Shown here in pieces: positions 1 to 61,196 of a stretch of 61,196 nt of DNA (position 1 is the first letter of the stretch; each line of letters begins with the position of its first letter). The stretch lies in the IMG/VR virus record IMGVR_UViG_3300034068_000558, positions 1 to 61,196 of that record, one strand, 5' to 3'. This stretch comes from a virus. The notes beneath the pieces were generated by a model. The model was not told the origin of the DNA. It was given only the letters and a program-made list of their open reading frames with translations, and did not search any database. The position numbers were made by a program, and so were the translations under genes.

Positions 1-46
1 GCTAGATTCCGCTCAAATTCGGGGTGGTCTTGGCACGCGAGCCGAT
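1..46. repeat. Terminal direct repeat (circular join)
   Basis: These 46 bases are identical to 61151-61196. An 87-codon gene that starts at 83 on the minus strand reads on through the join to a stop at 60970-60972. This supports an assembly overlap of a circular or circularly permuted molecule of about 61,150 bp rather than a functional terminal repeat, though a very short true repeat is not excluded. Confidence 0.9.
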
Positions 47-83
47 TCCACTCCCCGTCTGTTTCTGGTGTGTCTGTATTCAT
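1..83 (-). CDS. Small charged protein, N-terminal part (gene crosses the circular join)
   Basis: The ATG at 83-81 overlaps the stop of the upstream gene as ATGA. Reading leftward through base 1 and on from 61150, the complete product is 87 residues ending at 60970. It is polar, with an Arg/Glu-rich helix after residue 30 (TRKLERERDQWRNEHDR), likely a coiled coil, and a Ser/Thr/Pro tail. I do not recognise the family. The other part is listed at 60970-61196. The start context CTATGGAAACCATGA is the same as at 60262-60276, upstream of another coiled-coil gene. Confidence 0.75.
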   Translation of the reverse strand, partial: MNTDTPETDGEWNRLACQDHPEFERNL

Positions 84-397
84 GGTTTCCATAGGTTCAG
101 TGTTTTGAGGAATGCTTCAGCGCGTTGGGCTGCGGTGGCAAATACGATGTTAGCAACAAACTTTTGGAGTGCGTCTTCATAAAGCCGAATGGTTTGCGCC
201 CCAGCCTTGATGATGATGGACTCGGCTGCTGCCATCGCGTTGAGGTTGTTGAGGTAGTCGGGGCATTTTATGCCACAACTAACTCCGATCATGTTCCCCT
301 TTGGATCTTCCCAATATGGTTCGTAGAGTGGGTTATCCATTACTAACTTCCACCCACAGGCTTCTGCGATGGCGCTTCTTTGTTGTTCAGGATTCAC
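80..397 (-). CDS. MNPE-family small phage protein, copy 1
   Basis: 105 residues, GTG start at 397 lying inside the end of the upstream gene. The N-terminus is NPEQQRSAIAEACGW, the middle has PDYLNNLNAM, and the C-terminus is RAEAFLKTLNLWKP. A paralogue at 60262-60600 has the same N-terminus, the PDYLNDLNAM box and nearly the same C-terminus, with a divergent middle. Proteins with this signature recur in uncultured phages (from memory) and have no known function. It is embedded in an ATGA-coupled leftward operon. Early-gene timing is an inference. Confidence 0.8.
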   Translation of the reverse strand: MNPEQQRSAIAEACGWKLVMDNPLYEPYWEDPKGNMIGVSCGIKCPDYLNNLNAMAAAESIIIKAGAQTIRLYEDALQKFVANIVFATAAQRAEAFLKTLNLWKP

Positions 398-584
398 TGC
401 GGACCTCCTTCCATGCGGAGATGTTCCCGTCGCGGACCTTCATCAGCTTAGAGCGTTCATCGAGTGCAGCGTCGATCTTGTTCATCCAAGTAGATCTCTT
501 CTCGGGCTTAGAGTCTATCCAGCTTTCGCGGAGGATCGTTAGTTTTTCGTCCACTTGGGCAATTCGTTGTTGTTCAGGATTCAT
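387..584 (-). CDS. Small coiled-coil protein with MNPEQQR N-terminus
   Basis: 65 residues from ATG 584. The first seven residues, MNPEQQR, match the downstream MNPE-family gene, but the rest is different: a charged helical protein ending SAWKEVRSES. That ending resembles AAWKEARGES at the end of the 126-residue protein at 60590-60970. The start lies inside the end of the upstream 58-residue gene, and its own end contains the start of the next gene. Both overlaps use the same GAATCCTGA word on the minus strand. Function unknown. Confidence 0.7.
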   Translation of the reverse strand: MNPEQQRIAQVDEKLTILRESWIDSKPEKRSTWMNKIDAALDERSKLMKVRDGNISAWKEVRSES

Positions 585-750
585 TGTTGCTGTATGTTAA
601 AAGTTGTTCAATCCAGTCATCATAAAACATTTTCAATGGATAGTTTTTCTCGTCTTTCCGATTGCAAAGCCTCCACTCATTCTCGAAATCCTCCAAGTTC
701 TTGATTTGTTGGAAGATGAAATTATCTAGGTCTATATGTTTGTGTTTCAT
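574..750 (-). CDS. Hypothetical 58-residue protein
   Basis: ATG at 750 overlaps the stop of the upstream gene as ATGA. The product is acidic and aromatic-rich (for example YDDWIEQLLTYS near the C-terminus), with no cysteine pairs or membrane segment. Its stop TGA lies in the same GAATCCTGA word that forms the start of the next gene. Its placement between two coupled genes supports it as real. No family recognised. Confidence 0.65.
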   Translation of the reverse strand: MKHKHIDLDNFIFQQIKNLEDFENEWRLCNRKDEKNYPLKMFYDDWIEQLLTYSNNES

Positions 751-1034
751 GAGTTCATTATTTTTAGGAGTGCCTTCACCGTCTTGACCTTTATTTTCTT
801 CTCATTGATTATGACGGTCAAGCCTCTCTTGCCCATGTCGTTGTCATAAACAAACCATGAGACCCATGCGCCGTCGTCCACCACGCTTGTCACGTTCTCA
901 AATCCGCGCCAAACAGCGTCGAAAAGTGGGCCGTTGACATCGAGGCATCCCGCTTTGATTGCGTTGTCGGTTGCTATCTCCAAGGCAAGGTGGGCATCAA
1001 TAATTATCTTTAGTTGTTTCTCGTTTAGTTTCAT
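747..1034 (-). CDS. Hypothetical 95-residue protein
   Basis: The start is placed at ATG 1034 (MKLNEKQLKIIIDAH). Upstream in-frame codons read through Arg/Ser/Cys-rich sequence that looks non-coding. The protein is mixed alpha/beta with a Trp-rich centre and a basic C-terminus (NEKKIKVKTVKALLKIMNS). It ends in ATGA overlap with the next gene. Function unknown. Confidence 0.65.
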   Translation of the reverse strand: MKLNEKQLKIIIDAHLALEIATDNAIKAGCLDVNGPLFDAVWRGFENVTSVVDDGAWVSWFVYDNDMGKRGLTVIINEKKIKVKTVKALLKIMNS

Positions 1035-1347
1035 GGTTTCTGGTTCGTTGGAGATCCGGTTACTGATCCGGTGTCCACTCTGACGAGGCGGCAGTTTCAT
1101 TCGTGGGGTCAGAGAGGCGCAGGAAAGACAGCGAGATCCTGAATTACGCATCCCACCACATTCCAACCTCCGGTCAGGTCGCTCATCCGTGTCATGTTCG
1201 CTGTGTTTCAAGCGATACTCGACACAAACGATCCAACGGGATGCCCTCACTGCGGAGGCTGGAATGTGGTGGCACTCTGTATCGCTGAGTGCCAGTCGCG
1301 GGTGGATTCAGTCAGGCCGCAGCCTACTCGTCAACTTTTTTTCGTCC
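1035..1347. other. Non-coding gap with a 20-bp inverted repeat
   Basis: No convincing gene lies in these 313 bases. Arms at 1153-1172 and 1253-1272 are inverted copies (19 of 20 match) around an 80-base loop. A further short hairpin, CACTC-GAGTG, lies near 1274-1292. The gap separates two leftward genes, so it may be an mRNA leader, a structured RNA or the scar of an inverted duplication. Confidence 0.5.
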
Positions 1348-1722
1348 TTATTGGCAACTTTCGCAGTCAGGATCATCCAGCCTGCACGATTGCCCCAAAA
1401 GCTCGTCCAGATCGTCGTCCAGATCGTCGTCAATGGACTCCAGATGCATGGTCAAACCGCCGTCCATCCTACTCTCCAGCTTCTTGATCTTGAGGTTGGG
1501 AAGATTGGGATGATACTCGTTGGCGACTGATCCATGCTCGATGAATGGCCCGCCAGCAGGATCGATGAAGCTCAACCCTTCGACTCCTTTGGCATCCTCG
1601 GAGAACCCACCGCAACGGTAGAAGTCATCAACCAACGCCAGACGATAAACTCCGTCCGAGACTTTCGTTGCTGTTACGGTGTGTGTCCCGTAATGCCCTT
1701 TGATTTTAATTGGTTCGTTCAT
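1348..1722 (-). CDS. Hypothetical 124-residue protein with acidic linker and C-terminal cysteines
   Basis: ATG at 1722. The N-terminal 70 residues look like a small beta-rich domain (MNEPIKIKGHYGTHTVTATK). A run of alternating Asp/Leu follows near residues 97-108, and the end is C-x6-C-x2-C (from SCRLDDPDCESC), possibly metal-binding. The gap to the upstream gene is short (1723-1731), so it is in the same leftward unit. I do not recognise the family. Confidence 0.65.
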   Translation of the reverse strand: MNEPIKIKGHYGTHTVTATKVSDGVYRLALVDDFYRCGGFSEDAKGVEGLSFIDPAGGPFIEHGSVANEYHPNLPNLKIKKLESRMDGGLTMHLESIDDDLDDDLDELLGQSCRLDDPDCESCQ

Positions 1723-1731
1723 AGGTTTGGT

Positions 1732-2421
1732 TCAATAGGGGTCTTGCCATTGCAGGTCGCAGTCTTCGCAGATTACTCCGAGCATGTAGTGGTTTATTTT
1801 GTATCGACCGCACTCACACTCCGGTTCGAATTGTTGTTTAATTGGGCGTCTATACAATAACCTTGAGGCCGTAATAGGCATCCCGACATAACTTGATTTA
1901 ACCCATTCGCGTTCATAGATATCGTAATACTCGTCACCCTCTTCAATGGTTGCGTCATCAGCCAATGCAACGTAACCGTTGTTATCTTCGTAGAAAGAAT
2001 CAATAGCGTCGCCAACAAGATCTTCCCACCCATCTGGTAGTGGTTGGCTACCAGAAAAGTATCCGTTTACCGACATGAACTTAATGTCGGCGTTTGGCAA
2101 CACGTTCCGATCGTCCTGCAACGTGTCGCAATAGTCCGCATCCATTAGGATGTTGCAGCTACAGGCAATGTGTGCCAGATGCGAGATACCGGATTCAGGG
2201 TCCAAGTTCTCACCGTCGCGCCATGCATTCAGGTGGCGCATAATCGCATTGATGTATGTTGAAGTGCATACTCCGGTATCGCGCCAGTTGAATGGGCCAT
2301 ACTTTTCTGCGCCGTTTTTATGTACCCACGCAGTCTGCTCCATCGCATAAGGAGGGATCAAGCCGAGTGGTGTTTTCGCAGCACCTGCTGCGCCTTTGGG
2401 GTCGTTGTATTGTGTGTTCAT
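1732..2421 (-). CDS. MazZ-like dATP/dGTP pyrophosphohydrolase with C-terminal zinc ribbon
   Basis: 229 residues. Residues 1-95 resemble the DUF5664 family, later named dATP/dGTP diphosphohydrolase N-terminal domain and including cyanophage S-2L MazZ. Features are a GA(A)KTPLGLIPP stretch, EKYGPFNWRD, and a histidine/acid helix set (MRHLNAW, SGISHLAHIACS). Residues 100-185 are acidic and unassigned. The C-terminus has C-x-C and C-x2-C pairs (residues about 202-222), probably a zinc ribbon. Expected chemistry is removal of pyrophosphate from purine dNTPs. No PurZ homologue is seen, so a diaminopurine genome is not implied. The start overlaps the RNA ligase gene as ATGA. Family call from memory. 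Confidence 0.7.
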   Translation of the reverse strand: MNTQYNDPKGAAGAAKTPLGLIPPYAMEQTAWVHKNGAEKYGPFNWRDTGVCTSTYINAIMRHLNAWRDGENLDPESGISHLAHIACSCNILMDADYCDTLQDDRNVLPNADIKFMSVNGYFSGSQPLPDGWEDLVGDAIDSFYEDNNGYVALADDATIEEGDEYYDIYEREWVKSSYVGMPITASRLLYRRPIKQQFEPECECGRYKINHYMLGVICEDCDLQWQDPY

Positions 2422-3104
2422 AGAGATTGTTTGCCTTTCGGTTGGTCGTCGTTATCAAGGGTCTTCTTGAAGCCGATTCCGGCAGCGACGTGATACACGA
2501 TGATTCCTTCGGGGTTCATGAATCCGGCTGCGGCTACGCTTCCGTATTTTTTTAAGAATCGAAGAACGTAATCAGCTACGGGCACATCATCGTATGTTTC
2601 ATCAAATAGGCACCGATCAAGGATAGGTACTACCTTACAGCAGGAGGGCGCTTTTTGCGTGAACTTCGGCGGTGCTGTGGGGTTGTCGCTCGGGATTGCG
2701 GAGGTAGGTTGGTCATGCTTGACCCAACGTCCGGCATTGAACAACGAGAAGAAACGCTCGCCGTTCTTGAAGCCGTAGTTCCTTTGTATACCGCTGCCCC
2801 ACCATTCACCAAAGTGGTGTCCTACGCCTAGCTTTTTGAGTTCGTCGAAGTTGTAATGCATAGCCCATGTAGCAAAGCCGTAATTATCGTCGTTCGGCGT
2901 GATCCAACGGGTGCGTGATCCTGCTGCCATGTAGTGCAACTTCCCATCAATGTCAAATACGCCTAATGAATGCTTAGGGATTGGGTGGTCATTGGGAAGT
3001 TCCGCAATGTAGATGCTGGCATTGGTGCCATCAATTTTTTCGGTGATGATGCACTCGCGTGATAGGCGAGCCATCTTTGGAAATGGTTTAAATTCAGGTG
3101 TCAT
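2418..3104 (-). CDS. RNA ligase-like nucleotidyltransferase
   Basis: 228 residues with the ordered motifs of covalent nucleotidyltransferases. Motif I is TEKIDGTN, with the likely adenylated Lys23. Motif III-like is FGEWWGSGIQRNYG (Glu100), motif IV is EGIIVYH (about 204-210), and motif V is FKKTL. The family seals RNA or nicked duplex ends through an enzyme-AMP intermediate. The size fits a catalytic domain alone, as in Rnl2-type or related phage ligases, without an oligonucleotide-binding domain. No polynucleotide kinase-phosphatase or tRNA gene is present, so the substrate is unclear. Coupled by ATGA overlap to genes on both sides. Confidence 0.8.
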   Translation of the reverse strand: MTPEFKPFPKMARLSRECIITEKIDGTNASIYIAELPNDHPIPKHSLGVFDIDGKLHYMAAGSRTRWITPNDDNYGFATWAMHYNFDELKKLGVGHHFGEWWGSGIQRNYGFKNGERFFSLFNAGRWVKHDQPTSAIPSDNPTAPPKFTQKAPSCCKVVPILDRCLFDETYDDVPVADYVLRFLKKYGSVAAAGFMNPEGIIVYHVAAGIGFKKTLDNDDQPKGKQSL

Positions 3105-3208
3105 GGTTTAGGGTAGTTGTCGTTGTTCCAACTGATGATTGCGTGCCACAAAGCGGCGACCACCAATGCCACGAAGATCCAGATCAGTGTAAATATGATT
3201 ACGTTCAT
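3101..3208 (-). CDS. Single-pass membrane micro-protein (35 residues)
   Basis: ATG at 3208 and TGA at 3103-3101 overlap the RNA ligase start as ATGA. Residues 2-26 form one hydrophobic helix (VIIFTLIWIFVALVVAALW), followed by a short polar tail (SWNNDNYPKP). The overlap and clean membrane helix support it as a real gene. It could be an inner-membrane regulator or superinfection factor. No family recognised. Confidence 0.6.
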   Translation of the reverse strand: MNVIIFTLIWIFVALVVAALWHAIISWNNDNYPKP

Positions 3209-3226
3209 TGCGGGTTTGGTTTGTTT

Positions 3227-3301
3227 TTATCTAGAGAGGGTCAGCGTGTGGGGTTCTTTACTCACGTTTCCCTGTTTATCGGTCAGGGTGACTTCGATCA
3301 A
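3227..3301 (-). CDS. Possible 24-residue micro-ORF
   Basis: After the stop of the 70-residue gene, the frame reads (TTG)IEVTLTDKQGNVSKEPHTL and ends at TAA 3229-3227. The composition looks protein-like, as a small beta-hairpin, but there is no ATG or GTG. It could be the remnant of a larger gene. Weakly supported. Confidence 0.25.
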   Translation of the reverse strand: MIEVTLTDKQGNVSKEPHTLTLSR

Positions 3302-3319
3302 GTCGAACGCTGTTTGTGT

Positions 3320-3532
3320 TTACGGCTTGCCGCGATAGTAGGGGTGAGCTTTGATCTGTGTGTGCAGGTGTTCGACGAGAGCAGAATCTCGTTCGTTGAC
3401 TGCGACATCGAACTTCGCCAGCAACGCATCAAGCGGTTCCGGCTTCTTGATCAAATCGTATGCTGCGCGAAATGCTTCGCCCTTTACAGCGCGTGGCAAA
3501 TCTCCTTTTCCTGCTCCGGTTCCGAATGACAT
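3320..3532 (-). CDS. GxGKGDxPR-type small phage protein
   Basis: 70 residues from ATG 3532, chosen over an upstream in-frame start at 3559 because the conserved N-terminus begins MSFGTGAGKGDLPRAVKG. Small phage proteins opening with a GKGDxPR box are widespread, but I know of no function. The rest is helical and charged, ending KAHPYYRGKP. It lies in the leftward early block. Confidence 0.65.
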   Translation of the reverse strand: MSFGTGAGKGDLPRAVKGEAFRAAYDLIKKPEPLDALLAKFDVAVNERDSALVEHLHTQIKAHPYYRGKP

Positions 3533-3597
3533 GGTGTGTTGGTTTCGTGTTACGGACAACCAACTACCTGAGATCCGTCAGGCCGTCAATGTTTTTT

Positions 3598-3831
3598 TCA
3601 GAAAAATAATTCGTCCTCCAGAAGAGCGATCAATTCGTTGAACGTCTCAGCAGACTCAAGGATCGTAATGTCCTCAAGATCAAACTCTTGCATCACCATA
3701 TTCTGAAACACCTCAAATTCTTCTGGCTCAAAGAAAGCTTCGAACTCCGCACGGAAGGGGAACGTAAGACGGTAATTCAAAATATCCTCAAGGATTGCGG
3801 AGAGGGCGTCGATAATGTAAAGCCTGTTCAT
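3598..3831 (-). CDS. Acidic hypothetical protein
   Basis: 77 residues, strongly acidic and Phe-rich (for example FRAEFEAFFEPEEFEVF), no basic patches and no cysteines. Highly acidic small early proteins sometimes act as DNA mimics, but nothing here proves that. ATG at 3831 overlaps the resolvase stop as ATGA, so the two are translationally coupled. Confidence 0.65.
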   Translation of the reverse strand: MNRLYIIDALSAILEDILNYRLTFPFRAEFEAFFEPEEFEVFQNMVMQEFDLEDITILESAETFNELIALLEDELFF

Positions 3832-4331
3832 ATCTTGTAATGTAAATAGTAATGTGCAATTAGGGCCGCGTCAACCATTCCGTCATGAGGAGTCCTGCTT
3901 CGGCTTGTGGCGAGCCAACTCTCTTCGGGCCAGAGGTCATTGGCTACGGCAAGGGCTTTTACTTTGGTCTGCCCTTTTGCAAGCCTCTTGCCCAACTCGA
4001 CATCCTGCCACTCCTTAACCTGCACCCTGCATACTGGATATTGAATCGTCTCGCAAAGACCTAAGATCTTGCCGAAGGAGATGCTCATGGAGCGCATGGC
4101 TTGCGAAGACTTGGCGTGTCTGAGTGGTTCCTCAATAGCAATCAAAGTATTTAGGGGGGAGAAGTGGTCAAGCCAACCCAAAAGACCTCTGACGTAGACT
4201 TCGGTTTTGCCACTTGCCTCTTCCGTAGGCATTGCAATTGCTTCAATGACCGCTCCGTTGTGGCTGCTGATGGCACACAAGCCGCCGCTTATGCCGTTAT
4301 CCACTCCGATAATAGTTTGTATATTACTCAT
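3828..4331 (-). CDS. RuvC-like Holliday junction resolvase
   Basis: 167 residues with an RNase H-fold nuclease signature: Asp11 in GVDNGISGG, Glu67 in AIEEPLR, and Asp150 plus Asp154 in HDGMVDAALIAHY. These four acids match the metal-binding set of RuvC family enzymes, which cut four-way junctions symmetrically. In phages such enzymes resolve replication or recombination branches before packaging. It lies next to the terminase small subunit gene, which fits that role. A 41-bp tandem duplication covers its start codon. Confidence 0.85.
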   Translation of the reverse strand: MSNIQTIIGVDNGISGGLCAISSHNGAVIEAIAMPTEEASGKTEVYVRGLLGWLDHFSPLNTLIAIEEPLRHAKSSQAMRSMSISFGKILGLCETIQYPVCRVQVKEWQDVELGKRLAKGQTKVKALAVANDLWPEESWLATSRSRTPHDGMVDAALIAHYYLHYKI

Positions 4332-4380
4332 AAAGGACCATTTACCCCAATAATAGCTTGTATATCACCCATAAACGACC
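4299..4380 (-). repeat. Tandem 41-bp duplication over the resolvase start
   Basis: Units 4299-4339 and 4340-4380 are directly adjacent and match at 33 of 41 positions. The right unit recreates a start and encodes MGDIQAIIGVNGPL, ending in TGA that overlaps the true resolvase ATG (MSNIQTIIGVDNG). The unit length is not a multiple of three, so the duplicate became a separate leader ORF. Confidence 0.8.
4328..4372 (-). CDS. 14-residue leader peptide, duplicate of the resolvase N-terminus
   Basis: ATG 4372 to TGA 4328 encodes MGDIQAIIGVNGPL, a near copy of the resolvase start. Its stop overlaps the resolvase ATG as ATGA. It could promote coupled translation or be a harmless duplication. Confidence 0.4.
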   Translation of the reverse strand: MGDIQAIIGVNGPL

Positions 4381-4400
4381 GGTAATGCTTTAAGTATTGG

Positions 4401-4994
4401 TCATTCAACTTCTTCCGCTTCGACAACGACACTCGCCCCGCCGTTTGCGGCTTTGGCATTGTTGAGTATTGAGATATCGATACTCAGACCACCACCGGAA
4501 TTGCTGCCGCCTTTCGGGTTCAGACCTAAGTTGCGGCGGATTAGTTGGTCAAGCTCGGAAAGTTCACGGACAGTCCTAGGCCCTCGGACGTTCATCATGT
4601 TGTCGCGTAGCATTTTAATTGCGGACGCAGCCACATAGGCTTGATACTTATCCGACGGGCTCGCCTGATTCTCAGCAATCTCCAAGAGGGTTTGCTGCTC
4701 TTCGTCACGCGCAGAGAGTCTTGAGTCTTCGACGATAGTCGCAGCGACCTCTTCCAGATTCTTTTGAAAGGGTTCTTTCTCAGTCTCTGTCGTAGGCGGT
4801 GCAACATTAGCAAGCCACCGACAGACCGTGTCAAAACTAATGCCTAGTTCTTCAGCGATGCGAACTTTCTTCCAGCCCTCTGAAAACAATTGTTTTGCCC
4901 TTACAACCCTATCTGCTTTGGCTTGTCGCTTAGTGGCTTCAATCTGAGGGCGGGTTGCCTTTGGTTTTATTTTCTTCCCGAATATTTTGTGCAC
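4401..4994 (-). CDS. Terminase small subunit, candidate
   Basis: About 197 residues from GTG 4994. An upstream TTG at 5033 would give 210, but it coincides with a -35 box and would add a Cys-rich stretch. A helix-turn-helix lies at residues about 33-60 (KKVRIAEELGISFDTVCRWL), followed by an acidic helical region and a Gly/Ser/Asn-rich tail. This fits small terminase subunits, which bind the packaging start site and present DNA to the large subunit. Its position beside the large subunit supports the call, although it is divergent rather than in the same operon. A generic HTH regulator is the alternative. Confidence 0.65.
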   Translation of the reverse strand: MHKIFGKKIKPKATRPQIEATKRQAKADRVVRAKQLFSEGWKKVRIAEELGISFDTVCRWLANVAPPTTETEKEPFQKNLEEVAATIVEDSRLSARDEEQQTLLEIAENQASPSDKYQAYVAASAIKMLRDNMMNVRGPRTVRELSELDQLIRRNLGLNPKGGSNSGGGLSIDISILNNAKAANGGASVVVEAEEVE

Positions 4995-5004
4995 AACAAG
5001 GGAG

Positions 5005-5055
5005 AGACAAGCGCAAAAACAATTACTTGTCAAACCTTTTTTAATTTAGTAGCCT
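5005..5055. promoter_or_regulatory. Divergent promoters with overlapping -35 boxes between terminase genes
   Basis: Rightward: TTGTCA 5027-5032, 17 bp, TAGCCT 5050-5055, then 8 nt to the terminase large subunit ATG at 5064. Leftward: TTGACA 5033-5028, 17 bp, TTGTCT 5010-5005, then 10 nt to GTG 4994. The two -35 hexamers overlap by five bases within TTGTCAA, so the two promoters probably compete for polymerase. Confidence 0.6.
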
Positions 5056-5063
5056 CCGCTCGT

Positions 5064-6875
5064 ATGGGCCGCGCCAAAAAACAAAATCCAGATAAGGTAA
5101 CTACGTCAGTATTGGAGCCACGAATTGATGCGGTAAGTAAGAAGATGGATGTTGGGGGCTTCCTTATCCCAATCACCAGCACGCTCACAGCATGTCTGTG
5201 GGGCTTTGCAAACCACTCGTCGCCCAAAGCCCGCGAGTTCTATTTCTGGCGCGTTGCAGACATGCTGTGGAACAAGGATGACCTGCCGGAACACATGTTC
5301 TTAAGACATCCTTGGGCGGATAAGATCATCCACGAATGCATCAACAACAAATACCTCGCCATCGGGGGTGCGGCTTCATCCGGCAAATCGCATACCCTTG
5401 CCGGATACGGGATCATTAGCTGGCTTGCCGCGCCGAGGGACACCCTTGTGCTAATGACATCTACGACTTTGCGGGAAGCTCGTAAGCGGGTGTGGGGTTC
5501 CGTGATCTCTTTGCTCTCCGTGATTGACGGCGCACCGATCAATATCCGAGACTCGATTGGTTCCGCCAACTACGTTGATGAGAATGGCCAGACCTTCGAC
5601 CGCGCCGGATTGTCTCTGATCGCGGCGGAAAAAAGCAGGACACGCGAGGCAATCGGAAAGTTCATCGGCCTTAAGCAAAAACATGTGATCCTAATTGGAG
5701 ACGAGTTGGGTGAACTCAGCCCCGCCATTAAACAAGCCGCGCTCGCCAACTTGAGCAAGAACCCGCGCTTTGAATTTAAAGGCGCGAGTAACCCGTCAAG
5801 TCGCTTCGACGCGTTCGGGGATTGGAGCACGCCGAAAGATGGGTGGGATTCGATCACGCCCGAAGTGGACGACGAGTGGGTTACAAAATGGGGCGGCAAG
5901 TATATCCGGCTCGATGGGGAGCGCAGCCCCAACGTATTGGCGGGGCAAACGATCTACCCGTTCTTGCCCACGACAGAGAAAATTGAAGAGGACAAAGCCC
6001 TTCTAGGCGAAACGAGTAGGGCCTATTACCGAATGGTGCGTGCCGTGTTCTTTGACTCTGATGAGAACGAGGGTATCTACGGCGAGGCAGAGATGATTAA
6101 GTCTGGGGCAACTAAGGTGTGTGAGTTCAGCGGGCCTACAACGCTGATTGCGGGCGTAGATCCGGCCTTCACCAATGGGGGCGACCGAACAGTAATGTAC
6201 ACGGCACGGGTCGGCTCCTTTGCTAATGGGCAATACGGGTTACAGTTTGAGAACTATTACACACTAAATGATGACACGGCTAATAAGGCAGTGCCGCGTA
6301 CATACCAAATCGTACATCAAATCCGAGATCACTGTTTGAAATTAGGGATCAAACCGGAAAATGTAGCGATTGACTCAACGGGAGCGGGCTCACCCTTTTG
6401 CGATGTTCTTGCCGGAGAGTGGTCGGACCAGTTCTTGCGTGTGCAGTTCGGCGGCAAGCCCTCGGATCGGCGTGTGAGTATGAACAGCCAGTTAACGGGG
6501 GAGGAGCTTTACACCAACCGTGTCTCAGAACTTTGGTTTGTTGGTAAGGAGTTTATGAGAACCCAGCAGATTTGCGGGATCAATTCGGAACTGGCAAAGG
6601 AGATGTGCTCGCGCAGATACGACATGATAAAATCCGGCACGTTGAAGGTGAAGGTTGAATCCAAGGGAGAACTCAAACAAAGATCTGGCCAGTCGCCCGA
6701 CATTGCAGACGCAGCGTTTATTGCGCTGGATCTTGCAAGGCAGCGGCACGGACTGGTTGCCGTGGACGCCCCGAAAAACCGTGAGCAAGGGGTCTTCGGT
6801 ATGCGACAGCCGCGCACTCTTCGCGATCTCGACGTCGTCAGCAGGTCTAAACACTCACAGATGATATACGACTAA
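5064..6875 (+). CDS. terL: Terminase large subunit
   Basis: 603 residues from ATG 5064 (MGRAKKQNPDKV), chosen because a -10 box ends 8 nt upstream and upstream in-frame sequence is intergenic. The ATPase has a Walker A-like GGAASSGKS at residues about 101-109 and a Walker B ILIGDE at about 211-216. The C-terminal nuclease has Asp in AGVDPAF, Asp in VAIDSTGAG, and a final acid in SPDIADAAF. It pumps DNA into the prohead and cuts the concatemer. Start likely leaderless. Followed by the 126-bp repeat element at 6886-7011. Confidence 0.93.
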   Translation: MGRAKKQNPDKVTTSVLEPRIDAVSKKMDVGGFLIPITSTLTACLWGFANHSSPKAREFYFWRVADMLWNKDDLPEHMFLRHPWADKIIHECINNKYLAIGGAASSGKSHTLAGYGIISWLAAPRDTLVLMTSTTLREARKRVWGSVISLLSVIDGAPINIRDSIGSANYVDENGQTFDRAGLSLIAAEKSRTREAIGKFIGLKQKHVILIGDELGELSPAIKQAALANLSKNPRFEFKGASNPSSRFDAFGDWSTPKDGWDSITPEVDDEWVTKWGGKYIRLDGERSPNVLAGQTIYPFLPTTEKIEEDKALLGETSRAYYRMVRAVFFDSDENEGIYGEAEMIKSGATKVCEFSGPTTLIAGVDPAFTNGGDRTVMYTARVGSFANGQYGLQFENYYTLNDDTANKAVPRTYQIVHQIRDHCLKLGIKPENVAIDSTGAGSPFCDVLAGEWSDQFLRVQFGGKPSDRRVSMNSQLTGEELYTNRVSELWFVGKEFMRTQQICGINSELAKEMCSRRYDMIKSGTLKVKVESKGELKQRSGQSPDIADAAFIALDLARQRHGLVAVDAPKNREQGVFGMRQPRTLRDLDVVSRSKHSQMIYD

Positions 6876-6885
6876 ACCATCCAGA

Positions 6886-7011
6886 ATGGACTTTTCTACA
6901 CGGGAGGAAAATCTGAAGAGTTTCTCAAACTAGTGTAATTCATAATAATTCAATAATTTATGGGTTTCAAAAAGAAATGAATTAATGAGTTAATATGAAT
7001 TACCTAAAGGG
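6886..7011. repeat. 126-bp dispersed repeat, copy A
   Basis: Aligns without gaps to 32535-32660 (about 109 of 126 identical). The first 51 bases match at 50, the last 33 at all 33, and the AT-rich middle 42 at 26. The conserved left part has CGGGAGGAAAATCTGAAGAG; the right part is ATTAATGAGTTAATATGAAT. It lies just after the terminase gene and ahead of the 7.4-23 kb rightward block. Candidate late regulatory site or origin. Confidence 0.85.
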
Positions 7012-7046
7012 AAGAATACTTATAGGGTATCCTTTAGCGGTATTTG

Positions 7047-7337
7047 TTAGAGCTTGCTGACCACCTTATCCCATGCGGGCCAGAAGAGTTCGTCGAGGGC
7101 GCGGACGATGGGCTCCTGCTCGTAGTGCTCGCTCCAGCTTACGCCCGAGATGAACAGCGCGGCCTCAACCATTTCGTGGCGTAGCGTCTCGCGGAGGAGT
7201 TTCTTGTCCTTAAGTGTTTCCTTATCTAATTCGATGACTTTTGTCTCAGGCAAATACTGCCCGTAAGCCTCCCCTCTCAAATCCTTGACGCGGATAGGAA
7301 TCCTGTATCCTGCAATTTGAACGCTCTTCGGGACCAC
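7047..7337 (-). CDS. Small zincin-like protein with altered HExxH
   Basis: 96 residues, GTG start at 7337, placed 6 nt after a -10 box on the minus strand. The core helix reads LRETLRHEMVEAALF, so the usual second His of HExxH is Glu (HEMVE). The length resembles short phage metallopeptidase-like proteins, but catalytic competence is doubtful unless other ligands are used. It is transcribed divergently from the 7424 gene, alone against the late direction. A small regulator is the alternative. Confidence 0.6.
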   Translation of the reverse strand: MVPKSVQIAGYRIPIRVKDLRGEAYGQYLPETKVIELDKETLKDKKLLRETLRHEMVEAALFISGVSWSEHYEQEPIVRALDELFWPAWDKVVSKL

Positions 7338-7343
7338 TGATGA

Positions 7344-7372
7344 AGCCTACAGGATTCAGGATACAGGGTCCA
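7344..7372 (-). promoter_or_regulatory. Leaderless-type promoter for the 7337 gene
   Basis: On the minus strand: TGGACC (7372-7367), 17-bp spacer CTGTATCCTGAATCCTG, TAGGCT (7349-7344), then 6 nt to GTG 7337. The spacer closely matches that of the 44440-44468 promoter. Confidence 0.6.
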
Positions 7373-7387
7373 GCCCAAAATAAATAC

Positions 7388-7416
7388 TTGCAATTTTGCT
7401 TTGAGTGGTGCACGAT
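7388..7416 (+). promoter_or_regulatory. Leaderless-type promoter for the 7424 gene
   Basis: TTGCAA, 17 bp, CACGAT, then 7 nt to GTG 7424. The -10 box is a weak match but the geometry is the same as at the other sites. Confidence 0.5.
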
Positions 7417-7423
7417 TCCGTGT

Positions 7424-7714
7424 GTGTCGATTCAATTCAAAAGAACCCCTGACGGTAAGATTAAATACCGTGGTGAGCTCTTTGCTGGTTTTAATAAACC
7501 CAAGAAGGCACCTGCCGGAGACCCTAAGAAGTACGTGGTGCTTGCTAAGGACGGCTCTAAGGTCGCCAAAGTCAAGTTCGGGCAACGCGGCTACGAAGAC
7601 TACTTGCAGCACGGTGACAACAAACGTCGCGCTAATTTTAAATCTCGCATGAATTGCTCCGAATCGAAAGACAAGACAACCCCTAAGTGGTGGGCTTGCA
7701 ACTTTAACTGGTAA
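7424..7714 (+). CDS. Conserved small phage protein (DUF5754-like C-terminus)
   Basis: 96 residues from GTG 7424 (VSIQFKRTPDGKIKYRGEL). An ATG at 7340 would add 28 residues but lies inside the divergent promoter region. The C-terminal half has KKYVVLAKDGSKVAKVKFG, KRRANFKSRMNC and a final KWWACNFNW. This resembles a short domain seen in many marine and large-phage proteins (DUF5754-like, from memory), where conserved Arg and Cys residues suggest a fold rather than known catalysis. First gene of the block leading to the giant protein. Confidence 0.65.
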   Translation: MSIQFKRTPDGKIKYRGELFAGFNKPKKAPAGDPKKYVVLAKDGSKVAKVKFGQRGYEDYLQHGDNKRRANFKSRMNCSESKDKTTPKWWACNFNW

Positions 7715-7724
7715 CTTTAATAAT
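7696..7724 (+). promoter_or_regulatory. Leaderless-type promoter for the 7733 gene
   Basis: TTGCAA 7696-7701, 17 bp, AATAAT 7719-7724, then 8 nt to ATG 7733. It overlaps the end of the upstream gene. Confidence 0.55.
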
Positions 7725-7732
7725 TAAAAACT

Positions 7733-9184
7733 ATGTCTGCGAAAGAAAAAACACCCATTCTAAATAGAGGTAAAGCAGTAAGGGCTTATGAACAACTTCA
7801 AGCGGACCAAGCTGTAGCGGAAGAGATTGCAAAGAGCGGTGGTGAGATCCCTAAGACGGGCATGAGCCCCACAGGCGTGCCTGAGTACACAATGGGGATG
7901 TCCCAAAAGGATAAGTTTTTTTCGGAAGGTCGCGCCCTAGATGCCTCTCAACTAAAAAGATTCGGCGGTGATCGTTTTAAAAGCTTTGGTGACAAAGCCG
8001 ATTTTGAACGGGCAAAAGCAATGCGTAAACTTACGGGCGGTCAGGCTCTATATGATGACCCCTACCAGTTTGTAGATGATCTTAATAAGTCGCTGGCCGT
8101 TGGTGATACCAGCGCGATCAACTCGCCAGAAGGTCGGCAGCGAGCCGTGGCAGCGGGTGTGCAATCCGGCCTTTCTTTTGAGGACGCGGACGCCGCTGTC
8201 CAAGCGGCATTCAATAAGCTTAAGCAAGTAGGGAAACGGGATAGAGAAGCCACCCCCGACGCATTAGCGGCTACTGCCGCAGCCAAAGCTGCCGCTGATA
8301 AAGCTACCGCTGATGCTGCTGCTGCGGCGACCGCAGTTAAGAGTGCACCTGCACCCACAACAACAACCCTCGGTTATGAAGTAGCTAAACCTAAGCCCTC
8401 AATAGTTGAGGAGACCATGCCTTATATTGGGGCCGCAGCGAAAGGACTTACCGAAGCTCGTCTTTTAGCTGCAACTCGGGCGGGCAAATCTTTTTTAAAT
8501 ACAGGCGGTATGACTGGTGAGGGGGCCGCAGCTAATGCTAAAGCACTAAACGAAGCAGCCCGCAAAGCTTTAGGTGCTGAGAAGCGACTTCGTATTTTGG
8601 CCCAAGGGGGTAAGGTGACAGCGCAGCAAGCAGACGCAGCGATGGAGGCAACTAAAATTACTCAAGCAGCAGCCGAAGAAGCCGCAAAAATGGCTAGGGT
8701 TGCAAAGTTTGTTAGCCCCACTTCCGGTTTGGCTAAGTTTGGCGTCGGCGCACTAAAGGGTGCGGGTAAGATCGCCGCGCCCGTCGCCATCGGTATGGAG
8801 ATTTACGACGCCGCTAAGTTTGCTTTTGACGACGAGGCGCGGGCAGAGATGAGGAAGGAAGCGGAAGAGGACGCGAAAAAGAACTTTGTAGCCCGTGCAG
8901 CCTTAGGTGCACTTAGCCCTACGAAAACCCTGCTGACTTCAGCGGCGAACATCAAAGATGTGATCTCATCCAGTAGGAACGCTAGGGAGTCAGAGGCCAA
9001 TTTACAGACTGCACAAAACAGATACGAAGCTATGGCCGAGGCCCGCCGTAAAGACTACTCCGACGAAGCATGGAGAGCCCTTCCGACGGCCATAAAAGCT
9101 AAGTACCTAGACGACCAGCGTGTGTCGATGGGTGAGAAGCCACTAAATAAAAACTACTACAAAAACAAAGCGGAGGGTAAGTAA
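7733..9184 (+). CDS. Ala-rich presumed internal virion protein
   Basis: 483 residues. The N-terminal 150 are mixed. Residues about 165-205 are a low-complexity Ala/Lys/Thr helix, and residues about 320-365 contain Gly/Ala-rich amphipathic or weak membrane helix (LAKFGVGALKGAGKIAAPVA). The C-terminus is charged with Tyr pairs (NKNYYKNKAEGK). The composition and place directly before two further structural candidates resemble podovirus inner-core or ejection proteins. No catalytic motif seen. Function inferred from position only. Confidence 0.6.
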   Translation: MSAKEKTPILNRGKAVRAYEQLQADQAVAEEIAKSGGEIPKTGMSPTGVPEYTMGMSQKDKFFSEGRALDASQLKRFGGDRFKSFGDKADFERAKAMRKLTGGQALYDDPYQFVDDLNKSLAVGDTSAINSPEGRQRAVAAGVQSGLSFEDADAAVQAAFNKLKQVGKRDREATPDALAATAAAKAAADKATADAAAAATAVKSAPAPTTTTLGYEVAKPKPSIVEETMPYIGAAAKGLTEARLLAATRAGKSFLNTGGMTGEGAAANAKALNEAARKALGAEKRLRILAQGGKVTAQQADAAMEATKITQAAAEEAAKMARVAKFVSPTSGLAKFGVGALKGAGKIAAPVAIGMEIYDAAKFAFDDEARAEMRKEAEEDAKKNFVARAALGALSPTKTLLTSAANIKDVISSSRNARESEANLQTAQNRYEAMAEARRKDYSDEAWRALPTAIKAKYLDDQRVSMGEKPLNKNYYKNKAEGK

Positions 9185-9185
9185 T

Positions 9186-9938
9186 ATGGCAAACCCCGTA
9201 GAAAATACACAAGACAAGTTTTCTTACGAGGGGGATATACAACCCCTTATGAGTAATTACTTTACCGCCGTGCACAACTTAGGACTTAAAGGTGGTGCTG
9301 CTGCCAATATGGTTCAACAAGAACGCAATAGACTCCAAGCTAGTGCTACACGGGATTTAGAAGTCAAGCAACGCAGCCAACAGTTTGAAGTAACTAAGCT
9401 ACAGCTTGAAGAGGCCCGCCGAAAAGCAGCCTCCGCTGTTGGCTTGAATGATGCCGTGAGCCAATTTGGACAACAACTGACTGCGGCTATTGATGCACCG
9501 GACGATCAGCGCAGAGATATTATCTCTAAACTCGGAGTCGTGAATGGCAATCTCATTAATCAAGACGACACGGCTAAGATAATGTATCAATCAGCAACTC
9601 AGTCTCTATCGGGTTCCTCCCGTAGGGGCCAAGAAGCTGAAGCCATGAACAGCGTTCTCAGCGGTCTCGATAAAGTCGAGTTTGGTGAGGACATTGCAAA
9701 GCGGCCCACAGGTAAATTTAAAGACGAGGTTCATAGCTCACGCGTACTTGACGTTATTGATCTACTCGGTTCGCCCGAAGATAAGCAAGCTGCGCTTAAG
9801 GCTACGGCCCAAGAACAGTATAACATTGCGCGAAATATCCGCAACGCCCGCATCAAAAAACAACTCCAAGGCTCTACGCCTTCGGTTGAAGGACCACGGT
9901 CCCTCTTCGGTAAAAAACCCGAAGTCCCTCTCCCATAA
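9186..9938 (+). CDS. Presumed internal virion protein, coiled coil
   Basis: 250 residues, start one base after the stop of the previous gene. GGAGG lies 9 nt upstream of the ATG, one of the few clear Shine-Dalgarno-like sites here. Residues about 40-80 form a Gln/Arg/Glu coiled coil (KQRSQQFEVTKLQLEEARRK). The rest is helical and polar, ending in a Pro-rich tail. Likely co-expressed with the giant protein. No family recognised. Confidence 0.6.
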   Translation: MANPVENTQDKFSYEGDIQPLMSNYFTAVHNLGLKGGAAANMVQQERNRLQASATRDLEVKQRSQQFEVTKLQLEEARRKAASAVGLNDAVSQFGQQLTAAIDAPDDQRRDIISKLGVVNGNLINQDDTAKIMYQSATQSLSGSSRRGQEAEAMNSVLSGLDKVEFGEDIAKRPTGKFKDEVHSSRVLDVIDLLGSPEDKQAALKATAQEQYNIARNIRNARIKKQLQGSTPSVEGPRSLFGKKPEVPLP

Positions 9939-9968
9939 CAACAACAACAACACAACTAAATTCCCACC
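9938..9968 (+). promoter_or_regulatory. CAA-repeat leader before the giant gene
   Basis: The gap between genes is a run of AAC triplets (TAACAACAACAACAACAC), then ACTAAATTCCCACC before the ATG. It is unstructured and lacks a Shine-Dalgarno sequence. Such unpaired CA/A-rich leaders can aid initiation in hosts that do not rely on Shine-Dalgarno pairing. Confidence 0.4.
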
Positions 9969-12900
9969 ATGCTGGAAATTAAATCATACGACGACTGGAC
10001 AGACACTGAAGAAGAACTTCAAGCCGAGCCCGTTGAAAACTTAAAACGCTACGCGAACTATGTCCGATCAGGATATTATAAAGCGGGGATGCTTAACGAG
10101 GATAACGAAAAAGAAATTATCTATGGCGTTAAAGAGCGGGCATATAGCGACGGTCTTATTACTGGCGCTATGTCAAAAGAGGAACAAGACTCCTACATTA
10201 GTACTATTGTAGGCCCCTCGCAGAATGCCGATGCAAATGCTAGGTTTGTACTAGACCACTTACGTACTGGTAGTGAGAGTGGCATTGACCCGAAAGACAC
10301 CAAAGTATCAACCCTTTCTAGTTATCTAGCATTTAAACAAGCTGCACCAGACCAGCCATCTGATTTACAGCCCCTTGTGGATGAACTGCTTTCCGATACG
10401 GCTCTTATCAAAAGAGCCAAGATGTCTGCCGTTGATCGTGGAGAATACAGTGTTGCGGCCATTGATGAAGACGACGGCGGTCGCTCGCTATATACCGGAC
10501 CAACAGCAAAACCAGATAGCATTAAAGGCGAGGTGGACTCGCTACTTGCATCCGGTGCCCTCTCCCCGTCGGATCTATACCGTGTTGATAAAGCGGTTAG
10601 CCCCATTAATGGGGGTCTAAGCAACACATCTGAAAACTTCAGATATGAAATGTTTCGCCGCACTGTCAGCACACTCGCCAAAACCGATAAAGACCTAGGC
10701 GACCTTATTGAATCTTCAGCAAGCAAGACACGTGAGGAAAAACTTGCGGAGCAGCGCACCACTGGAGAGTCTGTTTGGGAGGGGGTTAAGACGGCGGTTG
10801 CCTACCCATTCCTTAAGCTCGCTGATGTCGTAGAGTTCGCGGGGGACTTCGTAACAGGCGAGGAGGATGTAGCACCAGCATTCAAACCGGAAACCAAAGT
10901 CTCCGATGCTCTTGCCGAAAACGACGAAATACGTAAAAAGTTTTCCGCCGAGGAAATTGAAAAGTTCAGTGCAGACCTAACCACAACGGCAGCGGGAGCA
11001 CCCTACCGTGCGGATCGGCCTGAGTCGGGGGTCTCATCGGACTCGATGGGTAACATTATTATTGCACCCCAACTGCTCGCCAACAAACAGCTTTTCGAGA
11101 CAGCCGTTACAGCCGCCCCACTTAATGCTGAACAGCAGACACAAGCCCGCGCCGAGCGTAAGGTACTACTGACACGAAGCGCACCAGAACTACTGCGGGT
11201 TATCCTTGAAGAGGAGCCGGAAGCAGTTGGTGCTCTAGCCAAAGCTAAAGCTAGTGGACTAAGTAACGAACAATTTATTGAGCAGTGGGTGTCCACCCCC
11301 CAAAACTATGACGGGTTTAACGCACGCCTTGAGCAGTTCGGCAAGAGCGCGTGGAAAACCGTTGCTGAAATCCCTGTGGGGATTGCAGCCCTGAGTGGTA
11401 ATGAATGGGCGGCAAAATATTTAGGGGGCCTAGCCAAAGATCAAGCTCGTCGCGAAGAATACTCTCGTCTTTTTGGTGACGAGTTCGGTGTCGGTTTCCA
11501 AATTATCAATGCAGTCCCCCAAGTTGCTGCGGATATTGGTCTCACTATTGGCACAGGTGGTCTTTTTGCTGGGGCGAAGACCCTTGTTAAAACGGCAAGC
11601 CTTTCTTCCCGTTCGCTACTACGGGCTTCCACTAAGTTTGCACTATCAAATGTTGATGAGGCTGCAACACTAGCCTATAGGGGGGCAGCAGTCGCAGGGG
11701 GAGAAGCTAATATTGGCAGCGCAATTCAAAAAATCGGCGCAAGTTTGGCAACCAATTTTGCAGAACAAGCTCCTGTATTCACAACTGCCTTTGTCCGGTC
11801 TGCTTCTTCTACTTACGGTTCGCTCTACAGTCAGTTACCTGACACGCTGAGTCACGAAGAAAAGCACAAGAACGCGTTGGGTTACTCTTTGGCTGCTGGC
11901 CTCTCTACTGGGGTTATCACTGCTGGCATGGGTTTCTTAGGTCGCGGTGGTGTTGAAGAAATTGCAACGAAGCGTGTGCGTGCGATGCTTGCGGGCGAGA
12001 CTGATGAGTCTATACTCGCTTCCGGCGCGAAGGTGGTTCCTGTAGATAAGATGAATTATCGTCAGGCTAAACAGGTCTACGAAAACCTGAAGAATGAAAG
12101 CCGCATTGTGTCGGATGCTACTTTCCAGAAGGCGATGCGTGGTGCAATTGGTAGTACATATAAGAACTGGTTACGCACCACACTTAAAGGTGGATTGAAC
12201 GAGTCTATTGAAGAAGCGATGGATCAAGGAATCCAAATGAAGCTGGAGGACGCGTCCCTCGACAAAGAGACACCCTTAGCCCAGAGGGTATCGCAAGTGT
12301 TTACCGCAGGTCTTATTGGTGGAACAATGGGCGGGGCGATGGGCGGGGCCACGCAGTTCGGTAAAGTTAAAAAATCCGAGATGGCACTGGTCTATGAGGG
12401 TCGTGCATCCGCCCTCGACAATGTTGTTAAGGATCTACGCAAAAACAATAGTGGTGTTACAGCGGACTTCGTGGAGCGCATGATGGATGACGCTCGCGCA
12501 AAAGCGAACGCAGCCACTCAAGCAGACGTTCTGGCTCAGACGACCGCAGCTAAGGCTAAAGAAACAGAAGCAACTGCCAATGTTAAAGAGAAACCTGTCG
12601 TGCCTATTGATACGTTCCTACAGGCTTTCTTTGGTAAACCAAAAGAAGCAGCAGTAGAACAACCGGAAACAACCACCTTCCTAAATGATCTTATTGGCGA
12701 GTCTGTTTCTGTTGGGCAGTTTTCAGGGACACTTGAAATGGCTGACGACGGAGAGAACGTCAGACTCAAATTGGATAAACCCTACAAACAAAAAGGTGGC
12801 GATCCAGTTACGCACATGGGCTTGGGGCCTAGGCTACAGAAAGCCGAAGGTTATATTACTAAGTACCCAACGCTTATGCGTACAGGGGATGATGTGTTCG

Positions 12901-15900
12901 GGGTAAAAGCAGGCACTCCTTATTTTCTTGTTGGCTCCACTAAAGAAAAGTTCGCAGCAAGGCCGCTGGCAGACGGCGTAACAGTAGATGACCGCTTTAC
13001 AGTTTTGCGCGACGATGAAGGTGTTGTTCGGTCGATCACAATCAAAGATGCGGTCTCCCTCAAGAACGGCAAGATCTCGATGCCCGTATCATTAACTGGT
13101 GCGTTCATCCTTCGTGCCTTTGCAAAGGAGTATGGTATCGATGTGTCAACACAAGCACCAGCCCCTGAAGGACAACAACAGTTCTCCTTCGCTGAAGGAG
13201 AAATCAAAGACACCGAACCCCCAGTTGAAGAAGAGGCAGCTAAGGGTACTGAGGGTCAGATGGAGTTTGACCTTGACCGAACACCAGAACAACAAGCCAC
13301 ACAAGCTGTGTTTGATCGCTTTGATTCGGAGATTGCAGATCTTAAAGAGAAAATCAAAGACCCGAGCATTAACGATGTAAGACGGGAGCGACTTCAAGAC
13401 CGCTTGAAGGGTCTTCAAAAAGCACGGCGCAATTATGATTCCGAGACAATTCAAATGGGGGCACTTAGCCCCGATGAACAGGCACGTTATAACTCCACCG
13501 ATGTAGAGTGGAATGCCAAGCTGGATCTAATCCGTAATGCGTATGATGTTAATCCAAATGTAGCGGAGGCAACCAAACGAATCTTGGCCGCTCCGCTTCG
13601 TAATAAGATTGGTTCCACTATTGCTTTCGGTGATCTCGACTACGATACGCTTGAAGCCGTTAGAGATATGGCTGATGACATTATCTCATTTGCTAACGAT
13701 GAAGATAACCAAGTGTCTGACAAGGTCAGGTCGCAGACTCTTAGTTTCTACAGCAACCTCCTTAGTCGCATCGATATTGCACGCGAGTTTATTGACGAGC
13801 GCGATATCGATTTGATTAAACAGGAGCTTGAGAACGAGGACTTTAGAGTTACACAACAACTCCAAAAACCAGAACCCAAACCCTATCCTGTAACCAACAC
13901 CCTGCATTACCTGATCTCAAAGGGTAAGCTGAAGACCGTAGATATTGTTGCGGGACTAGAAGCCGAAGGGGCTGGCGAATCCTTGACAAGGATGACCCTT
14001 ACAGGATTCAAATATTTCCCAGTAGAGCGTGAGATTGAGTTTACTGATGCCGACGGCAATGTGATTTACTTCCCATTGGGCAGTGTTGATGTGTCCTCTA
14101 AGGAGATCCAGAAGAAGCTCGCACAGAATGAAGTAAAGGCCAAGGAGTTTATCAAGCAGGAGAAGCTCGCGGCTAAGGCCACGAACAAAACGCCAGAGCT
14201 TGAGCCCGAGTCCGAAGAGGAAGCTGAGCCTGAGGCCCCCCTAGACGAACGCGTCACTGGCTTTTTAAATCTGGTTAACGACTACGTTAATAAATTTAAC
14301 GAACTTAATAGTAGGGTCACGCTCCTTAAGAGAAGCAAAACAGATCAGGCACGCGTTAAAGATGAGCTTAAAGCCCTCCGTGCTGGTGCCAATAATGCTA
14401 TTAAAGAAGAACTCACTTCTTTGGTCGGAGAAATCAAAAGCCGTAATGACCTACAAGAAGATCTACGGAGTGAGATGATTGACCAGATCTCGGTGTCCAT
14501 CTTCGGTAAGGGTGGGTTTACTCCGGTATCAGGAAGTAGGGCACAGTTCGGCAAGATCATCGAACCATCACTGGCATTTAAAACTACGGCGGTAGACTAT
14601 CCAGCTGACAGATTCCGTAGCGGAACACAAGAAGAAGCCCTATTCAATTTGCTTGTTGGAGCAGGGCAAGTGGTAAACCTACCAACAACGGGTGCAACTA
14701 TTGCAGCGGCAACTAGTATGTACACTACATCCAATGGACTTATTAAACGACCAGCCTTTTCTGAGGCTGTTGTAGAACAGGTTACAGAGGAAGGCCAAGA
14801 AGTAGCTAGACCAAACTCTTACATTAGGGATAAGAATAATCTGCTTCGTGAGCGCGTCCATAAGGCATACCCACCTTTGGGATCAATCCAGTATAAAGCC
14901 GAAGGGCCCCAAGGCACAAAGGTAAACCCTAAGTTGGAAGCCCAACTCCGCTCTAAGCAGGTTGAGTTATCAAACATAAAAACAAAGGCAGAAGCCAAAG
15001 GATACGATGCTAGTGATAAGATTGCTGTACTGAGCAAGGAAATTGCTGAGCTAAAGAAACAAGTTAAGGATGTTCCTAAGTACAAGATCGGTAGAGATTC
15101 TTATGACATGGTTCGTTCTCAGGACGTCACTGACCTATTTTATCCAGTCACTGTATACGAAATTAATGGTGAGACAAAAACCTTTGGGGTGTTTACCAAC
15201 GACATTGAAATCACACGCGCACAAATTGCTAGGGGTTTACATATTGTAATACCCCCAAACTTCAAAGGAGTCTTAAACCCCGCCATCCATGTAGCTCAAG
15301 ACGGCGTTACTGTGGACGGGTACTACGAACCACTCAGAGATAGCTTCGTCCCAATGGGGCAGTTCCGTAGCAAGCTCGACACCCGACGCAACAGCGGGGA
15401 AGAGCCTATTGATAAAACTAGGGCTACTAAATACGACGCTCGCGCTGAGTTGCTCGTTAATAATATGGTGCCCCCCATGATTAATAGAGACTACGAGTCT
15501 CGCACATCGGGCCTAATTCAAACCGTATTCGACGGGGCTAAAAGGTTCCTATATTCAAACGCCTTCAGCCCAACGCCGGATGCTAAATTACCGCTTACAA
15601 CTAAAGGGATTGAGGACGCGGCAAGTGACGCGCTCATAGACTTTACCTCTCAGCTTAATGAGTTCCTTCTGGCTCGCCACATAGTCACTAAAGTAATCGG
15701 CTCCCTTGATTGGAAGAATAAAATCAAGTCGCAAGAAGGACAAGAGTTAATCACAAGAGCACTAGGAGGTAACAGCAGTGATATTAATTTTAGCGATCTG
15801 CCAAAAGAACTTCGTCGTCTCTTGATTAAAGAAGATTCCGGTAATCTTACAGATGCAGTAAAGGGTACAAACCTTTCTCGCTATGTGAGAGAGATGTTTA

Positions 15901-18900
15901 ACGGTTTGGATGACGCGACCATTGCTAAAAACATTGTCAAAATGGATATTGGTTTTGGCGGCGGCGATCCAACTTCCATAATGACAGGTTACGGTATGTA
16001 CCTGTTTCAGAATGCTACTAGTATTCAGGGTAGTTTCTTTACGGTACCCAACCCTAGAGAGTATCTCGTAAGGACCAAAGCGATTGGTGACAAAACCGTA
16101 AAGGTTCTTGGAAAAGATTTCTCCACAATTGCCAACAAGCACGCAAAGCGTGAAAGAGCTGAAGCAGAAGAACTCCCCTCAATAAGTATCGACGCTATCG
16201 AAGAGGCCTTCGGTGGGGACTTTGAGTTCTCAGAGTTAATTGGTGCTGGCGCAAGGCCGGATTGGCAGATCCTTTTGGACGCTACCCAACGACAAAAAGA
16301 AATGGGCCTATCCCTAAGCGACTATACGGATAATTCTTTCAATGAGCTTTTCGAAATCTTAGTGTCCGCGAATGGCCATGTGTTCAACGACCGAGGTTCT
16401 ATGCTCGCTTCCGAGCTAATGGCCGCTGTCAAAGGTGATAAAGAACTAGGAAAGACGTTTAGGGACATTGCGAAAATGGTTGGGTTGGATACCCCAGCAG
16501 AACTCGCAAAGATATCAGATGAGTTTCTTATTAATGTGTTGTCAAAGAAAATTAGTGACGATGCATTGTTCAAGACTAATAATGGGTATGCTGGTATCGT
16601 CATGTCCCAGTTGTCTGAAACAGAAGTGGGGCAGAGAGCAGCGGGTCTTATGATTCTGAAGGGCTGGCTACCCCCTGTAATGATCGAAGGTAAACGAGTT
16701 CCTCTGCGTGCGCCCGCCGAGCGTATAAGTAAAGCACCAGCGGCACCACCAACCCCACCTAACGCGTCCCCAGTCGGATTCGTTATTAGAGAGAAAGCTA
16801 AAGAAGTTAGTGCTGCCGAAGCTACGGGTGGGTATGTTACCACAATTGAAGAAGCGGAAGCCTACGAGGCTAACAAGAACGTAGCTCTAGCTAGGGTTGC
16901 GGATACTATTGTCAAGCTGGGAGAAGAGAAAGCTATTGCACTTCAGACTATTGAAGAGGCGCGTAATCACATTTCCAGTGGGTTCAAAATGCTAAAGGCT
17001 GTCATCCAACCTGAAGCAGGAGAGAACGTACTTGAGCTAGCAAAGAATGATTTCTGGACTAATAGTGCAACGGTGAGTAGTGTTATTTCTGACTTCACTA
17101 GAGAGCAAATAGCCACAATTGCTGATGAAATTAGTTCCCTAGAGGTTAAACTTTCCAACTACGAGAAGCTACAAAAAGCTGGGCAGAAGGGACGCAATAA
17201 AGATCTGTCAAGAATTGACAGACAAATTAAAAAATACGTTAAAGCACTAGCCGACCCGCGCCTTCCTGATGACTCAGATGAAAAAACAATCTTTAGTCAA
17301 AAGTACGACGAGTTGAATAGCTTGAAGTATCATATTACCTTCAATGGCCAATTCGTTATTGATGGTTTGAATAGCTCTATTTCACTTAAGCAAAAGGAGA
17401 TTGATCGTATCAATAAAGCTGTTGGCAACGGAGCCACGGTGCTTGACAATGTGATTAACGATATTGAATCTAGCCTGCAACAGCTTAATGATAATCGTGA
17501 TTACATTAGTAGACTTTCGGACAAGTCTAAAAGTGTTGTTGACAACGAGATCAAGCACGTTGAGTATTTAATGGGGCTTCCTGAATGGAAGAGCCTTGCC
17601 GTCGCTACCGCTAATCATCCTGCTGCCCTTAAGTTTAAAGCGGATCTTACATTAGAGCAGCGGAGCCGAGTTGATAAATACAATACGTCACTTAAGGTTA
17701 AGCAAGACTATGACGCTTTCGCTGCACAACAAAAAGAAAACCTTCGTGCGGCTTTGGTTGCAAACGGTGTTGGCATATTTAACTCTGGCCTACTTACAAC
17801 ATACGTAGATCCTGTTGACGTTGTTCGTCCTGAGTTCTTTGAGGAGGAGACCACACCGAGACCACAAGCAGAAATTGATGAGAGCGTACGTCTATTTGCT
17901 CAGGCTATCTCACCCGCCCGCCCCACTAATCGGAAGTCAATTGACTTCGCTCTGTCCACCCTCGACCCCTCGCTCAGGGAAGCTGCCCGTCAGGAGAACA
18001 CAAGGATGATGAATGAGTTGGGTCTCGTATCGGGAGACTCTGACAGTATCCTTAGAGCACTATCCGTGTTGAGCAATAGGGGTACAGCACAACAGCAAGC
18101 CATCGTATCGATCCTGAGTGCAGCACCCGACCTCATTCGTTCGGTAAACATCGGCATTGTTGATATGCAAGCGGGCTTTGCGGGTCTATATGACAAGTCC
18201 AATAACACGATTCTACTCAACCTTAGTGAGCACAACGGGCGCGGCCTTGCCGACGTATTGCTACACGAACTGATTCATGCTGCCACTGTTCGGGTTATTA
18301 ACAACCCAACGACAGCACAGCAACGTGTGGCGGTGCAACGTCTTGAACAGATCCGCAACTTCGCATTGGCCGCTGCCGTGAAGAAAGGAACTGATACTGA
18401 CCCGACTATGCAGTTGGGTCTGTCCACTGTAGAAGAGTTTGTCACGTATGCACTTACTGCGCCGGAATTCATGTCGCTCCTTAATGGTCTTACCAAACCA
18501 CAAGAGCGCACGATCATTCGCCGTATGATTGATGCAGTCCTTTCGATCTTTGGCTTTGAACCGAAGTCGAGACAGCAGACCTCCAACGCAATTGATGAGC
18601 TTCTTGACTTCACGAAGATGTCGCTCGCTCACTCCAACACGTTCAACATGGACGCACGTTGGGCAAGCACGCTACGTAACGAGCCATCGGAGAACGCCAA
18701 GGCATCGAACATTACGAGACTCAAGTCCGCACAGAAGATCCAGCAGACTCTCCGTAATGTAGCGGAAGATAGTGACACTATTCTTTTTGCAGGGGGTCGC
18801 GCTAAACCTATTACGCTACTATCGAATACAGAAGAGATTGATGCACAGGTGCGCTTCACTCCCGAAGAGCGTAGCCGTTGGGCATCTCTTCGTAAGGCTG

Positions 18901-21900
18901 CGATCCAAGAGTTTGAAACTAACGTAGATATTGCGGTTGATAAATTAGATGAGCCAGATCCAGATGAAGCTGATGCATGGAAGGGGATTAAACCTGTCCA
19001 AGAAATTACCCGTATCGAGGACGCATGGCGTAATGAGATTAACGGAATCATTAAGCGTGCTGGTGTAGATGTAGCGGCCCTCAACCAAAGATTTGAGGAC
19101 CGCATGGCGCGTCTTAGAAGAGGGAACCTTACTCAGTTAGAAGTAAATGAGTTTAATCTAAGCCTGTTGCCGCAGACTTTCTTCTTTACTGGACCATACC
19201 CTATGATGGACATGGGTCAGGACACCCCTAAAAGCCGCATTGACTTGTCTGTAGCAATGCCAATTATGGGACGTGGGGAGGATTTTGAAGCGGGTCTTGC
19301 TAGCCTGTATAAAGCACTAGCACCATCTCTCAGATCATCAGACGTTGAACACCGCGTTGCTGCATCGAGATTCATCAAAGCGTACATCGAAGCCTTTGCC
19401 CCTGAAGAGCAAATTGAAAAAGCACGTAAAGCATTTACTGAAGTAGATCGTACCCTCTACGTCAGAGGCAGCGAAGGCAAAGGGCAAGGTACCGTAGATG
19501 CAATCAGCGAGATCCAACGCATCTTGCCTGAGGGTATCACGCTTGAGTTTGACAACACAATGTTGGGTCAGTTGGGCGCACGACGCACAAGACCTAATTC
19601 AATTATCGTGAACCCAGATACGGTCAACGATCTTGTATACAACCTGACTCCCGCTAACGCACGCTCTGCCGTACGCACATTCGTTGACGAAGAGCTAGCG
19701 CACTTAGCATCATACAGGACTTTCACCGAAGACGACTTCGTAAGTATCGCAGCAGGCATGGGTGAGAGTATGCGTAACCTTGTTGCGGATATGCTCTACT
19801 CTAACTCGGAGTCTGACTTCGCGAAACGTCAGGCAATGATCGCCGCTGATCTGGAATCAGGAGCGTTGAGGGAGTCCGACATCGCCGCCGAATGGGTACG
19901 CTCCGAGATGACACGCATCGCTGTCGGTCGTTCGCGTGAGGAGAACCTCTCATTCCTTCGCACGAACCCGTCGCTACTTGCTAAGTTCGTCGAAGCAGTA
20001 AGAGCGTTCATGACTAAACTAAAAGCTCAGTTTGCCATCAACCCTACAGCAAGTACCGCCGCTAAGATCTCAATGGCATCGCGTGAGTTCCGCTCATTGC
20101 GTAACGGCGGCGTACTGCCTGCTCCTGAGCCATCAACGGCAGGCGAGATGGGCGACGTAACGCACTTCATCAATGCCGTCGAAGGCAACGTCGTTGAGGG
20201 ACAGGAGGACCGCACCGAATTTGATTTGCCTATTGCCTCCACCAATCCGTCGAAGGTCGCCGCCTTCTGGGAGAAAGCAACACAAAAGATGTATGATATG
20301 CCCCTTGAGTTACGTAAATACGTAAGTCAACGCGACGGCACAATATCAAACATTGAGTATACAATGTGGGACTTTGCCAAGAAGTATCCCAAGCTAAGGG
20401 ACGCGGCACTCAATGCGGGTGTTGCTATTGACGACATCGGAACCATCTTAGGTACTACTGCTCCTGCTGTACAAGGCGAGGCACGCAAGGAACTGCAACG
20501 TCAAGTGCGCCAGTTCAAAGCGGACAATGCTGAAGACCCAAATCTTGAGCGGATGGCCGAAGACTATGAGGAGAAACTCACCCAACCAATTGCTGACCAG
20601 TTCTATGCGGAGTTCCGCAAGAACCAGAAAGCTGTAGAGGATCAGCTTAGGGCCAAAGGATTTAGTGCGTTAGTAGATTACCTCGTTGAGTTCCGCCAAG
20701 AAATCAATAAGGTAAAAGCTATCATTAATTTTGATGACACCAATGATGTGTACCTCACACGTACCTTCAGCTACTTCACAACAGAGGGCTGGTCACTGGC
20801 CGCGAAGAGTGGTGGAGTCATCGAAATCGATGGCAAGACCGTTGACTTCAGTAAGCTACGCGCCGCTGCTGCTACTCACTTTGAGTGGGAGGTTCTTAAC
20901 GACGCAAAGAACGAAGGTCAGACGTTGACTGAAGATCAAGTTGCACGCAAGACCCTTGAGGCCCTAGACAAGTACTTGATTAAGCTCGATACCGAAGCTA
21001 AGCAATCGAAGGAAAGCGGCACGATGAACACGATCAAGCGTGATGTTAATCGCCTACTCCGCAAGAAAGACTTCGATGAGCCCCTTCGTGAACTCTTAGG
21101 TGAGGTAACCGACCCGTTTGAGAACGCAGTGCGTACTATCTATAGTGTCGGACGACTCGCCGCCAACGATAGGTTCCTTCGTGGCTTTGCAAGGCAAGCC
21201 ATTAAATCTGAACTCGCGAGCAAGGAACCGAAGGATGGGATGGTGCTACTGTTTCCCCCCAGTGAGAACGCGGAGCTAGGTGACCTCGCTGGACTATACG
21301 TTCGTAGTGATGTAGCCGCCGCCATCAGACAAGAACTCGGACCAAAGAACAGGGATCAAGAAACACGCTCGATGGAGATAATGAATAACTTTGGCCGAAT
21401 GGTGTCTAAGGTATCCGGCGTGTCCGTAGTAACGCAGACCCTAGGTTCTGTTGGTTTCTATCCTCGTAACATCTTAGGTGGTATGGCCCTCTCTACTGCT
21501 CAAGGAATCATCAACCCCATCTACATGAGGGAGGCAGCAAAACTTGCCATCAGAGCAAACCTACTGGCCTCGGACTCTCAAGAAACACGGGACGCTATCC
21601 GAAGGCTGACCGAACTTCAGATCGTGCGCGATGAAACTCGCGGGCGTATGGCAATGGATATGTTCCGTGGATTTGCGGCCACTACTGATGAGCAACTTGA
21701 GGAACTACTTAATGATATTGTGGAGGCGCAGGCTTCCGGTAACATTGACAAGATTGCCAAGAAGCTGAACATCAAGAAGGAAGTTCTTAGCAAGGCGGGA
21801 TCTGTTGTTGATATCCTTGCTGGTTTCAACAACATCATCGATAGCGCGTTCAAGATTAATGCATATATGTATGAGCTTGATACCCTTAAAGCAGCATACG

Positions 21901-23153
21901 GTGACACAGAATCACTAGGCAAGTTGGAAGTAATGGCCGCTCGTAAGGTTAAGCTTACGTTCCCAACCCACTCCGATCAGGCAAGCCTTGTTAAGTCCTT
22001 CAACAGGTCACCCTTTGCAATGCTTGTGCTTCCGTTCATTCGATGGAAGTCAGAAGTTCTTCGCACGATGTTCAACACGGTGCCCCTTGCAATGGAAGAA
22101 ATCAATTCCGGTAACGCAACAATTAAAGCTCGCGGCATTAAACGCCTAGTCGGTTTCTCCTCTACCATATTAGGAGGGGGCACTGCTTTCGGTCTTGTGT
22201 TCGGGACTTTGTTTACTCTGCTTGCTGGTTCCGGCGACGACGAAGACAAGGATAAACAACTAGGTCGGGTGCTTAGTCGTGATGAGATGGGTGCCCTACG
22301 CGAAGGACTGCCTGAGTGGCAGAGGAACCACGGTGTGTTCGCCCGATTGGTTGGCAAGGATGGGGTTCAGGTCATTGACCTATCAAACATCCTACCCTAC
22401 AGTCAGCTTACTGATGTGTTTAAACTCGGTCTAGGCGGTGACGCTAAGGGCATCGCACAGTATCTAGTCAAGGATCTTATTGGCACACAGATCGCAGCGG
22501 GTACTCTCATTGAAGCCGCCAACAACACAGACGATTTTGGTAATCCAATCGTAATGCAATCTGATAATGCCCTGGCTTCTTTCGTGAAGCTTAGTAGTTA
22601 CGTAGGTAAGAACGCCTTCCAGCCCTCGGCGTATAAAAAACTAAAAGATATATTACGTTACGGGCAGCAAGATGCGACGTTGCTTATTGCTGGAGAACTT
22701 ACAGGTGCAAGACCTATGGTCCATAAACTTTCGGACATTGAGTACAGGGCAATGAATAAGATCAAGACTACGATGGATGAGAATGTATCTATGCTCAGTC
22801 CGCTGTCTGCCGCGAAAGCCTTTGACCCGAAGGAGGCTGAAGCACTAATAGACAAACACCAGACGGCTTCGAACACTACTCAGAAACGCTTGTATAACTT
22901 CATGCAGAACATGAAGTCGATGGGGTCAACCGAAGAGAGCTTGTTGCTTACTGGTGACAAGGTTCGCATCAGTGAGTTGCGCCTATCCAATGCACTCATG
23001 GGCCGCAATAGCCCTTGGATTCCAAACGCTGCGTGGTTTAACAAACTAATTCAGAACAAAGAAAGGGGCGGGGAACAAGATCCCAACCCCCTAATTGATG
23101 AGGTCGTCAGAGTTGTGAGCAATAAAGCTGACCAATCCTTAACGACTTATTAA
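9969..23153 (+). CDS. Giant (4394-residue) virion/ejection polyprotein with zincin motif
   Basis: One uninterrupted frame covering over a fifth of the genome. Seen: Gly/Ala-rich hydrophobic stretches near residues 515-540 and 775-790; a Glu/Pro-rich linker near 1400; long charged helical segments around 2270-2600; a complete zinc-protease motif LLHELIHAA with His2766, Glu2767 and His2770; a second related site VDEELAHLASY near 3240-3248 in which the first His is Glu; and a Gly-rich membrane-like segment near 4062-4087 (GGGTAFGLVFGTLFTLLAG). The C-terminal region with FPTHSDQASLVKSFNRSPFA resembles the ends of other very large phage internal or polyvalent proteins. Presumed packaged in the capsid and ejected with DNA to form a conduit or act on the host. 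Individual domain roles are unassigned. Confidence 0.75.
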   Translation: MLEIKSYDDWTDTEEELQAEPVENLKRYANYVRSGYYKAGMLNEDNEKEIIYGVKERAYSDGLITGAMSKEEQDSYISTIVGPSQNADANARFVLDHLRTGSESGIDPKDTKVSTLSSYLAFKQAAPDQPSDLQPLVDELLSDTALIKRAKMSAVDRGEYSVAAIDEDDGGRSLYTGPTAKPDSIKGEVDSLLASGALSPSDLYRVDKAVSPINGGLSNTSENFRYEMFRRTVSTLAKTDKDLGDLIESSASKTREEKLAEQRTTGESVWEGVKTAVAYPFLKLADVVEFAGDFVTGEEDVAPAFKPETKVSDALAENDEIRKKFSAEEIEKFSADLTTTAAGAPYRADRPESGVSSDSMGNIIIAPQLLANKQLFETAVTAAPLNAEQQTQARAERKVLLTRSAPELLRVILEEEPEAVGALAKAKASGLSNEQFIEQWVSTPQNYDGFNARLEQFGKSAWKTVAEIPVGIAALSGNEWAAKYLGGLAKDQARREEYSRLFGDEFGVGFQIINAVPQVAADIGLTIGTGGLFAGAKTLVKTASLSSRSLLRASTKFALSNVDEAATLAYRGAAVAGGEANIGSAIQKIGASLATNFAEQAPVFTTAFVRSASSTYGSLYSQLPDTLSHEEKHKNALGYSLAAGLSTGVITAGMGFLGRGGVEEIATKRVRAMLAGETDESILASGAKVVPVDKMNYRQAKQVYENLKNESRIVSDATFQKAMRGAIGSTYKNWLRTTLKGGLNESIEEAMDQGIQMKLEDASLDKETPLAQRVSQVFTAGLIGGTMGGAMGGATQFGKVKKSEMALVYEGRASALDNVVKDLRKNNSGVTADFVERMMDDARAKANAATQADVLAQTTAAKAKETEATANVKEKPVVPIDTFLQAFFGKPKEAAVEQPETTTFLNDLIGESVSVGQFSGTLEMADDGENVRLKLDKPYKQKGGDPVTHMGLGPRLQKAEGYITKYPTLMRTGDDVFGVKAGTPYFLVGSTKEKFAARPLADGVTVDDRFTVLRDDEGVVRSITIKDAVSLKNGKISMPVSLTGAFILRAFAKEYGIDVSTQAPAPEGQQQFSFAEGEIKDTEPPVEEEAAKGTEGQMEFDLDRTPEQQATQAVFDRFDSEIADLKEKIKDPSINDVRRERLQDRLKGLQKARRNYDSETIQMGALSPDEQARYNSTDVEWNAKLDLIRNAYDVNPNVAEATKRILAAPLRNKIGSTIAFGDLDYDTLEAVRDMADDIISFANDEDNQVSDKVRSQTLSFYSNLLSRIDIAREFIDERDIDLIKQELENEDFRVTQQLQKPEPKPYPVTNTLHYLISKGKLKTVDIVAGLEAEGAGESLTRMTLTGFKYFPVEREIEFTDADGNVIYFPLGSVDVSSKEIQKKLAQNEVKAKEFIKQEKLAAKATNKTPELEPESEEEAEPEAPLDERVTGFLNLVNDYVNKFNELNSRVTLLKRSKTDQARVKDELKALRAGANNAIKEELTSLVGEIKSRNDLQEDLRSEMIDQISVSIFGKGGFTPVSGSRAQFGKIIEPSLAFKTTAVDYPADRFRSGTQEEALFNLLVGAGQVVNLPTTGATIAAATSMYTTSNGLIKRPAFSEAVVEQVTEEGQEVARPNSYIRDKNNLLRERVHKAYPPLGSIQYKAEGPQGTKVNPKLEAQLRSKQVELSNIKTKAEAKGYDASDKIAVLSKEIAELKKQVKDVPKYKIGRDSYDMVRSQDVTDLFYPVTVYEINGETKTFGVFTNDIEITRAQIARGLHIVIPPNFKGVLNPAIHVAQDGVTVDGYYEPLRDSFVPMGQFRSKLDTRRNSGEEPIDKTRATKYDARAELLVNNMVPPMINRDYESRTSGLIQTVFDGAKRFLYSNAFSPTPDAKLPLTTKGIEDAASDALIDFTSQLNEFLLARHIVTKVIGSLDWKNKIKSQEGQELITRALGGNSSDINFSDLPKELRRLLIKEDSGNLTDAVKGTNLSRYVREMFNGLDDATIAKNIVKMDIGFGGGDPTSIMTGYGMYLFQNATSIQGSFFTVPNPREYLVRTKAIGDKTVKVLGKDFSTIANKHAKRERAEAEELPSISIDAIEEAFGGDFEFSELIGAGARPDWQILLDATQRQKEMGLSLSDYTDNSFNELFEILVSANGHVFNDRGSMLASELMAAVKGDKELGKTFRDIAKMVGLDTPAELAKISDEFLINVLSKKISDDALFKTNNGYAGIVMSQLSETEVGQRAAGLMILKGWLPPVMIEGKRVPLRAPAERISKAPAAPPTPPNASPVGFVIREKAKEVSAAEATGGYVTTIEEAEAYEANKNVALARVADTIVKLGEEKAIALQTIEEARNHISSGFKMLKAVIQPEAGENVLELAKNDFWTNSATVSSVISDFTREQIATIADEISSLEVKLSNYEKLQKAGQKGRNKDLSRIDRQIKKYVKALADPRLPDDSDEKTIFSQKYDELNSLKYHITFNGQFVIDGLNSSISLKQKEIDRINKAVGNGATVLDNVINDIESSLQQLNDNRDYISRLSDKSKSVVDNEIKHVEYLMGLPEWKSLAVATANHPAALKFKADLTLEQRSRVDKYNTSLKVKQDYDAFAAQQKENLRAALVANGVGIFNSGLLTTYVDPVDVVRPEFFEEETTPRPQAEIDESVRLFAQAISPARPTNRKSIDFALSTLDPSLREAARQENTRMMNELGLVSGDSDSILRALSVLSNRGTAQQQAIVSILSAAPDLIRSVNIGIVDMQAGFAGLYDKSNNTILLNLSEHNGRGLADVLLHELIHAATVRVINNPTTAQQRVAVQRLEQIRNFALAAAVKKGTDTDPTMQLGLSTVEEFVTYALTAPEFMSLLNGLTKPQERTIIRRMIDAVLSIFGFEPKSRQQTSNAIDELLDFTKMSLAHSNTFNMDARWASTLRNEPSENAKASNITRLKSAQKIQQTLRNVAEDSDTILFAGGRAKPITLLSNTEEIDAQVRFTPEERSRWASLRKAAIQEFETNVDIAVDKLDEPDPDEADAWKGIKPVQEITRIEDAWRNEINGIIKRAGVDVAALNQRFEDRMARLRRGNLTQLEVNEFNLSLLPQTFFFTGPYPMMDMGQDTPKSRIDLSVAMPIMGRGEDFEAGLASLYKALAPSLRSSDVEHRVAASRFIKAYIEAFAPEEQIEKARKAFTEVDRTLYVRGSEGKGQGTVDAISEIQRILPEGITLEFDNTMLGQLGARRTRPNSIIVNPDTVNDLVYNLTPANARSAVRTFVDEELAHLASYRTFTEDDFVSIAAGMGESMRNLVADMLYSNSESDFAKRQAMIAADLESGALRESDIAAEWVRSEMTRIAVGRSREENLSFLRTNPSLLAKFVEAVRAFMTKLKAQFAINPTASTAAKISMASREFRSLRNGGVLPAPEPSTAGEMGDVTHFINAVEGNVVEGQEDRTEFDLPIASTNPSKVAAFWEKATQKMYDMPLELRKYVSQRDGTISNIEYTMWDFAKKYPKLRDAALNAGVAIDDIGTILGTTAPAVQGEARKELQRQVRQFKADNAEDPNLERMAEDYEEKLTQPIADQFYAEFRKNQKAVEDQLRAKGFSALVDYLVEFRQEINKVKAIINFDDTNDVYLTRTFSYFTTEGWSLAAKSGGVIEIDGKTVDFSKLRAAAATHFEWEVLNDAKNEGQTLTEDQVARKTLEALDKYLIKLDTEAKQSKESGTMNTIKRDVNRLLRKKDFDEPLRELLGEVTDPFENAVRTIYSVGRLAANDRFLRGFARQAIKSELASKEPKDGMVLLFPPSENAELGDLAGLYVRSDVAAAIRQELGPKNRDQETRSMEIMNNFGRMVSKVSGVSVVTQTLGSVGFYPRNILGGMALSTAQGIINPIYMREAAKLAIRANLLASDSQETRDAIRRLTELQIVRDETRGRMAMDMFRGFAATTDEQLEELLNDIVEAQASGNIDKIAKKLNIKKEVLSKAGSVVDILAGFNNIIDSAFKINAYMYELDTLKAAYGDTESLGKLEVMAARKVKLTFPTHSDQASLVKSFNRSPFAMLVLPFIRWKSEVLRTMFNTVPLAMEEINSGNATIKARGIKRLVGFSSTILGGGTAFGLVFGTLFTLLAGSGDDEDKDKQLGRVLSRDEMGALREGLPEWQRNHGVFARLVGKDGVQVIDLSNILPYSQLTDVFKLGLGGDAKGIAQYLVKDLIGTQIAAGTLIEAANNTDDFGNPIVMQSDNALASFVKLSSYVGKNAFQPSAYKKLKDILRYGQQDATLLIAGELTGARPMVHKLSDIEYRAMNKIKTTMDENVSMLSPLSAAKAFDPKEAEALIDKHQTASNTTQKRLYNFMQNMKSMGSTEESLLLTGDKVRISELRLSNALMGRNSPWIPNAAWFNKLIQNKERGGEQDPNPLIDEVVRVVSNKADQSLTTY

Positions 23154-23211
23154 GTAGTTAACTATATCCAATAGGAAACAAACTACAATCCACAGGAACC
23201 AGCCCCCGATA

Positions 23212-23249
23212 AGGAGGAAGCAAAGTATGCCCATTACTTTGCCCCTCCT
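23212..23249. terminator. Bidirectional hairpin between convergent genes
   Basis: AGGAGG-AA-GCAAAGTA, a 7-base loop, TACTTTGC and a CCTCCT-containing arm form a long stem just after the giant gene. The stem contains the stop codon of the leftward gene at 23234. No strong T-tract, so termination is inferred from position and stability. Confidence 0.55.
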
Positions 23250-23422
23250 CTAGCTGCTTGCATTGTGAGTAGTGCTGCCTGCATTGCCTTGAGTTCTTTG
23301 GTTGATCGCTCGTTGAACCAACGCATCATCTGGCTTTTCTCTGCAAACTTCTGGTGGGGCGATGCGTAAGTCTTCTTGCTAGCAATTGAAGACGTAAAGG
23401 AATCTAGTTTCTTTGTAGTCAT
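23234..23422 (-). CDS. Small basic hypothetical protein
   Basis: 62 residues, basic and helical (SQMMRWFNERSTKELKAMQ), with no cysteine. It overlaps the preceding gene as ATGA (23419-23422). Last gene of the leftward island. Function unknown. Confidence 0.55.
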   Translation of the reverse strand: MTTKKLDSFTSSIASKKTYASPHQKFAEKSQMMRWFNERSTKELKAMQAALLTMQAARGGAK

Positions 23423-23637
23423 TTGAGTTTTAGTTTAGTGCCGAAGTTGTTTACCTTAACGGTCCACTTGTTACTGCGCCCGTCGTGTCGATCATGCCCA
23501 ACCATGATGTGTCCGTTGTTCATCTCAAGCTGTATACCACACGCGCAGTTAAGGTCGGCGGTATGGTGGTGGCCCGTATCCTTAAACGGTATGCTGTGTA
23601 TCTGACTATTGTTATGGTGTGCTTTCGTTATCTTCAT
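23419..23637 (-). CDS. His-rich small hypothetical protein
   Basis: 72 residues from ATG 23637, chosen because an A/T leader (TAAATATAATACA) follows the upstream stop. The protein has many His (KAHHNNSQIHSIPFKDTGHHH) and a C-x-C pair (NCACG), which suggests metal binding. The C-terminus is a basic beta-like stretch ending KLKLK. Function unknown. Confidence 0.55.
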   Translation of the reverse strand: MKITKAHHNNSQIHSIPFKDTGHHHTADLNCACGIQLEMNNGHIMVGHDRHDGRSNKWTVKVNNFGTKLKLK

Positions 23638-23650
23638 TGTATTATATTTA

Positions 23651-23941
23651 TTAGTCGTTGAGTTCATCAAGCTTGATAGCCCCGTCGATGTAGCACTCAA
23701 GCTCATCGCTCAGTCTAGCCATGTGGCTGTCGGAGAACCCGTCATTGGGGAAGTCACATGCTGTGATGACCGTATCAACAAAGACACGGACAACACGGGC
23801 TAGCTTCAATGCGGGGGACTTGACTGACAGCCCGTTGATGTATGCCGTTACCGTCAAGCCGTGTCTGCCTTCTTCGCAGCACACGTTGATGACCGTATGG
23901 CCTGCGTCAAGTTGAGTATATTTTGTTTTTGTGTTGTTCAT
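23651..23941 (-). CDS. Hypothetical 96-residue protein
   Basis: ATG at 23941 after a leader without Shine-Dalgarno sequence. The N-terminal half is beta-like with a Cys pair (VINVCCEEGRHGLTVTAY). The C-terminal half is an acidic helix (MARLSDELECYIDGAIKLDE). Followed 13 nt after its stop by the His-rich gene. No family recognised. Confidence 0.55.
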   Translation of the reverse strand: MNNTKTKYTQLDAGHTVINVCCEEGRHGLTVTAYINGLSVKSPALKLARVVRVFVDTVITACDFPNDGFSDSHMARLSDELECYIDGAIKLDELND

Positions 23942-23971
23942 ATTGTTATGGTTGGGTGGGAGTTGATGGGA

Positions 23972-24655
23972 TCAGAGCGTGCGGAACTTGTCAAGGTGAT
24001 TTAAAGCGTCACCTACTATTGTGTCGATGGTCCCATAGGTATCGTATATATCTAGTATGCGTTTACGCTCCTCGACATTAAACGAATTGATTAGTTTTAC
24101 CATAGCGAGCAGGGGATTATCAATGGTCGTGCGCTCGCACACCCATCTAATGAGATTGGTGGATGCAAGGGTGTTCCTTCTATTATAGCAAAGGCCTATA
24201 AACGAATTGTCTTGTGACCTACCCGCAATCATTAGTCGCTTTGTCATATCATCATCGAGGGGGTCTATGCCTACTGTATCAATGCCGTATGCAATTGACA
24301 CAGTAGGCACTGATACCAAGTAGGTAGTAAGTAGTGGTGAAGGGGTGCGGCTGTATAATCGGAACGGGTCATTGGCCCCCAGCAATTGCTTAGCTAGCGG
24401 AGAGTATATTGATAAGGGTCCCACCCATCCACGTTGTAAGAATACAACTTGATAGCCTTGTACCTTAACAACATATGAGTCTAGCCCGCCGCAATTTTTT
24501 TGTGCCTTAAACATACTAATAACAAAGTCAGTAAGGCGAACAGCGGAGTCATCTCCGTTCACGATATCTCTCTGCCACTGCAAGATGTCTTGCGTGATTT
24601 CTTCTTCGCTATTGATCTTATATTTATCTGTAAAGTTTCTCTTAAGTTTTTCCAT
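23972..24655 (-). CDS. Hypothetical 227-residue protein of the accessory island
   Basis: ATG at 24655 with leader AAAAAATATAATACT. No recognisable catalytic motif. The middle looks beta-rich and hydrophobic (GYQVVFLQRGWVGPLSIYSP) and the C-terminus helical. The leader carries a 30-base element (24680-24709) that recurs before the DUF3150-like gene, hinting at shared control with that system. Confidence 0.55.
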   Translation of the reverse strand: MEKLKRNFTDKYKINSEEEITQDILQWQRDIVNGDDSAVRLTDFVISMFKAQKNCGGLDSYVVKVQGYQVVFLQRGWVGPLSIYSPLAKQLLGANDPFRLYSRTPSPLLTTYLVSVPTVSIAYGIDTVGIDPLDDDMTKRLMIAGRSQDNSFIGLCYNRRNTLASTNLIRWVCERTTIDNPLLAMVKLINSFNVEERKRILDIYDTYGTIDTIVGDALNHLDKFRTL

Positions 24656-24679
24656 AGTATTATATTTTTTAGTGTTGGT

Positions 24680-24709
24680 GCTCCAGCTATGCGGTAAGCT
24701 ACGCAGTGG
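24680..24709 (-). repeat. 30-bp leader element, copy 1
   Basis: Matches 27133-27162 at 27 of 30 positions. Shared core on the plus strand is CGGTAAGCTACGCAGTGG. Each copy lies in the 5' leader of a leftward gene. Confidence 0.7.
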
Positions 24710-24714
24710 TTTGT

Positions 24715-26157
24715 TTACAGTTCGGTGATGGCAAGAGCAGTGCCGACCTTGAAGTCAGAGGCGGGCCGCTGAGTGGTTAGCCAGAGCAGGGGGAAGTCTA
24801 CTTGTGGCAGTGATGTCAGGTCGCTTGACCACCCGTCAGTCAGGTACACCATGACATCCATGTCGTAAACGTGTTCGGCTACCCAGTCGAAGGCGGGCTT
24901 GAACGCTGTGCCACCCCCACCCTTCAGCCTGTCAGGCACTGTGTCGCCTGTCTCAAGAGAGACGACATCGGCTACGACATGGGACACAGACAGTAGGTGC
25001 AGACGCTCCGGCTTGAGCTCGTCGAGGATGCACTGCGCTTCTTGCAGGAAGCGGTCATACGTGCGCTGTCCGATTGAGCCGGAGGTATCAAGCACCAGCA
25101 CGATCTCACCTGCCTTCTTGTTACGCCTGCCTGCACCCACTACTCCTGTTGTGGAATAGACCGGAGCATTGAACGGCGCGTCCCATCCGCAGCGTGAACG
25201 ATTGGTGAGCCACTCACGCAGCAGGTCGGGCCAACCTAACGTCGAGCCGTAGCCACGCTGGCTACCGACACGTTGTCCGGTAGATCCGCCGCTCGCTTGC
25301 TGTCTCCTATCAATCTCGTCAGCTATTAGGATACGGTCGTTGTCCTCCTCAATCTTGTCGATTGCTTCGGCTTGTGTCTCACCATCCTCTGCTTCCGGTT
25401 CGATGTTGTCTGGCGAGCCAGTACCTACGAAGTCGGACAGGTCATCGTCATCGGGGGAACTACCCGATCCATCATCAGCATCGTCACTCCCTGTATCCTC
25501 ACCGCTATCAGAGTCTTGCTCCTCTTCTCCTGATTCGGAAGGCGTGTCCTCTTGCCCTTCAGAATCCTTATCCTCGTCGCCATCATCTGCTTGCTCATCG
25601 TCGGTATCGTCGTCGGTATCGTCGGGGTCTTGGCATGTATCTTCATTGGTTTGTTCTGGATTAGGTTCTGGTTCTGGTTCAGGGGGTTGCGGCTTAGTCA
25701 ACTCACGGTAGAGTTGCTCAGCGGACTTGTCACCGGACAGGGCTTCGTCGAGTAGCACACCTTCGATGAAGGGGAACACCTCCCGCTTGAGCTCACGGTT
25801 ACGCATCGCGATCATCGCATTGATGACGTAGTCCGCTGCGACGTTGGCAAGCGTGGAGTCCTTCAGCTTAGCCAGTCTCCAGCCGTGGCCCAATAGGGCG
25901 TGCAGTGCCTCATGCACCAGCAAGAAGGCAATGAGTCCCGAAGGGTTGGGTTGGCGGCATAGCTTGGCGATGCCCTCCTTGTTGAGCAGCAGGCGGCGAC
26001 CATCCGTTGCCCCGTATGGGATAGCGGTTGACCACTCCCACTCCATCGACATGAGCTTGCTGTATGCGAGGAACCAGTGGCGACTGACGCTACGCATGGC
26101 AGCGGCAAGCGGATGTTCCGAAGGAAACGATGTTGGATCTATTGTATTTGATTTCAT
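24715..26157 (-). CDS. VWA-domain metallopeptidase-like protein (CobT/DUF2201-like)
   Basis: 480 residues. The N-terminal region has a zinc-protease helix VHEALHALLGH (His82, Glu83, His86). Residues about 157-270 are a very acidic Glu/Asp/Ser linker. The C-terminal von Willebrand A domain has the MIDAS motif DTSGS at 357-361 and a later LTDGWSSD. This arrangement matches DUF2201-type predicted metallopeptidase plus VWA proteins, which usually pair with MoxR/CobS-like AAA+ ATPases; one lies two genes upstream. Expected role is an ATPase-driven adaptor or chelatase-like module. The substrate is unknown. Confidence 0.8.
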   Translation of the reverse strand: MKSNTIDPTSFPSEHPLAAAMRSVSRHWFLAYSKLMSMEWEWSTAIPYGATDGRRLLLNKEGIAKLCRQPNPSGLIAFLLVHEALHALLGHGWRLAKLKDSTLANVAADYVINAMIAMRNRELKREVFPFIEGVLLDEALSGDKSAEQLYRELTKPQPPEPEPEPNPEQTNEDTCQDPDDTDDDTDDEQADDGDEDKDSEGQEDTPSESGEEEQDSDSGEDTGSDDADDGSGSSPDDDDLSDFVGTGSPDNIEPEAEDGETQAEAIDKIEEDNDRILIADEIDRRQQASGGSTGQRVGSQRGYGSTLGWPDLLREWLTNRSRCGWDAPFNAPVYSTTGVVGAGRRNKKAGEIVLVLDTSGSIGQRTYDRFLQEAQCILDELKPERLHLLSVSHVVADVVSLETGDTVPDRLKGGGGTAFKPAFDWVAEHVYDMDVMVYLTDGWSSDLTSLPQVDFPLLWLTTQRPASDFKVGTALAITEL

Positions 26158-26180
26158 ATATTTTTATTTAGGTTAGGTGG

Positions 26181-26199
26181 GGGAGGGGTCGGACCTCCC
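26181..26199 (-). promoter_or_regulatory. Leader hairpin with GGTCGGA loop, copy 1
   Basis: GGGAGG, loop GGTCGGA, CCTCCC (plus-strand reading) lies upstream of ATG 26157. The loop is the same as in the 28299-28319 hairpin, while the stem differs and stays paired. Confidence 0.6.
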
Positions 26200-26214
26200 G
26201 TTACAGGTTACAGG

Positions 26215-27096
26215 TTACAGTCCTAATGCTGCGAGCGTCTCGTCCGCTTTGCTGATTGCCTTGTCTGCTTTCGCGGCGATGACTGCCCGTTCATCTCTTG
26301 TCGGTATCCCGATTGGCAGTGCCGCTGCATCGGCGGCAAGTCTTACTACCTCATCGATCTCGGGCAGGTCAAGGAAGTTTAGATTCTTCACACGCTTTGC
26401 CTCCTCACGCAGCTTGTCAAACTGTGTCAGGTGCAGGCGGTCGGCGTTACGCATCGCATCGGTGAAGTCCTCGATCACTTTCTTGAGGTCACGAACAGGG
26501 CCAGCATGGGATACGCGGAAGTCCTCTTCGATCTGACGTTGGCTGTCTGCCCTTACCCGATTAGCTACCTCCTCGGTTAAGCCAGTGAGCACTGCTTCGT
26601 TGACGGACACCGGACGATTGATGACGGACAAGCGCATCGTGAACTTGCTCGCCACTTCCGTAGCAGTGGGGATGCTGACCTCGTTGGCAAAGCCAGCAAG
26701 CCTGCCCTTGATAATGCTAAGCAGGTCAGGATACGTAGCAAGGATGTCCTCACGAATCGTATCGAGCTCCACCATCGCATCATCGAACACGTTCTGCACT
26801 TCACCCACGTCCTTCACACGGAGGTAGAACCCGCCAGTCTGGCAGAGCATACCGAAGCGGCGAACCGCGACTCCGGTACGTTGCTGCAAGCTGATCGCCT
26901 TACCTACCGCCGTGCCCTTAGCGGCAAGGATGGTATTGTAAAGGCGAGCCGCATCCTTCTCCGCTCCGGCTGATGTGGTTGCACGGGCCGAAGCGGAGCG
27001 GTTGAGTGCGGTGGTTGCAGGTGCTGTCGTCGCATAGTGGCAGAGCACAAGGGATTGAGCGACCTTCAGGTTCAGGGATGTATTGGTTGTTGTCAT
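26215..27096 (-). CDS. DUF3150-like protein
   Basis: 293 residues, helical, with Ala/Thr-rich N-terminus and a conserved-looking FGMLCQTGGFYLRVKDV segment. Size, helical content and position directly between a MoxR-like ATPase and a VWA metallopeptidase-like protein fit the DUF3150 family (recalled, not searched). Members often co-occur with such pairs in phages and plasmids. Probably an adaptor or structural partner. Three direct copies of a TTACAGG-like heptamer overlap its 3' end (26201-26220). Confidence 0.6.
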   Translation of the reverse strand: MTTTNTSLNLKVAQSLVLCHYATTAPATTALNRSASARATTSAGAEKDAARLYNTILAAKGTAVGKAISLQQRTGVAVRRFGMLCQTGGFYLRVKDVGEVQNVFDDAMVELDTIREDILATYPDLLSIIKGRLAGFANEVSIPTATEVASKFTMRLSVINRPVSVNEAVLTGLTEEVANRVRADSQRQIEEDFRVSHAGPVRDLKKVIEDFTDAMRNADRLHLTQFDKLREEAKRVKNLNFLDLPEIDEVVRLAADAAALPIGIPTRDERAVIAAKADKAISKADETLAALGL

Positions 27097-27132
27097 AATG
27101 TTACTGTCTATTTTGTTTTGTTGTTAATGAAC

Positions 27133-27162
27133 GCTTCAACTATACGGTAAGCTACGCAGTGG
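27133..27162 (-). repeat. 30-bp leader element, copy 2
   Basis: Second copy of the element at 24680-24709 (27 of 30 identical). It sits between the palindrome at 27165-27183 and the DUF3150-like start. Confidence 0.7.
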
Positions 27163-27164
27163 AA

Positions 27165-27183
27165 AGTCAAGACGGTCTTGACT
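27165..27183. promoter_or_regulatory. 19-bp palindrome, copy 1
   Basis: AGTCAAGACGGTCTTGACT, a perfect palindrome around a central base, directly after the stop of the AAA+ gene. The same core occurs at 28388-28406 and 30962-30978. The length suits a dimeric DNA-binding protein; a short hairpin is possible. Confidence 0.65.
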
Positions 27184-28271
27184 TATCCGAGGATCAAGGC
27201 ATGGGACTTAGGGTGCTCACTCAACGGGATGCCCCTACGTTCAGCGGAACGGGCACCGAACTCGCGGATGTCGCCTCTGCATTTAAGCAGTAGCGTAACA
27301 AGCCAGTCGAACCCGCCACTGTGCACCGCAATCGGGATGTCCTTCACGCCCCTCGTTGCCTGACTCAAGCAAGCGGAGACAAGAGCGAACTGCGAGGCCG
27401 GATCATCCGGCACTGTGAACCCGTCAGGGTTAGCACGAAGGGCGGCGATGTCAGGCAGCTTGTCAACGTGCTGCAAGAATGCGAAGAAGGCTGAAGCGGC
27501 ACGGCCACCAATGCTACCCTTCACCGCCTTACGGTAGATGTCTTGTGCTGACTTACGGATGGGCTCAAGCAGTGCGACTGCCTCCCATGTCCGAGGACAA
27601 GGATGCGGTGCACCGTCGTAGGGCATGACGACAGGCGGGTTGAAGTGGTCAAGCCCATCGCCTCCTGTCGTGCCGAAGCGGAGGAATGCCGGAACGTGTG
27701 AGCCGCTTGCCACTAGCTTCGCTTCGCCGTCATACCAGTCGAGCCAGTCGGTTACGTTGGGGTCGAGCGTCACCTTGATGCATCGCTCGGTGAACGGGGC
27801 ATCCTCCACAGCGGAGCGGGTTCCGTCCTGTCTACGGTTAGTGGCACACACAACGAAGACGTTAGTGCCTAAGGTATGAGACCCCACCTTCCGGTTACCG
27901 GATGCAGGGTACAGGCTACGGAGCAAGGCTCTGACTTGGGGGTCGTAGTCATTGACCTCGTCGAGGAACAGGAGCACCGGACGGTCACCGACTCGATCAA
28001 GGGTCGGCCAGATTTCCGGTGCGGAGAACCATGCGTCCCTTGTAGCGGAGTCAGGCACAAGGTAGCCGACAGTTTCCTGCGGGCCCTGACCGTTGAGGTT
28101 AACGTCCCACACCTCACGCCCCATAGCGGGGCCGAGGACATTGCAGACCATTGAGGTCTTGCCCGCACCCCCTGATCCTACGATCATAAGGAAGCGGTTC
28201 ACCAGTAGCGCGGCCTCAGCAAGGGGCAGCAGTTCGGATGGGCGGATTGGATTGATGTTGTTCGTTGTCAT
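27183..28271 (-). CDS. MoxR/CobS-like AAA+ ATPase
   Basis: 362 residues. Walker A GSGGAGKTS at 32-40, Walker B LFLDE at 101-105, sensor-1-like VCATNRR at 141-147. MoxR/CobS-type ATPases remodel partner proteins together with VWA-domain adaptors; such an adaptor is encoded at 24715-26157. A T4-like cyanophage cobS homologue is a known relative of this class. The gene has its own candidate promoter and a GC-rich 5' leader hairpin. Confidence 0.82.
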   Translation of the reverse strand: MTTNNINPIRPSELLPLAEAALLVNRFLMIVGSGGAGKTSMVCNVLGPAMGREVWDVNLNGQGPQETVGYLVPDSATRDAWFSAPEIWPTLDRVGDRPVLLFLDEVNDYDPQVRALLRSLYPASGNRKVGSHTLGTNVFVVCATNRRQDGTRSAVEDAPFTERCIKVTLDPNVTDWLDWYDGEAKLVASGSHVPAFLRFGTTGGDGLDHFNPPVVMPYDGAPHPCPRTWEAVALLEPIRKSAQDIYRKAVKGSIGGRAASAFFAFLQHVDKLPDIAALRANPDGFTVPDDPASQFALVSACLSQATRGVKDIPIAVHSGGFDWLVTLLLKCRGDIREFGARSAERRGIPLSEHPKSHALILG

Positions 28272-28298
28272 ATTATTTTTGTTTCGTTTTGTTGGGTT

Positions 28299-28319
28299 GG
28301 CAGGGGGTCGGACCCTGCC
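28299..28319 (-). promoter_or_regulatory. Leader hairpin with GGTCGGA loop, copy 2
   Basis: GGCAGGG, loop GGTCGGA, CCCTGCC (plus-strand reading) between the candidate promoter and the AAA+ start. The predicted 5' end is close to the hairpin base, so it may cap the mRNA. Confidence 0.6.
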
Positions 28320-28326
28320 GGAGAGT

Positions 28327-28355
28327 CTTGTAATTCAGTTTGCTTTTGCCGTCAA
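28327..28355 (-). promoter_or_regulatory. Promoter for the AAA+ gene
   Basis: On the minus strand: TTGACG (28355-28350), 17 bp, TACAAG (28332-28327). This predicts a leader of about 50 nt before ATG 28271, unlike the leaderless late promoters. Confidence 0.5.
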
Positions 28356-28387
28356 GAATTTATTTCCAATTATTTCTGAGGTGGTTT

Positions 28388-28406
28388 AGTCAAGACCGTC
28401 TTGACT
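28388..28406. promoter_or_regulatory. 19-bp palindrome, copy 2
   Basis: AGTCAAGACCGTCTTGACT, directly after the stop of the amidotransferase fusion gene. Identical to copy 1 except for the central base. Confidence 0.65.
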
Positions 28407-29428
28407 TAGAAGCAGTCGGAATAGATTCCGGTATCGTTCATGTGTGTGTCGCTACGGGAATCCGGTATCATGTAAACCCATGCGGTTACCGTGCCACCCT
28501 TAATGAGTTGCACCTGTATCTCTTTGCGCTGATACCAATCGGGATGCCCCTCTAAGGAATCCAGACGGGCAAGGGTTGCTTCATCCACACGGTAGACCTC
28601 GACACGCACACGCTTGCCAACCCCCTTTCTGTCAATCAGGTAGGGCAACCCGTCGATCACTAGAGGGTAAGCGGTAGCGGTGTATGCGTCGCCTAGGCAA
28701 TAGCTCCTCTCAAGCAGGCGGTGATTGCCGTGCCCGCTCTTAAGGGTTCCGTATACGGCGACACTTACGAGCTTGCCGGATGGGGGTTCCGGTACGACAG
28801 TTATGGGGTCAGACCAGTCATCCTGTTCATCCCACCCATACTTACCCCACGCTTCCCATGTTTCGTACTGCTCATCCTCATCCGCCTCTACGCCACTATA
28901 ACTTGTCTTGTATGTAGCGGCGGAAAGACTTCTCTTCTCTGTTGGGAAGCAGTTGGCCTTGCTGTAATGAATGCCGTCTCGGATAGCCCACAGATCGTTA
29001 TTGATAATGGTGACTTGTCCGTTACTGCGATTGAGTAGGGCGAAGCGGCACGCATACGTTGTCAGTATGTCAACGATCTTCGGCTCGCTTAGTCCGTTGA
29101 GTATCTTGCAAAGCTCGACCGTATCGACCGACTTCTTAGATACCAGCCTGTCAATAGTCCCGTTCATCATGAGGGAGAACGTGTCGTCAATCGGGAACGG
29201 GTGACAGTTCGCTTCAGTGACAGGCCCGCTTGTGGCATACCTGAAGTGTGCTGTGAACGGCCTGCCTGTTTCAAGCAGGTCGTAACTCTCATCCCATGAC
29301 ATCGTATGTATGATCTCCTTCGTGTCATGGAAGAAGATACCGAACCCGTCAGGGTTAAGGCATAGGGCGTTGTCGAGAATCTCTTGCGAGATTTGTTTAG
29401 CTTTCGGATTGTGTATGATAAGGCACAT
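28406..29428 (-). CDS. Class II glutamine amidotransferase fused to gamma-glutamylcyclotransferase-like domain
   Basis: 340 residues. After Met1 comes Cys2, the expected N-terminal nucleophile of class II amidotransferases. Further amidotransferase boxes are HFRYATSG at 61-68, CHPFP at 75-79 and MMNGTI at 87-92. An acidic Trp/Tyr linker spans about 180-215. The C-terminal domain carries YGTLKSGHGNHRLL from 226 and SLEGHP with the likely catalytic Glu293, as in AIG2/GGCT proteins that split gamma-glutamyl amides to 5-oxoproline. The neighbouring amidoligase suggests the pair makes and edits a glutamyl amide bond. The exact substrate is unknown. Confidence 0.82.
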   Translation of the reverse strand: MCLIIHNPKAKQISQEILDNALCLNPDGFGIFFHDTKEIIHTMSWDESYDLLETGRPFTAHFRYATSGPVTEANCHPFPIDDTFSLMMNGTIDRLVSKKSVDTVELCKILNGLSEPKIVDILTTYACRFALLNRSNGQVTIINNDLWAIRDGIHYSKANCFPTEKRSLSAATYKTSYSGVEADEDEQYETWEAWGKYGWDEQDDWSDPITVVPEPPSGKLVSVAVYGTLKSGHGNHRLLERSYCLGDAYTATAYPLVIDGLPYLIDRKGVGKRVRVEVYRVDEATLARLDSLEGHPDWYQRKEIQVQLIKGGTVTAWVYMIPDSRSDTHMNDTGIYSDCF

Positions 29429-29461
29429 AATGTATTTGTTTTCTATTGTTTAGGTTGGGGT

Positions 29462-29486
29462 CTTATTCCGTTGGTTACGGAATAAG
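29462..29486 (-). promoter_or_regulatory. CTTATTCCG hairpin 1
   Basis: CTTATTCCG, 7-base loop, CGGAATAAG: a perfect 9-bp stem between the amidoligase stop and the amidotransferase start. Confidence 0.65.
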
Positions 29487-29495
29487 GTTTGTTGT

Positions 29496-30809
29496 TTAGA
29501 TCCACTGTTGGATGGATTGGTCAGCAACACCGTCGAGCATCCAGACACGGAACTTGCGGGCCAGTCTTAATACCCTTGCATACTTCATGCGGTCGGTCCC
29601 ATACGCCCCGTTCAGCAGTAGCTGGCGGCACGACTTGACATACTGGTTGAACGTCAAGCCGTCTCGGATGGCGCGGCATGTCTCGCCAGCCCATTCGAAT
29701 CGGCGTATCAGTTGCTCACAACTATGAACACGGGACGGAAGGCGGAGTTCAATCCCGAAGGACTTCGTAATGACAGGCGAGTACTTATCGGTGCCGTGCT
29801 CAATCTTCTTGTCATTCCGGCAGTAGCTATTCACTAGCCGGTGACGATAGACCGCATACCATAGCGGGGCATACTCACGGAACCCCTTCATCAACTCTCT
29901 CGGCGAGTGGCTGGTCGAACTGATATTGATATGCCCGCCGCAGGTTGAATCACAATCGGCGTTGATATAGTCTCTCGCATCGTTCACGTCAACCCTGAAC
30001 GACTCAACCTTGTCAGGGTCAAGCGGATCATAGGCATGAGTAATGCCCTCAATTCCGCATGACGCATCGGTTTCCCAGTATGCGAACAGATTGGTTTCGT
30101 CTATGCGGTCGCCCTCGGAATCTGCCCCCATCACACTAGTCTTCTCTACCTCAAAGCCAACGGCAAAGCCGCTGCCGTTGAAGTCGCTATAGATGTTCGG
30201 GCTTATTCCGCTACGATGGTAAGGGAACACCCTATCCAGCGACTGTGGCTGGCAATCCTCGCACTCGGACTCTTCACCAAATACATGCTCGGCGGATGAA
30301 GGGCAATAGTGACAGCGGGATTCGTGATACCACTCGCCGCCGCTACAGTAGTAATAGTCCTCGTCACCCTCTAAGAAGGTATTACCGTCGCCATCCACCC
30401 GCAGCAAGTCTGCCGAATCCAGATAGTACTCCCCGCAGTATGCGGTCACATCTGAAAGGTGCTCTGTCGTCTCACTATGCTCACAGTAAACGGTATACCG
30501 TGACTCGGAGTATACATCCGCTTCGTCGCAGTACTCAACGTCACCATTTTCCAATGCGAGGTCTAACTGGTCTTGTGTATGCCAGTCGGACATAGCCGCA
30601 GCCCAACGGCTGCGCGGGTTGCTGCATGAGTTGAACACCCTATGGCAATCCTCCTCCCTATGGCGTGTGCCATCTATAGTCTGGACAAGTTCGACGGCGA
30701 AGACTACGGCCTGCTGCCTGCCATAGCTAACCTCGAACTCAAACGGGACGCCGTCAAAGCGGCAAGTCATTCCATCAAACGCATTCACTAACTCTTGTGT
30801 TGTTTTCAT
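29496..30809 (-). CDS. Amidoligase (COOH-NH2 ligase) with zinc-binding clusters
   Basis: 437 residues. Residues about 90-190 carry repeated Cys/Tyr/acid clusters (YCDEADVYSE, YYYCSGGEWYHESRCHYC, CEDC), probably zinc-ribbon or treble-clef units. The C-terminal ligase domain has GFEVEKT at 218-224, WETDASCGIEG at 245-255 and CGGHINIS at 290-297. These correspond to the GxExE, DxSxxxGxE and CGxHxH blocks of the Amidoligase_2 family, glutamine-synthetase-fold enzymes predicted to join carboxyl and amino groups using ATP. Neighbouring GATase and GGCT domains match the contexts proposed for this family. The substrate, peptide or protein side chain, is unknown. Confidence 0.8.
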   Translation of the reverse strand: MKTTQELVNAFDGMTCRFDGVPFEFEVSYGRQQAVVFAVELVQTIDGTRHREEDCHRVFNSCSNPRSRWAAAMSDWHTQDQLDLALENGDVEYCDEADVYSESRYTVYCEHSETTEHLSDVTAYCGEYYLDSADLLRVDGDGNTFLEGDEDYYYCSGGEWYHESRCHYCPSSAEHVFGEESECEDCQPQSLDRVFPYHRSGISPNIYSDFNGSGFAVGFEVEKTSVMGADSEGDRIDETNLFAYWETDASCGIEGITHAYDPLDPDKVESFRVDVNDARDYINADCDSTCGGHINISSTSHSPRELMKGFREYAPLWYAVYRHRLVNSYCRNDKKIEHGTDKYSPVITKSFGIELRLPSRVHSCEQLIRRFEWAGETCRAIRDGLTFNQYVKSCRQLLLNGAYGTDRMKYARVLRLARKFRVWMLDGVADQSIQQWI

Positions 30810-30906
30810 ATGTTTATATAGCCTGTATCCTGTAACGCTTCGGCATACGTTACGCTGTTACTTTACTGGTGAGGTAACACGACTCACTTGCGGTTCAACA
30901 CGAACT

Positions 30907-30950
30907 GCCCTATGTCCTTATTCCGTTTGAGCAGAATAAGGACAACGGGC
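30907..30950 (-). promoter_or_regulatory. CTTATTCCG hairpin 2
   Basis: Nested stem: GCCC/GGGC outer arms, then GTCCTTATTCCG against CAGAATAAGGAC with one mismatch. It lies in the 5' region of the amidoligase gene. The remainder of 30810-30906 has a CCTGTATCCTG word at 30826-30836 and an AACG/CGTT hairpin, but no gene. Confidence 0.6.
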
Positions 30951-30961
30951 AATCAGCAAAG

Positions 30962-30978
30962 GTCAAGACGGTCTTGAC
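30962..30978. promoter_or_regulatory. Palindrome, copy 3
   Basis: GTCAAGACGGTCTTGAC, five bases beyond the stop of the 65-residue gene. Same core as the copies at 27165 and 28388. Confidence 0.65.
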
Positions 30979-30982
30979 TTTC

Positions 30983-31180
30983 TTACAGACGGATTCCTTT
31001 CGCCAATGCCGGCAGGTCGAAGGATAGGGTGGACAGGCGGGACGGCAACCATAAGCACAAGCCGCGCCCTAAGACGGGGATGGGCTTGTCTAACGCCCGC
31101 AATGCGGATGGGTTCTTCGCCATGAGATAAACGATTGCGGCGGTGATTTGTATTGCGTTGTCTATTCTATTTGATGTCAT
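30983..31180 (-). CDS. Hypothetical 65-residue protein
   Basis: ATG at 31180. The N-terminal half is an amphipathic or weakly hydrophobic helix (AIQITAAIVYLMAKNPSALRAL); the rest is Leu/Pro/Arg-rich. No family recognised. Flanked by structured intergenic elements on both sides like its neighbours. Confidence 0.5.
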   Translation of the reverse strand: MTSNRIDNAIQITAAIVYLMAKNPSALRALDKPIPVLGRGLCLWLPSRLSTLSFDLPALAKGIRL

Positions 31181-31204
31181 ATTGTATAATGCAGGTTACT
31201 TACT

Positions 31205-31247
31205 GCCCTATGCCCTTATTCCGGTGAACGGATTAAAGGCAATGGGC
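31205..31247 (-). promoter_or_regulatory. CTTATTCCG hairpin 3
   Basis: GCCC-TAT-GCCCTTATTCCG, 5-base loop, then CGGATTAAAGGC-AAT-GGGC. Same layout as the hairpin at 30907-30950. Confidence 0.6.
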
Positions 31248-31253
31248 AATGAG

Positions 31254-31292
31254 CCTGCATCCTTATTCCGTTGAACGGATTAAGGATGCAGG
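31254..31292 (-). promoter_or_regulatory. CTTATTCCG hairpin 4
   Basis: 17-bp stem with one mismatch: CCTGCATCCTTATTCCG, loop TTGAA, CGGATTAAGGATGCAGG. It follows the 31313 gene and may also terminate it. Confidence 0.65.
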
Positions 31293-31312
31293 ATGCAGGA
31301 TTCCGGTTAGGC

Positions 31313-31681
31313 TTAGGCTTTGGCGAGCTTGGCGGTGACGGCCTTCACTTGCTTCGCCGTTAGATCCTTTGGCATAGCGGCAAGCCACGCCGTGAATGCC
31401 TCGGCTTGTTTGTCTTTCTTCTCAGCGGGAGAAGCGGGCTTTCTTCCGGCACCCGCCGCCCGACGCCGGATTCCGGCATCGCGGAGGATGTCGCCTAACC
31501 ATTTGGTCGAATAGTCTAACCCCTCTCCGAAGGCAATGAATGCCTCAGCGAACTCCTTATCATCTAACGCCTTGTGGTCACTGCGCAGCGTGACGAGCGC
31601 GGCGACGAGTTTGCTCTCACCCTTGTGGACGGCGAGCATGAGTGGTGCAAGCGTGGCGAATTGGATATTATTTGTTTTCAT
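31313..31681 (-). CDS. Hypothetical 122-residue protein, helical with basic hinge
   Basis: ATG at 31681 with an A-rich leader. Two helical halves (residues 1-80 and 100-122) are joined by an Arg/Ala/Gly hinge (AGIRRRAAGAGRKPASPAEK). The C-terminal AKQVKAVTAKLAKA is basic and Ala-rich, as in small nucleic-acid-binding proteins. First gene of the leftward island. Function unknown. Confidence 0.5.
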   Translation of the reverse strand: MKTNNIQFATLAPLMLAVHKGESKLVAALVTLRSDHKALDDKEFAEAFIAFGEGLDYSTKWLGDILRDAGIRRRAAGAGRKPASPAEKKDKQAEAFTAWLAAMPKDLTAKQVKAVTAKLAKA

Positions 31682-31715
31682 ATCAGTCTATTTTTGTTTT
31701 GTTATTTGATTGTCG

Positions 31716-31741
31716 TCTTATTCCGCAGTGACGGAATAAGA
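31716..31741 (-). promoter_or_regulatory. CTTATTCCG hairpin 5
   Basis: TCTTATTCCG, 6-base loop, CGGAATAAGA: a perfect 10-bp stem upstream of ATG 31681. Confidence 0.65.
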
Positions 31742-32003
31742 ACCGCAGGGACTTCCCCGCTTCATAGACTAGGGAATAGACCCGTCCGCGCCCCGCCCTT
31801 GGATCATGCAGCAAGAACCCTGCATCCTGTATCCGGTACCAGTTAGAGGGGTTCAGGATACAGGATAGAGGATACAGGCTACGGGTGGGGGTCCGTGTTT
31901 TATGCGAGCTCGGTACCGATAGGTACTATCGTGAGAAAAAAATAATTGAGGTTGACGAAAGGGTGGGGAGTAGGCAGAGTAGAGCCCTTACGTGTAAAAT
32001 TAT
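31742..32003. other. Divergent intergenic region
   Basis: No gene supported. It contains several CAGGATACAGG or CCTGTATCC words (about 31826-31880), a perfect CGATAG-GTA-CTATCG palindrome at 31917-31931, and a weak rightward promoter (TTGACG 31952-31957, 17 bp, CAGAGT 31975-31980). It separates the leftward island from the rightward morphogenesis block. Confidence 0.5.
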
Positions 32004-32231
32004 ATGGATAAAAGCTACTACGACAGGAACAAGGAAGCTCGAAAGGAGTACCAGAAGGCGTACTACAACGCTAAAAAGGGCGAACTGCGGCGGAAAAGGG
32101 AGCTCGATGTGGAACTAAACCCAGAAAAGCAAGAGAAAAATCGAAAATATCAGCGAGAATACTACTTGACACACCGGCAAAACTTGTTGGAACGCAAGAG
32201 GTTACGCTACAATGACGCGAAAAGTGCGTGA
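32004..32231 (+). CDS. Small highly basic protein
   Basis: 75 residues, over one third Lys/Arg, with repeated Tyr (MDKSYYDRNKEARKEYQKAY). It resembles the basic Tyr/Arg-rich tails seen next to phage HNH nucleases, but no His-Asn-His core is present. Probably binds nucleic acid. Followed by a good intrinsic terminator. Confidence 0.55.
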   Translation: MDKSYYDRNKEARKEYQKAYYNAKKGELRRKRELDVELNPEKQEKNRKYQREYYLTHRQNLLERKRLRYNDAKSA

Positions 32232-32319
32232 AACCTGTATCCGGTACCCTAATTGCATAATCCGGCATCCCGATTGGGGTAAAAGTTGCATTACTGCAAG
32301 ATAAGACTTGCTTTTTAGG

Positions 32320-32349
32320 GCGTGTGTCGGTGTCGGCACACGCTTTTTT
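32320..32349 (+). terminator. Rho-independent terminator
   Basis: GCGTGTG, 10-base loop, CACACGC, then six T residues (32344-32349). Classical form, placed 89 bases after the basic protein gene. Confidence 0.8.
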
Positions 32350-32351
32350 GT

Positions 32352-32436
32352 GCTAGATCTAACATACATCTAGCAGGAAGGGGTCAGCTTGTTGAAAATA
32401 GTGAGCAGGAATTTCAACAAGGCGAGGCTGTCTCGC
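32352..32436 (+). ncRNA. Hairpin-dense segment, possible structured RNA
   Basis: Three further perfect stems follow the terminator: GCTAGAT/ATCTAGC (32352-32374), CTTGTTGAAA (32388-32397) with TTTCAACAAG (32412-32421), and CGAG-GCTGT-CTCG (32423-32435). No coding frame spans them. It could be a small RNA, a leader or a protein-binding region. The remainder to 32534 holds one CAGGATACAGG word and no gene. Confidence 0.4.
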
Positions 32437-32534
32437 GGACCGCAATCGCACCGCCCCACTCCGGCTTCAGGATACAGGATTCTGGCTCCATTTAGTAAGT
32501 CAGAAATTATTTGAGAGGACTTTTGGTGTTTTGG

Positions 32535-32660
32535 ATGGACTTTACTACACGGGAGGAAAATCTGAAGAGTTTCTCAAACTAGTGTTATTCAATATAATTC
32601 AATAATTCAATATAATTTTGAATAATTGAATTAATGAGTTAATATGAATTACCTAAAGGG
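32535..32660. repeat. 126-bp dispersed repeat, copy B
   Basis: Partner of 6886-7011, same length and orientation. The AT-rich middle contains repeated ATTCAAT words. A TTACCT-17 bp-TATAGT pair begins in its right end and extends just beyond it (32649-32677), a possible rightward promoter. Confidence 0.85.
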
Positions 32661-32723
32661 GAAAAGATATATATAGTATACACTAGCATTAATTCACATT
32701 GTAATTTTAATTGAACGAAATAC

Positions 32724-32752
32724 TTGACGGGGTTTGGGTTCCGCCCTACGAT
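32724..32752 (+). promoter_or_regulatory. Leaderless-type promoter for the 32760 gene
   Basis: TTGACG, 17 bp, TACGAT, then 7 nt to ATG 32760. The clearest example of the design. Confidence 0.7.
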
Positions 32753-32759
32753 CTTGCCC

Positions 32760-33317
32760 ATGCAAGAAGCGAAGCGATTACGACACGGCGATGCGCGAGG
32801 GGACGGTTTTGTGTTCTGGGGTTATCGGAACACTTGTCGCAATTCGGAGTATTGGGTTTCGCGAGAGAGATTTGATATTCTCCGACTTACCCAGACTACG
32901 AAATACCATGAGCAGAATCACCTTAGGGTGAAACATAAGAAACCCAAGAAGGAGCGGTTTGTCTCTGACCTGTTTCCGATACGCCGTCGCCGCAAGCCAG
33001 TCCGAAGAATAATTCAGAAAGAAATTGACAAGCTGCCCTTTGCCCCTATTTTGCCCCTCGACATGACTACCCCATCCGAACTCACCGTAATCCCGAACTA
33101 CTCGAAATATGCCATTGCCTTTGACGGCACTGTCTTCCGCGTTCTCCCTGCATCGAGAGGCCGTACTGCTGGCTTGACCCACCGTGTGACTCCCGTCATC
33201 CATCCGAGAGGCCACCAATGGTGTGTGCAGCTTACGGACGATGACGGCAAGCGTCGTCGGTTGCCCATCAAGAAACTCGTCAATAGCGTCTTCGGGGACG
33301 CGGAAACAATTTCTTGA
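32760..33317 (+). CDS. NUMOD4-like DNA-binding protein lacking an HNH core
   Basis: 185 residues from ATG 32760. The N-terminal part (GFVFWGYRN, then YWVSRERFD) looks like the small domain often attached to phage HNH proteins. A basic linker (KHKKPKKERF; RRRRKPVRR) follows. The C-terminal part, IPNYSKYAIAFDGTVFRVL and RLPIKKLVNSVFG, resembles NUMOD4-type modules that normally precede an HNH nuclease. The protein stops where the HNH core would begin, so it may be a binding protein or a truncated homing-type enzyme. Head of the morphogenesis block, directly before the portal. Confidence 0.55.
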   Translation: MQEAKRLRHGDARGDGFVFWGYRNTCRNSEYWVSRERFDILRLTQTTKYHEQNHLRVKHKKPKKERFVSDLFPIRRRRKPVRRIIQKEIDKLPFAPILPLDMTTPSELTVIPNYSKYAIAFDGTVFRVLPASRGRTAGLTHRVTPVIHPRGHQWCVQLTDDDGKRRRLPIKKLVNSVFGDAETIS

Positions 33318-33342
33318 CTTTTGGGATAGCTCTCCCTATTGT
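33314..33342 (+). promoter_or_regulatory. Leaderless-type promoter for the portal gene
   Basis: TTGACT, 17 bp, TATTGT, then 8 nt to GTG 33351. The box overlaps the stop of the upstream gene. Confidence 0.65.
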
Positions 33343-33350
33343 TTCTCTCT

Positions 33351-35603
33351 GTGACGCAAAATTCGCCCGCTACTCCTTCCGGTCTAAACGAGTTTGACCT
33401 GCTCAACCTTGACCCTGTAACGGGAACGCCACCTGAATCGCGCCTTCGTGATGTCAAAGCCGCAAACTCAATCTATGATACCCTTCGAAAGGCTGACGAG
33501 AAAGCATCAAGCAATCGCGCTCGCACTGATGCTATGTTTGACGGCGCACCCCCGTACGACCAGCGCGTCTTGTATTCTACGGGCCAAGGCAACCGGACCA
33601 ACCTAAACTTCGGTGAGGCCCAACGCTATCTGGATGTGTCGATGTCGGCTTATGTTGACCTCTACACATCGTTGGATAAGCTGATGAATGTCAAGACACA
33701 GCTGGGCGAATTGGCAACGCGACGGGACTCCGACGACATCATTGCCGAAGAGCTTACGCAAATGCTGCGCGAGTGGCCTGAGTTCCACAGCAGCTACCTT
33801 CGCCTGTGTACTGAGTTCACCAAACACGGAGTTGGCGTTGCTTACTTTGAAGACCCACACAGTTGGAAGTTCCGTGTATGCGGATTGGGTGACTTCCTCA
33901 TTCCGAGGCAAACCCCCGCATCCGAGGAGTATATCGAAGTAGCCTGTGCCCGTCGCCAGTATCTGCTCCACGAACTCTATGCCTTCATCAAGAACCCTGA
34001 AGCCGCTGAGAGGGTTGGCTGGGACGTTGAGGAAGTCAAGCGGGCCATTATGAAGAACGCCCGCACTTCCGGTCGTAACGGCAGCAACACCTATGCTGAC
34101 TGGGAGAGCACCCAGCGTGAGATGAAGAACAACGACCTGTATACGGGTCTTGAGAACACCACCGTTCAGGTTGTGCACATGTGGGTCCGGGAGTTTGATG
34201 GCTCTGTTTCCTTACTAATGTTTTGTGAAGAGACCCCAAAGTCCTTCATGTTTAAACAAACACGGATGTTTGAGAAGCCTGAACAAGCATACGTGCTGTT
34301 CTCTTACGGCGTGGGCACAAACGGCACCTACCATTCGGTTCGTGGTTTGGGGCATCGCATCTTCAACCATGTCCAGACGAGCAACCGCATCCGCTGCCAG
34401 ATGCTTGACAGCGCGATGATGTCTGGTGCGGTAATGATCCAGCCGGAGACGCAGCGTGCGCTTGAAGACCTATCCTTCACGATGTATGGCCCATACTCGA
34501 TCCTCTCGCCCAACGTGAAGGTCATCGAGAAGGCCGCGCCGAATCTGTCGCAGAACATGATTCCGGCTTTGAGCGACCTGCAAAGCCAGCTTTCCGCCAA
34601 TGTCGATTTGGTATCGACGTATGGCAACCAAAGCAGCCCGTACCGGAACAACCTACAGACTGAACACGACCTTGCCGTTTCTTCGCGCCTGACGGGGTCT
34701 ACAATCAATTTGTTTTACGCTAGCTGGGCCCGACTACTAAAGGAGGTCGTACGACGCGCTGTGAGCAATCCTCGACGCGATGACCGCACTAAGGCTTTCT
34801 TTGCCCGATGCGCCGAGCGCGGCGTGAGTGAGCAGGTCATTAAATCAATTGACCACAATAAGACTGTCGCCGTTAAGGCAATCGGTGCTGGCTCTGCCGC
34901 CAACCGCTTGCTTGCTCTTCGTGAGCTTAACCAGATTGCCGGAAGCTACGATGAAGTAGGTCGCCGCAATCTGATCCGCGACATCACTTCGGAACGGGTT
35001 GGTCGTGACCTTGTTGATCGCTATGCGCCAGCAAATCCAGAGCCACGAATGACTGTTGATGCGAAGATCGCGATGCTCGAAAATCAAGCAATGCAATCCG
35101 GCCAACCCGTAGCCGTTCTCGATAGTGAGCTACACGGAATGCACTTGCGGATTCACAACCCCCTGCTGCAACAACTTGTGGCTGGGATTGATTCCGGCGA
35201 GGTGGACCCGATGAAGGCTCTCCCATTGGTTGAGGCTATCTACCAACATTGCGCTGAGCATCTGCAATACCTTTCGGCTGATGTGTCGGCTAAGGCACAG
35301 ATTGCAGAATCAAAACAACTGTTGCAAATTGCACAGGAGGTCATCACCAACTTTAACCGCAAGCTGCAAGCACAACAGCGCAAGGCTATGGAGGCAGGTC
35401 AAGCCGAGGGGCAACCCCAAGAAGGGCAGCAAGCAGGCCCATCCCCAACCGAGATGAAGATGCAAGAGCACCAGCTTAAGATGCAGATCGCGCAGCAGAA
35501 AGCGCAGATCGAAATGCAGATCAAGCAAGCTAAGGCAGACCAAGACCTTTCGTTGAAAGATGCAGAGCGTGCGCTGAAAATTTCCGGTAACATAACCCAA
35601 TAA
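33351..35603 (+). CDS. Portal (head-tail connector) protein
   Basis: 750 residues from GTG 33351. An in-frame TTG 12 bases upstream overlaps the -10 region. The size, order (portal, scaffold, capsid) and helical Gln/Lys-rich C-terminus (MQIAQQKAQIEMQIKQAK) fit podovirus-type connectors. The portal forms the dodecameric ring at one capsid vertex through which DNA enters and leaves. The last nine residues, KISGNITQ preceded by Leu, reappear as a fossil after the next gene. Confidence 0.82.
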   Translation: MTQNSPATPSGLNEFDLLNLDPVTGTPPESRLRDVKAANSIYDTLRKADEKASSNRARTDAMFDGAPPYDQRVLYSTGQGNRTNLNFGEAQRYLDVSMSAYVDLYTSLDKLMNVKTQLGELATRRDSDDIIAEELTQMLREWPEFHSSYLRLCTEFTKHGVGVAYFEDPHSWKFRVCGLGDFLIPRQTPASEEYIEVACARRQYLLHELYAFIKNPEAAERVGWDVEEVKRAIMKNARTSGRNGSNTYADWESTQREMKNNDLYTGLENTTVQVVHMWVREFDGSVSLLMFCEETPKSFMFKQTRMFEKPEQAYVLFSYGVGTNGTYHSVRGLGHRIFNHVQTSNRIRCQMLDSAMMSGAVMIQPETQRALEDLSFTMYGPYSILSPNVKVIEKAAPNLSQNMIPALSDLQSQLSANVDLVSTYGNQSSPYRNNLQTEHDLAVSSRLTGSTINLFYASWARLLKEVVRRAVSNPRRDDRTKAFFARCAERGVSEQVIKSIDHNKTVAVKAIGAGSAANRLLALRELNQIAGSYDEVGRRNLIRDITSERVGRDLVDRYAPANPEPRMTVDAKIAMLENQAMQSGQPVAVLDSELHGMHLRIHNPLLQQLVAGIDSGEVDPMKALPLVEAIYQHCAEHLQYLSADVSAKAQIAESKQLLQIAQEVITNFNRKLQAQQRKAMEAGQAEGQPQEGQQAGPSPTEMKMQEHQLKMQIAQQKAQIEMQIKQAKADQDLSLKDAERALKISGNITQ

Positions 35604-35618
35604 CACACTTATATGGCT
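35575..35618 (+). repeat. 44-bp direct repeat, copy 1 (portal 3' end)
   Basis: Covers the last portal codons, the intergene and ATGGCT of the next gene. It matches 36701-36744 at 43 of 44 positions. Confidence 0.9.
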
Positions 35619-36695
35619 AAAGACCCCAATAAGAATACTTTTGCTGCTGCTGTCGAAACCCGACTCGCTGCGCCTAAACCAAAGCAAGAAGCGGTTTTTT
35701 TTGCAAAGCGCGTTAGACAGCAGGGGGCGAAGGACACCGGAGTTCGAGGAGAACCAATCTTCCCAGAAGGTAAACCGAAATACAAAGTAGCGAGGCCAAC
35801 CCTTCTTGCTCCCACGGAGTTGGAAGAAGAATTGGGCATGGGCGTTCTGAAGAATCGCGGAGATTACATGGACTCTTATTTGACAAACATTGAAGGTGGT
35901 GCTGAAAAGTTTGTTGCGGAGCAGCGTGCAAATTATGAAAGGGATGATCCTGATGGTTTAAAGAAAGGGCAGTATGCTTTGTTCCCAGAGCAAAAAAACC
36001 CGCTAATAGAGTTTGATAAAAGAAAAAAACCTATTGCGGTTTATAAATCAGTCAAGCCAGATTCTTCTGGTGCTTACTACGACCGTAAAAGTGACTTAGT
36101 CGGGGGAGTAGATCTTAAACAGGCATACAGAGATAACCAGCAATATAACACTTTAGCCAAAAATGGCGACGAAAGAAAAGCCAGCGAAGTCAAGGAACTA
36201 TATTCTTCTGCGTCCCCTTATTATGCCTATGATGGCGCGGGGAGATCTATTGATGATAAGGATAGTGGGAATACTCTTTTTCACGAGCTAGCCCACTCTT
36301 ATACAAGTGGATCAGAAAAAGAACCACAAATTTACGAGCAGAAAAACGCAGGTGGTATTCAAGATAACTTGCTAAAAAGAGGGACCTACAACACTTCGGC
36401 TGATGCTGAATATGCCCAGAGTGTCGTTACAGGACTAAATTCAATGAGGTCAATCACTGGGCAAAAATTAAATGACCCGCAGTCAGTGCATCAATTATTT
36501 GATGAGATTGAGAAAAACCCTGCGATCTTGAATAATGTAAGCACGGAAGGTGGTCGCTTGTTCCGATCTTATTTCTACCTCAAAGAAAACAACCCGTGGG
36601 CAGCAGAAAAACTCCGAGAAGCAGCCGCACGCGATTCAAAATATCTAGTAGAAAACCAAGCAGCCGAAGTCTTAAAGTCCTACAGGAATGTTTAA
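35613..36695 (+). CDS. Zincin metallopeptidase-like protein inserted after the portal
   Basis: 360 residues. LFHELAHSYTSG supplies His224, Glu225 and His228 of an HExxH zinc protease. The N-terminus has NTFAAAVETRLAAPK, a motif echoed in other virion-block proteins. Flanking 44-bp direct repeats, with a copy of the portal C-terminal codons after the gene, suggest it entered as a cassette. Between portal and scaffold it could be a head maturation protease, but zinc-type head proteases are unusual. A packaged effector is the alternative. Confidence 0.65.
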   Translation: MAKDPNKNTFAAAVETRLAAPKPKQEAVFFAKRVRQQGAKDTGVRGEPIFPEGKPKYKVARPTLLAPTELEEELGMGVLKNRGDYMDSYLTNIEGGAEKFVAEQRANYERDDPDGLKKGQYALFPEQKNPLIEFDKRKKPIAVYKSVKPDSSGAYYDRKSDLVGGVDLKQAYRDNQQYNTLAKNGDERKASEVKELYSSASPYYAYDGAGRSIDDKDSGNTLFHELAHSYTSGSEKEPQIYEQKNAGGIQDNLLKRGTYNTSADAEYAQSVVTGLNSMRSITGQKLNDPQSVHQLFDEIEKNPAILNNVSTEGGRLFRSYFYLKENNPWAAEKLREAAARDSKYLVENQAAEVLKSYRNV

Positions 36696-36700
36696 CTTCA

Positions 36701-36744
36701 TGAAAATTTCTGGTAACATAACCCAATAACACACTTATATGGCT
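36701..36744 (+). repeat. 44-bp direct repeat, copy 2 (portal C-terminal fossil)
   Basis: Reads ATGAAAATTTCTGGTAAC and on to a stop, translating to MKISGNITQ, the portal tail, then the same leader and ATGGCT as copy 1. Confidence 0.9.
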
Positions 36745-37551
36745 GCTAAGACAAAAACTGAAAAAATCCGTGGTGAATTCGAAGGTAAATACGGAGCACC
36801 CAAAGACCCAAGTAAAAAGGTGCTCATCGGTATGAAGGGTGGCAAAGCCGTATACGGTGACGAATGGGACGAGGTCACCCCAATGGAGAATGAAATTACC
36901 AACACCTACTCACAGAATCAAGCTGAGCTAGGGCGAGTGGTCGCGGAGATGAAGCGTTCGGGCGGTATGTATAACCCGTCACCGAACGACATTACTCGGA
37001 TGGAGAATAAGTATCCGTCAGATGTAAAAGATACCCAAAGCCCAATTCCAAGGGTCGGGGCTAGCCCGATGATCGGCTCAGATTCCCCTGCGGCTATCTC
37101 GATGCGCGAGAACCCAGCACAAAACGTAGTTAATAATCAAGTCCTTCAAAGTTTACGGAACAAGGCGGCTCAGCAACAAGAAGCAAACAAAAGAAAGGGG
37201 CCGTCAACAATTGCACCCCCTTCCATCCAAAGAGAGCCGTACGCGACAAAAAAACTCGCAGTGGCACCCGCAGTGACGCCCGCAGTGACGCCCGCAGTGA
37301 CGCCCGCAGTGACGCCCGCAGTGACGCCCGCAGCGACAAAACCCGCAGTGCAGCAATACACACCATCAGCGACGGTAGCGACAAAGGCAAACGATGTTTT
37401 GGATAGCTTCGGGTTTAACACACTTACTGGCCAGATATTGCCACCGTATACGTCTCCTTTTCCTGTTGGTGAAACAAAACGAAAGAAGAGTACTACTGAA
37501 ATTATTCTTCCTGTTCCTCGGTCTAGTGCCCCTTATAAATTTTTATCATAG
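36739..37551 (+). CDS. Pro/Ala-repeat hypothetical structural protein
   Basis: 270 residues. The N-terminal third is charged and helical. The middle is disordered with five perfect 12-bp repeats (37267-37326) giving AVTP units. The C-terminal part ends LPVPRSSAPYKFLS. Start context duplicated from the preceding gene. Its location among head genes suggests a minor virion or assembly protein. No family recognised. Confidence 0.55.
   Translation: MAAKTKTEKIRGEFEGKYGAPKDPSKKVLIGMKGGKAVYGDEWDEVTPMENEITNTYSQNQAELGRVVAEMKRSGGMYNPSPNDITRMENKYPSDVKDTQSPIPRVGASPMIGSDSPAAISMRENPAQNVVNNQVLQSLRNKAAQQQEANKRKGPSTIAPPSIQREPYATKKLAVAPAVTPAVTPAVTPAVTPAVTPAATKPAVQQYTPSATVATKANDVLDSFGFNTLTGQILPPYTSPFPVGETKRKKSTTEIILPVPRSSAPYKFLS
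37267..37326 (+). repeat. Five tandem 12-bp units in a coding region
   Basis: CCCGCAGTGACG repeated five times without change, with degenerate flanking units. It encodes (PAVT)n, a flexible linker prone to copy-number change. Confidence 0.9.
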
Positions 37552-37575
37552 TATTGAAGAATTGAAATAAAGTAT

Positions 37576-37604
37576 TTGACAAACCGTAACCTTTACGGTT
37601 GTAT
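37576..37604 (+). promoter_or_regulatory. Leaderless-type promoter with an internal palindrome
   Basis: TTGACA, 17 bp, TTGTAT, then 6 nt to ATG 37611. The spacer holds AACCGTAA-CCT-TTACGGTT (37582-37600), a perfect 8-bp inverted repeat that runs into the -10 box, a likely operator. Confidence 0.65.
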
Positions 37605-37610
37605 CCCCAC

Positions 37611-37901
37611 ATGCCTCCACGTAAAGCTACTGTGCCAAAGCCACTAGAGCATTGGTTTAACGACATCGCTGCAATCACCCGACTACGAGAGATCCTTGAC
37701 GATCCCATCCTGCAAACTGCATGTGCTACTTTAACCAATGCAGCACAGCCGACTTACTCAAGTATTGTCGGTAGCTCCGGCAACAATGAACGCATCTGTT
37801 GGCTAGGCGGGTATACTGATTTCTACCGAGACCTACAGAAACTTACTAAATCTCCGACATCACGAAACAGTGTGCCGGAAGAATGGTCCCACATTGAATA
37901 A
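37611..37901 (+). CDS. Small hypothetical protein before the scaffold
   Basis: 96 residues from ATG 37611. Features: PLEHWFNDIAAITRLREIL helix, a Cys/Thr/Asn region, and an aromatic stretch ICWLGGYTDFYRDLQK. Head-region small protein of unknown function. It has its own regulated-looking promoter. Confidence 0.55.
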   Translation: MPPRKATVPKPLEHWFNDIAAITRLREILDDPILQTACATLTNAAQPTYSSIVGSSGNNERICWLGGYTDFYRDLQKLTKSPTSRNSVPEEWSHIE

Positions 37902-37917
37902 TCTTCTACCATAAATT

Positions 37918-39027
37918 ATGAGCGCACCAGAAGCAGCACCAGTTGAAGCTCCAGCAATGGAGTCCGCACCATCCGATAACGGTGGGTTTGTTGAATCCCT
38001 CGATTCGTTTTTCGATTCGTTGGATAACCCACAGGCTGAAAGCCAAGCTCCTGCGGCACAAGCGGAAGCCCCGTTGGAAACACCTAAGTCCAACGACCCA
38101 CTGTCCGATCTTGACTTTGAGGACAACGCAAAGGACTGGACTCCTCAAGCAGCGCGGCGGTTCAAGGAACTCAAAGCGGAGTTGAAAACCTACAAGACCC
38201 GTGCGGACGAGCTTGAGCAAGATACGGCCCATAAAGCCAGCCGTTTGCAGGAACTTGAAGCCGTTGCCAACAATCCTGAATACGCCAACCTACAGGATCG
38301 TGTTGCTCAATACGAGCAGCAAATGATTGTTTCGAATCTGGAACAGAGTCAGGCGTACAAAAACCTTGTTGAGCTACCATTGGTGGCACTCGTCTCCGAG
38401 GCTGATGTTATTGCAGAGAAGTATTCAATTGACCCAAATCATTTGATTGAAGTTCTTGCCAATAGTGATGAGGCTTCGCAAGAAGAGCAGCTATCCGAGC
38501 TTCTCATTAACGCTAGCGACCGAGATAAGTTCCGTGTGTATAAGATCATCGAGGAGGTAGCTCCCATTTTGCAGCAGCGTCAAGTACTCCAAGAACACGC
38601 CGCAGAGGCTCTGCGTGAGGCTGAACATCTTCAGAGCCAGCAGGACCAACAACAACTCATTAACCGCACGCAGCAGCGTCAGGAAGCCGCTAATGCGGTT
38701 GCCGACAAACTACGCAGCAAAGTAGCGTTCCTCAGTGGCGTCGATGGCGTGGATCTGAACCAGCTTGCAAAAGAAGCGGCACAGATTGATCCTGCTACCC
38801 TTGACCATGTGAACAGCACGTACCAAGCAATGGCCGCGAAGCTGCTTCCTAAGATGGTTGGGCAATACATGAATCTCCAGAAAGAGATCGATGTGCTGAC
38901 TGAGAGGCTTGCAGACTACGACCGTTCGGCACCTAAAGCAGGAGGCGGGTCTTTGAATAATGGCTCCGCGCCTTCAGCACTTGATGGCAAATCCTTTGTT
39001 GATGCTGTTGCCGCCGCCTTCGGCTAA
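37918..39027 (+). CDS. Capsid scaffolding protein
   Basis: 369 residues, acidic and mostly helical, with Ala/Pro/Glu-rich N-terminus, a coiled coil around 70-120 and Gln-rich helices around 215-260. The position between portal and major capsid, and the composition, are typical of scaffolds that guide prohead assembly and then leave. The C-terminus, KSFVDAVAAAFG, is the usual capsid-contact region and carries the F-x-x-A-V motif found in other proteins here. Confidence 0.75.
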   Translation: MSAPEAAPVEAPAMESAPSDNGGFVESLDSFFDSLDNPQAESQAPAAQAEAPLETPKSNDPLSDLDFEDNAKDWTPQAARRFKELKAELKTYKTRADELEQDTAHKASRLQELEAVANNPEYANLQDRVAQYEQQMIVSNLEQSQAYKNLVELPLVALVSEADVIAEKYSIDPNHLIEVLANSDEASQEEQLSELLINASDRDKFRVYKIIEEVAPILQQRQVLQEHAAEALREAEHLQSQQDQQQLINRTQQRQEAANAVADKLRSKVAFLSGVDGVDLNQLAKEAAQIDPATLDHVNSTYQAMAAKLLPKMVGQYMNLQKEIDVLTERLADYDRSAPKAGGGSLNNGSAPSALDGKSFVDAVAAAFG

Positions 39028-39284
39028 ATAAAAGTTATAGCTTCGTATAAAATTTGAGTTGACAAGTAATCAGTTTTATACGAAGCTTCCTTCGACCTGA
39101 AACTTTACAACACTATTGGTTTGCTCCATACCGTCTCGCAAGAGAAAATTTGGTTCTAGTAGTTGGGTAGATCTAAAGGACAACTTGAAGCTTGGGCCTA
39201 TGCGCCTGTCGCCTGCTTCTGCGACAACCGTGTATTCTTCTTTAACTTTCAACAACCTTTTTAACTTCTTAACTAACTAATTTT
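39028..39284 (+). promoter_or_regulatory. Long structured leader of the capsid gene
   Basis: 257 non-coding bases. A perfect 14-bp inverted repeat lies at 39039-39052 and 39074-39087 (AGCTTCGTATAAAA and its complement, 21-base loop). A second stem, GTCGC-GCGAC, lies further on near 39207-39224. The last 45 bases are T/A-rich with no Shine-Dalgarno sequence. Likely controls capsid level by termination, RNA stability or initiation. Confidence 0.55.
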
Positions 39285-40619
39285 ATGGCTGTAAACGCTG
39301 GACAAACTTTCTCGAATCCAACCGATTCGACCACCGCAATTGATACCATCCTCACTCAAGAGGCTAACCGTATCGGTCAAGACATCTATCGTCGTACCCT
39401 CCACACCTCCCCGTGGATGGACCTCATCAAGCAAACCTCCTTTCCTGACGGAATGGGCTACACCCTCGGCACGCTGATCTATGATCGTGCGCTCCCAACT
39501 ACCACCGCCAACGGCTCTACGCTTGCCGGAAGTTCAGTTTGGACTGGTGTTGGCACAAACGCGGCTGCTTCACTCGCTACTGGTAGCACCCTCGATCAGA
39601 TTCTTACCGGAGCACCAGACACCAATATCGGTGCCGGAACCGGTAAGAGTTTCCTTGCCTTCGGTCGTCAACTCAAACAGTACTCGCTGGAACGCGCCAC
39701 CGTTGAATCGCCTAAGATCAATGTCGAGGATCTCCGCTTCGCTGCTTACCGCACCGAACAACTTCGCGCCATCATGGATGCCATGACGGAGTCCACGAAG
39801 TATTCGTGGGAAGAGCGTTATCGCGATCAATACGACAAGGTATGTGGTAATATTGTTTTCTGTCTTGCCTCTGGCACCCCAACCGTTACGACTATTGATG
39901 TCTCGGCTGGCACAAAGAAAGAAGGAACGAGCACCGTTAGCATTGATACTAACAACGACTTTGTCTCTAGTGGGGTCGATGTTGATTATACCCCTACTGC
40001 CAACATCAGTAACAAGGTTCTTGACAGTGTCTACTTCAAGTTGGTCCGTGCTGGCGCGGGCACCAATGCTTATGGTCGTGAAAACGCTCGTCCTGTCTTC
40101 GCCCTTGTCTGCTCTTCGGAAGCATCCTACGCGCTGCAAACCGAAGCCGGATTCCGCGACGACGTTCGCTACAACAATGCAAAGGTCAGCGATCTGATTG
40201 CGCCATTGGGAATCGAGAAGTCCTTCCGTGGTTTCTACCACCTGATCGACGATCTTGCACCGCGCTTTACGGTTTCAACGGGCACTCTCACCCGCGTTCA
40301 ACCCTATACGGCTACTAGCGGTGTTATCACCCTGAACGCTTCGTATGAAACTGCTGACTACGAAGCCGCTTATGTGCTCCATCAAGACGTTATGGAAAGC
40401 CAGATCCCTGAGCCAATCAGCGGTTCCAACGGTCTGACCTTCGATCCCGTCAACTATCGCGGTAAGTTCAACTGGAAGAACATTCCTTCGGTTGACCTCA
40501 ACCCTGATGGCACGATTGGTTTCTTCCGTGGCGTTCTCGCCTCCGCTACGAAGCCGATCAAAACCGAGTTTGGTTATGTGTTCCTCTTCAAGCGGACCAG
40601 CACCACTCCTGCTGCCTAA
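39285..40619 (+). CDS. Major capsid protein
   Basis: 444 residues, ATG 39285. The order after portal and scaffold, the length, and the content (LTQEANRIGQDIYRRTLHTS, later YDRALPTT and a Thr/Gly-rich beta region) fit an HK97-fold capsid subunit of podovirus type. Long 5' leader and 3' hairpin suggest high, separate expression. No cleaved pro-domain is obvious. Confidence 0.82.
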   Translation: MAVNAGQTFSNPTDSTTAIDTILTQEANRIGQDIYRRTLHTSPWMDLIKQTSFPDGMGYTLGTLIYDRALPTTTANGSTLAGSSVWTGVGTNAAASLATGSTLDQILTGAPDTNIGAGTGKSFLAFGRQLKQYSLERATVESPKINVEDLRFAAYRTEQLRAIMDAMTESTKYSWEERYRDQYDKVCGNIVFCLASGTPTVTTIDVSAGTKKEGTSTVSIDTNNDFVSSGVDVDYTPTANISNKVLDSVYFKLVRAGAGTNAYGRENARPVFALVCSSEASYALQTEAGFRDDVRYNNAKVSDLIAPLGIEKSFRGFYHLIDDLAPRFTVSTGTLTRVQPYTATSGVITLNASYETADYEAAYVLHQDVMESQIPEPISGSNGLTFDPVNYRGKFNWKNIPSVDLNPDGTIGFFRGVLASATKPIKTEFGYVFLFKRTSTTPAA

Positions 40620-40628
40620 ACCCTAAAC

Positions 40629-40663
40629 GCTAAGGGGTATCCTTAAACAAGATACCCCTTAGC
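40629..40663 (+). terminator. Hairpin after the capsid gene
   Basis: GCTAAGGGGTATC, 9-base loop, GATACCCCTTAGC: a perfect 13-bp stem followed by TTCATCCTTT. The weak T-tract suggests partial termination or mRNA 3'-end protection. Confidence 0.65.
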
Positions 40664-40687
40664 TTCATCCTTTAACTTAATAAAACG

Positions 40688-41119
40688 ATGCCTACTTTAG
40701 ACGACCTGCCCACCCTCGCTCAAATTGCTGCGCCAACTGGCGACGACTTGTTCCCAATCTACGACTTGACGGCTGATGGCTCGTCCAAAGTGCGTAAGGT
40801 TTCTTTGAACCAGATCAACGGCCTCAGTGCTACTGATGTTGTTCTTGCTGCTGGCGACGCTGCCGTAGTTGCTACCCGACTTGTTATCTTCTCAGGTCGG
40901 ACTGCTGCAACTGCTGCAACTATTCCTGCTGCTTCTGGCGTTATTCGTGACCTCATTATCCAGAACGCTAACACGTTGTCTGGTGCTGTGACCGTCACCA
41001 GCCCGTCTACGAACATCTACACCTCTGCGTCTGCTTCTGCATCAGCTACAAGTGTTATTGCCATTGCCACTACTGCACGCTATCTTAGCGATGGCACCAA
41101 CTGGTATCGCACCCACTAA
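40688..41119 (+). CDS. Small virion protein, head fibre or decoration candidate
   Basis: 143 residues, Ala/Thr/Ser-rich and beta-like, with AATAATIPAASGVIRDLIIQN and a terminal YLSDGTNWYRTH, an ending common in phage fibre-type proteins. It follows the capsid gene, so a head fibre, decoration or stopper role is plausible. No clear family. Confidence 0.6.
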   Translation: MPTLDDLPTLAQIAAPTGDDLFPIYDLTADGSSKVRKVSLNQINGLSATDVVLAAGDAAVVATRLVIFSGRTAATAATIPAASGVIRDLIIQNANTLSGAVTVTSPSTNIYTSASASASATSVIAIATTARYLSDGTNWYRTH

Positions 41120-41134
41120 GCCCCCATCCTGTAT

Positions 41135-41188
41135 CCTGTTTCTCGACTCTTGCTTGCCGCACCCTATGCGGGGGCATCTTGAAACAGG
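41135..41188 (+). terminator. Hairpin with CCTGTATCCTG word
   Basis: Outer arms CCTGTTTC and GAAACAGG, inner CCGC and GCGG. One arm overlaps a CCTGTATCCTG word. Followed by a pyrimidine-rich stretch. Possible terminator or processing site. Confidence 0.45.
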
Positions 41189-41215
41189 GTGCAGGCCCCT
41201 TTCCTTTCTGAAATT

Positions 41216-41464
41216 ATGCCTGCTTACCTACCCATTCCCGAAGGACTTGAGATTCCAGAAGGCGAAACCTTTGATCTCGTAACTACGTATACCGTTGACG
41301 GCGGGCAGCTTTACCCACTCGCGGTTGGTGGCATTGCCTTCCCTGATATCGAGGCCCCTGAACAAGAAGAAGCCGAAGAGGAAATGCCCGAAGAGGAAAT
41401 GCCCGAAGGACCAAACTCCTTTGCTAGCGCAGTGGAGATGGCAATGAAGAAGCCAAAAATGTAA
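41216..41464 (+). CDS. Acidic hypothetical protein with AVE motif
   Basis: 82 residues from ATG 41216, preferred over an in-frame GTG at 41189 inside the hairpin region. Acidic middle (QEEAEEEMPEEEMPEGPNSF) and C-terminal NSFASAVEMAMKKPKM, the F-x-x-A-V-E motif. Precedes two membrane micro-proteins. Function unknown. Confidence 0.55.
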   Translation: MPAYLPIPEGLEIPEGETFDLVTTYTVDGGQLYPLAVGGIAFPDIEAPEQEEAEEEMPEEEMPEGPNSFASAVEMAMKKPKM

Positions 41465-41465
41465 A

Positions 41466-41627
41466 ATGTTTGAGCGTAGCTTTAACGCTGTGACTGGATC
41501 AGTGGCCCCCGCTTTGGGGGTCATTGTGTCGTTCCAAGAGCAACTTGACGCGCACCTACGCACGGCTTCTTTGTTTGTCGGCTTGCTTGTCGGGCTGATC
41601 TCTTTGTACAACATCTTGAGGAAATAA
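41466..41627 (+). CDS. Holin-like small membrane protein 1
   Basis: 53 residues, one base after the upstream stop. Two hydrophobic stretches (VTGSVAPALGVIVSF and ASLFVGLLVGLISLYNIL) with a charged link (QEQLDAHLR) fit a two-helix holin, which makes the inner-membrane lesion at lysis. It lies just ahead of spanin-like genes and an amidase. Confidence 0.6.
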   Translation: MFERSFNAVTGSVAPALGVIVSFQEQLDAHLRTASLFVGLLVGLISLYNILRK

Positions 41628-41634
41628 AAACCGC

Positions 41635-41663
41635 TTGACCAAAAGGTCGTAAAGGTGTAGTCT
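41635..41663 (+). promoter_or_regulatory. Leaderless-type promoter in the lysis cassette
   Basis: TTGACC, 17 bp, TAGTCT, then 7 nt to ATG 41671. GACC-AAAA-GGTC spans the -35 edge. Confidence 0.65.
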
Positions 41664-41670
41664 TCTATTC

Positions 41671-41826
41671 ATGAAGACTACTATCCTCGGTTCCCTGACT
41701 ATCGTATCTGCTATTTGTTTTGCTGCCATCTCTTTCCTGAAGAGCGGAGCGTTTGATGTCGGCGTTCTGATTACTGGCGTTACAGCCGGAATCGGACTCA
41801 TCAAAGCCGCAGATGCAACCAAGTAA
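41671..41826 (+). CDS. Holin-like small membrane protein 2
   Basis: 51 residues: LGSLTIVSAICFAAISFL and VGVLITGVTAGIGLIKAA are both hydrophobic, separated by KSGAFD. Likely holin or antiholin partner of the 41466 product. Probably leaderless mRNA. GTG of the next gene follows its stop at once. Confidence 0.6.
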   Translation: MKTTILGSLTIVSAICFAAISFLKSGAFDVGVLITGVTAGIGLIKAADATK

Positions 41827-42045
41827 GTGAATGCCTTCCTTGCGTCACTCACCGCTTTTACCGCAGCGTGCAACGCATACTCTCAGTGGGTATCTTTGCA
41901 GCGCGAAGCAGAACTGGATGAAATTGAAGATGAACTGGATCGGCTCGCTTCTATTGGGGATGGCTCTAGCAAGTTGCGTATCGAGCGGCTCGCGCAACGC
42001 CTCCAACGAAAGCGCACTCTACGATCCGGTGACCGTGACGCTTAA
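41827..42045 (+). CDS. i-spanin-like protein
   Basis: 72 residues, GTG start directly after the upstream stop. N-terminal hydrophobic segment (FLASLTAFTAACNAY), then a charged coiled coil (QREAELDEIEDELDRL; IERLAQRLQRKR). This is the layout of inner-membrane spanins (Rz type) that span the periplasm and help fuse membranes at lysis. An o-spanin candidate is embedded in the +1 frame. Confidence 0.65.
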   Translation: MNAFLASLTAFTAACNAYSQWVSLQREAELDEIEDELDRLASIGDGSSKLRIERLAQRLQRKRTLRSGDRDA

Positions 42046-42163
42046 ACCGTCCGTTCGTTACCAATTCGTTGAGGGCGAACTAGAAGGACGCGGCCAGAAG
42101 TTCCATAGCCAGTACAGCTATGAGCGGGCCGTAATCATTGGCAACAAGAATCATAATTGGTAG
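41930..42163 (+). CDS. o-spanin-like lipoprotein, overlapping frame
   Basis: 77 residues from ATG 41930 (ATG 41918 is an alternative). MNWIGSLLLGMALASC is a lipoprotein signal with Cys16 after L-A-S. The mature part has Ser/Asn-rich and beta segments. Its start lies inside the i-spanin gene in another frame, the well-known Rz/Rz1 arrangement, here reaching 118 nt beyond it. A lipoprotein signal implies an outer membrane in the host. Confidence 0.65.
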   Translation: MNWIGSLLLGMALASCVSSGSRNASNESALYDPVTVTLKPSVRYQFVEGELEGRGQKFHSQYSYERAVIIGNKNHNW

Positions 42164-42164
42164 C

Positions 42165-42725
42165 ATGACGAAAAAACTAGTAGCTATTTGCGTCGGACAT
42201 AGCCGCGCTGGAGATAAAGGTGCGGTAAATACGGAAGGCGTTTCCGAATGGGCGTTCAACCAACCGCTTGCTAAACGTGTTTGTGAGCTAATCGAAGAGG
42301 CGGGCCACTCAGCAATTTTGATCGACCGCTATGAAGGATCAGGGTATAGCCCCGCAATGTTCTGGCTCGCTCGACGGTTGAAAGAGCTAAAAGTCGATGT
42401 CGCTATCGAACTTCACTTCAACGCAGCAGGCCCATTGGCTACTGGCTACGAGTTCCTGCACTGGTTCTGTAGCCCTAAAGGTCTTACTTTGGCTAGCAAA
42501 ATGAATAAGTCATTTGCCAAAGCGTTTCCTGAACAACGGAATCGGGGGCTCAAATCTATCGACGCGGCAGACCGTGGCGGTTTATTTTTGCGAAAGAGCC
42601 ACTGTCCCGCGCTTATATGCGAGCCTTTCTTCGGAAGCAATGCAAAAGATACCGCTTTTTTCTCTGCGCGTATGGAAGAACTAGCTGTTGTTTACGCTGC
42701 TGGGGTTATCAACTGGCTTGCGTAA
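42165..42725 (+). CDS. N-acetylmuramoyl-L-alanine amidase (Amidase_3-like)
   Basis: 186 residues from ATG 42165, two bases after the o-spanin-like stop. Expected zinc ligands: His12 in CVGHSRAG, Glu28 in SEWAFNQ and His84 in IELHFNA. Glu153 in CEPFFGSN is the likely catalytic acid. The enzyme cuts the bond between muramic acid and the peptide. No signal peptide, so it needs the holin. It is the probable endolysin, with a second muralytic enzyme encoded at 50321. Confidence 0.8.
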   Translation: MTKKLVAICVGHSRAGDKGAVNTEGVSEWAFNQPLAKRVCELIEEAGHSAILIDRYEGSGYSPAMFWLARRLKELKVDVAIELHFNAAGPLATGYEFLHWFCSPKGLTLASKMNKSFAKAFPEQRNRGLKSIDAADRGGLFLRKSHCPALICEPFFGSNAKDTAFFSARMEELAVVYAAGVINWLA

Positions 42726-42739
42726 AGCAATAATCTTAG

Positions 42740-42768
42740 TTGACATTTTGTTTGTAGCGGAATATAGT
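42740..42768 (+). promoter_or_regulatory. Strong promoter
   Basis: TTGACA, 17 bp, TATAGT: the best consensus match in the window. It lies 10 nt before a seven-codon ORF and 68 nt before the 42837 gene. Confidence 0.75.
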
Positions 42769-42778
42769 TTTCGACGTA

Positions 42779-42828
42779 ATGTCTGCTGCCCTCGACGTTT
42801 GATGCTCCCACAAACCCCAATACTTTAA
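42779..42828 (+). other. Two overlapping leader mini-ORFs
   Basis: ATG 42779 gives MSAALDV, whose TGA overlaps ATG 42802 giving MLPQTPIL, ending TAA at 42828. Both precede ATG 42837 on the same predicted transcript. They may be upstream ORFs that tune translation, or chance. Confidence 0.3.
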
Positions 42829-42836
42829 ACTGTTTT

Positions 42837-43115
42837 ATGACAAATAACACCGACAAACAATCCTTCGGAGAAGCCGGATGCCAAATCATTTCTGGAACCA
42901 CACAATCCCCTCCTGCTGGTGAATACTGCGCCGTTACTTTCGTGGTGGATTCTACAATTGCTACGGGCTTCTCCGCAGCCGAGGCTCCTTTATGGGGTGG
43001 CACGAAAACCGGAATCACATATCCTGCGGGCTTTACCGTTTTCACTCCCTTTGTAATCACCGCAAGCCCGACGGGCACCATCACCGGAACAGCAATCTTT
43101 TACAAAGCTATTTAA
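42837..43115 (+). CDS. Small virion-block protein
   Basis: 92 residues, beta-rich and Thr/Gly-rich (GCQIISGTTQSPPAGEYCAV), two Cys. Resembles short phage structural proteins with an Ig-like or jelly-roll appearance. Own strong promoter. Function unknown. Confidence 0.55.
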   Translation: MTNNTDKQSFGEAGCQIISGTTQSPPAGEYCAVTFVVDSTIATGFSAAEAPLWGGTKTGITYPAGFTVFTPFVITASPTGTITGTAIFYKAI

Positions 43116-43118
43116 CCT

Positions 43119-44123
43119 ATGCCCCTCGGACTAGGAAATAATTTGATTAAAAATGGGGTTGCGGGTAACCCCGATAAACTATCCCTCGACCTCCAGTTCG
43201 CCACGGACAAGGTGCTGACGGCTCGCAAAGGGCCGACTCCGGTGCTTACCCGTGCTTCGGTGGCTACGTTTATTGGGAGCAACGGTCTAATTCAAACCGC
43301 CATTGCCAACCAATCTCGTTTTGACCACGATCCCACCACGCTGGTTTGCAAAGGCTTACTCATTGAAGAGCAACGGACCAACGACATAAGGTCTAGCGCC
43401 GCTCCCGCTACACAAACGCGCACGGTTACGGCTGTTCCATATACGTTGAGCTTTTATGGGACGGGGACAATTGTTTTATCCGGTGTCCATGTAGCAACTG
43501 TTACAGGAACTGGAGCATACCCGACACGCACGACGCTTACGTTCACTCCAACGGCGGGAAGCCTTATATTGACAGTAACCGGATCAGTAACAAACGCACA
43601 ACTAGAGGCAGGCGCATTTGCAACTAGCTGGATTGCAACCCTAAGTTTTTCCAGTGTGACCCGCAGTGCGGATGTTTGCAGCATTACTAGTGCTGACTTC
43701 ACTGGGATGTATAACCAAACCGAGGGATCAATGCTTGTGAATGCCTTTACCCCGGCTATTGGGAACAGGAGTATTCTTTCATTGGACGACAACACGGCCA
43801 ATGAAATGGTCCGGCTTAGAACGGAGGGAACTGACCCATTTTTTAGGGTTACGGATGGGGGAAGCGATTTAGTAGCCATCGACTCTGGGGCGGTGGTTGC
43901 TAACACGGCTTTCAAGCTTGCGGGTGCATATAAGATAAACGACTTTGCATCTGTGATTAACGGCGGAACGGTTGGGACTGACGGCGCAGGGACCATCCCA
44001 ACGGTTGATCGTATGAGGATAGGTGCGGATCAAGCAGGGAACACCATGTGCGGGTGCGTCTCGTCGCTGAGATACTACAGAAAACGCCTGTCTAACGCAA
44101 AACTTCAAACACTTACAACATGA
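43119..44123 (+). CDS. LamG/lectin-like tail or receptor-binding protein
   Basis: 334 residues. The segment RFDHDPTTLVCKGLLIEEQR matches a motif common at the start of phage proteins with concanavalin-like domains. The remainder is beta-rich, with a terminal CGCVSSLRYYRKRLSNAKLQ typical of LamG-type folds. Probable carbohydrate-binding virion protein. Overlaps the next gene as ATGA. Confidence 0.65.
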   Translation: MPLGLGNNLIKNGVAGNPDKLSLDLQFATDKVLTARKGPTPVLTRASVATFIGSNGLIQTAIANQSRFDHDPTTLVCKGLLIEEQRTNDIRSSAAPATQTRTVTAVPYTLSFYGTGTIVLSGVHVATVTGTGAYPTRTTLTFTPTAGSLILTVTGSVTNAQLEAGAFATSWIATLSFSSVTRSADVCSITSADFTGMYNQTEGSMLVNAFTPAIGNRSILSLDDNTANEMVRLRTEGTDPFFRVTDGGSDLVAIDSGAVVANTAFKLAGAYKINDFASVINGGTVGTDGAGTIPTVDRMRIGADQAGNTMCGCVSSLRYYRKRLSNAKLQTLTT

Positions 44124-44437
44124 CCGACTACATTCTAAATTTCCCATCGAAAGCAATCGCAGAGCAATTTGGCATCGCCAATGGCTTTTCCTCGCTAGAC
44201 GAGAACGGTGGGGTGCAGTCGAATCTTGCGTCCCATGAACACGCGCTGTGTGTGGTTGGCGAATATGCCGGAACATGGTGGGTGTTATTCCGCGATCTCG
44301 TCGGCATTCCGATTCCTGAAGGTGGCGAGCAATTCATCTACTGGGCTTCAACTTGGACAGTTGACGATGAAGACGGCAATCCCGTCCAAGTCCAAAGACC
44401 GATCTCTGATGATGTCCCCAATATCTGGTGGGCTTAA
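44120..44437 (+). CDS. Small hypothetical protein coupled to the lectin-like gene
   Basis: 105 residues starting in the stop of the upstream gene. Trp-rich (AGTWWVLFRDL; FIYWASTWTVDDEDG; NIWWA at the end), acidic, without cysteine pairs. Could be a fibre chaperone or a small tail component. No family recognised. Confidence 0.55.
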   Translation: MTDYILNFPSKAIAEQFGIANGFSSLDENGGVQSNLASHEHALCVVGEYAGTWWVLFRDLVGIPIPEGGEQFIYWASTWTVDDEDGNPVQVQRPISDDVPNIWWA

Positions 44438-44439
44438 CC

Positions 44440-44468
44440 TTGACCCTGTATCATTAATCCTGTAAAGT
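44440..44468 (+). promoter_or_regulatory. Leaderless-type promoter with CCTGTATC spacer
   Basis: TTGACC, spacer CTGTATCATTAATCCTG (17), TAAAGT, then 6 nt to ATG 44475. Confidence 0.7.
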
Positions 44469-44474
44469 CCACCA

Positions 44475-44822
44475 ATGCTCGCAGCCAATTACGACATTAC
44501 CCTTGACCGTGCAGCGGATTACAGCTTCGTTCTGACTATTAAGAATCAAGCGGGCACTGCCGTCAATATTACTGGCGCAGTGTTTTATGCTGATGTCCGT
44601 GAGGTTGCTTCGAAAAAAGAAGCACTTGATCTCACACCCACTATTACTGGCTCTGCCACTAACGGTCAAGTTCTCATTTCAATTACCAAAGCCCAAACCA
44701 AGACTTTGCGGGCTGGCAGAGGCCTCTACGAGTGGGACATATTCATGAATCTTAGTGGCTCTCGCACTAGGCTTCTTTACGGATCGCTTGTTGCACGCGA
44801 ACAAACTACCAACGACGCTTAA
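44475..44822 (+). CDS. Small beta-sandwich-like tail protein
   Basis: 115 residues: YDITLDRAADYSFVLTIKN, then NITGAVFYADVREVA and a terminal LLYGSLVAREQTTNDA. This pattern resembles BppU/baseplate-type or fibre N-terminal domains of other phages, where it anchors a fibre. Directly precedes the long repeat-containing fibre gene. Moderate support. Confidence 0.55.
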   Translation: MLAANYDITLDRAADYSFVLTIKNQAGTAVNITGAVFYADVREVASKKEALDLTPTITGSATNGQVLISITKAQTKTLRAGRGLYEWDIFMNLSGSRTRLLYGSLVAREQTTNDA

Positions 44823-44827
44823 TCATT

Positions 44828-46702
44828 ATGCCATCCGACACTTACACCCTTACTATTTCCGATGCTGGAGTCAGCACTCCGGCATCTCTTTCCGTTACAA
44901 ACGCTTCCGTCGCGACTGACGCGGCAATTGCGTTTAGTAAGCTGGCACCTCTGACCAACGGAAACATCCTTGTTGGCAATGGCTCTAATGCTGCCGCGTC
45001 CGTTGCGGTTACTGGTGATGTTGCCCTCTCCAATACCGGAGTTACTTCTATCGCAGCACTTGCGTTTAGTAAGCTGGCCCCTCTTACCAGCGGAAACATC
45101 CTTGTTGGCAATGGCTCTAATGCTGCCGCGTCCGTTGCGGTTACTGGTGACATCACCATCTCCAATGCCGGAGTTACGGCTATCGCGTCTGGGGCTATCG
45201 TAAATGCAGATGTCAACGCATCCGCCGCTATTGCTCACTCAAAGCTCGCCTCTATGTCGAGCGGTAACATCCTCGTCGGTAGCAGCGGCAGCGTCCCCAC
45301 GTCCGTTGCGGTTACCGGTGACGTTACTGTTTCTAGTGTTGGGGTTACTACGATTGCGAATGACGTTGTCACGTTCGCGAAGATGCAACCTGTATCCGGC
45401 TACACGCTTCTTGGAAAACCCACTACGAGTTCCGGAGACGCCACAGAGATTGGCTCCTCTTCCTTTATGCTAGAATCTGGCACAGGATTCCTGAGACAGG
45501 CAGATGCCTCCACCGCCAGAGCAGCTTTGGGTTTGGGTACTCTTGCCACACAAAACTCCGTAACGGCCTCTAGTGGCGGTACCGGACAGACTTCATATGC
45601 TGTCGGAGATATTCTGTATGCGAGCGGCTCTACGACCCTATCAAAACTCGCCAGTGGGGCGGCTAATACTGTGCTCCGCTCAACCGGAATTTCAACAGCT
45701 CCCTCATATGGGGCAGTCGTCCTTACGACGGATGTTTCAGGCACTTTGCCTGTAGCTAATGGTGGTACTGGTGTAACGACTTCGACTGGAAGTGGTGCTA
45801 ATGCATTAGCTACTTCTCCAACTTTAGTCACACCTATCTTGGGCACACCTACTTCTGGCACGCTTACTAGCTGCACTGGTTTGCCTCTAACTACTGGCGT
45901 CACTGGAACTCTGCCCGTCGCAAACGGTGGAACCGGAACCACTACCGGAGTTCCTGCTGAAATAGACACTCTTACTTTTGATACAACCCCCGCGTCGGGA
46001 ACAGGCGCATTAACGGCCGGCAAACTACGTTGGAATCAAATTGATAATACTTTAGATCTTAAACTTGCTGGCGATGTAACTCTTCAAATTGGGCAAGAGT
46101 CTAATCTATATTGCCATAATTCTGAAACTACAACAATTACTAATGGAACGGTTGTTTATATTTACGGATCTGACGGGACTCTTCCAGCAGTAATGCGAGC
46201 CACAAACGCCGACGTTACTTCCGATAAAGTTTTAGGCGTAGCTACTCAGGATATATCTAGCGCAGGTCAAGGTTATATTACTACCAAAGGTCTTGTAAGG
46301 GGCCTTGATACGTCTGGATTGGGTGTGGCAGGAACACCCGTATATCTTGGAACAACAGGAGCTTTAACGACTACTAAACCAGTATTCCCTGCGGGCGTTG
46401 TGCGTGTGGGTACTGTTGTGGTTTCAGATGTAGCTTCGGGAAGCATTTATGTCCAGCCCCAGATGTTCCAAGACAGCAGGACTTCTGGTCAATTCGCATG
46501 GGTTGGAAATGTAACTACTGGGCCAACTATTACCGTGTCGGGGTTGACTTCCGCCTCTAATGTAATTATCCAACAACGCGGCACGGCAACTATACTACCC
46601 CGCACATTTGGCGCACTTTGTAGCGCGGGCAGTTTTATTCCTTATGCAGATGCGGGAACGGCTTTAGACGCCAAACTTTTCTCATACATAGCCTTTATAT
46701 AA
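44828..46702 (+). CDS. Tail fibre with tandem repeats
   Basis: 624 residues. The N-terminal 170 contain three 44-residue units (SKLAPLTSGNILVGNGSNAA; VTGDxxxSNxGVTxIA). The first two share 59 identical bases at 44960-45018 and 45092-45150. Later come Gly/Thr-rich fibre segments (LPVANGGTG repeated) and a compact C-terminal domain. LPVANGGTG is a common phage tail-fibre repeat. Probable trimeric receptor-binding fibre. Confidence 0.75.
   Translation: MPSDTYTLTISDAGVSTPASLSVTNASVATDAAIAFSKLAPLTNGNILVGNGSNAAASVAVTGDVALSNTGVTSIAALAFSKLAPLTSGNILVGNGSNAAASVAVTGDITISNAGVTAIASGAIVNADVNASAAIAHSKLASMSSGNILVGSSGSVPTSVAVTGDVTVSSVGVTTIANDVVTFAKMQPVSGYTLLGKPTTSSGDATEIGSSSFMLESGTGFLRQADASTARAALGLGTLATQNSVTASSGGTGQTSYAVGDILYASGSTTLSKLASGAANTVLRSTGISTAPSYGAVVLTTDVSGTLPVANGGTGVTTSTGSGANALATSPTLVTPILGTPTSGTLTSCTGLPLTTGVTGTLPVANGGTGTTTGVPAEIDTLTFDTTPASGTGALTAGKLRWNQIDNTLDLKLAGDVTLQIGQESNLYCHNSETTTITNGTVVYIYGSDGTLPAVMRATNADVTSDKVLGVATQDISSAGQGYITTKGLVRGLDTSGLGVAGTPVYLGTTGALTTTKPVFPAGVVRVGTVVVSDVASGSIYVQPQMFQDSRTSGQFAWVGNVTTGPTITVSGLTSASNVIIQQRGTATILPRTFGALCSAGSFIPYADAGTALDAKLFSYIAFI
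44930..45193 (+). repeat. 132-bp repeats in the fibre gene
   Basis: Two units with a 132-bp period starting at 44930 and 45062. A third, divergent unit follows near 45232 after an inserted linker. A recent expansion is suggested by 59 identical consecutive bases. Confidence 0.8.
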
Positions 46703-46706
46703 AACT

Positions 46707-48608
46707 ATGGCAATCTCCCAATTACCTCAAGCACCGTTCCGGCAGGACCGGAAGATCTTTCCGACCCCGCTTATCGCGGATGTTCTGTTCAGTGAAGTTC
46801 GGGACTGCAACCGTAGCGAGTTTCCTGAATACGGAACCCCGCACCCTAATGCTAATAAGTGGCCCCACCACAAGTTAGTTTTCATCAAGCCCGTAGATAT
46901 CGAGCGTAATGAGATTTTTGAGTTCTTCTATGCAGCGGAGCGCGAGAACCAAGACCTCTACAACTTCTCTTCCGGTTATCGTAACGTCGTCGGTAACGTA
47001 GGGGGCCGCGAGTTTCGAGTCGTCCAACGCACATACGTGACGTTGCGCGAGGGTTTCCAACCTTTGGATATTCCGTTTGGGACCGCCATGCCCGACACCC
47101 CAGAGGGTAAGTTTGATGGGGTCGAATACGTATTTTTCGACAGGCAACAGCAACCGATACCTGAGCAGGAATTAAACACGCTTTTTGTCGCAGAGGTCCA
47201 CACCTATATTGAGACGGCTTTTTTGGAATACAAAATATCTTACACGACCACAAAAAGCGATGTCGTGCCGGAGAAATTTCAAATTAATATTCCTCAAATA
47301 ACCACTGAGCAGATTGTTGAGGGCCTTGCTGAACAACCCACCCTAACGGACACACAGCTTTCCGTATCAGAAGAGCAGATTAACCCCGATATCAAGTTTG
47401 TAAAGACCATATCCAGAGCGAAGCCAGAAGGTGATATCTCTTTTACTGGGAGGCGTGCGTATGTAGAAGGGGGCCCGCCAGCAGACGTAGTTGAAACGTA
47501 TTCTGAAAACCAAATGGACGTTGACACTGGAGTCAATGTAGTTCAGTCCACGGTTACTCCTTTAGGCGACGGAAGCTTCACCAAAGAAACAGTCGAGGTC
47601 GAGTCGTGGCCTGTGCTTACGGGCTCTGAATTCGATTTTGTGTTGAACGCACAGGTAGTAAACACGCGGCAAATGGTCCCGCCGCCATCAGACTTCTCTG
47701 AGCCCAACACCTCGTATAAACCAATAAATGAGGATCGATCCTTGAAGATCGTTGAAGAGGCCCCATTAGATGCTCTTGAGGGGTATCATATCTCGGTCCC
47801 AACAAGGATTGATTTAAAACTGCCCGCAGTACTTAAATCTATTAGTGTGTTGTGGGTTGTTGACGAAAGCATAGGCGAGGGGGAGTCGGTTGGTCGCGGG
47901 GACAATCCTGATAATGCTAGCGAGTATAAAATATCTGCTTCATCTGGAATGGATGGTAAAGCGGACAAATCAGCCCAACCTATAGTTAGTATTGAAACTG
48001 AGGTTGTTTTCGGTAACGATATACCAGCCACAGTGCATTTTTTCTATTTAAATTCGGAGGGACAATCCGTAAGTGAAGCTTCCCTAATATCAAGAATACA
48101 AACGCTGACAGGTAGTACTGTTCTTCGTTGGCCTACTTTCAAGCCGAAGTCCCACACTATCGTCGCGAACGGTGCGTCTATATCAGCCGTTTCAAACGCG
48201 AAGGTAGAGGCAGCGATATCAAAAAATAGTAAGGGGAGAGTCATTTCTCAAGGATCATCCGAAGGGGGGTCACATACAGTTAACCGCTCTATTGATGTAA
48301 CCAATTTAGCCCCAACAATCCACGGACCTATTTCTGTTGGTAACGGCAACGAACAAACAACCATAACAGCAACATCGCAGGCTAGAGCACGGCTTGAAGG
48401 GGACGAGTTTGGCGAGGTGGACCCCGTCATCTCGTCCTATGCCGCCTCCGCACCTGTCTATGTGTCGCCACTATCCCTCCCCGCTACGTCCCCCTCAGAC
48501 ATACCCAGAACAGGGAGCTACTTAGTTAGTTCCTCAGCCGAGCCTTTCAAGTGGGGGTGGATAAAATGTTCCGCAACAATTATTGACGCGAGTCAATTTT
48601 CCTCTTAA
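46707..48608 (+). CDS. Large virion-block protein, probable tail component
   Basis: 633 residues. The N-terminal 200 have many aromatic and charged residues (NANKWPHHKLVFIKPVDIER; FEFFYAAERENQDLYNFSSG), the rest is beta-rich. Size and place after the fibre suggest a tail or fibre-network protein. No enzymatic motif and no family I can name. Confidence 0.55.
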   Translation: MAISQLPQAPFRQDRKIFPTPLIADVLFSEVRDCNRSEFPEYGTPHPNANKWPHHKLVFIKPVDIERNEIFEFFYAAERENQDLYNFSSGYRNVVGNVGGREFRVVQRTYVTLREGFQPLDIPFGTAMPDTPEGKFDGVEYVFFDRQQQPIPEQELNTLFVAEVHTYIETAFLEYKISYTTTKSDVVPEKFQINIPQITTEQIVEGLAEQPTLTDTQLSVSEEQINPDIKFVKTISRAKPEGDISFTGRRAYVEGGPPADVVETYSENQMDVDTGVNVVQSTVTPLGDGSFTKETVEVESWPVLTGSEFDFVLNAQVVNTRQMVPPPSDFSEPNTSYKPINEDRSLKIVEEAPLDALEGYHISVPTRIDLKLPAVLKSISVLWVVDESIGEGESVGRGDNPDNASEYKISASSGMDGKADKSAQPIVSIETEVVFGNDIPATVHFFYLNSEGQSVSEASLISRIQTLTGSTVLRWPTFKPKSHTIVANGASISAVSNAKVEAAISKNSKGRVISQGSSEGGSHTVNRSIDVTNLAPTIHGPISVGNGNEQTTITATSQARARLEGDEFGEVDPVISSYAASAPVYVSPLSLPATSPSDIPRTGSYLVSSSAEPFKWGWIKCSATIIDASQFSS

Positions 48609-48611
48609 TTT
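48583..48611 (+). promoter_or_regulatory. Leaderless-type promoter for the 48617 gene
   Basis: TTGACG, 17 bp, TAATTT, then 5 nt to ATG 48617. The -10 overlaps the stop of the upstream gene. Confidence 0.55.
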
Positions 48612-48616
48612 TTATT

Positions 48617-49216
48617 ATGTCTGATGATGTAAACATGGATTCCTTTATACAGGACACACTTAGGTCGATGCGTAGGCCTAGAGACTCAGGTTTTTACTCG
48701 GACCAACCGCCCCTAATCTCAACGTCTACAAAGAAGTTTACCACAACTAGCACTCCCGATGCGACTGCTATTGTGTCTACCGACTGTGATCTTCCGGCAG
48801 AAGGGATCGGGATCTATCCCTTTGCCGGTAGCTACAACTCCGACACAGGGGTTCTCACCATTGGCAAAGGCAGCTACGAGTATCCGCTTGGAACCAACGT
48901 AGATGTACAAGCAACATCAGGTACGGGCAATTACGCCTACGCCGTTATAAAGCAAAACGCAGGGGGCGGGTTGGTCGAGTTCAAAACCGAGGCATCAGCC
49001 TCCACAAAAGACCCAACTAATAGGGATGCCGCTGATGAGTACGTTGAGTATTCAAATGTCCTGCTTGGAGAGGTGATGACGGTTCCTGATCCAGAGGGTG
49101 GCCCCGATACTTATACATTCACCCAACGCCGGACGGGCAACCTTTCTTTGATCCGCCGCATCATCAACGGCAGCTTCTGCCTGTGGCCGGAAACAACCGG
49201 AGGCTCGTCACTGTAG
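48617..49216 (+). CDS. Virion-block protein of unknown role
   Basis: 199 residues: short charged N-terminus (QDTLRSMRRPRDSGFYSDQP), then a Thr/Gly/Asp-rich beta region with repeated short strands. Ends LRSPETT-type Ser/Gly sequence overlapping the next gene by 34 bases in another frame. Likely fibre or tail accessory protein. Confidence 0.5.
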   Translation: MSDDVNMDSFIQDTLRSMRRPRDSGFYSDQPPLISTSTKKFTTTSTPDATAIVSTDCDLPAEGIGIYPFAGSYNSDTGVLTIGKGSYEYPLGTNVDVQATSGTGNYAYAVIKQNAGGGLVEFKTEASASTKDPTNRDAADEYVEYSNVLLGEVMTVPDPEGGPDTYTFTQRRTGNLSLIRRIINGSFCLWPETTGGSSL

Positions 49217-50226
49217 TGGCAATTCAGGTCAACACCATTGACAGCCACGTCACCTACCGGAAGGGAGAGCTGACGACTGGAACTCCATCCACGGGCAAGG
49301 TCGCCTGCGGACCCGGCACGGCGTATCCGGTCCCTGCAACCCTCGACCAGATCGCGGAGATTTTCTATCGAGTGAGAAACACGATAATCTCTGGCGGCGG
49401 ATATACTGCGGAATACGAAACTGAGGTATTTAGGACAAAATATACCGGTATGTTCAACGCGAGCTCGCCACCGACCCACAACTTCCGACAAGAGCAGTAT
49501 GGTGGAGACGGCTGGGTGCAAAGGATTCGTCGTGGACATACGTTCTCTTCAACCTCAACAAACGAAGGGTGGCTTAAGCACCATTGTGGTCCTGTTTATA
49601 CAGATGAATATTCTTCGGCTTTTGGTGATTACCATGACGCGGAGGACGAGTTTTGCATGTGGCCGGATACAGGAGTTGTTAATCTCGTAGATATTGATCA
49701 ACCATTTCAGTATTTACAGCCATTAGCATACTCCCCGCCCACTCAAGTAGGAGCTAACCACTACGCCGAATATAGCGGCTCCTCCAATGTGTCTGCCCCG
49801 AGCGCCTATGGACCTTATCGAAAGAGAGAGGAGCGTTCATATTTTGAGGAGGAGGATGGGAGTATATCCTATGATGATGAGACTTCGTATGATGGCGACA
49901 TTTCCGATTTTGTTTTTTCTCCGCAGGTCGCATTTATCGGAGCGGAATCGCCTTTCGATCCGGCAGCTACGCTTTACCCCGGAATCAGCTGGAGGAATCT
50001 CAATACCACGTACGACTTCACCTCCATGTTTGGATCGGAGGCCAGCAACGGGTCGGCGGAAGTCGTCTTGTCCTCCAGCACTTTGCTGATACCCATCAGG
50101 GTGGCCATTCCTGACTACTCCGTGGTATTGACCTCGTCGCCGAGGCTGACCGTCACCAAGTGGTGGCCCTACGCCAAGTCCAACGGATCTCCCGCTTGGA
50201 ATGAGAACACCGGAGCCTCGCTTTAA
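49183..50226 (+). CDS. Virion-block protein with Tyr/Glu-rich centre
   Basis: 347 residues from GTG 49183, overlapping the upstream gene; a GTG at 49216 is an alternative. Features: VAIQVNTIDSHVTYRKGEL near the N-terminus, a Tyr/Glu/Asp-rich middle (ERSYFEEEDGSISYDDETS), and a beta-rich C-terminus. Probably a tail or fibre-associated structural protein. No family recognised. Confidence 0.5.
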   Translation: MAGNNRRLVTVVAIQVNTIDSHVTYRKGELTTGTPSTGKVACGPGTAYPVPATLDQIAEIFYRVRNTIISGGGYTAEYETEVFRTKYTGMFNASSPPTHNFRQEQYGGDGWVQRIRRGHTFSSTSTNEGWLKHHCGPVYTDEYSSAFGDYHDAEDEFCMWPDTGVVNLVDIDQPFQYLQPLAYSPPTQVGANHYAEYSGSSNVSAPSAYGPYRKREERSYFEEEDGSISYDDETSYDGDISDFVFSPQVAFIGAESPFDPAATLYPGISWRNLNTTYDFTSMFGSEASNGSAEVVLSSSTLLIPIRVAIPDYSVVLTSSPRLTVTKWWPYAKSNGSPAWNENTGASL

Positions 50227-50260
50227 TTTAAACTGCCGCCGCACCCCCAAGCCTTTACCC

Positions 50261-50289
50261 TTGACTCTTTGTTTTCCTCCTTGTACATT
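50261..50289 (+). promoter_or_regulatory. Promoter before the lysozyme gene
   Basis: TTGACT, 17 bp, TACATT. It predicts a short leader (about 24 nt) before GTG 50321, unlike the leaderless set. Confidence 0.5.
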
Positions 50290-50320
50290 CTGACTTGTAA
50301 AAGATTAAAGACATAACTTA

Positions 50321-50962
50321 GTGAATCCTGTTCTCGTAAAGCCCAAAAGAGTCCCCTCTCCAGAAGAACTGCGTGCTGACCAGTTTGGCTTCAAGCCAGA
50401 TGAGGAAGAGCCCGTGCCTGCTTACGAGAATAAGGGCCTTGCAGATAAAGCTTTTGAGGTAATTCGTAGGCACGAAGGCTTTAGATCGAAGCCCTACCGC
50501 GATACCAATAAAAACTGGACGGTTGGGATTGGCACCTTGATTGGTAAGGGAACTGACGCTGACCTCAAAGCCAGCCCCTTTTTTGGGAAAGAAATTAACG
50601 AAGCGACCGCCAAAGACCTTGCCACCAAAGCCATTGCTGAGAAGATTGCGTTGGCGAAGAAGCTCGTTGGGTCCGACGCGTTTAGCGGCTTCTCGCCGGA
50701 GCTTCAGGCACAACTGGTTTCTGGGGCCTATAGGGGAGACATTACTGGTTCGCCCAACGCTTTGGAATTACTCCGCAAGAATGATTTTGCAGGGGCCGCT
50801 CGCGAGTTCTTGGACAACGAAGAGTACCGGAAAGCAAAAGAGGCGAAGTCTGGAGTAGCTAAACGTATGGAGGAGATGGCTTCTGTAGTCAAAAAAGAAA
50901 AGCCCATGAGTTTTCAAAGTGCGGTGGAGAGTCGTTTTAACCAGTTGCCCGTAACCCAGTAA
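50321..50962 (+). CDS. GH24 (T4-type) lysozyme, probably virion-associated
   Basis: 213 residues from GTG 50321. The catalytic triad of T4 lysozyme-type enzymes is present with the usual spacing: Glu52 in RRHEGF, Asp61 and Thr67 in NWTVGIGT. About 40 extra residues precede the domain and about 25 follow it, ending MSFQSAVESRFNQLPVTQ, which carries the F-x-x-A-V-E motif. It cuts the glycan chain. Its location among tail genes, away from the holins and spanins, suggests entry-time peptidoglycan digestion rather than lysis. Confidence 0.8.
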   Translation: MNPVLVKPKRVPSPEELRADQFGFKPDEEEPVPAYENKGLADKAFEVIRRHEGFRSKPYRDTNKNWTVGIGTLIGKGTDADLKASPFFGKEINEATAKDLATKAIAEKIALAKKLVGSDAFSGFSPELQAQLVSGAYRGDITGSPNALELLRKNDFAGAAREFLDNEEYRKAKEAKSGVAKRMEEMASVVKKEKPMSFQSAVESRFNQLPVTQ

Positions 50963-50983
50963 AGACCCTAACAAAAAGAACCA

Positions 50984-51925
50984 ATGCCTGCCTATACCCT
51001 TAGCCAACTTGCGCCGATGCTCAACACATACGTTGAGCCTGACGGTGACTTTAAGTTCAGCCTAAACCAAGTGCTTTCCCGTATTTACAACATGGGGATT
51101 TACCGTGACCTTACTGTTCAGTATAGTCTGCCCGTAGTCGATGGGTGCGTCACACTTCCAGAGGATGCCGATTCCGTATTGCATACAATGGTTGACGGGT
51201 TTCCTGTTCCCGTTCGTTCTTTGTGGCATGACTTTAAATCTGTGGGCATTGGCAACTTGTCCAATAACGCCACTACCCAATGGGGTTTGATTGACGCTGG
51301 CTACACCCCTACCAAACAACTTTTTGCTGCGGCCACAGCGAACTTGTATATCGAATCCGCATCCGGCTCCGGTATCACCCATACTTTCTCACCAAACGAC
51401 GGCAACGCAATCGAGGTTGTTGGCAGTGATGGTGACCAGTTTTATACCGGAGCTTTGCTTACAACCCCTTACCGTATCAATTTTAGTACACCCGTTACAG
51501 GCATTGTGAGCATTAGGTATGACAACCTGACCGGATCTTTTGACCTTCGCACAACAGCCTTAGACGGCGACACTACTATTGCAACAGTCGGGCCGGATAG
51601 CGGCGTAACCCGCTACCGTCGATTCCGAATCAATGGGGCTACCGATGGTCAGACCGTAGTGCATGTACTCTGCAAGCGGGCTTTCCAGCCCCTGTATAAT
51701 GACAATCAAATTGTGCACGTAGGCAATATTGGCGCAATCAAACAAGGGCTTTTAGGTAGGCTCATGGAGGACAACGCTGACATTGAGCGTGCCCAATACC
51801 ACTGGAGTCAGTGTATGCTTTTGATGGAAGAGGAAGCCAATTCCAGTAGGGGAGCGGCTATCCCGCGACTTAACATTGATCCGTATGGGACCGGATCACA
51901 AAGTCGCCTGTACCAGCTTTACTAA
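50984..51925 (+). CDS. Tail-tube or adaptor-like virion protein
   Basis: 313 residues: helical N-terminus (LNQVLSRIYNMGIYRDLTVQ), beta-rich middle, and a helical C-terminal segment KQGLLGRLMEDNADIERAQY before a Ser/Gly tail. This profile resembles podovirus head-to-tail adaptors, but no sequence signature proves it. Last base shared with the start of the next gene. Confidence 0.55.
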   Translation: MPAYTLSQLAPMLNTYVEPDGDFKFSLNQVLSRIYNMGIYRDLTVQYSLPVVDGCVTLPEDADSVLHTMVDGFPVPVRSLWHDFKSVGIGNLSNNATTQWGLIDAGYTPTKQLFAAATANLYIESASGSGITHTFSPNDGNAIEVVGSDGDQFYTGALLTTPYRINFSTPVTGIVSIRYDNLTGSFDLRTTALDGDTTIATVGPDSGVTRYRRFRINGATDGQTVVHVLCKRAFQPLYNDNQIVHVGNIGAIKQGLLGRLMEDNADIERAQYHWSQCMLLMEEEANSSRGAAIPRLNIDPYGTGSQSRLYQLY

Positions 51926-52452
51926 TGAAAGTCATCACACCCTCGGACGCGAACCGTAAACAGGCGCGTCTTGAGGCTAAACAAATGGGGGTCTTGTATA
52001 AGTCAATTACAAGAGGAGCAGGCAATGAGATTGGCATGATGGGTGAAATCCTTGTGCAAGAGATCATTGGCGGGGAGCGTGTCGGTGCTGTTAATCCGGC
52101 CTATGATATTGTGCTGCCCAACAAAATAACTATTGATGTCAAGACCACAAAGGCCGCAGCCGTTCCTGAACCCCATTATGTTGCCCGTGTATACGGTAGC
52201 GAGGCCAATAAGGAAAAGCTGTGTAGCAAATGTAATGTTTACTATTTCGTTAGGTGTAACCAACAAATGACTTTGGCTACTATTATCGGCTGGATGCCCG
52301 CCCGTGAGTTTATTGAGCGTGCAGTATTCCTGCCAAAAGGCAACGTGGACCCCAGCGATGGAAAACTTTCCTTTGCTGATGAGTTCACGTTGCCGATCTC
52401 GGAGCTATATCCGCCAACCCTTAAGTTGACGAAGAAGCGTATTGCGATTTAG
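51925..52452 (+). CDS. PD-(D/E)xK nuclease-like protein
   Basis: 175 residues. GMMGEILVQE (Glu41), NPAYDIVL (Asp61) and TIDVKTTKA (Asp71-Val-Lys73) make the classic metal-dependent nuclease core. A C-x2-C pair follows (LCSKCNVYYFVRCN). It may process phage or host DNA. Placed at the end of the late block, its stop codon overlaps the stop of the leftward primase-helicase by two bases. Confidence 0.7.
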   Translation: MKVITPSDANRKQARLEAKQMGVLYKSITRGAGNEIGMMGEILVQEIIGGERVGAVNPAYDIVLPNKITIDVKTTKAAAVPEPHYVARVYGSEANKEKLCSKCNVYYFVRCNQQMTLATIIGWMPAREFIERAVFLPKGNVDPSDGKLSFADEFTLPISELYPPTLKLTKKRIAI

Positions 52453-54608
52453 AAGTCGTCGCCCTTGTCGATATCGAAGTCCTTAGACAGATCGATCTCC
52501 CATACTTTACCGCCACCGTCACCCCTGCTTCGGACGGGTCGAATACCTTTGTTGTGCTTGCTGACCTCCTCAAGGACCGTCATGCCCCTACGTACAAACT
52601 CAAGGTTGTTGCTGTTGCCAACGCTACGGCCACCATTTGATTCGTGCAGGACGACGGTAAACTCAGTAAGAGTGCCACGCCATTTTGGTCGGTCGGTATA
52701 CTCGCGGACCTTCTTAGCGAAGAACTCCACCATTTCAGCAATAGCTGAACGTGAGCTATTGTCATAGGCTGCTGCTTCGATAAACGAGTCGATATATGTT
52801 TTGACCCCGAAGCGACTTGAATCCTTAACTTCAAGCGGAGCTTTCCAATCAATAAGCCACTTAAGGAAGTAGGGGAGTTCTGTCGTGATTGTGTTTTCGA
52901 CAAAGTCGTTTGACCCAAACTTAACCTTATGCCCGCCACTAATACGCAACGCAATGATCTTATCGCGGTTGCTGCTATCCAATGATGGCAGCGCGGCGAG
53001 GGAGTTCGCGTCGAGGTTAAGAGACATCATAACCCTACCGGACCACGGCAGCGGGATGGCATCAGCATACTTAGCGTGATACTCAAGCCTAGGATTGGCT
53101 ACGCAACGCTTCGTAAGTTCCACGAATTTACGCTGGTCTGCATAGGTTGCCGCCGCAGTTTGGTCGTCGATAACCCAAGCAGCAGAGCCGCAGAGATCGC
53201 GGTTGAAGTTTGTTTTGCCCGACAAGTAATCCGAAGCATCGCTAAACCCGCCGACTGATGCACCAATAATCTTGTTGGTCAGTAGCGTCTTGCCGTGCCC
53301 CGTTGGGCCCAATAAAATAAACAGCTGCCCTTGATCGAGCCGATGGTTAAGGATAGCTAGATAGAGCCGCTGATACCATGCAAGGAAGTAAGGTAGCGTC
53401 GAGTTTCCGTTGTCATCATCCGCGAAGAACGGGATCACGAACTGGTGAATCCATGGCCAGTTGGCTGGGTCTCCATTGTCCGCAGGTTGAACGGGAACAG
53501 CCCTACAGTTATTCAGGATCTTGCGGCCATTGAAGCAGACCACACGGTCCTTTGAGAACACAACGGGTGCTACCTCCTCAACACGACAATCATTTGAGAT
53601 AGAGAGGATAGCCTGCTCAATCTCGGTGATCGTCTGGTTCTTCTTCATCTTAGGGCAAAAACCAGCCTTTCGTAGTTCCAGAATAAGCTGGTCTTTTGGA
53701 ATGGCTACCGGACTACCGTCAAGGAGTTTGTAATAGTTCTTACCATTAAACCAGTATTGGTTAATAAGGTGGGAGAGCTTCTTCTCCTCAAACTGGTCTA
53801 GGAACTTCTTGCCTAGGATTTCACGCCACGATGCAAAGCCCTTTCCTGCACGATCAGAATAGCAGATCATGCCATCTTCCCTAACCTGACAGCCGTCACG
53901 GTCAATGCCGTCGTCAATCCAGAACAGCGGACCCCTTGCCCCAACTACAAAGTCACCCTTCCATCTGTTCGGAAATTTACGTAAGACTTCAGCAGCGATC
54001 TCATCAAGCGGAACATTCGTATCCGATGTCCTGATCGGCGTATCGTTTGCGGCTTTAAGTAGAATTGTTCGGGCAAAGTTAATAGGGATTTGATCCCCGA
54101 TTTTAGTCCAATTAGTCCCAATCTCAAAGTACTGAGACGGCTTGAGGCTTGTCTTATCAAAGCCACCTAAAAGCATCGAAGCTTTCAAGGCATCACACAA
54201 TCGCTTCAGGAAAGCGGGCGCGATGTCTGGCGCGATAGGAAGCGGCGAGTCGAACTCCCACACAAGGCGCACGAAACCGGAATAGGTTTTGGACCTCCAT
54301 GTTGGCATGGGTGATCCATCACATCGGGTCTTAAGCACTTGATCGATGGTATCCCAATCCACAGGAACGTCATCAAAGTCCGCGACAAAGCCGTGGATCT
54401 TGTTGACGGGATTCTCTGTGCTAATCCTAGCGTTTGGGGAGTCCCCTTCAGCCATTGAATAGAAGCAATGGTCTGTTGAATCCTTAGCGCACCACTCTCG
54501 GTATTCCGCTTTATTCGCGAATGTCGGGCATGTATGCGTAAGGGTTGATAAGTCATCAGTTGCCGCCGTAACGACGGCGCGGTTGTTTTTAAGGTATCGG
54601 TATTTCAT
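52449..54608 (-). CDS. Primase-polymerase fused to SF3-type helicase
   Basis: 719 residues. The N-terminal archaeo-eukaryotic primase-like domain has ADFDD with Asp77 and Asp79, then SGFVRLVWEFD and SQYFEIGTNW. The C-terminal ATPase has LLGPTGHGKTLL near residues 430-440 and AAWVIDDQ. Such fusions prime and unwind DNA at phage origins. Translationally coupled to the polymerase gene by ATGA. I did not find a separate replicative helicase. Confidence 0.8.
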   Translation of the reverse strand: MKYRYLKNNRAVVTAATDDLSTLTHTCPTFANKAEYREWCAKDSTDHCFYSMAEGDSPNARISTENPVNKIHGFVADFDDVPVDWDTIDQVLKTRCDGSPMPTWRSKTYSGFVRLVWEFDSPLPIAPDIAPAFLKRLCDALKASMLLGGFDKTSLKPSQYFEIGTNWTKIGDQIPINFARTILLKAANDTPIRTSDTNVPLDEIAAEVLRKFPNRWKGDFVVGARGPLFWIDDGIDRDGCQVREDGMICYSDRAGKGFASWREILGKKFLDQFEEKKLSHLINQYWFNGKNYYKLLDGSPVAIPKDQLILELRKAGFCPKMKKNQTITEIEQAILSISNDCRVEEVAPVVFSKDRVVCFNGRKILNNCRAVPVQPADNGDPANWPWIHQFVIPFFADDDNGNSTLPYFLAWYQRLYLAILNHRLDQGQLFILLGPTGHGKTLLTNKIIGASVGGFSDASDYLSGKTNFNRDLCGSAAWVIDDQTAAATYADQRKFVELTKRCVANPRLEYHAKYADAIPLPWSGRVMMSLNLDANSLAALPSLDSSNRDKIIALRISGGHKVKFGSNDFVENTITTELPYFLKWLIDWKAPLEVKDSSRFGVKTYIDSFIEAAAYDNSSRSAIAEMVEFFAKKVREYTDRPKWRGTLTEFTVVLHESNGGRSVGNSNNLEFVRRGMTVLEEVSKHNKGIRPVRSRGDGGGKVWEIDLSKDFDIDKGDDF

Positions 54609-56374
54609 TTGGAGTAGAGATCAAGAATGTGTCCTTCGGCAGCAACTGGGATGTCTGGAATCCATGACGGTGCTGTGTGCATAATACTTAGGATATCGGA
54701 GAGGGCTTGTTCTGCCTGCTCTTCCGGCACTTCGCAAACCATTTCGTCATGAACGTGCAGAATTACAGGATAGCCAGCAGCGTCAACACGAATCATCATG
54801 TCTGAGAAAATATCTCTGGCTAATCCTTGGGACATGTTTTCCGTTAAGATGCCGCCCCACAAGGCAAAGTCCCGCATCTGGCCGTTGCGAACTAGTTTGC
54901 CGATGTATCGGAAGCGATTCATTCCGCCCGTCTCCTTCATCCGCTTAAGCTTGCCGTATTGCATGGAGCGGCCAGACGGAAGACCCAAACCAAAAGGCTC
55001 TTCAAGATTATAGGCCATAACCATATCCTGATCCAGACTGCGCCAGTATTTGACAACGGTGGACATCTTATCGCGGTACGTCTTAACGGCAACCTCTGCT
55101 TCGGCCATTGGCATATTGCTGAATGCGGAGAACTTATTAGGCCCCATCCCGTATCCGCAGCCTAAGACGATTGATTTCACCTTGTGCCGTAGTGCCTTAT
55201 CGTAGTCCTTAAGTTGGCCGTTGGCTGGATCATGCAGACCCAACAACACACCGAATGCATGGTAGATGTCATCGGACTCCCGAATAAGGTTTAGGGCTTT
55301 CGTGTCCTTTGAAAGCCAGCAAAGGGTGCGGACTTCGATCTGTGACAAGTCAACCACGATAAGCTTATATCCGTCCTTTGGTTTAATCATGTGTCGGAAG
55401 TTGACCCCGAACATAGCGTCTCTCGGTAGGTTTTGCAGGTTCAGGTTACCGCCACTACCGCTGAAGCGAGCCGTGGGGTTCGCCCCGCAATACATAAGCC
55501 CACCGTAATAGCGACCGTCGGGCATAGTTCCGGCATCAAAAGCTTCAAGCTTGCGAAGGAAGGCGTTGATCCGGCGATAGCTTTGAACAGCACGCGCCCA
55601 AGGACACGCCTGTTGGTGTGCAGCAAACCACGCATCCGCCTCTTCGCTATCTTGAGCGAGCGAGGATGGTGGCGTGATTCCTTGCTTGCGGCATTGCTCA
55701 TTAAACGCTTTGCGGGACAAGGGGGTGTAGTCACCAATCCACGGGATGCTTTGCTCTGCTTCAAATAGTTCTGTTTTGATTTGACTCAGGTTCTTCTGCA
55801 AGAGCTCGGTGTCAATAGGGAGTCCACGCTGACCCACTTTACGGTTCACATGACTGATATTACGTTCGGTCTCCGGCCACCGATGCGACAGTTCCTGCCA
55901 CAGTTTAAGGCAAAGCTCAGCATCCTTGATGGCATACTCGGTGACCTCTTTCTTGAAGTCCTCAGTCATGCTGCCCCACTGCTTGCCCTTCATGTTATCC
56001 CGAGTCGTCTTCGTAATCTCAGTGCCGAAGACTGCTGCTGTGGCGTTCTTGAGTGAGCGTGGCAGGCCGAGGAATGCTACCATATCGGCAGTGCAGTGGC
56101 AGTTGAAGTTGACTTTCAGATACCATCCTTTCTCCACACCGTAGAGGTAGAGGGATTCATCGAAGGAGGCGTTGTGCATCACGACGGTCTTGCCCTCAAG
56201 TAAAGACCAGTTGAACTCTTTAGGGTGTCCTGCGAAGCGGTATCCATCATCCCCCACAACAGTAACCATATAGGCATCGAATGCCGGATGGGAGAAATAA
56301 CCTCTCGGGCCGAGGGTTGTAATAGAACAGTCGTTATCATAAAACGACTCAAAGTCTAGAGCGTATGTTATCAT
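54605..56374 (-). CDS. polA: DNA polymerase I-type replicase with 3'-5' exonuclease
   Basis: 589 residues. Exonuclease motifs: DFES at 7-10, HNASFD at 67-72, YAIKDAE at 147-153. Polymerase motif A is VVDLSQIEVR (Asp342), motif B is RHKVKSIVLGCGYG (Arg396, Lys400, Tyr408), motif C is HVHDEM with Asp543. Residue Leu404 occupies the position of E. coli Phe762. No 5' nuclease domain. It is the main replicase, next to the primase-helicase. Confidence 0.93.
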   Translation of the reverse strand: MITYALDFESFYDNDCSITTLGPRGYFSHPAFDAYMVTVVGDDGYRFAGHPKEFNWSLLEGKTVVMHNASFDESLYLYGVEKGWYLKVNFNCHCTADMVAFLGLPRSLKNATAAVFGTEITKTTRDNMKGKQWGSMTEDFKKEVTEYAIKDAELCLKLWQELSHRWPETERNISHVNRKVGQRGLPIDTELLQKNLSQIKTELFEAEQSIPWIGDYTPLSRKAFNEQCRKQGITPPSSLAQDSEEADAWFAAHQQACPWARAVQSYRRINAFLRKLEAFDAGTMPDGRYYGGLMYCGANPTARFSGSGGNLNLQNLPRDAMFGVNFRHMIKPKDGYKLIVVDLSQIEVRTLCWLSKDTKALNLIRESDDIYHAFGVLLGLHDPANGQLKDYDKALRHKVKSIVLGCGYGMGPNKFSAFSNMPMAEAEVAVKTYRDKMSTVVKYWRSLDQDMVMAYNLEEPFGLGLPSGRSMQYGKLKRMKETGGMNRFRYIGKLVRNGQMRDFALWGGILTENMSQGLARDIFSDMMIRVDAAGYPVILHVHDEMVCEVPEEQAEQALSDILSIMHTAPSWIPDIPVAAEGHILDLYSK

Positions 56375-56397
56375 TTTGGTATTTGGGCATAAAGAGA

Positions 56398-56434
56398 CCC
56401 TGCACGATAAACTTAAGTGGTTTATCGTGCAGGG
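56398..56434 (-). terminator. Perfect 15-bp hairpin before the polymerase gene
   Basis: CCCTGCACGATAAAC, 7-base loop, GTTTATCGTGCAGGG. On the transcribed strand it is followed by TCTCTTTATG, a weak T-tract. It lies between the 77-residue gene and the polymerase ATG, so it may attenuate polymerase expression or stabilise the upstream mRNA. Confidence 0.65.
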
Positions 56435-56442
56435 TTGGTTTA

Positions 56443-56676
56443 TTATTCAGGGTCTAGTTCAAACTCCAGCTGCTCAACAATTGGGTTTGAGACTCGGATA
56501 CGATCCATCTCATTATTGATTGCTTGTGCAACAAGAACAAGCGATGCTTTTTGGACTGTGACCTCCGTGATCTGGTTTTGCAACTCAACGATGTTGCCAT
56601 CAATAGTCTTGATGACAGCACGGATTGAATCGGCTTCACGTTTCAGGATAGCCAGTGGGTTCTGTAGTGCTTCCAT
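56443..56676 (-). CDS. Small coiled-coil protein
   Basis: 77 residues, one long helix with heptad pattern (READSIRAVIKTIDGNIVEL; ELQNQITEVTVQK), acidic end. Its start codon shares a base with the stop of the upstream gene. Possibly a replication accessory. No family recognised. Confidence 0.6.
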   Translation of the reverse strand: MEALQNPLAILKREADSIRAVIKTIDGNIVELQNQITEVTVQKASLVLVAQAINNEMDRIRVSNPIVEQLEFELDPE

Positions 56677-57341
56677 TAGTTTGATCCTTTCGTTAAGCGG
56701 TTTGCAAAGTCAATAGCTTCGGGTGGAGCGATGTCCTTTGTGATGCTCAATGTTGGAACATACCAGCTATACTTACCTTTAGACATCAGCTCAGTCCCAA
56801 AGCTCCACAAGCGGGTAGCAACTGAGATGGCTGGGTTGAATGTCTGGAAGGTAAATAGACGCTTATACGTCAAACGATAGGCGTCCTTCTGTACTGTGAT
56901 ACGCCCGATTTGATAGTTCCCATCCCCAATTGGATACGGGAACAAACTATCGTCGTCTCCGGTCTGTGGGATCAGCAGAACAATTTCTGCGAACTCAATG
57001 ACTTCATACGAGCTTTCGTTGGCGAGCTCCTTTGCTTCAGACTCCGAGGAGACAATCTTCGGGATATAGTCTTCACCAAATGGAACATTCTCTTTCCACC
57101 GTTTAGTAGCACCAATCACGACGACGGGTGTTTTCTGTTCGGCCTCAAGCAATACGGAATCCTGATCGATGACAACAGCACCAATAGGCCCCTTGATCTC
57201 AGACATCTTTTGGATGACATTAAGGCGAGGGATGTCGATATCCTGTGCGGAGAAGGACATACTATTACTATTGTTGGCGGGGACCACCAATGCTTCGGTT
57301 TCTTTCACTACTACGTTTGCGGTTTCTGCTTTACTACTCAT
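56676..57341 (-). CDS. Candidate single-stranded DNA-binding or annealing protein
   Basis: 221 residues. DIDIPRLNVIQKMSEIKG near residues 34-51 resembles the start of a phage protein family often found beside exonucleases and polymerases. The central beta-rich region has aromatic residues (YRLTYKRLFTFQTFNP). An ssDNA-binding role is inferred from this resemblance and the position between nuclease and polymerase. Not proven. Confidence 0.5.
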   Translation of the reverse strand: MSSKAETANVVVKETEALVVPANNSNSMSFSAQDIDIPRLNVIQKMSEIKGPIGAVVIDQDSVLLEAEQKTPVVVIGATKRWKENVPFGEDYIPKIVSSESEAKELANESSYEVIEFAEIVLLIPQTGDDDSLFPYPIGDGNYQIGRITVQKDAYRLTYKRLFTFQTFNPAISVATRLWSFGTELMSKGKYSWYVPTLSITKDIAPPEAIDFANRLTKGSN

Positions 57342-57413
57342 GGTTTCAGTTTCTGTTTAAGATCGGTTGTTGCGTATGCTTACTAATGGGGACAACCGTA
57401 ACTCCCAGTCTCC

Positions 57414-58553
57414 TCATTTGGAGGAAAGTGTGTATCGTGTAGGACCAACCTCAACGATGCCGAGATCAATAGCTTCTTTTTCGAAGCTGTCAACAATAAA
57501 AGATTTTTTTCCTTTCGGGGCTTTTTCGTGCAGCACCTTTGAGAGTTGGTTGAGGGTCAAGTCTGCCGCCTCGATCACTTCCGTCAAGTCCAAACCGTGA
57601 CGAACTGCGAGTTGGGCAAGATAATTTTTCTCTTTGGTTTTCTTAAGGGCACCCATTGATTTCAGTTTAAGTGACTCAAACTCAATGCCGTCGTGCGCCA
57701 TTCCGGTTGCTTTATGCTTGATGCCGGATGCCCAGTTCTCAACGATCTTAGCTACGATGTAGAGTTTTTCAATAGTCTCTGTGTCTTCAAGCTCGCCCGC
57801 AGCGATTGGTCCATCCGGCAAAAGGTCGGGTCGGTAGCGTCGTGCTACCTCAATCGCCACCGCACCCAATGCGGGGCAGTGCTCTTCGTGGCGGCAGAAG
57901 CGGCAGTTGACGGAAGGGTTGAGGTCGTCAATGTCGATGGTCTTGTTGCCCCACTTAGGTCGTGTGGTTTCAGCGGCGATGATAACGTCGGAGATCTCTT
58001 TTCGGAGTTGATCCGTCTCGCTACGCTCAAAGCTACCGATAAGAATCTCATCGCGCTTAGGAACTAAGAAAGCAAAGTGGACAGTATCAAGATGTGGGAA
58101 CATCTGGAATGTGGCAAGCACATAGGCTTTTGCCTGCCAGTTGGTCTTTGGTGGATCAATCTTGCTAATGCCCGTCTTGTAGTCAATCTGAAGACCGATG
58201 TTGTCCTTCCATGCTACGATGTCAGACGTTCCGAAGGTTGGCGTCTTACACTCAAGGTCGAGCACAAGGCGCATCTCTCGCTTAACTGTGACTCCCTCAA
58301 GACCGCCGAACACGTTGTCGAAGGTCTCAAGTTCTTCAGCGAGCATACGATCATAGATCTGGGTTTCTTCCTCGTTATGAAGGGCACTCGTATCCCGCAC
58401 CTCAAGGGCTTCATGGATACGGGTTCCCATTTCAGCGGCAGGATTTGTCGTGTCGTTCCCGTGATAGCCGGAGCAGATGGAGTAATACTTCAAAGATGAA
58501 GGGCCAAATTCAGCGTGTGCGCGTTCGGAGTGGTCTACAGTTTCAATGTTCAT
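57414..58553 (-). CDS. Cas4/RecB-like nuclease with Fe-S type cysteines
   Basis: 379 residues. Nuclease core: GTRIHEALE (His47), FGTSDIVAW (Asp111), QIDYKTG (Asp124-Tyr-Lys126) and QAKAY (Gln140). One Cys near the start (Cys27) and three later (Cys217, Cys220, Cys226) match the four-cysteine cluster of Cas4/AddB-type enzymes. In phages these supply recombination exonuclease activity. Followed by the presumed ssDNA-binding gene. Confidence 0.8.
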   Translation of the reverse strand: MNIETVDHSERAHAEFGPSSLKYYSICSGYHGNDTTNPAAEMGTRIHEALEVRDTSALHNEEETQIYDRMLAEELETFDNVFGGLEGVTVKREMRLVLDLECKTPTFGTSDIVAWKDNIGLQIDYKTGISKIDPPKTNWQAKAYVLATFQMFPHLDTVHFAFLVPKRDEILIGSFERSETDQLRKEISDVIIAAETTRPKWGNKTIDIDDLNPSVNCRFCRHEEHCPALGAVAIEVARRYRPDLLPDGPIAAGELEDTETIEKLYIVAKIVENWASGIKHKATGMAHDGIEFESLKLKSMGALKKTKEKNYLAQLAVRHGLDLTEVIEAADLTLNQLSKVLHEKAPKGKKSFIVDSFEKEAIDLGIVEVGPTRYTLSSK

Positions 58554-58556
58554 GGT

Positions 58557-59858
58557 TTAGAGGGTGTCTGCTTTTTTGTGTAACGTGTCCAGAGACAATC
58601 TTTTCTTCTCCAGCTTGTCAACGATTTTTTCTTCGATTGTTTTTGAGGCAACCAGAACCCGTTGAACCACAGGGCTTTTCGCGCCAACTCGGTGTATTCG
58701 ACCTAGGGTTTGGATGTAGTCCTTCACGTTAAACGTGGGGGAGATAAGACTCATCCTTGGGTGTCCACCTTCCGTATCGTGCAAGGATACCCCGACTCCT
58801 CCTGCTGCGATATTGCAGACAATCACATTCGTCTGGTTTGTTTGAAACCGTTGAATGTTAACCTCACGCACCATCGCGGATTGGCCCCCGACGATAACGG
58901 ATGCGTTTGGCAAGGACTCGGTAATGGCTTTAACGGTATCGGTAAAGTTTACAAACACCGCAACGCTGTATCCTTCGGCACACGCGTCTGTAATCATGTC
59001 TAAGATATCGGAGACTTTGGCGGCTTCGGCAAGTTGTCGGGCGCGGAGTATCTCTACAAGAATATGGGGTGACGCACCGCCATCTTCAAGGAACTGGTCT
59101 ACAATTTCTGGGGTTACTCCGTGCTGCTTGTAGAAGCGAGCAATGTCTGTTAACGAGGAAAAAGCGAGGGGTTCCGTAATAACATGACTATCTGTGAAGG
59201 CGTTGGGGAGATCCTTAGGTGTCAGCTTTACACAGTTGGTGGAATAGAGTTGCTGGTTAAGGGGTACCAATTTTGGTACGGGTCCAGCCACCCAGTTATT
59301 CCAAGGGTCTCTCTTGCAGCCGTACTGCATCATCCAAGAGAACCAACTTTTCTTCTGCCCCTCCGGCTTATTCAACGAGTGCAGGCCTAAGGCAAAACCT
59401 AAAGATCTCATCTCTGTAGGGTCTTGGCACGCTGTAGCCGACAGCATCAGGTTAAAGTATCCGGCTTGCTTTGCTGCGACAAGCATCTGGGAGTTCTGGC
59501 TAAAGGGGGACTTGCACTTATGGCACTCGTCCCAAATGATTAGAGTGCCCTCCGGCAGCTGCCAACGATAAATCTTCTTGGCGACCCTTACGATGTGCTG
59601 GTTTCCCCGTTTCAGTTTCTCATAATTCAAAATGAAAAGGGGTTTAATGCCGACCTCTTCAAACTCGCGCTCCCAGTGCGGAATCACAATCTTAGGGCAC
59701 ACGACAACGACCGGACTACCGAACTCTAAAGCCACATGGCTAGCGATAACGGTTTTTCCAACTCCCGTTTGACTGCTGTCTAACGCCCCTTTATGTATGC
59801 GTAGTGCTTCTTTTAAGAAGTCAACGGACTTTCTTTGTTTTGGAAATAGTGTTTTCAT
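58557..59858 (-). CDS. SNF2-like superfamily 2 helicase
   Basis: 433 residues. SQTGVGKT (29-36), VVVVCPKIVIPHW, DECH box at 110-113 with IIWDECHKCKS, LSATA, and a late QTLGRIHRVGAKSP motif VI. The set fits SNF2-type ATPases, compact as in phages, that translocate on duplex DNA. Roles in phages include replication restart and recombination. Ends close to the nuclease gene start (TAAACCATG). Confidence 0.82.
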   Translation of the reverse strand: MKTLFPKQRKSVDFLKEALRIHKGALDSSQTGVGKTVIASHVALEFGSPVVVVCPKIVIPHWEREFEEVGIKPLFILNYEKLKRGNQHIVRVAKKIYRWQLPEGTLIIWDECHKCKSPFSQNSQMLVAAKQAGYFNLMLSATACQDPTEMRSLGFALGLHSLNKPEGQKKSWFSWMMQYGCKRDPWNNWVAGPVPKLVPLNQQLYSTNCVKLTPKDLPNAFTDSHVITEPLAFSSLTDIARFYKQHGVTPEIVDQFLEDGGASPHILVEILRARQLAEAAKVSDILDMITDACAEGYSVAVFVNFTDTVKAITESLPNASVIVGGQSAMVREVNIQRFQTNQTNVIVCNIAAGGVGVSLHDTEGGHPRMSLISPTFNVKDYIQTLGRIHRVGAKSPVVQRVLVASKTIEEKIVDKLEKKRLSLDTLHKKADTL

Positions 59859-60024
59859 TTTTTCTTACTTGTTCAAGTTTCTTGATTCGGTTTTCGGGTA
59901 TAGCATATTGGGCTTTTCGGATTTCGCTTAAGCACGCGATGCATCTGGTTCGGTGGCACTCGTAGAACTCACGCTTAAGCTTATCCTGCTGGCATCTACG
60001 GCACCACTGCAACTCAATACTCAT
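59821..60024 (-). CDS. Small zinc-finger protein
   Basis: 67 residues. WCRRCQQDK then CIACL gives C-x2-C pairs 20 residues apart, followed by a basic tail (IRKAQYAIPENRIKKLEQVR). It resembles the zinc-ribbon front half of phage HNH proteins without the His core. The 3' end overlaps the helicase start by 38 bases in another frame. Confidence 0.65.
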   Translation of the reverse strand: MSIELQWCRRCQQDKLKREFYECHRTRCIACLSEIRKAQYAIPENRIKKLEQVRKNENTISKTKKVR

Positions 60025-60265
60025 CTTCGACTTGCTTCTTCAGTTCATCGAGTCCTTCCCAGACTTTTTCGAGCCTGTCAACAGCGTCATTTACCTGACC
60101 CTCCAGCATCTCGTCGTATTCCAAATACATGTCGCGCCAGCGTTTGGCTTCCTCCTCCCACAATTTATTGTCGGCTACTAGTTCGTCCACTCGCTTAAGC
60201 ATTTGATAGTAGTTCTCTTCGTGCGCTAGAGCGCGCGACTTCCAGATTTCAGTTTCGTTTTTCAT
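60014..60265 (-). CDS. Coiled-coil protein
   Basis: 83 residues from ATG 60265, which overlaps the upstream stop as ATGA; an ATG at 60274 is in frame but inside the upstream gene. Acidic, helical throughout (HEENYYQMLKRVDELVADNK; RLEKVWEGLDELKKQVEDEY). The start context matches that of the join-spanning gene. Function unknown. Confidence 0.6.
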   Translation of the reverse strand: MKNETEIWKSRALAHEENYYQMLKRVDELVADNKLWEEEAKRWRDMYLEYDEMLEGQVNDAVDRLEKVWEGLDELKKQVEDEY

Positions 60266-60600
60266 GGTTTCCATAGGTTGAGTGCTTTCAAAAAGGCTTC
60301 GGCGCGTTCCTCGGCTGGTGCGGATACATCGTGATCCAGCGCGACTAGATACAGCCCATATCCTCCAGTTTCATTGTAGCCAGATTTCCTGTTCAACGCG
60401 CCCTCCGCATCGTGCATCGCGTTAAGGTCATTGAGGTAGTCTGGTAACAACTTGATTATTTTAGGGTGTCGAATGTCATTCATGCGGTATCCAGTTCCGC
60501 TTGTTTTATTTGGTGAATACACAAATGTATTTGCACCGTCTGATTCAATCCTCCACCCACACGCTTTCGCGATGGCGATGCGTTGTGCTTCAGGATTCAC
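60262..60600 (-). CDS. MNPE-family small phage protein, copy 2
   Basis: 112 residues from GTG 60600 (VNPEAQRIAIAKACGWRIES). The PDYLNDLNAM box and C-terminus RAEAFLKALNLWKP match the paralogue at 80-397. The middle is longer and different (NRKSGYNETGGYGLYLVALD). Overlaps both neighbours in the same way as copy 1. Confidence 0.8.
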   Translation of the reverse strand: MNPEAQRIAIAKACGWRIESDGANTFVYSPNKTSGTGYRMNDIRHPKIIKLLPDYLNDLNAMHDAEGALNRKSGYNETGGYGLYLVALDHDVSAPAEERAEAFLKALNLWKP

Positions 60601-60970
60601 CGCGAGCCTCCTTCCATGCAGCGAGGGCGGCACGGGCTTCTTTTATTTTGTATAGCGGAGAATCTGGATCATCATTTAAGATGGCATTCAAAGCCTCCGC
60701 CAGCCTGTCGCGCTGCCTCTCCGCATCAATCATGTGTTCTTGCGTTTCGCCAAGTCGGAGTATTGTTTGATCCAGTTGATCGTCCAGCCTGTCGCGCTCG
60801 GCGACCAATGTCTCACTTGGTTTGTTCACATACTGGGAATGGATCGACTCCTTCTCCCACTCCTGAACCTCTTGATGGATCGGACTGTTTGCCCACGATG
60901 GGTTTGTTGGGATCACAAGCGATGCACCATAGATGACTGGGCTGTCGGCGGGTGTTGGTGGTAGTGGCAT
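60590..60970 (-). CDS. Coiled-coil protein ending in KEARGES
   Basis: 126 residues, Pro-rich start then a coiled coil (VAERDRLDDQLDQTILRLGE; DAERQRDRLAEALNAIL). The C-terminus, AAWKEARGES, matches the end of the 65-residue protein at 387-584, and the downstream overlap is the same GAATCCTGA word. Start shares a base with the stop of the join-spanning gene. Function unknown. Confidence 0.6.
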   Translation of the reverse strand: MPLPPTPADSPVIYGASLVIPTNPSWANSPIHQEVQEWEKESIHSQYVNKPSETLVAERDRLDDQLDQTILRLGETQEHMIDAERQRDRLAEALNAILNDDPDSPLYKIKEARAALAAWKEARGES

Positions 60971-61196
60971 TATTTTGTTGGTTGAGTGTTAGTATCGGGC
61001 GATCCGTCACTTATTGCGCTCTCAGGATAACTGGTCGCCTTGATCACGGATATCCCGATCACCATCAGGCGGTGCTGGAACTCACGCACCACTCGGTCGT
61101 GCTCATTCCTCCATTGGTCGCGCTCGCGTTCCAGCTTGCGGGTGAAATCGGCTAGATTCCGCTCAAATTCGGGGTGGTCTTGGCACGCGAGCCGAT
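60970..61196 (-). CDS. Small charged protein, C-terminal part (gene crosses the circular join)
   Basis: Continuation of the gene begun at 83-1. Coding continues from 61150 downward to TAA 60972-60970; bases 61151-61196 duplicate 1-46. The C-terminal half contains EFQHRLMVIGISVIKATSYP and a Ser/Thr-rich tail. Confidence 0.7.
   Translation of the reverse strand, partial: RLACQDHPEFERNLADFTRKLERERDQWRNEHDRVVREFQHRLMVIGISVIKATSYPESAISDGSPDTNTQPTK
61151..61196. repeat. Terminal direct repeat, second copy
   Basis: Identical to 1-46; see that entry. Confidence 0.9.

Follow-up and report, generated by a model that had tools for sequence, protein, structure and literature searches.

Repeated intergenic elements are already known in phages, while the readers of these elements mostly are not. 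In the early operon of phage T7, the intercistronic RNase III sites take the form of one irregular hairpin per gap. The promoters of the N4 virion RNA polymerase are also hairpins, in which the stem bases may vary but pairing is required (PMC4496689). T4-type phages possess PeSLs, described in PMC4503421 as composite promoter-terminator stem-loop motifs (Arbiol 2010; Comeau 2014). In the cluster K mycobacteriophages, the SAS contains a Shine-Dalgarno core (AGGAG) located 3-7 bp from the start codon, and the deviations found among ESAS copies generally do not support RNA pairing, providing little support for mRNA hairpins at these sites (PMC3203893).

The window analyzed here (61,196 bases, a virus record from IMG/VR) contains a cluster of leftward genes extending from approximately 31.7 kb down to 23.2 kb that is probably an early or takeover operon. 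This cluster includes a first gene encoding a 122-aa protein, a 65-aa ORF, a 437-aa gene, a GGACT gene, and a gene for a MoxR-like ATPase showing distant kinship with the ATPases of N4-like phages, in addition to one gene with a weak match to DUF3150 and one DUF2201/VWA gene (Table 1). SD-like 4-mers are found upstream of only four of 57 genes and the leaders are A-rich, which fits a host group that does not use Shine-Dalgarno sequences. Scans of genome contigs with the ATPase and with the leader motif D described below gave no match by which a host could be assigned, and no cultured phage was matched by blastn of the region or tblastn of the portal-like protein. Scans of IMG/VR with the ATPase and the portal-like protein supplied the relatives, namely about 20 that are close and about 40 that are distant and of marine type (loci numbered with the prefix L). 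Outside of the cluster, a single ORF of 4394 aa occupies positions 9969-23153 of the window, and its similarity to phage structural proteins (PHROG 22602; Cellulophaga phages phi19:3, phi13:2, and phi18:3) is limited to the C-terminal part.

Hairpins and other repeats in the gaps of the leftward operon

The original prediction placed five related stems carrying CTTATTCCG in this part of the window, and every one of them is present at its reported position. Shuffle controls place these stems, which we term family A, far above chance: exact CTTATTCCG occurs eight times on both strands (mean 0.37 and maximum 2 in shuffles), 29400-31800 contains four perfect stems with 9 bp or more (mean 0.11, maximum 1), and the RNA folding z-scores of the five stems range from -5.2 to -8.6. 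The sequence and its complement were reported to be kept in all five stems, which is exact for both arms at 29462 and 31717 but not for the other three, where the second arm is CAGAATAAG, CGGATTAAA or CGGATTAAG. The outer GCCC/GGGC arms are indeed common to the stems at 30907-30950 and 31205-31247, each of which is part of a larger minus-strand element (A1) in which an internal loop separates the outer stem TTGCCC/GGGCAG from an inner stem. Four of the stems lie between leftward genes as described, provided that the 65-aa ORF is counted, but the fifth (31716) is located in the leader of the first gene. The DNA of this ORF is 83-84% identical to that of L016 and L017, where a 62-aa gene occupies the stretch. 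A sixth CTTATTCCG at 30202, found within a gene and possessing no partner arm, is probably a chance occurrence.

Table 1. Genes and repeat elements of the leftward operon, in window coordinates
Feature	Position	Strand	Score or basis
A hairpin in the first-gene leader	31716..31741	-	
First operon gene (122 aa, cluster 4), putative reader of the A hairpins	31313..31681	-	
A hairpin shortly 3' of the first-gene stop; outer arms CCTGCATCC	31254..31292	-	
Full A1 element in the 65-aa ORF leader; outer stem TTGCCC/GGGCAG	31197..31253	-	64.8 bits
65-aa ORF	30983..31180	-	sequence
B palindrome GTCAAGACSGTCTTGAC, directly 3' of the 65-aa ORF stop	30962..30979	-	
Full A1 element, upstream of the 437-aa gene	30899..30956	-	63.5 bits
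437-aa gene, no function assigned	29496..30809	-	
A hairpin in the GGACT leader; stem of 10 bp, outer arms absent	29462..29486	-	
GGACT (gamma-glutamyl cyclotransferase-like) gene	28406..29428	-	
B palindrome, leader of the ATPase gene; L016/L017 similarity stops here	28388..28406	-	
C hairpin in the ATPase leader; UCCGACC in the loop	28299..28319	-	
MoxR-like AAA ATPase gene	27183..28271	-	
B palindrome, 3' of the ATPase stop	27164..27184	-	
D leader motif	27125..27162	-	45.1 bits
C hairpin GGGAGGTCCGACCCCTCCC	26181..26199	-	
D leader motif	24672..24709	-	54.6 bits

The usual layout of a gap is a stop codon followed soon after by a hairpin, an A-rich leader without a Shine-Dalgarno sequence, and an ATG, with about 30-70 nt between the end of the hairpin and the ATG. 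The A hairpins keep a single orientation and a constant position relative to the stop and start codons, and of the 71 stems with 9 bp or more in 14 contigs, 58 lie between genes, compared to an expectation of 9.4. Rfam returned no matches in the window above the gathering threshold and nothing relevant in 23100-33000 at E-values up to 5.

The same gaps contain further repeats. One family overlooked by the original prediction, B, is a palindrome of fixed length (17 bp, GTCAAGACSGTCTTGAC) with three copies in the window; its centre base is C in 16 copies, G in 12, and T in one, some copies lie within genes, and its mismatches do not preserve pairing. Family C consists of hairpins with a variable stem and the loop UCCRACC, family D is a motif, TGCGTAGCTTACCGCATAGTTGNAGC, found on the gene strand shortly 5' of start codons, and family E is a second short hairpin (GTTCATA..) located 3' of A. 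Motif D is also carried by L003, L016-L019, L022, L023, L026, L027, and L030; it could form an H-type pseudoknot, and its stems, including the second, are nearly invariant, which makes covariation uninformative. Repeats of CCTGTATCC / GGATACAGG, frequently hairpins with the C-type UCCRACC loop, surround a divergent region of the window (30817-30836, 31819-31880, 32229-32248, and 32463-32480) and are also found in L003, L013, L018, and L022; adjoining this region is a small basic rightward ORF of 75 aa (32004-32231), a stretch conserved in relatives. Two other hairpins were seen elsewhere in the window. Between late genes, a strong hairpin at 40629-40663 (GCTAAGGGG...CCCCTTAGC) has similar forms in L039, L042-L045, and L047 and is perhaps a terminator, and between leftward replication genes there is a 16-bp perfect stem at 56397-56435 (ACCCTGCACGATAAAC) that falls outside families A-D.

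Within the close group, operon genes are preceded by 129 gaps with a length of 25 nt or more, 81 of which contain at least one of motifs A-E. Matches from a covariance model search with the A element were confined to this group, while D is also present in further contigs. The stem sequence is largely uniform inside one genome and different across genomes. Two marine lineages with about 55% identity in the portal-like protein have their own families with unrelated stems: TTAACAAC-TGA-GTTGTTAA in L064 (13 copies, 10 of 12 gaps) and GGTATA-ACCAAC-TATACC in L061 (11 copies, nine of 12 gaps), with all copies in one orientation and mostly 30-50 nt 5' of an ATG. Most other marine loci yielded no hairpin family at the threshold used. 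Together with L059, these two lineages make three distant marine loci with one-per-gap hairpin families of their own; their first genes encode proteins of 174-179 aa that are unrelated in sequence and carry the same short C-terminal motif.

Pairing, replacement, and the link to the first gene

To compare the A elements we aligned 24 distinct copies read on the gene strand. Under the A structure 93.8% of cells are paired and 11 of 23 pairs show double changes. The stem contains 66 double-change cells, compared to 19.2 in shuffles (none of 500 as high), and sliding the partner by 1-3 columns reduces this number to 1-8; the copies are related by descent, and these cell counts do not represent independent events. 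In some copies the inner stem has been fully swapped while the outer arms are conserved, with CTTATTCCG replaced by CTTATTCGG, CTTAGTTAG or CGTTAGCTAG and the partner arm following, and the outer stems likewise change from AGCG/CGCT to CGCT/AGCG. Deviations from Watson-Crick pairing on the mRNA strand are G.U in 55 cases and A.C in three, and at one column pair every one of the 24 copies has U.G; several of the copies beside the first gene have a deviant inner pair that is A.C rather than G.U on this strand. Loop lengths range over 3-7 nt, and variation of this kind would not be compatible with a rigid DNA dimer.

The covariation of A and the non-pairing deviations of B suggest that A is read as RNA and B as a DNA site, and we accordingly read B as a putative DNA palindrome. 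The A stems look like RNA leader hairpins rather than terminators, promoters, or operators. The proposal that they are RNA-level signals, either for processing or for protein binding, is supported by the compensatory changes, the preference for G.U over A.C, the fixed orientation, and the constant position. The hairpins had also been expected to recur in relatives with the same genes and to show compensatory changes, and here the outcome is divided: such relatives often have another leader family in place of the hairpins, but compensatory changes are found in large numbers.

The leader of the GGACT gene is of type A in the window and B+D in L019 and L003, and L023 has none of these elements there; the leader of the 437-aa gene is A+B, B+D or A+E depending on the phage. 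As orthologous genes possess different leader types, the signal is generic and not gene-specific. Leaders move with gene blocks, and leader sequences are among the few stretches that replaced blocks share. For example, L022 and L003 are 97.9% identical across the ATPase region and the block upstream has been replaced, with the D leader in the replaced block 100% identical across 73 nt. The similarity of the window to L016 and L017 stops at the B palindromes at 28406 and 30962. Of 76 block edges, 41 fall in intergenic gaps (11.8 expected) and 25 lie at most 25 nt from an element (7.3 expected), with no enrichment at elements beyond that of the gaps; these counts do not single out the elements, as opposed to intergenic gaps in general, as breakpoint sites.

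The repeat family changes together with the first gene. A hairpins are present in all eight phages with a first gene of the 122-aa type (cluster 4), with at least four in each. The five phages with a first gene of the 169-aa type (cluster 11; in L016 at 6408-6917) have none that fits the pattern used, although L019, a cluster-11 phage, has one A-related element with a different inner stem. B palindromes are present in all five cluster-11 phages, and among the eight cluster-4 phages they are found in the window alone. The window lacks the cluster-11 gene and has kept three B palindromes, as expected of a recent switch, and its nearest relatives are B phages. Mapped on a tree of the portal protein, the pattern takes four switches, and supported branches leave no alternative for three of these. 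Phages as closely related as 97% in portal identity have both different first genes and different repeat families. The split between A and the first gene has a probability of 1 in 1287, an arithmetic value that assumes independent genomes and applies to an association noticed after the fact among 13 genomes. The first gene and the leaders may travel as one block, and linkage alone could yield this association. L018 has both the cluster-4 protein least similar to that of the window (30%) and the most diverged inner stem.

The sequence T.EQ[ILV] occurs near the C-terminus of 10 of 16 first-gene proteins and three of 959 others, for a motif picked by eye after the data were in hand, and is common to four first-gene families without detectable sequence similarity. 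The N-terminal part of the 122-aa protein is confidently predicted to be helical. Foldseek found no significant match for the 122-aa or the 169-aa type, family searches with first-gene proteins returned nothing significant, and hhalign of the two families against each other gave a probability of 2%.

Possible functions of the hairpins

Sequence comparison establishes RNA-type pairing, position, orientation, near-uniformity, replacement, and co-switching with the first gene as properties of these stems. The switching of repeat type with the first gene suggests an operon-wide tag that is read by a phage protein, and the 122-aa product is probably the reader of the A hairpins, judging from this linkage. 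We give about even chances to the CTTATTCCG stems being intercistronic mRNA leader hairpins that provide a shared tag for a phage-encoded binding protein, with the first-gene product as the likeliest such protein. A cistron separated by a gap tends to have a module made up of the upstream stop codon, the hairpin, about 30-60 nt of A-rich leader, and an ATG without a Shine-Dalgarno sequence, by which each cistron could be translated and decayed as a unit and all cistrons would bear one shared tag. Binding of this tag by a phage protein, for which the small basic 122-aa product is the likeliest candidate, would allow this protein to autoregulate, as its gene is flanked by hairpin copies, and to control the operon post-transcriptionally. 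More tentatively, the system may be of a general type in which the first gene encodes a regulator whose C-terminal tail is shared and whose recognition domain changes rapidly, most cistrons have a cognate hairpin, and protein and hairpin are replaced jointly, such that the systems of related phages do not cross-react.

The strongest rival, and a serious one, is that the hairpins are generic mRNA stabilizers or insulators spread by recombination, for which any stable intercistronic hairpin would suffice to protect the upstream 3' end, or the downstream 5' end after cleavage in the A-rich leader; uniformity would result solely from leader recombination, and the transfer of blocks would account for the first-gene link. 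We would not favor this reading, though it is a definite possibility: stem sequences are interchangeable as long as pairing is kept, leaders have been swapped among orthologous genes, and whole blocks have been replaced with leaders among the few shared stretches. It does not predict the joint switching of A and the first gene (13 of 13 genomes, at least three switches) or the common C-terminal motif of the first-gene proteins, either of which could come from linkage or chance.

The hairpins could also be RNase III sites like those of the T7 early message, where cutting of an irregular stem splits the operon into single-gene messages. The A1 elements, with approximately 23 bp, an internal loop, and one copy per gap, have the general shape of the T7 sites, but many of the equivalent hairpins are just 8-11 bp (e.g., at 29462 and in L064), which is short for RNase III, and the uniformity of sequence is left unexplained; we regard this as unlikely. 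Less likely still is that they are DNA operators, i.e., palindromes to which a repressor dimer would bind, a role that has been proposed for the ESAS of cluster K mycobacteriophages. The B palindrome would suit such a role in its fixed 17 bp, both orientations of its centre, copies in genes, and non-pairing deviations, while the variable loop length, strong covariation, preference for G.U over A.C, and single orientation argue against it for A.

Hairpin promoters for an N4-type virion RNA polymerase are called to mind by the relationship of the ATPase to those of N4-like phages, by the 3-nt loops of the L064 hairpins, and by the variable N4 stem bases that nonetheless keep their pairing (PMC4496689). 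The loops here range over 3-7 nt, however, and the wobbles are on the mRNA strand and not the template strand. A virion RNA polymerase profile built from six Schitoviridae references found no match in the window or its relatives, which are partial contigs, and a motif scan of the 4394-aa ORF found no signal of this enzyme; with both searches empty this candidate was rejected as highly improbable. PF00940, the T7-like RNA polymerase family, likewise had no match, but neither did the control genomes, which makes this result uninformative. Intrinsic terminators and REP-type mobile palindromes, although many-copy intergenic hairpins may recall both, can be set aside for the A family with near certainty, and sigma-70 promoters are disfavored, as TTTT is found within 10 nt 3' of none of 44 A hairpins, intrinsic terminators show no excess over controls, sigma-70-type sites (a pattern that may not be the host's promoter type) number 7 versus 8.3 in shuffles, a Bacteroidota-like promoter pattern has no match on the gene strand of the island, and the copies, contrary to the mobile palindromes of the original prediction, are not scattered but are placed at gene junctions in one orientation.

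Should the hairpins be leader tags bound by the first-gene product, they would represent modular post-transcriptional control of a whole operon in phages that do not use Shine-Dalgarno sequences, with protein-hairpin systems that would not cross-react between related phages. The natural replacements have already done part of the experiment, in that they name a candidate reader and make the function of the repeats testable.

Comparison with described systems

The T7 RNase III sites resemble this locus in having one irregular hairpin per gap of the early operon, but here many of the equivalents are short and the stems are uniform in sequence within each genome. The promoters of the N4 virion RNA polymerase are similarly hairpins 5' of genes, and this phage has an N4-like ATPase; however, no such polymerase was found here, and the loop length and strand asymmetry do not match. 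The nearest known systems are PeSL and SAS/ESAS, and each fails at least one tested feature. The SAS/ESAS of cluster K mycobacteriophages are, like the elements reported here, repeats upstream of the starts of non-structural genes, with inverted repeats separated by a spacer of 4-13 bp and a consensus that differs by subcluster (PMC3203893). Unlike ESAS, the A family covaries, while the B family behaves in an ESAS-like manner; unlike SAS, the hairpins end approximately 30-70 nt upstream of the start codon, and SD-like 4-mers are scarce. PeSLs, as far as they are described in PMC4503421, share with this locus the repetition of intergenic stem-loop cassettes in variable regions. They are linked to gene shuffling in modules, and here leaders travel with gene blocks. 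Relative to that description, the A hairpins have no sigma-70 excess and no U-tract, and the hairpin family changes across genomes jointly with the first gene.
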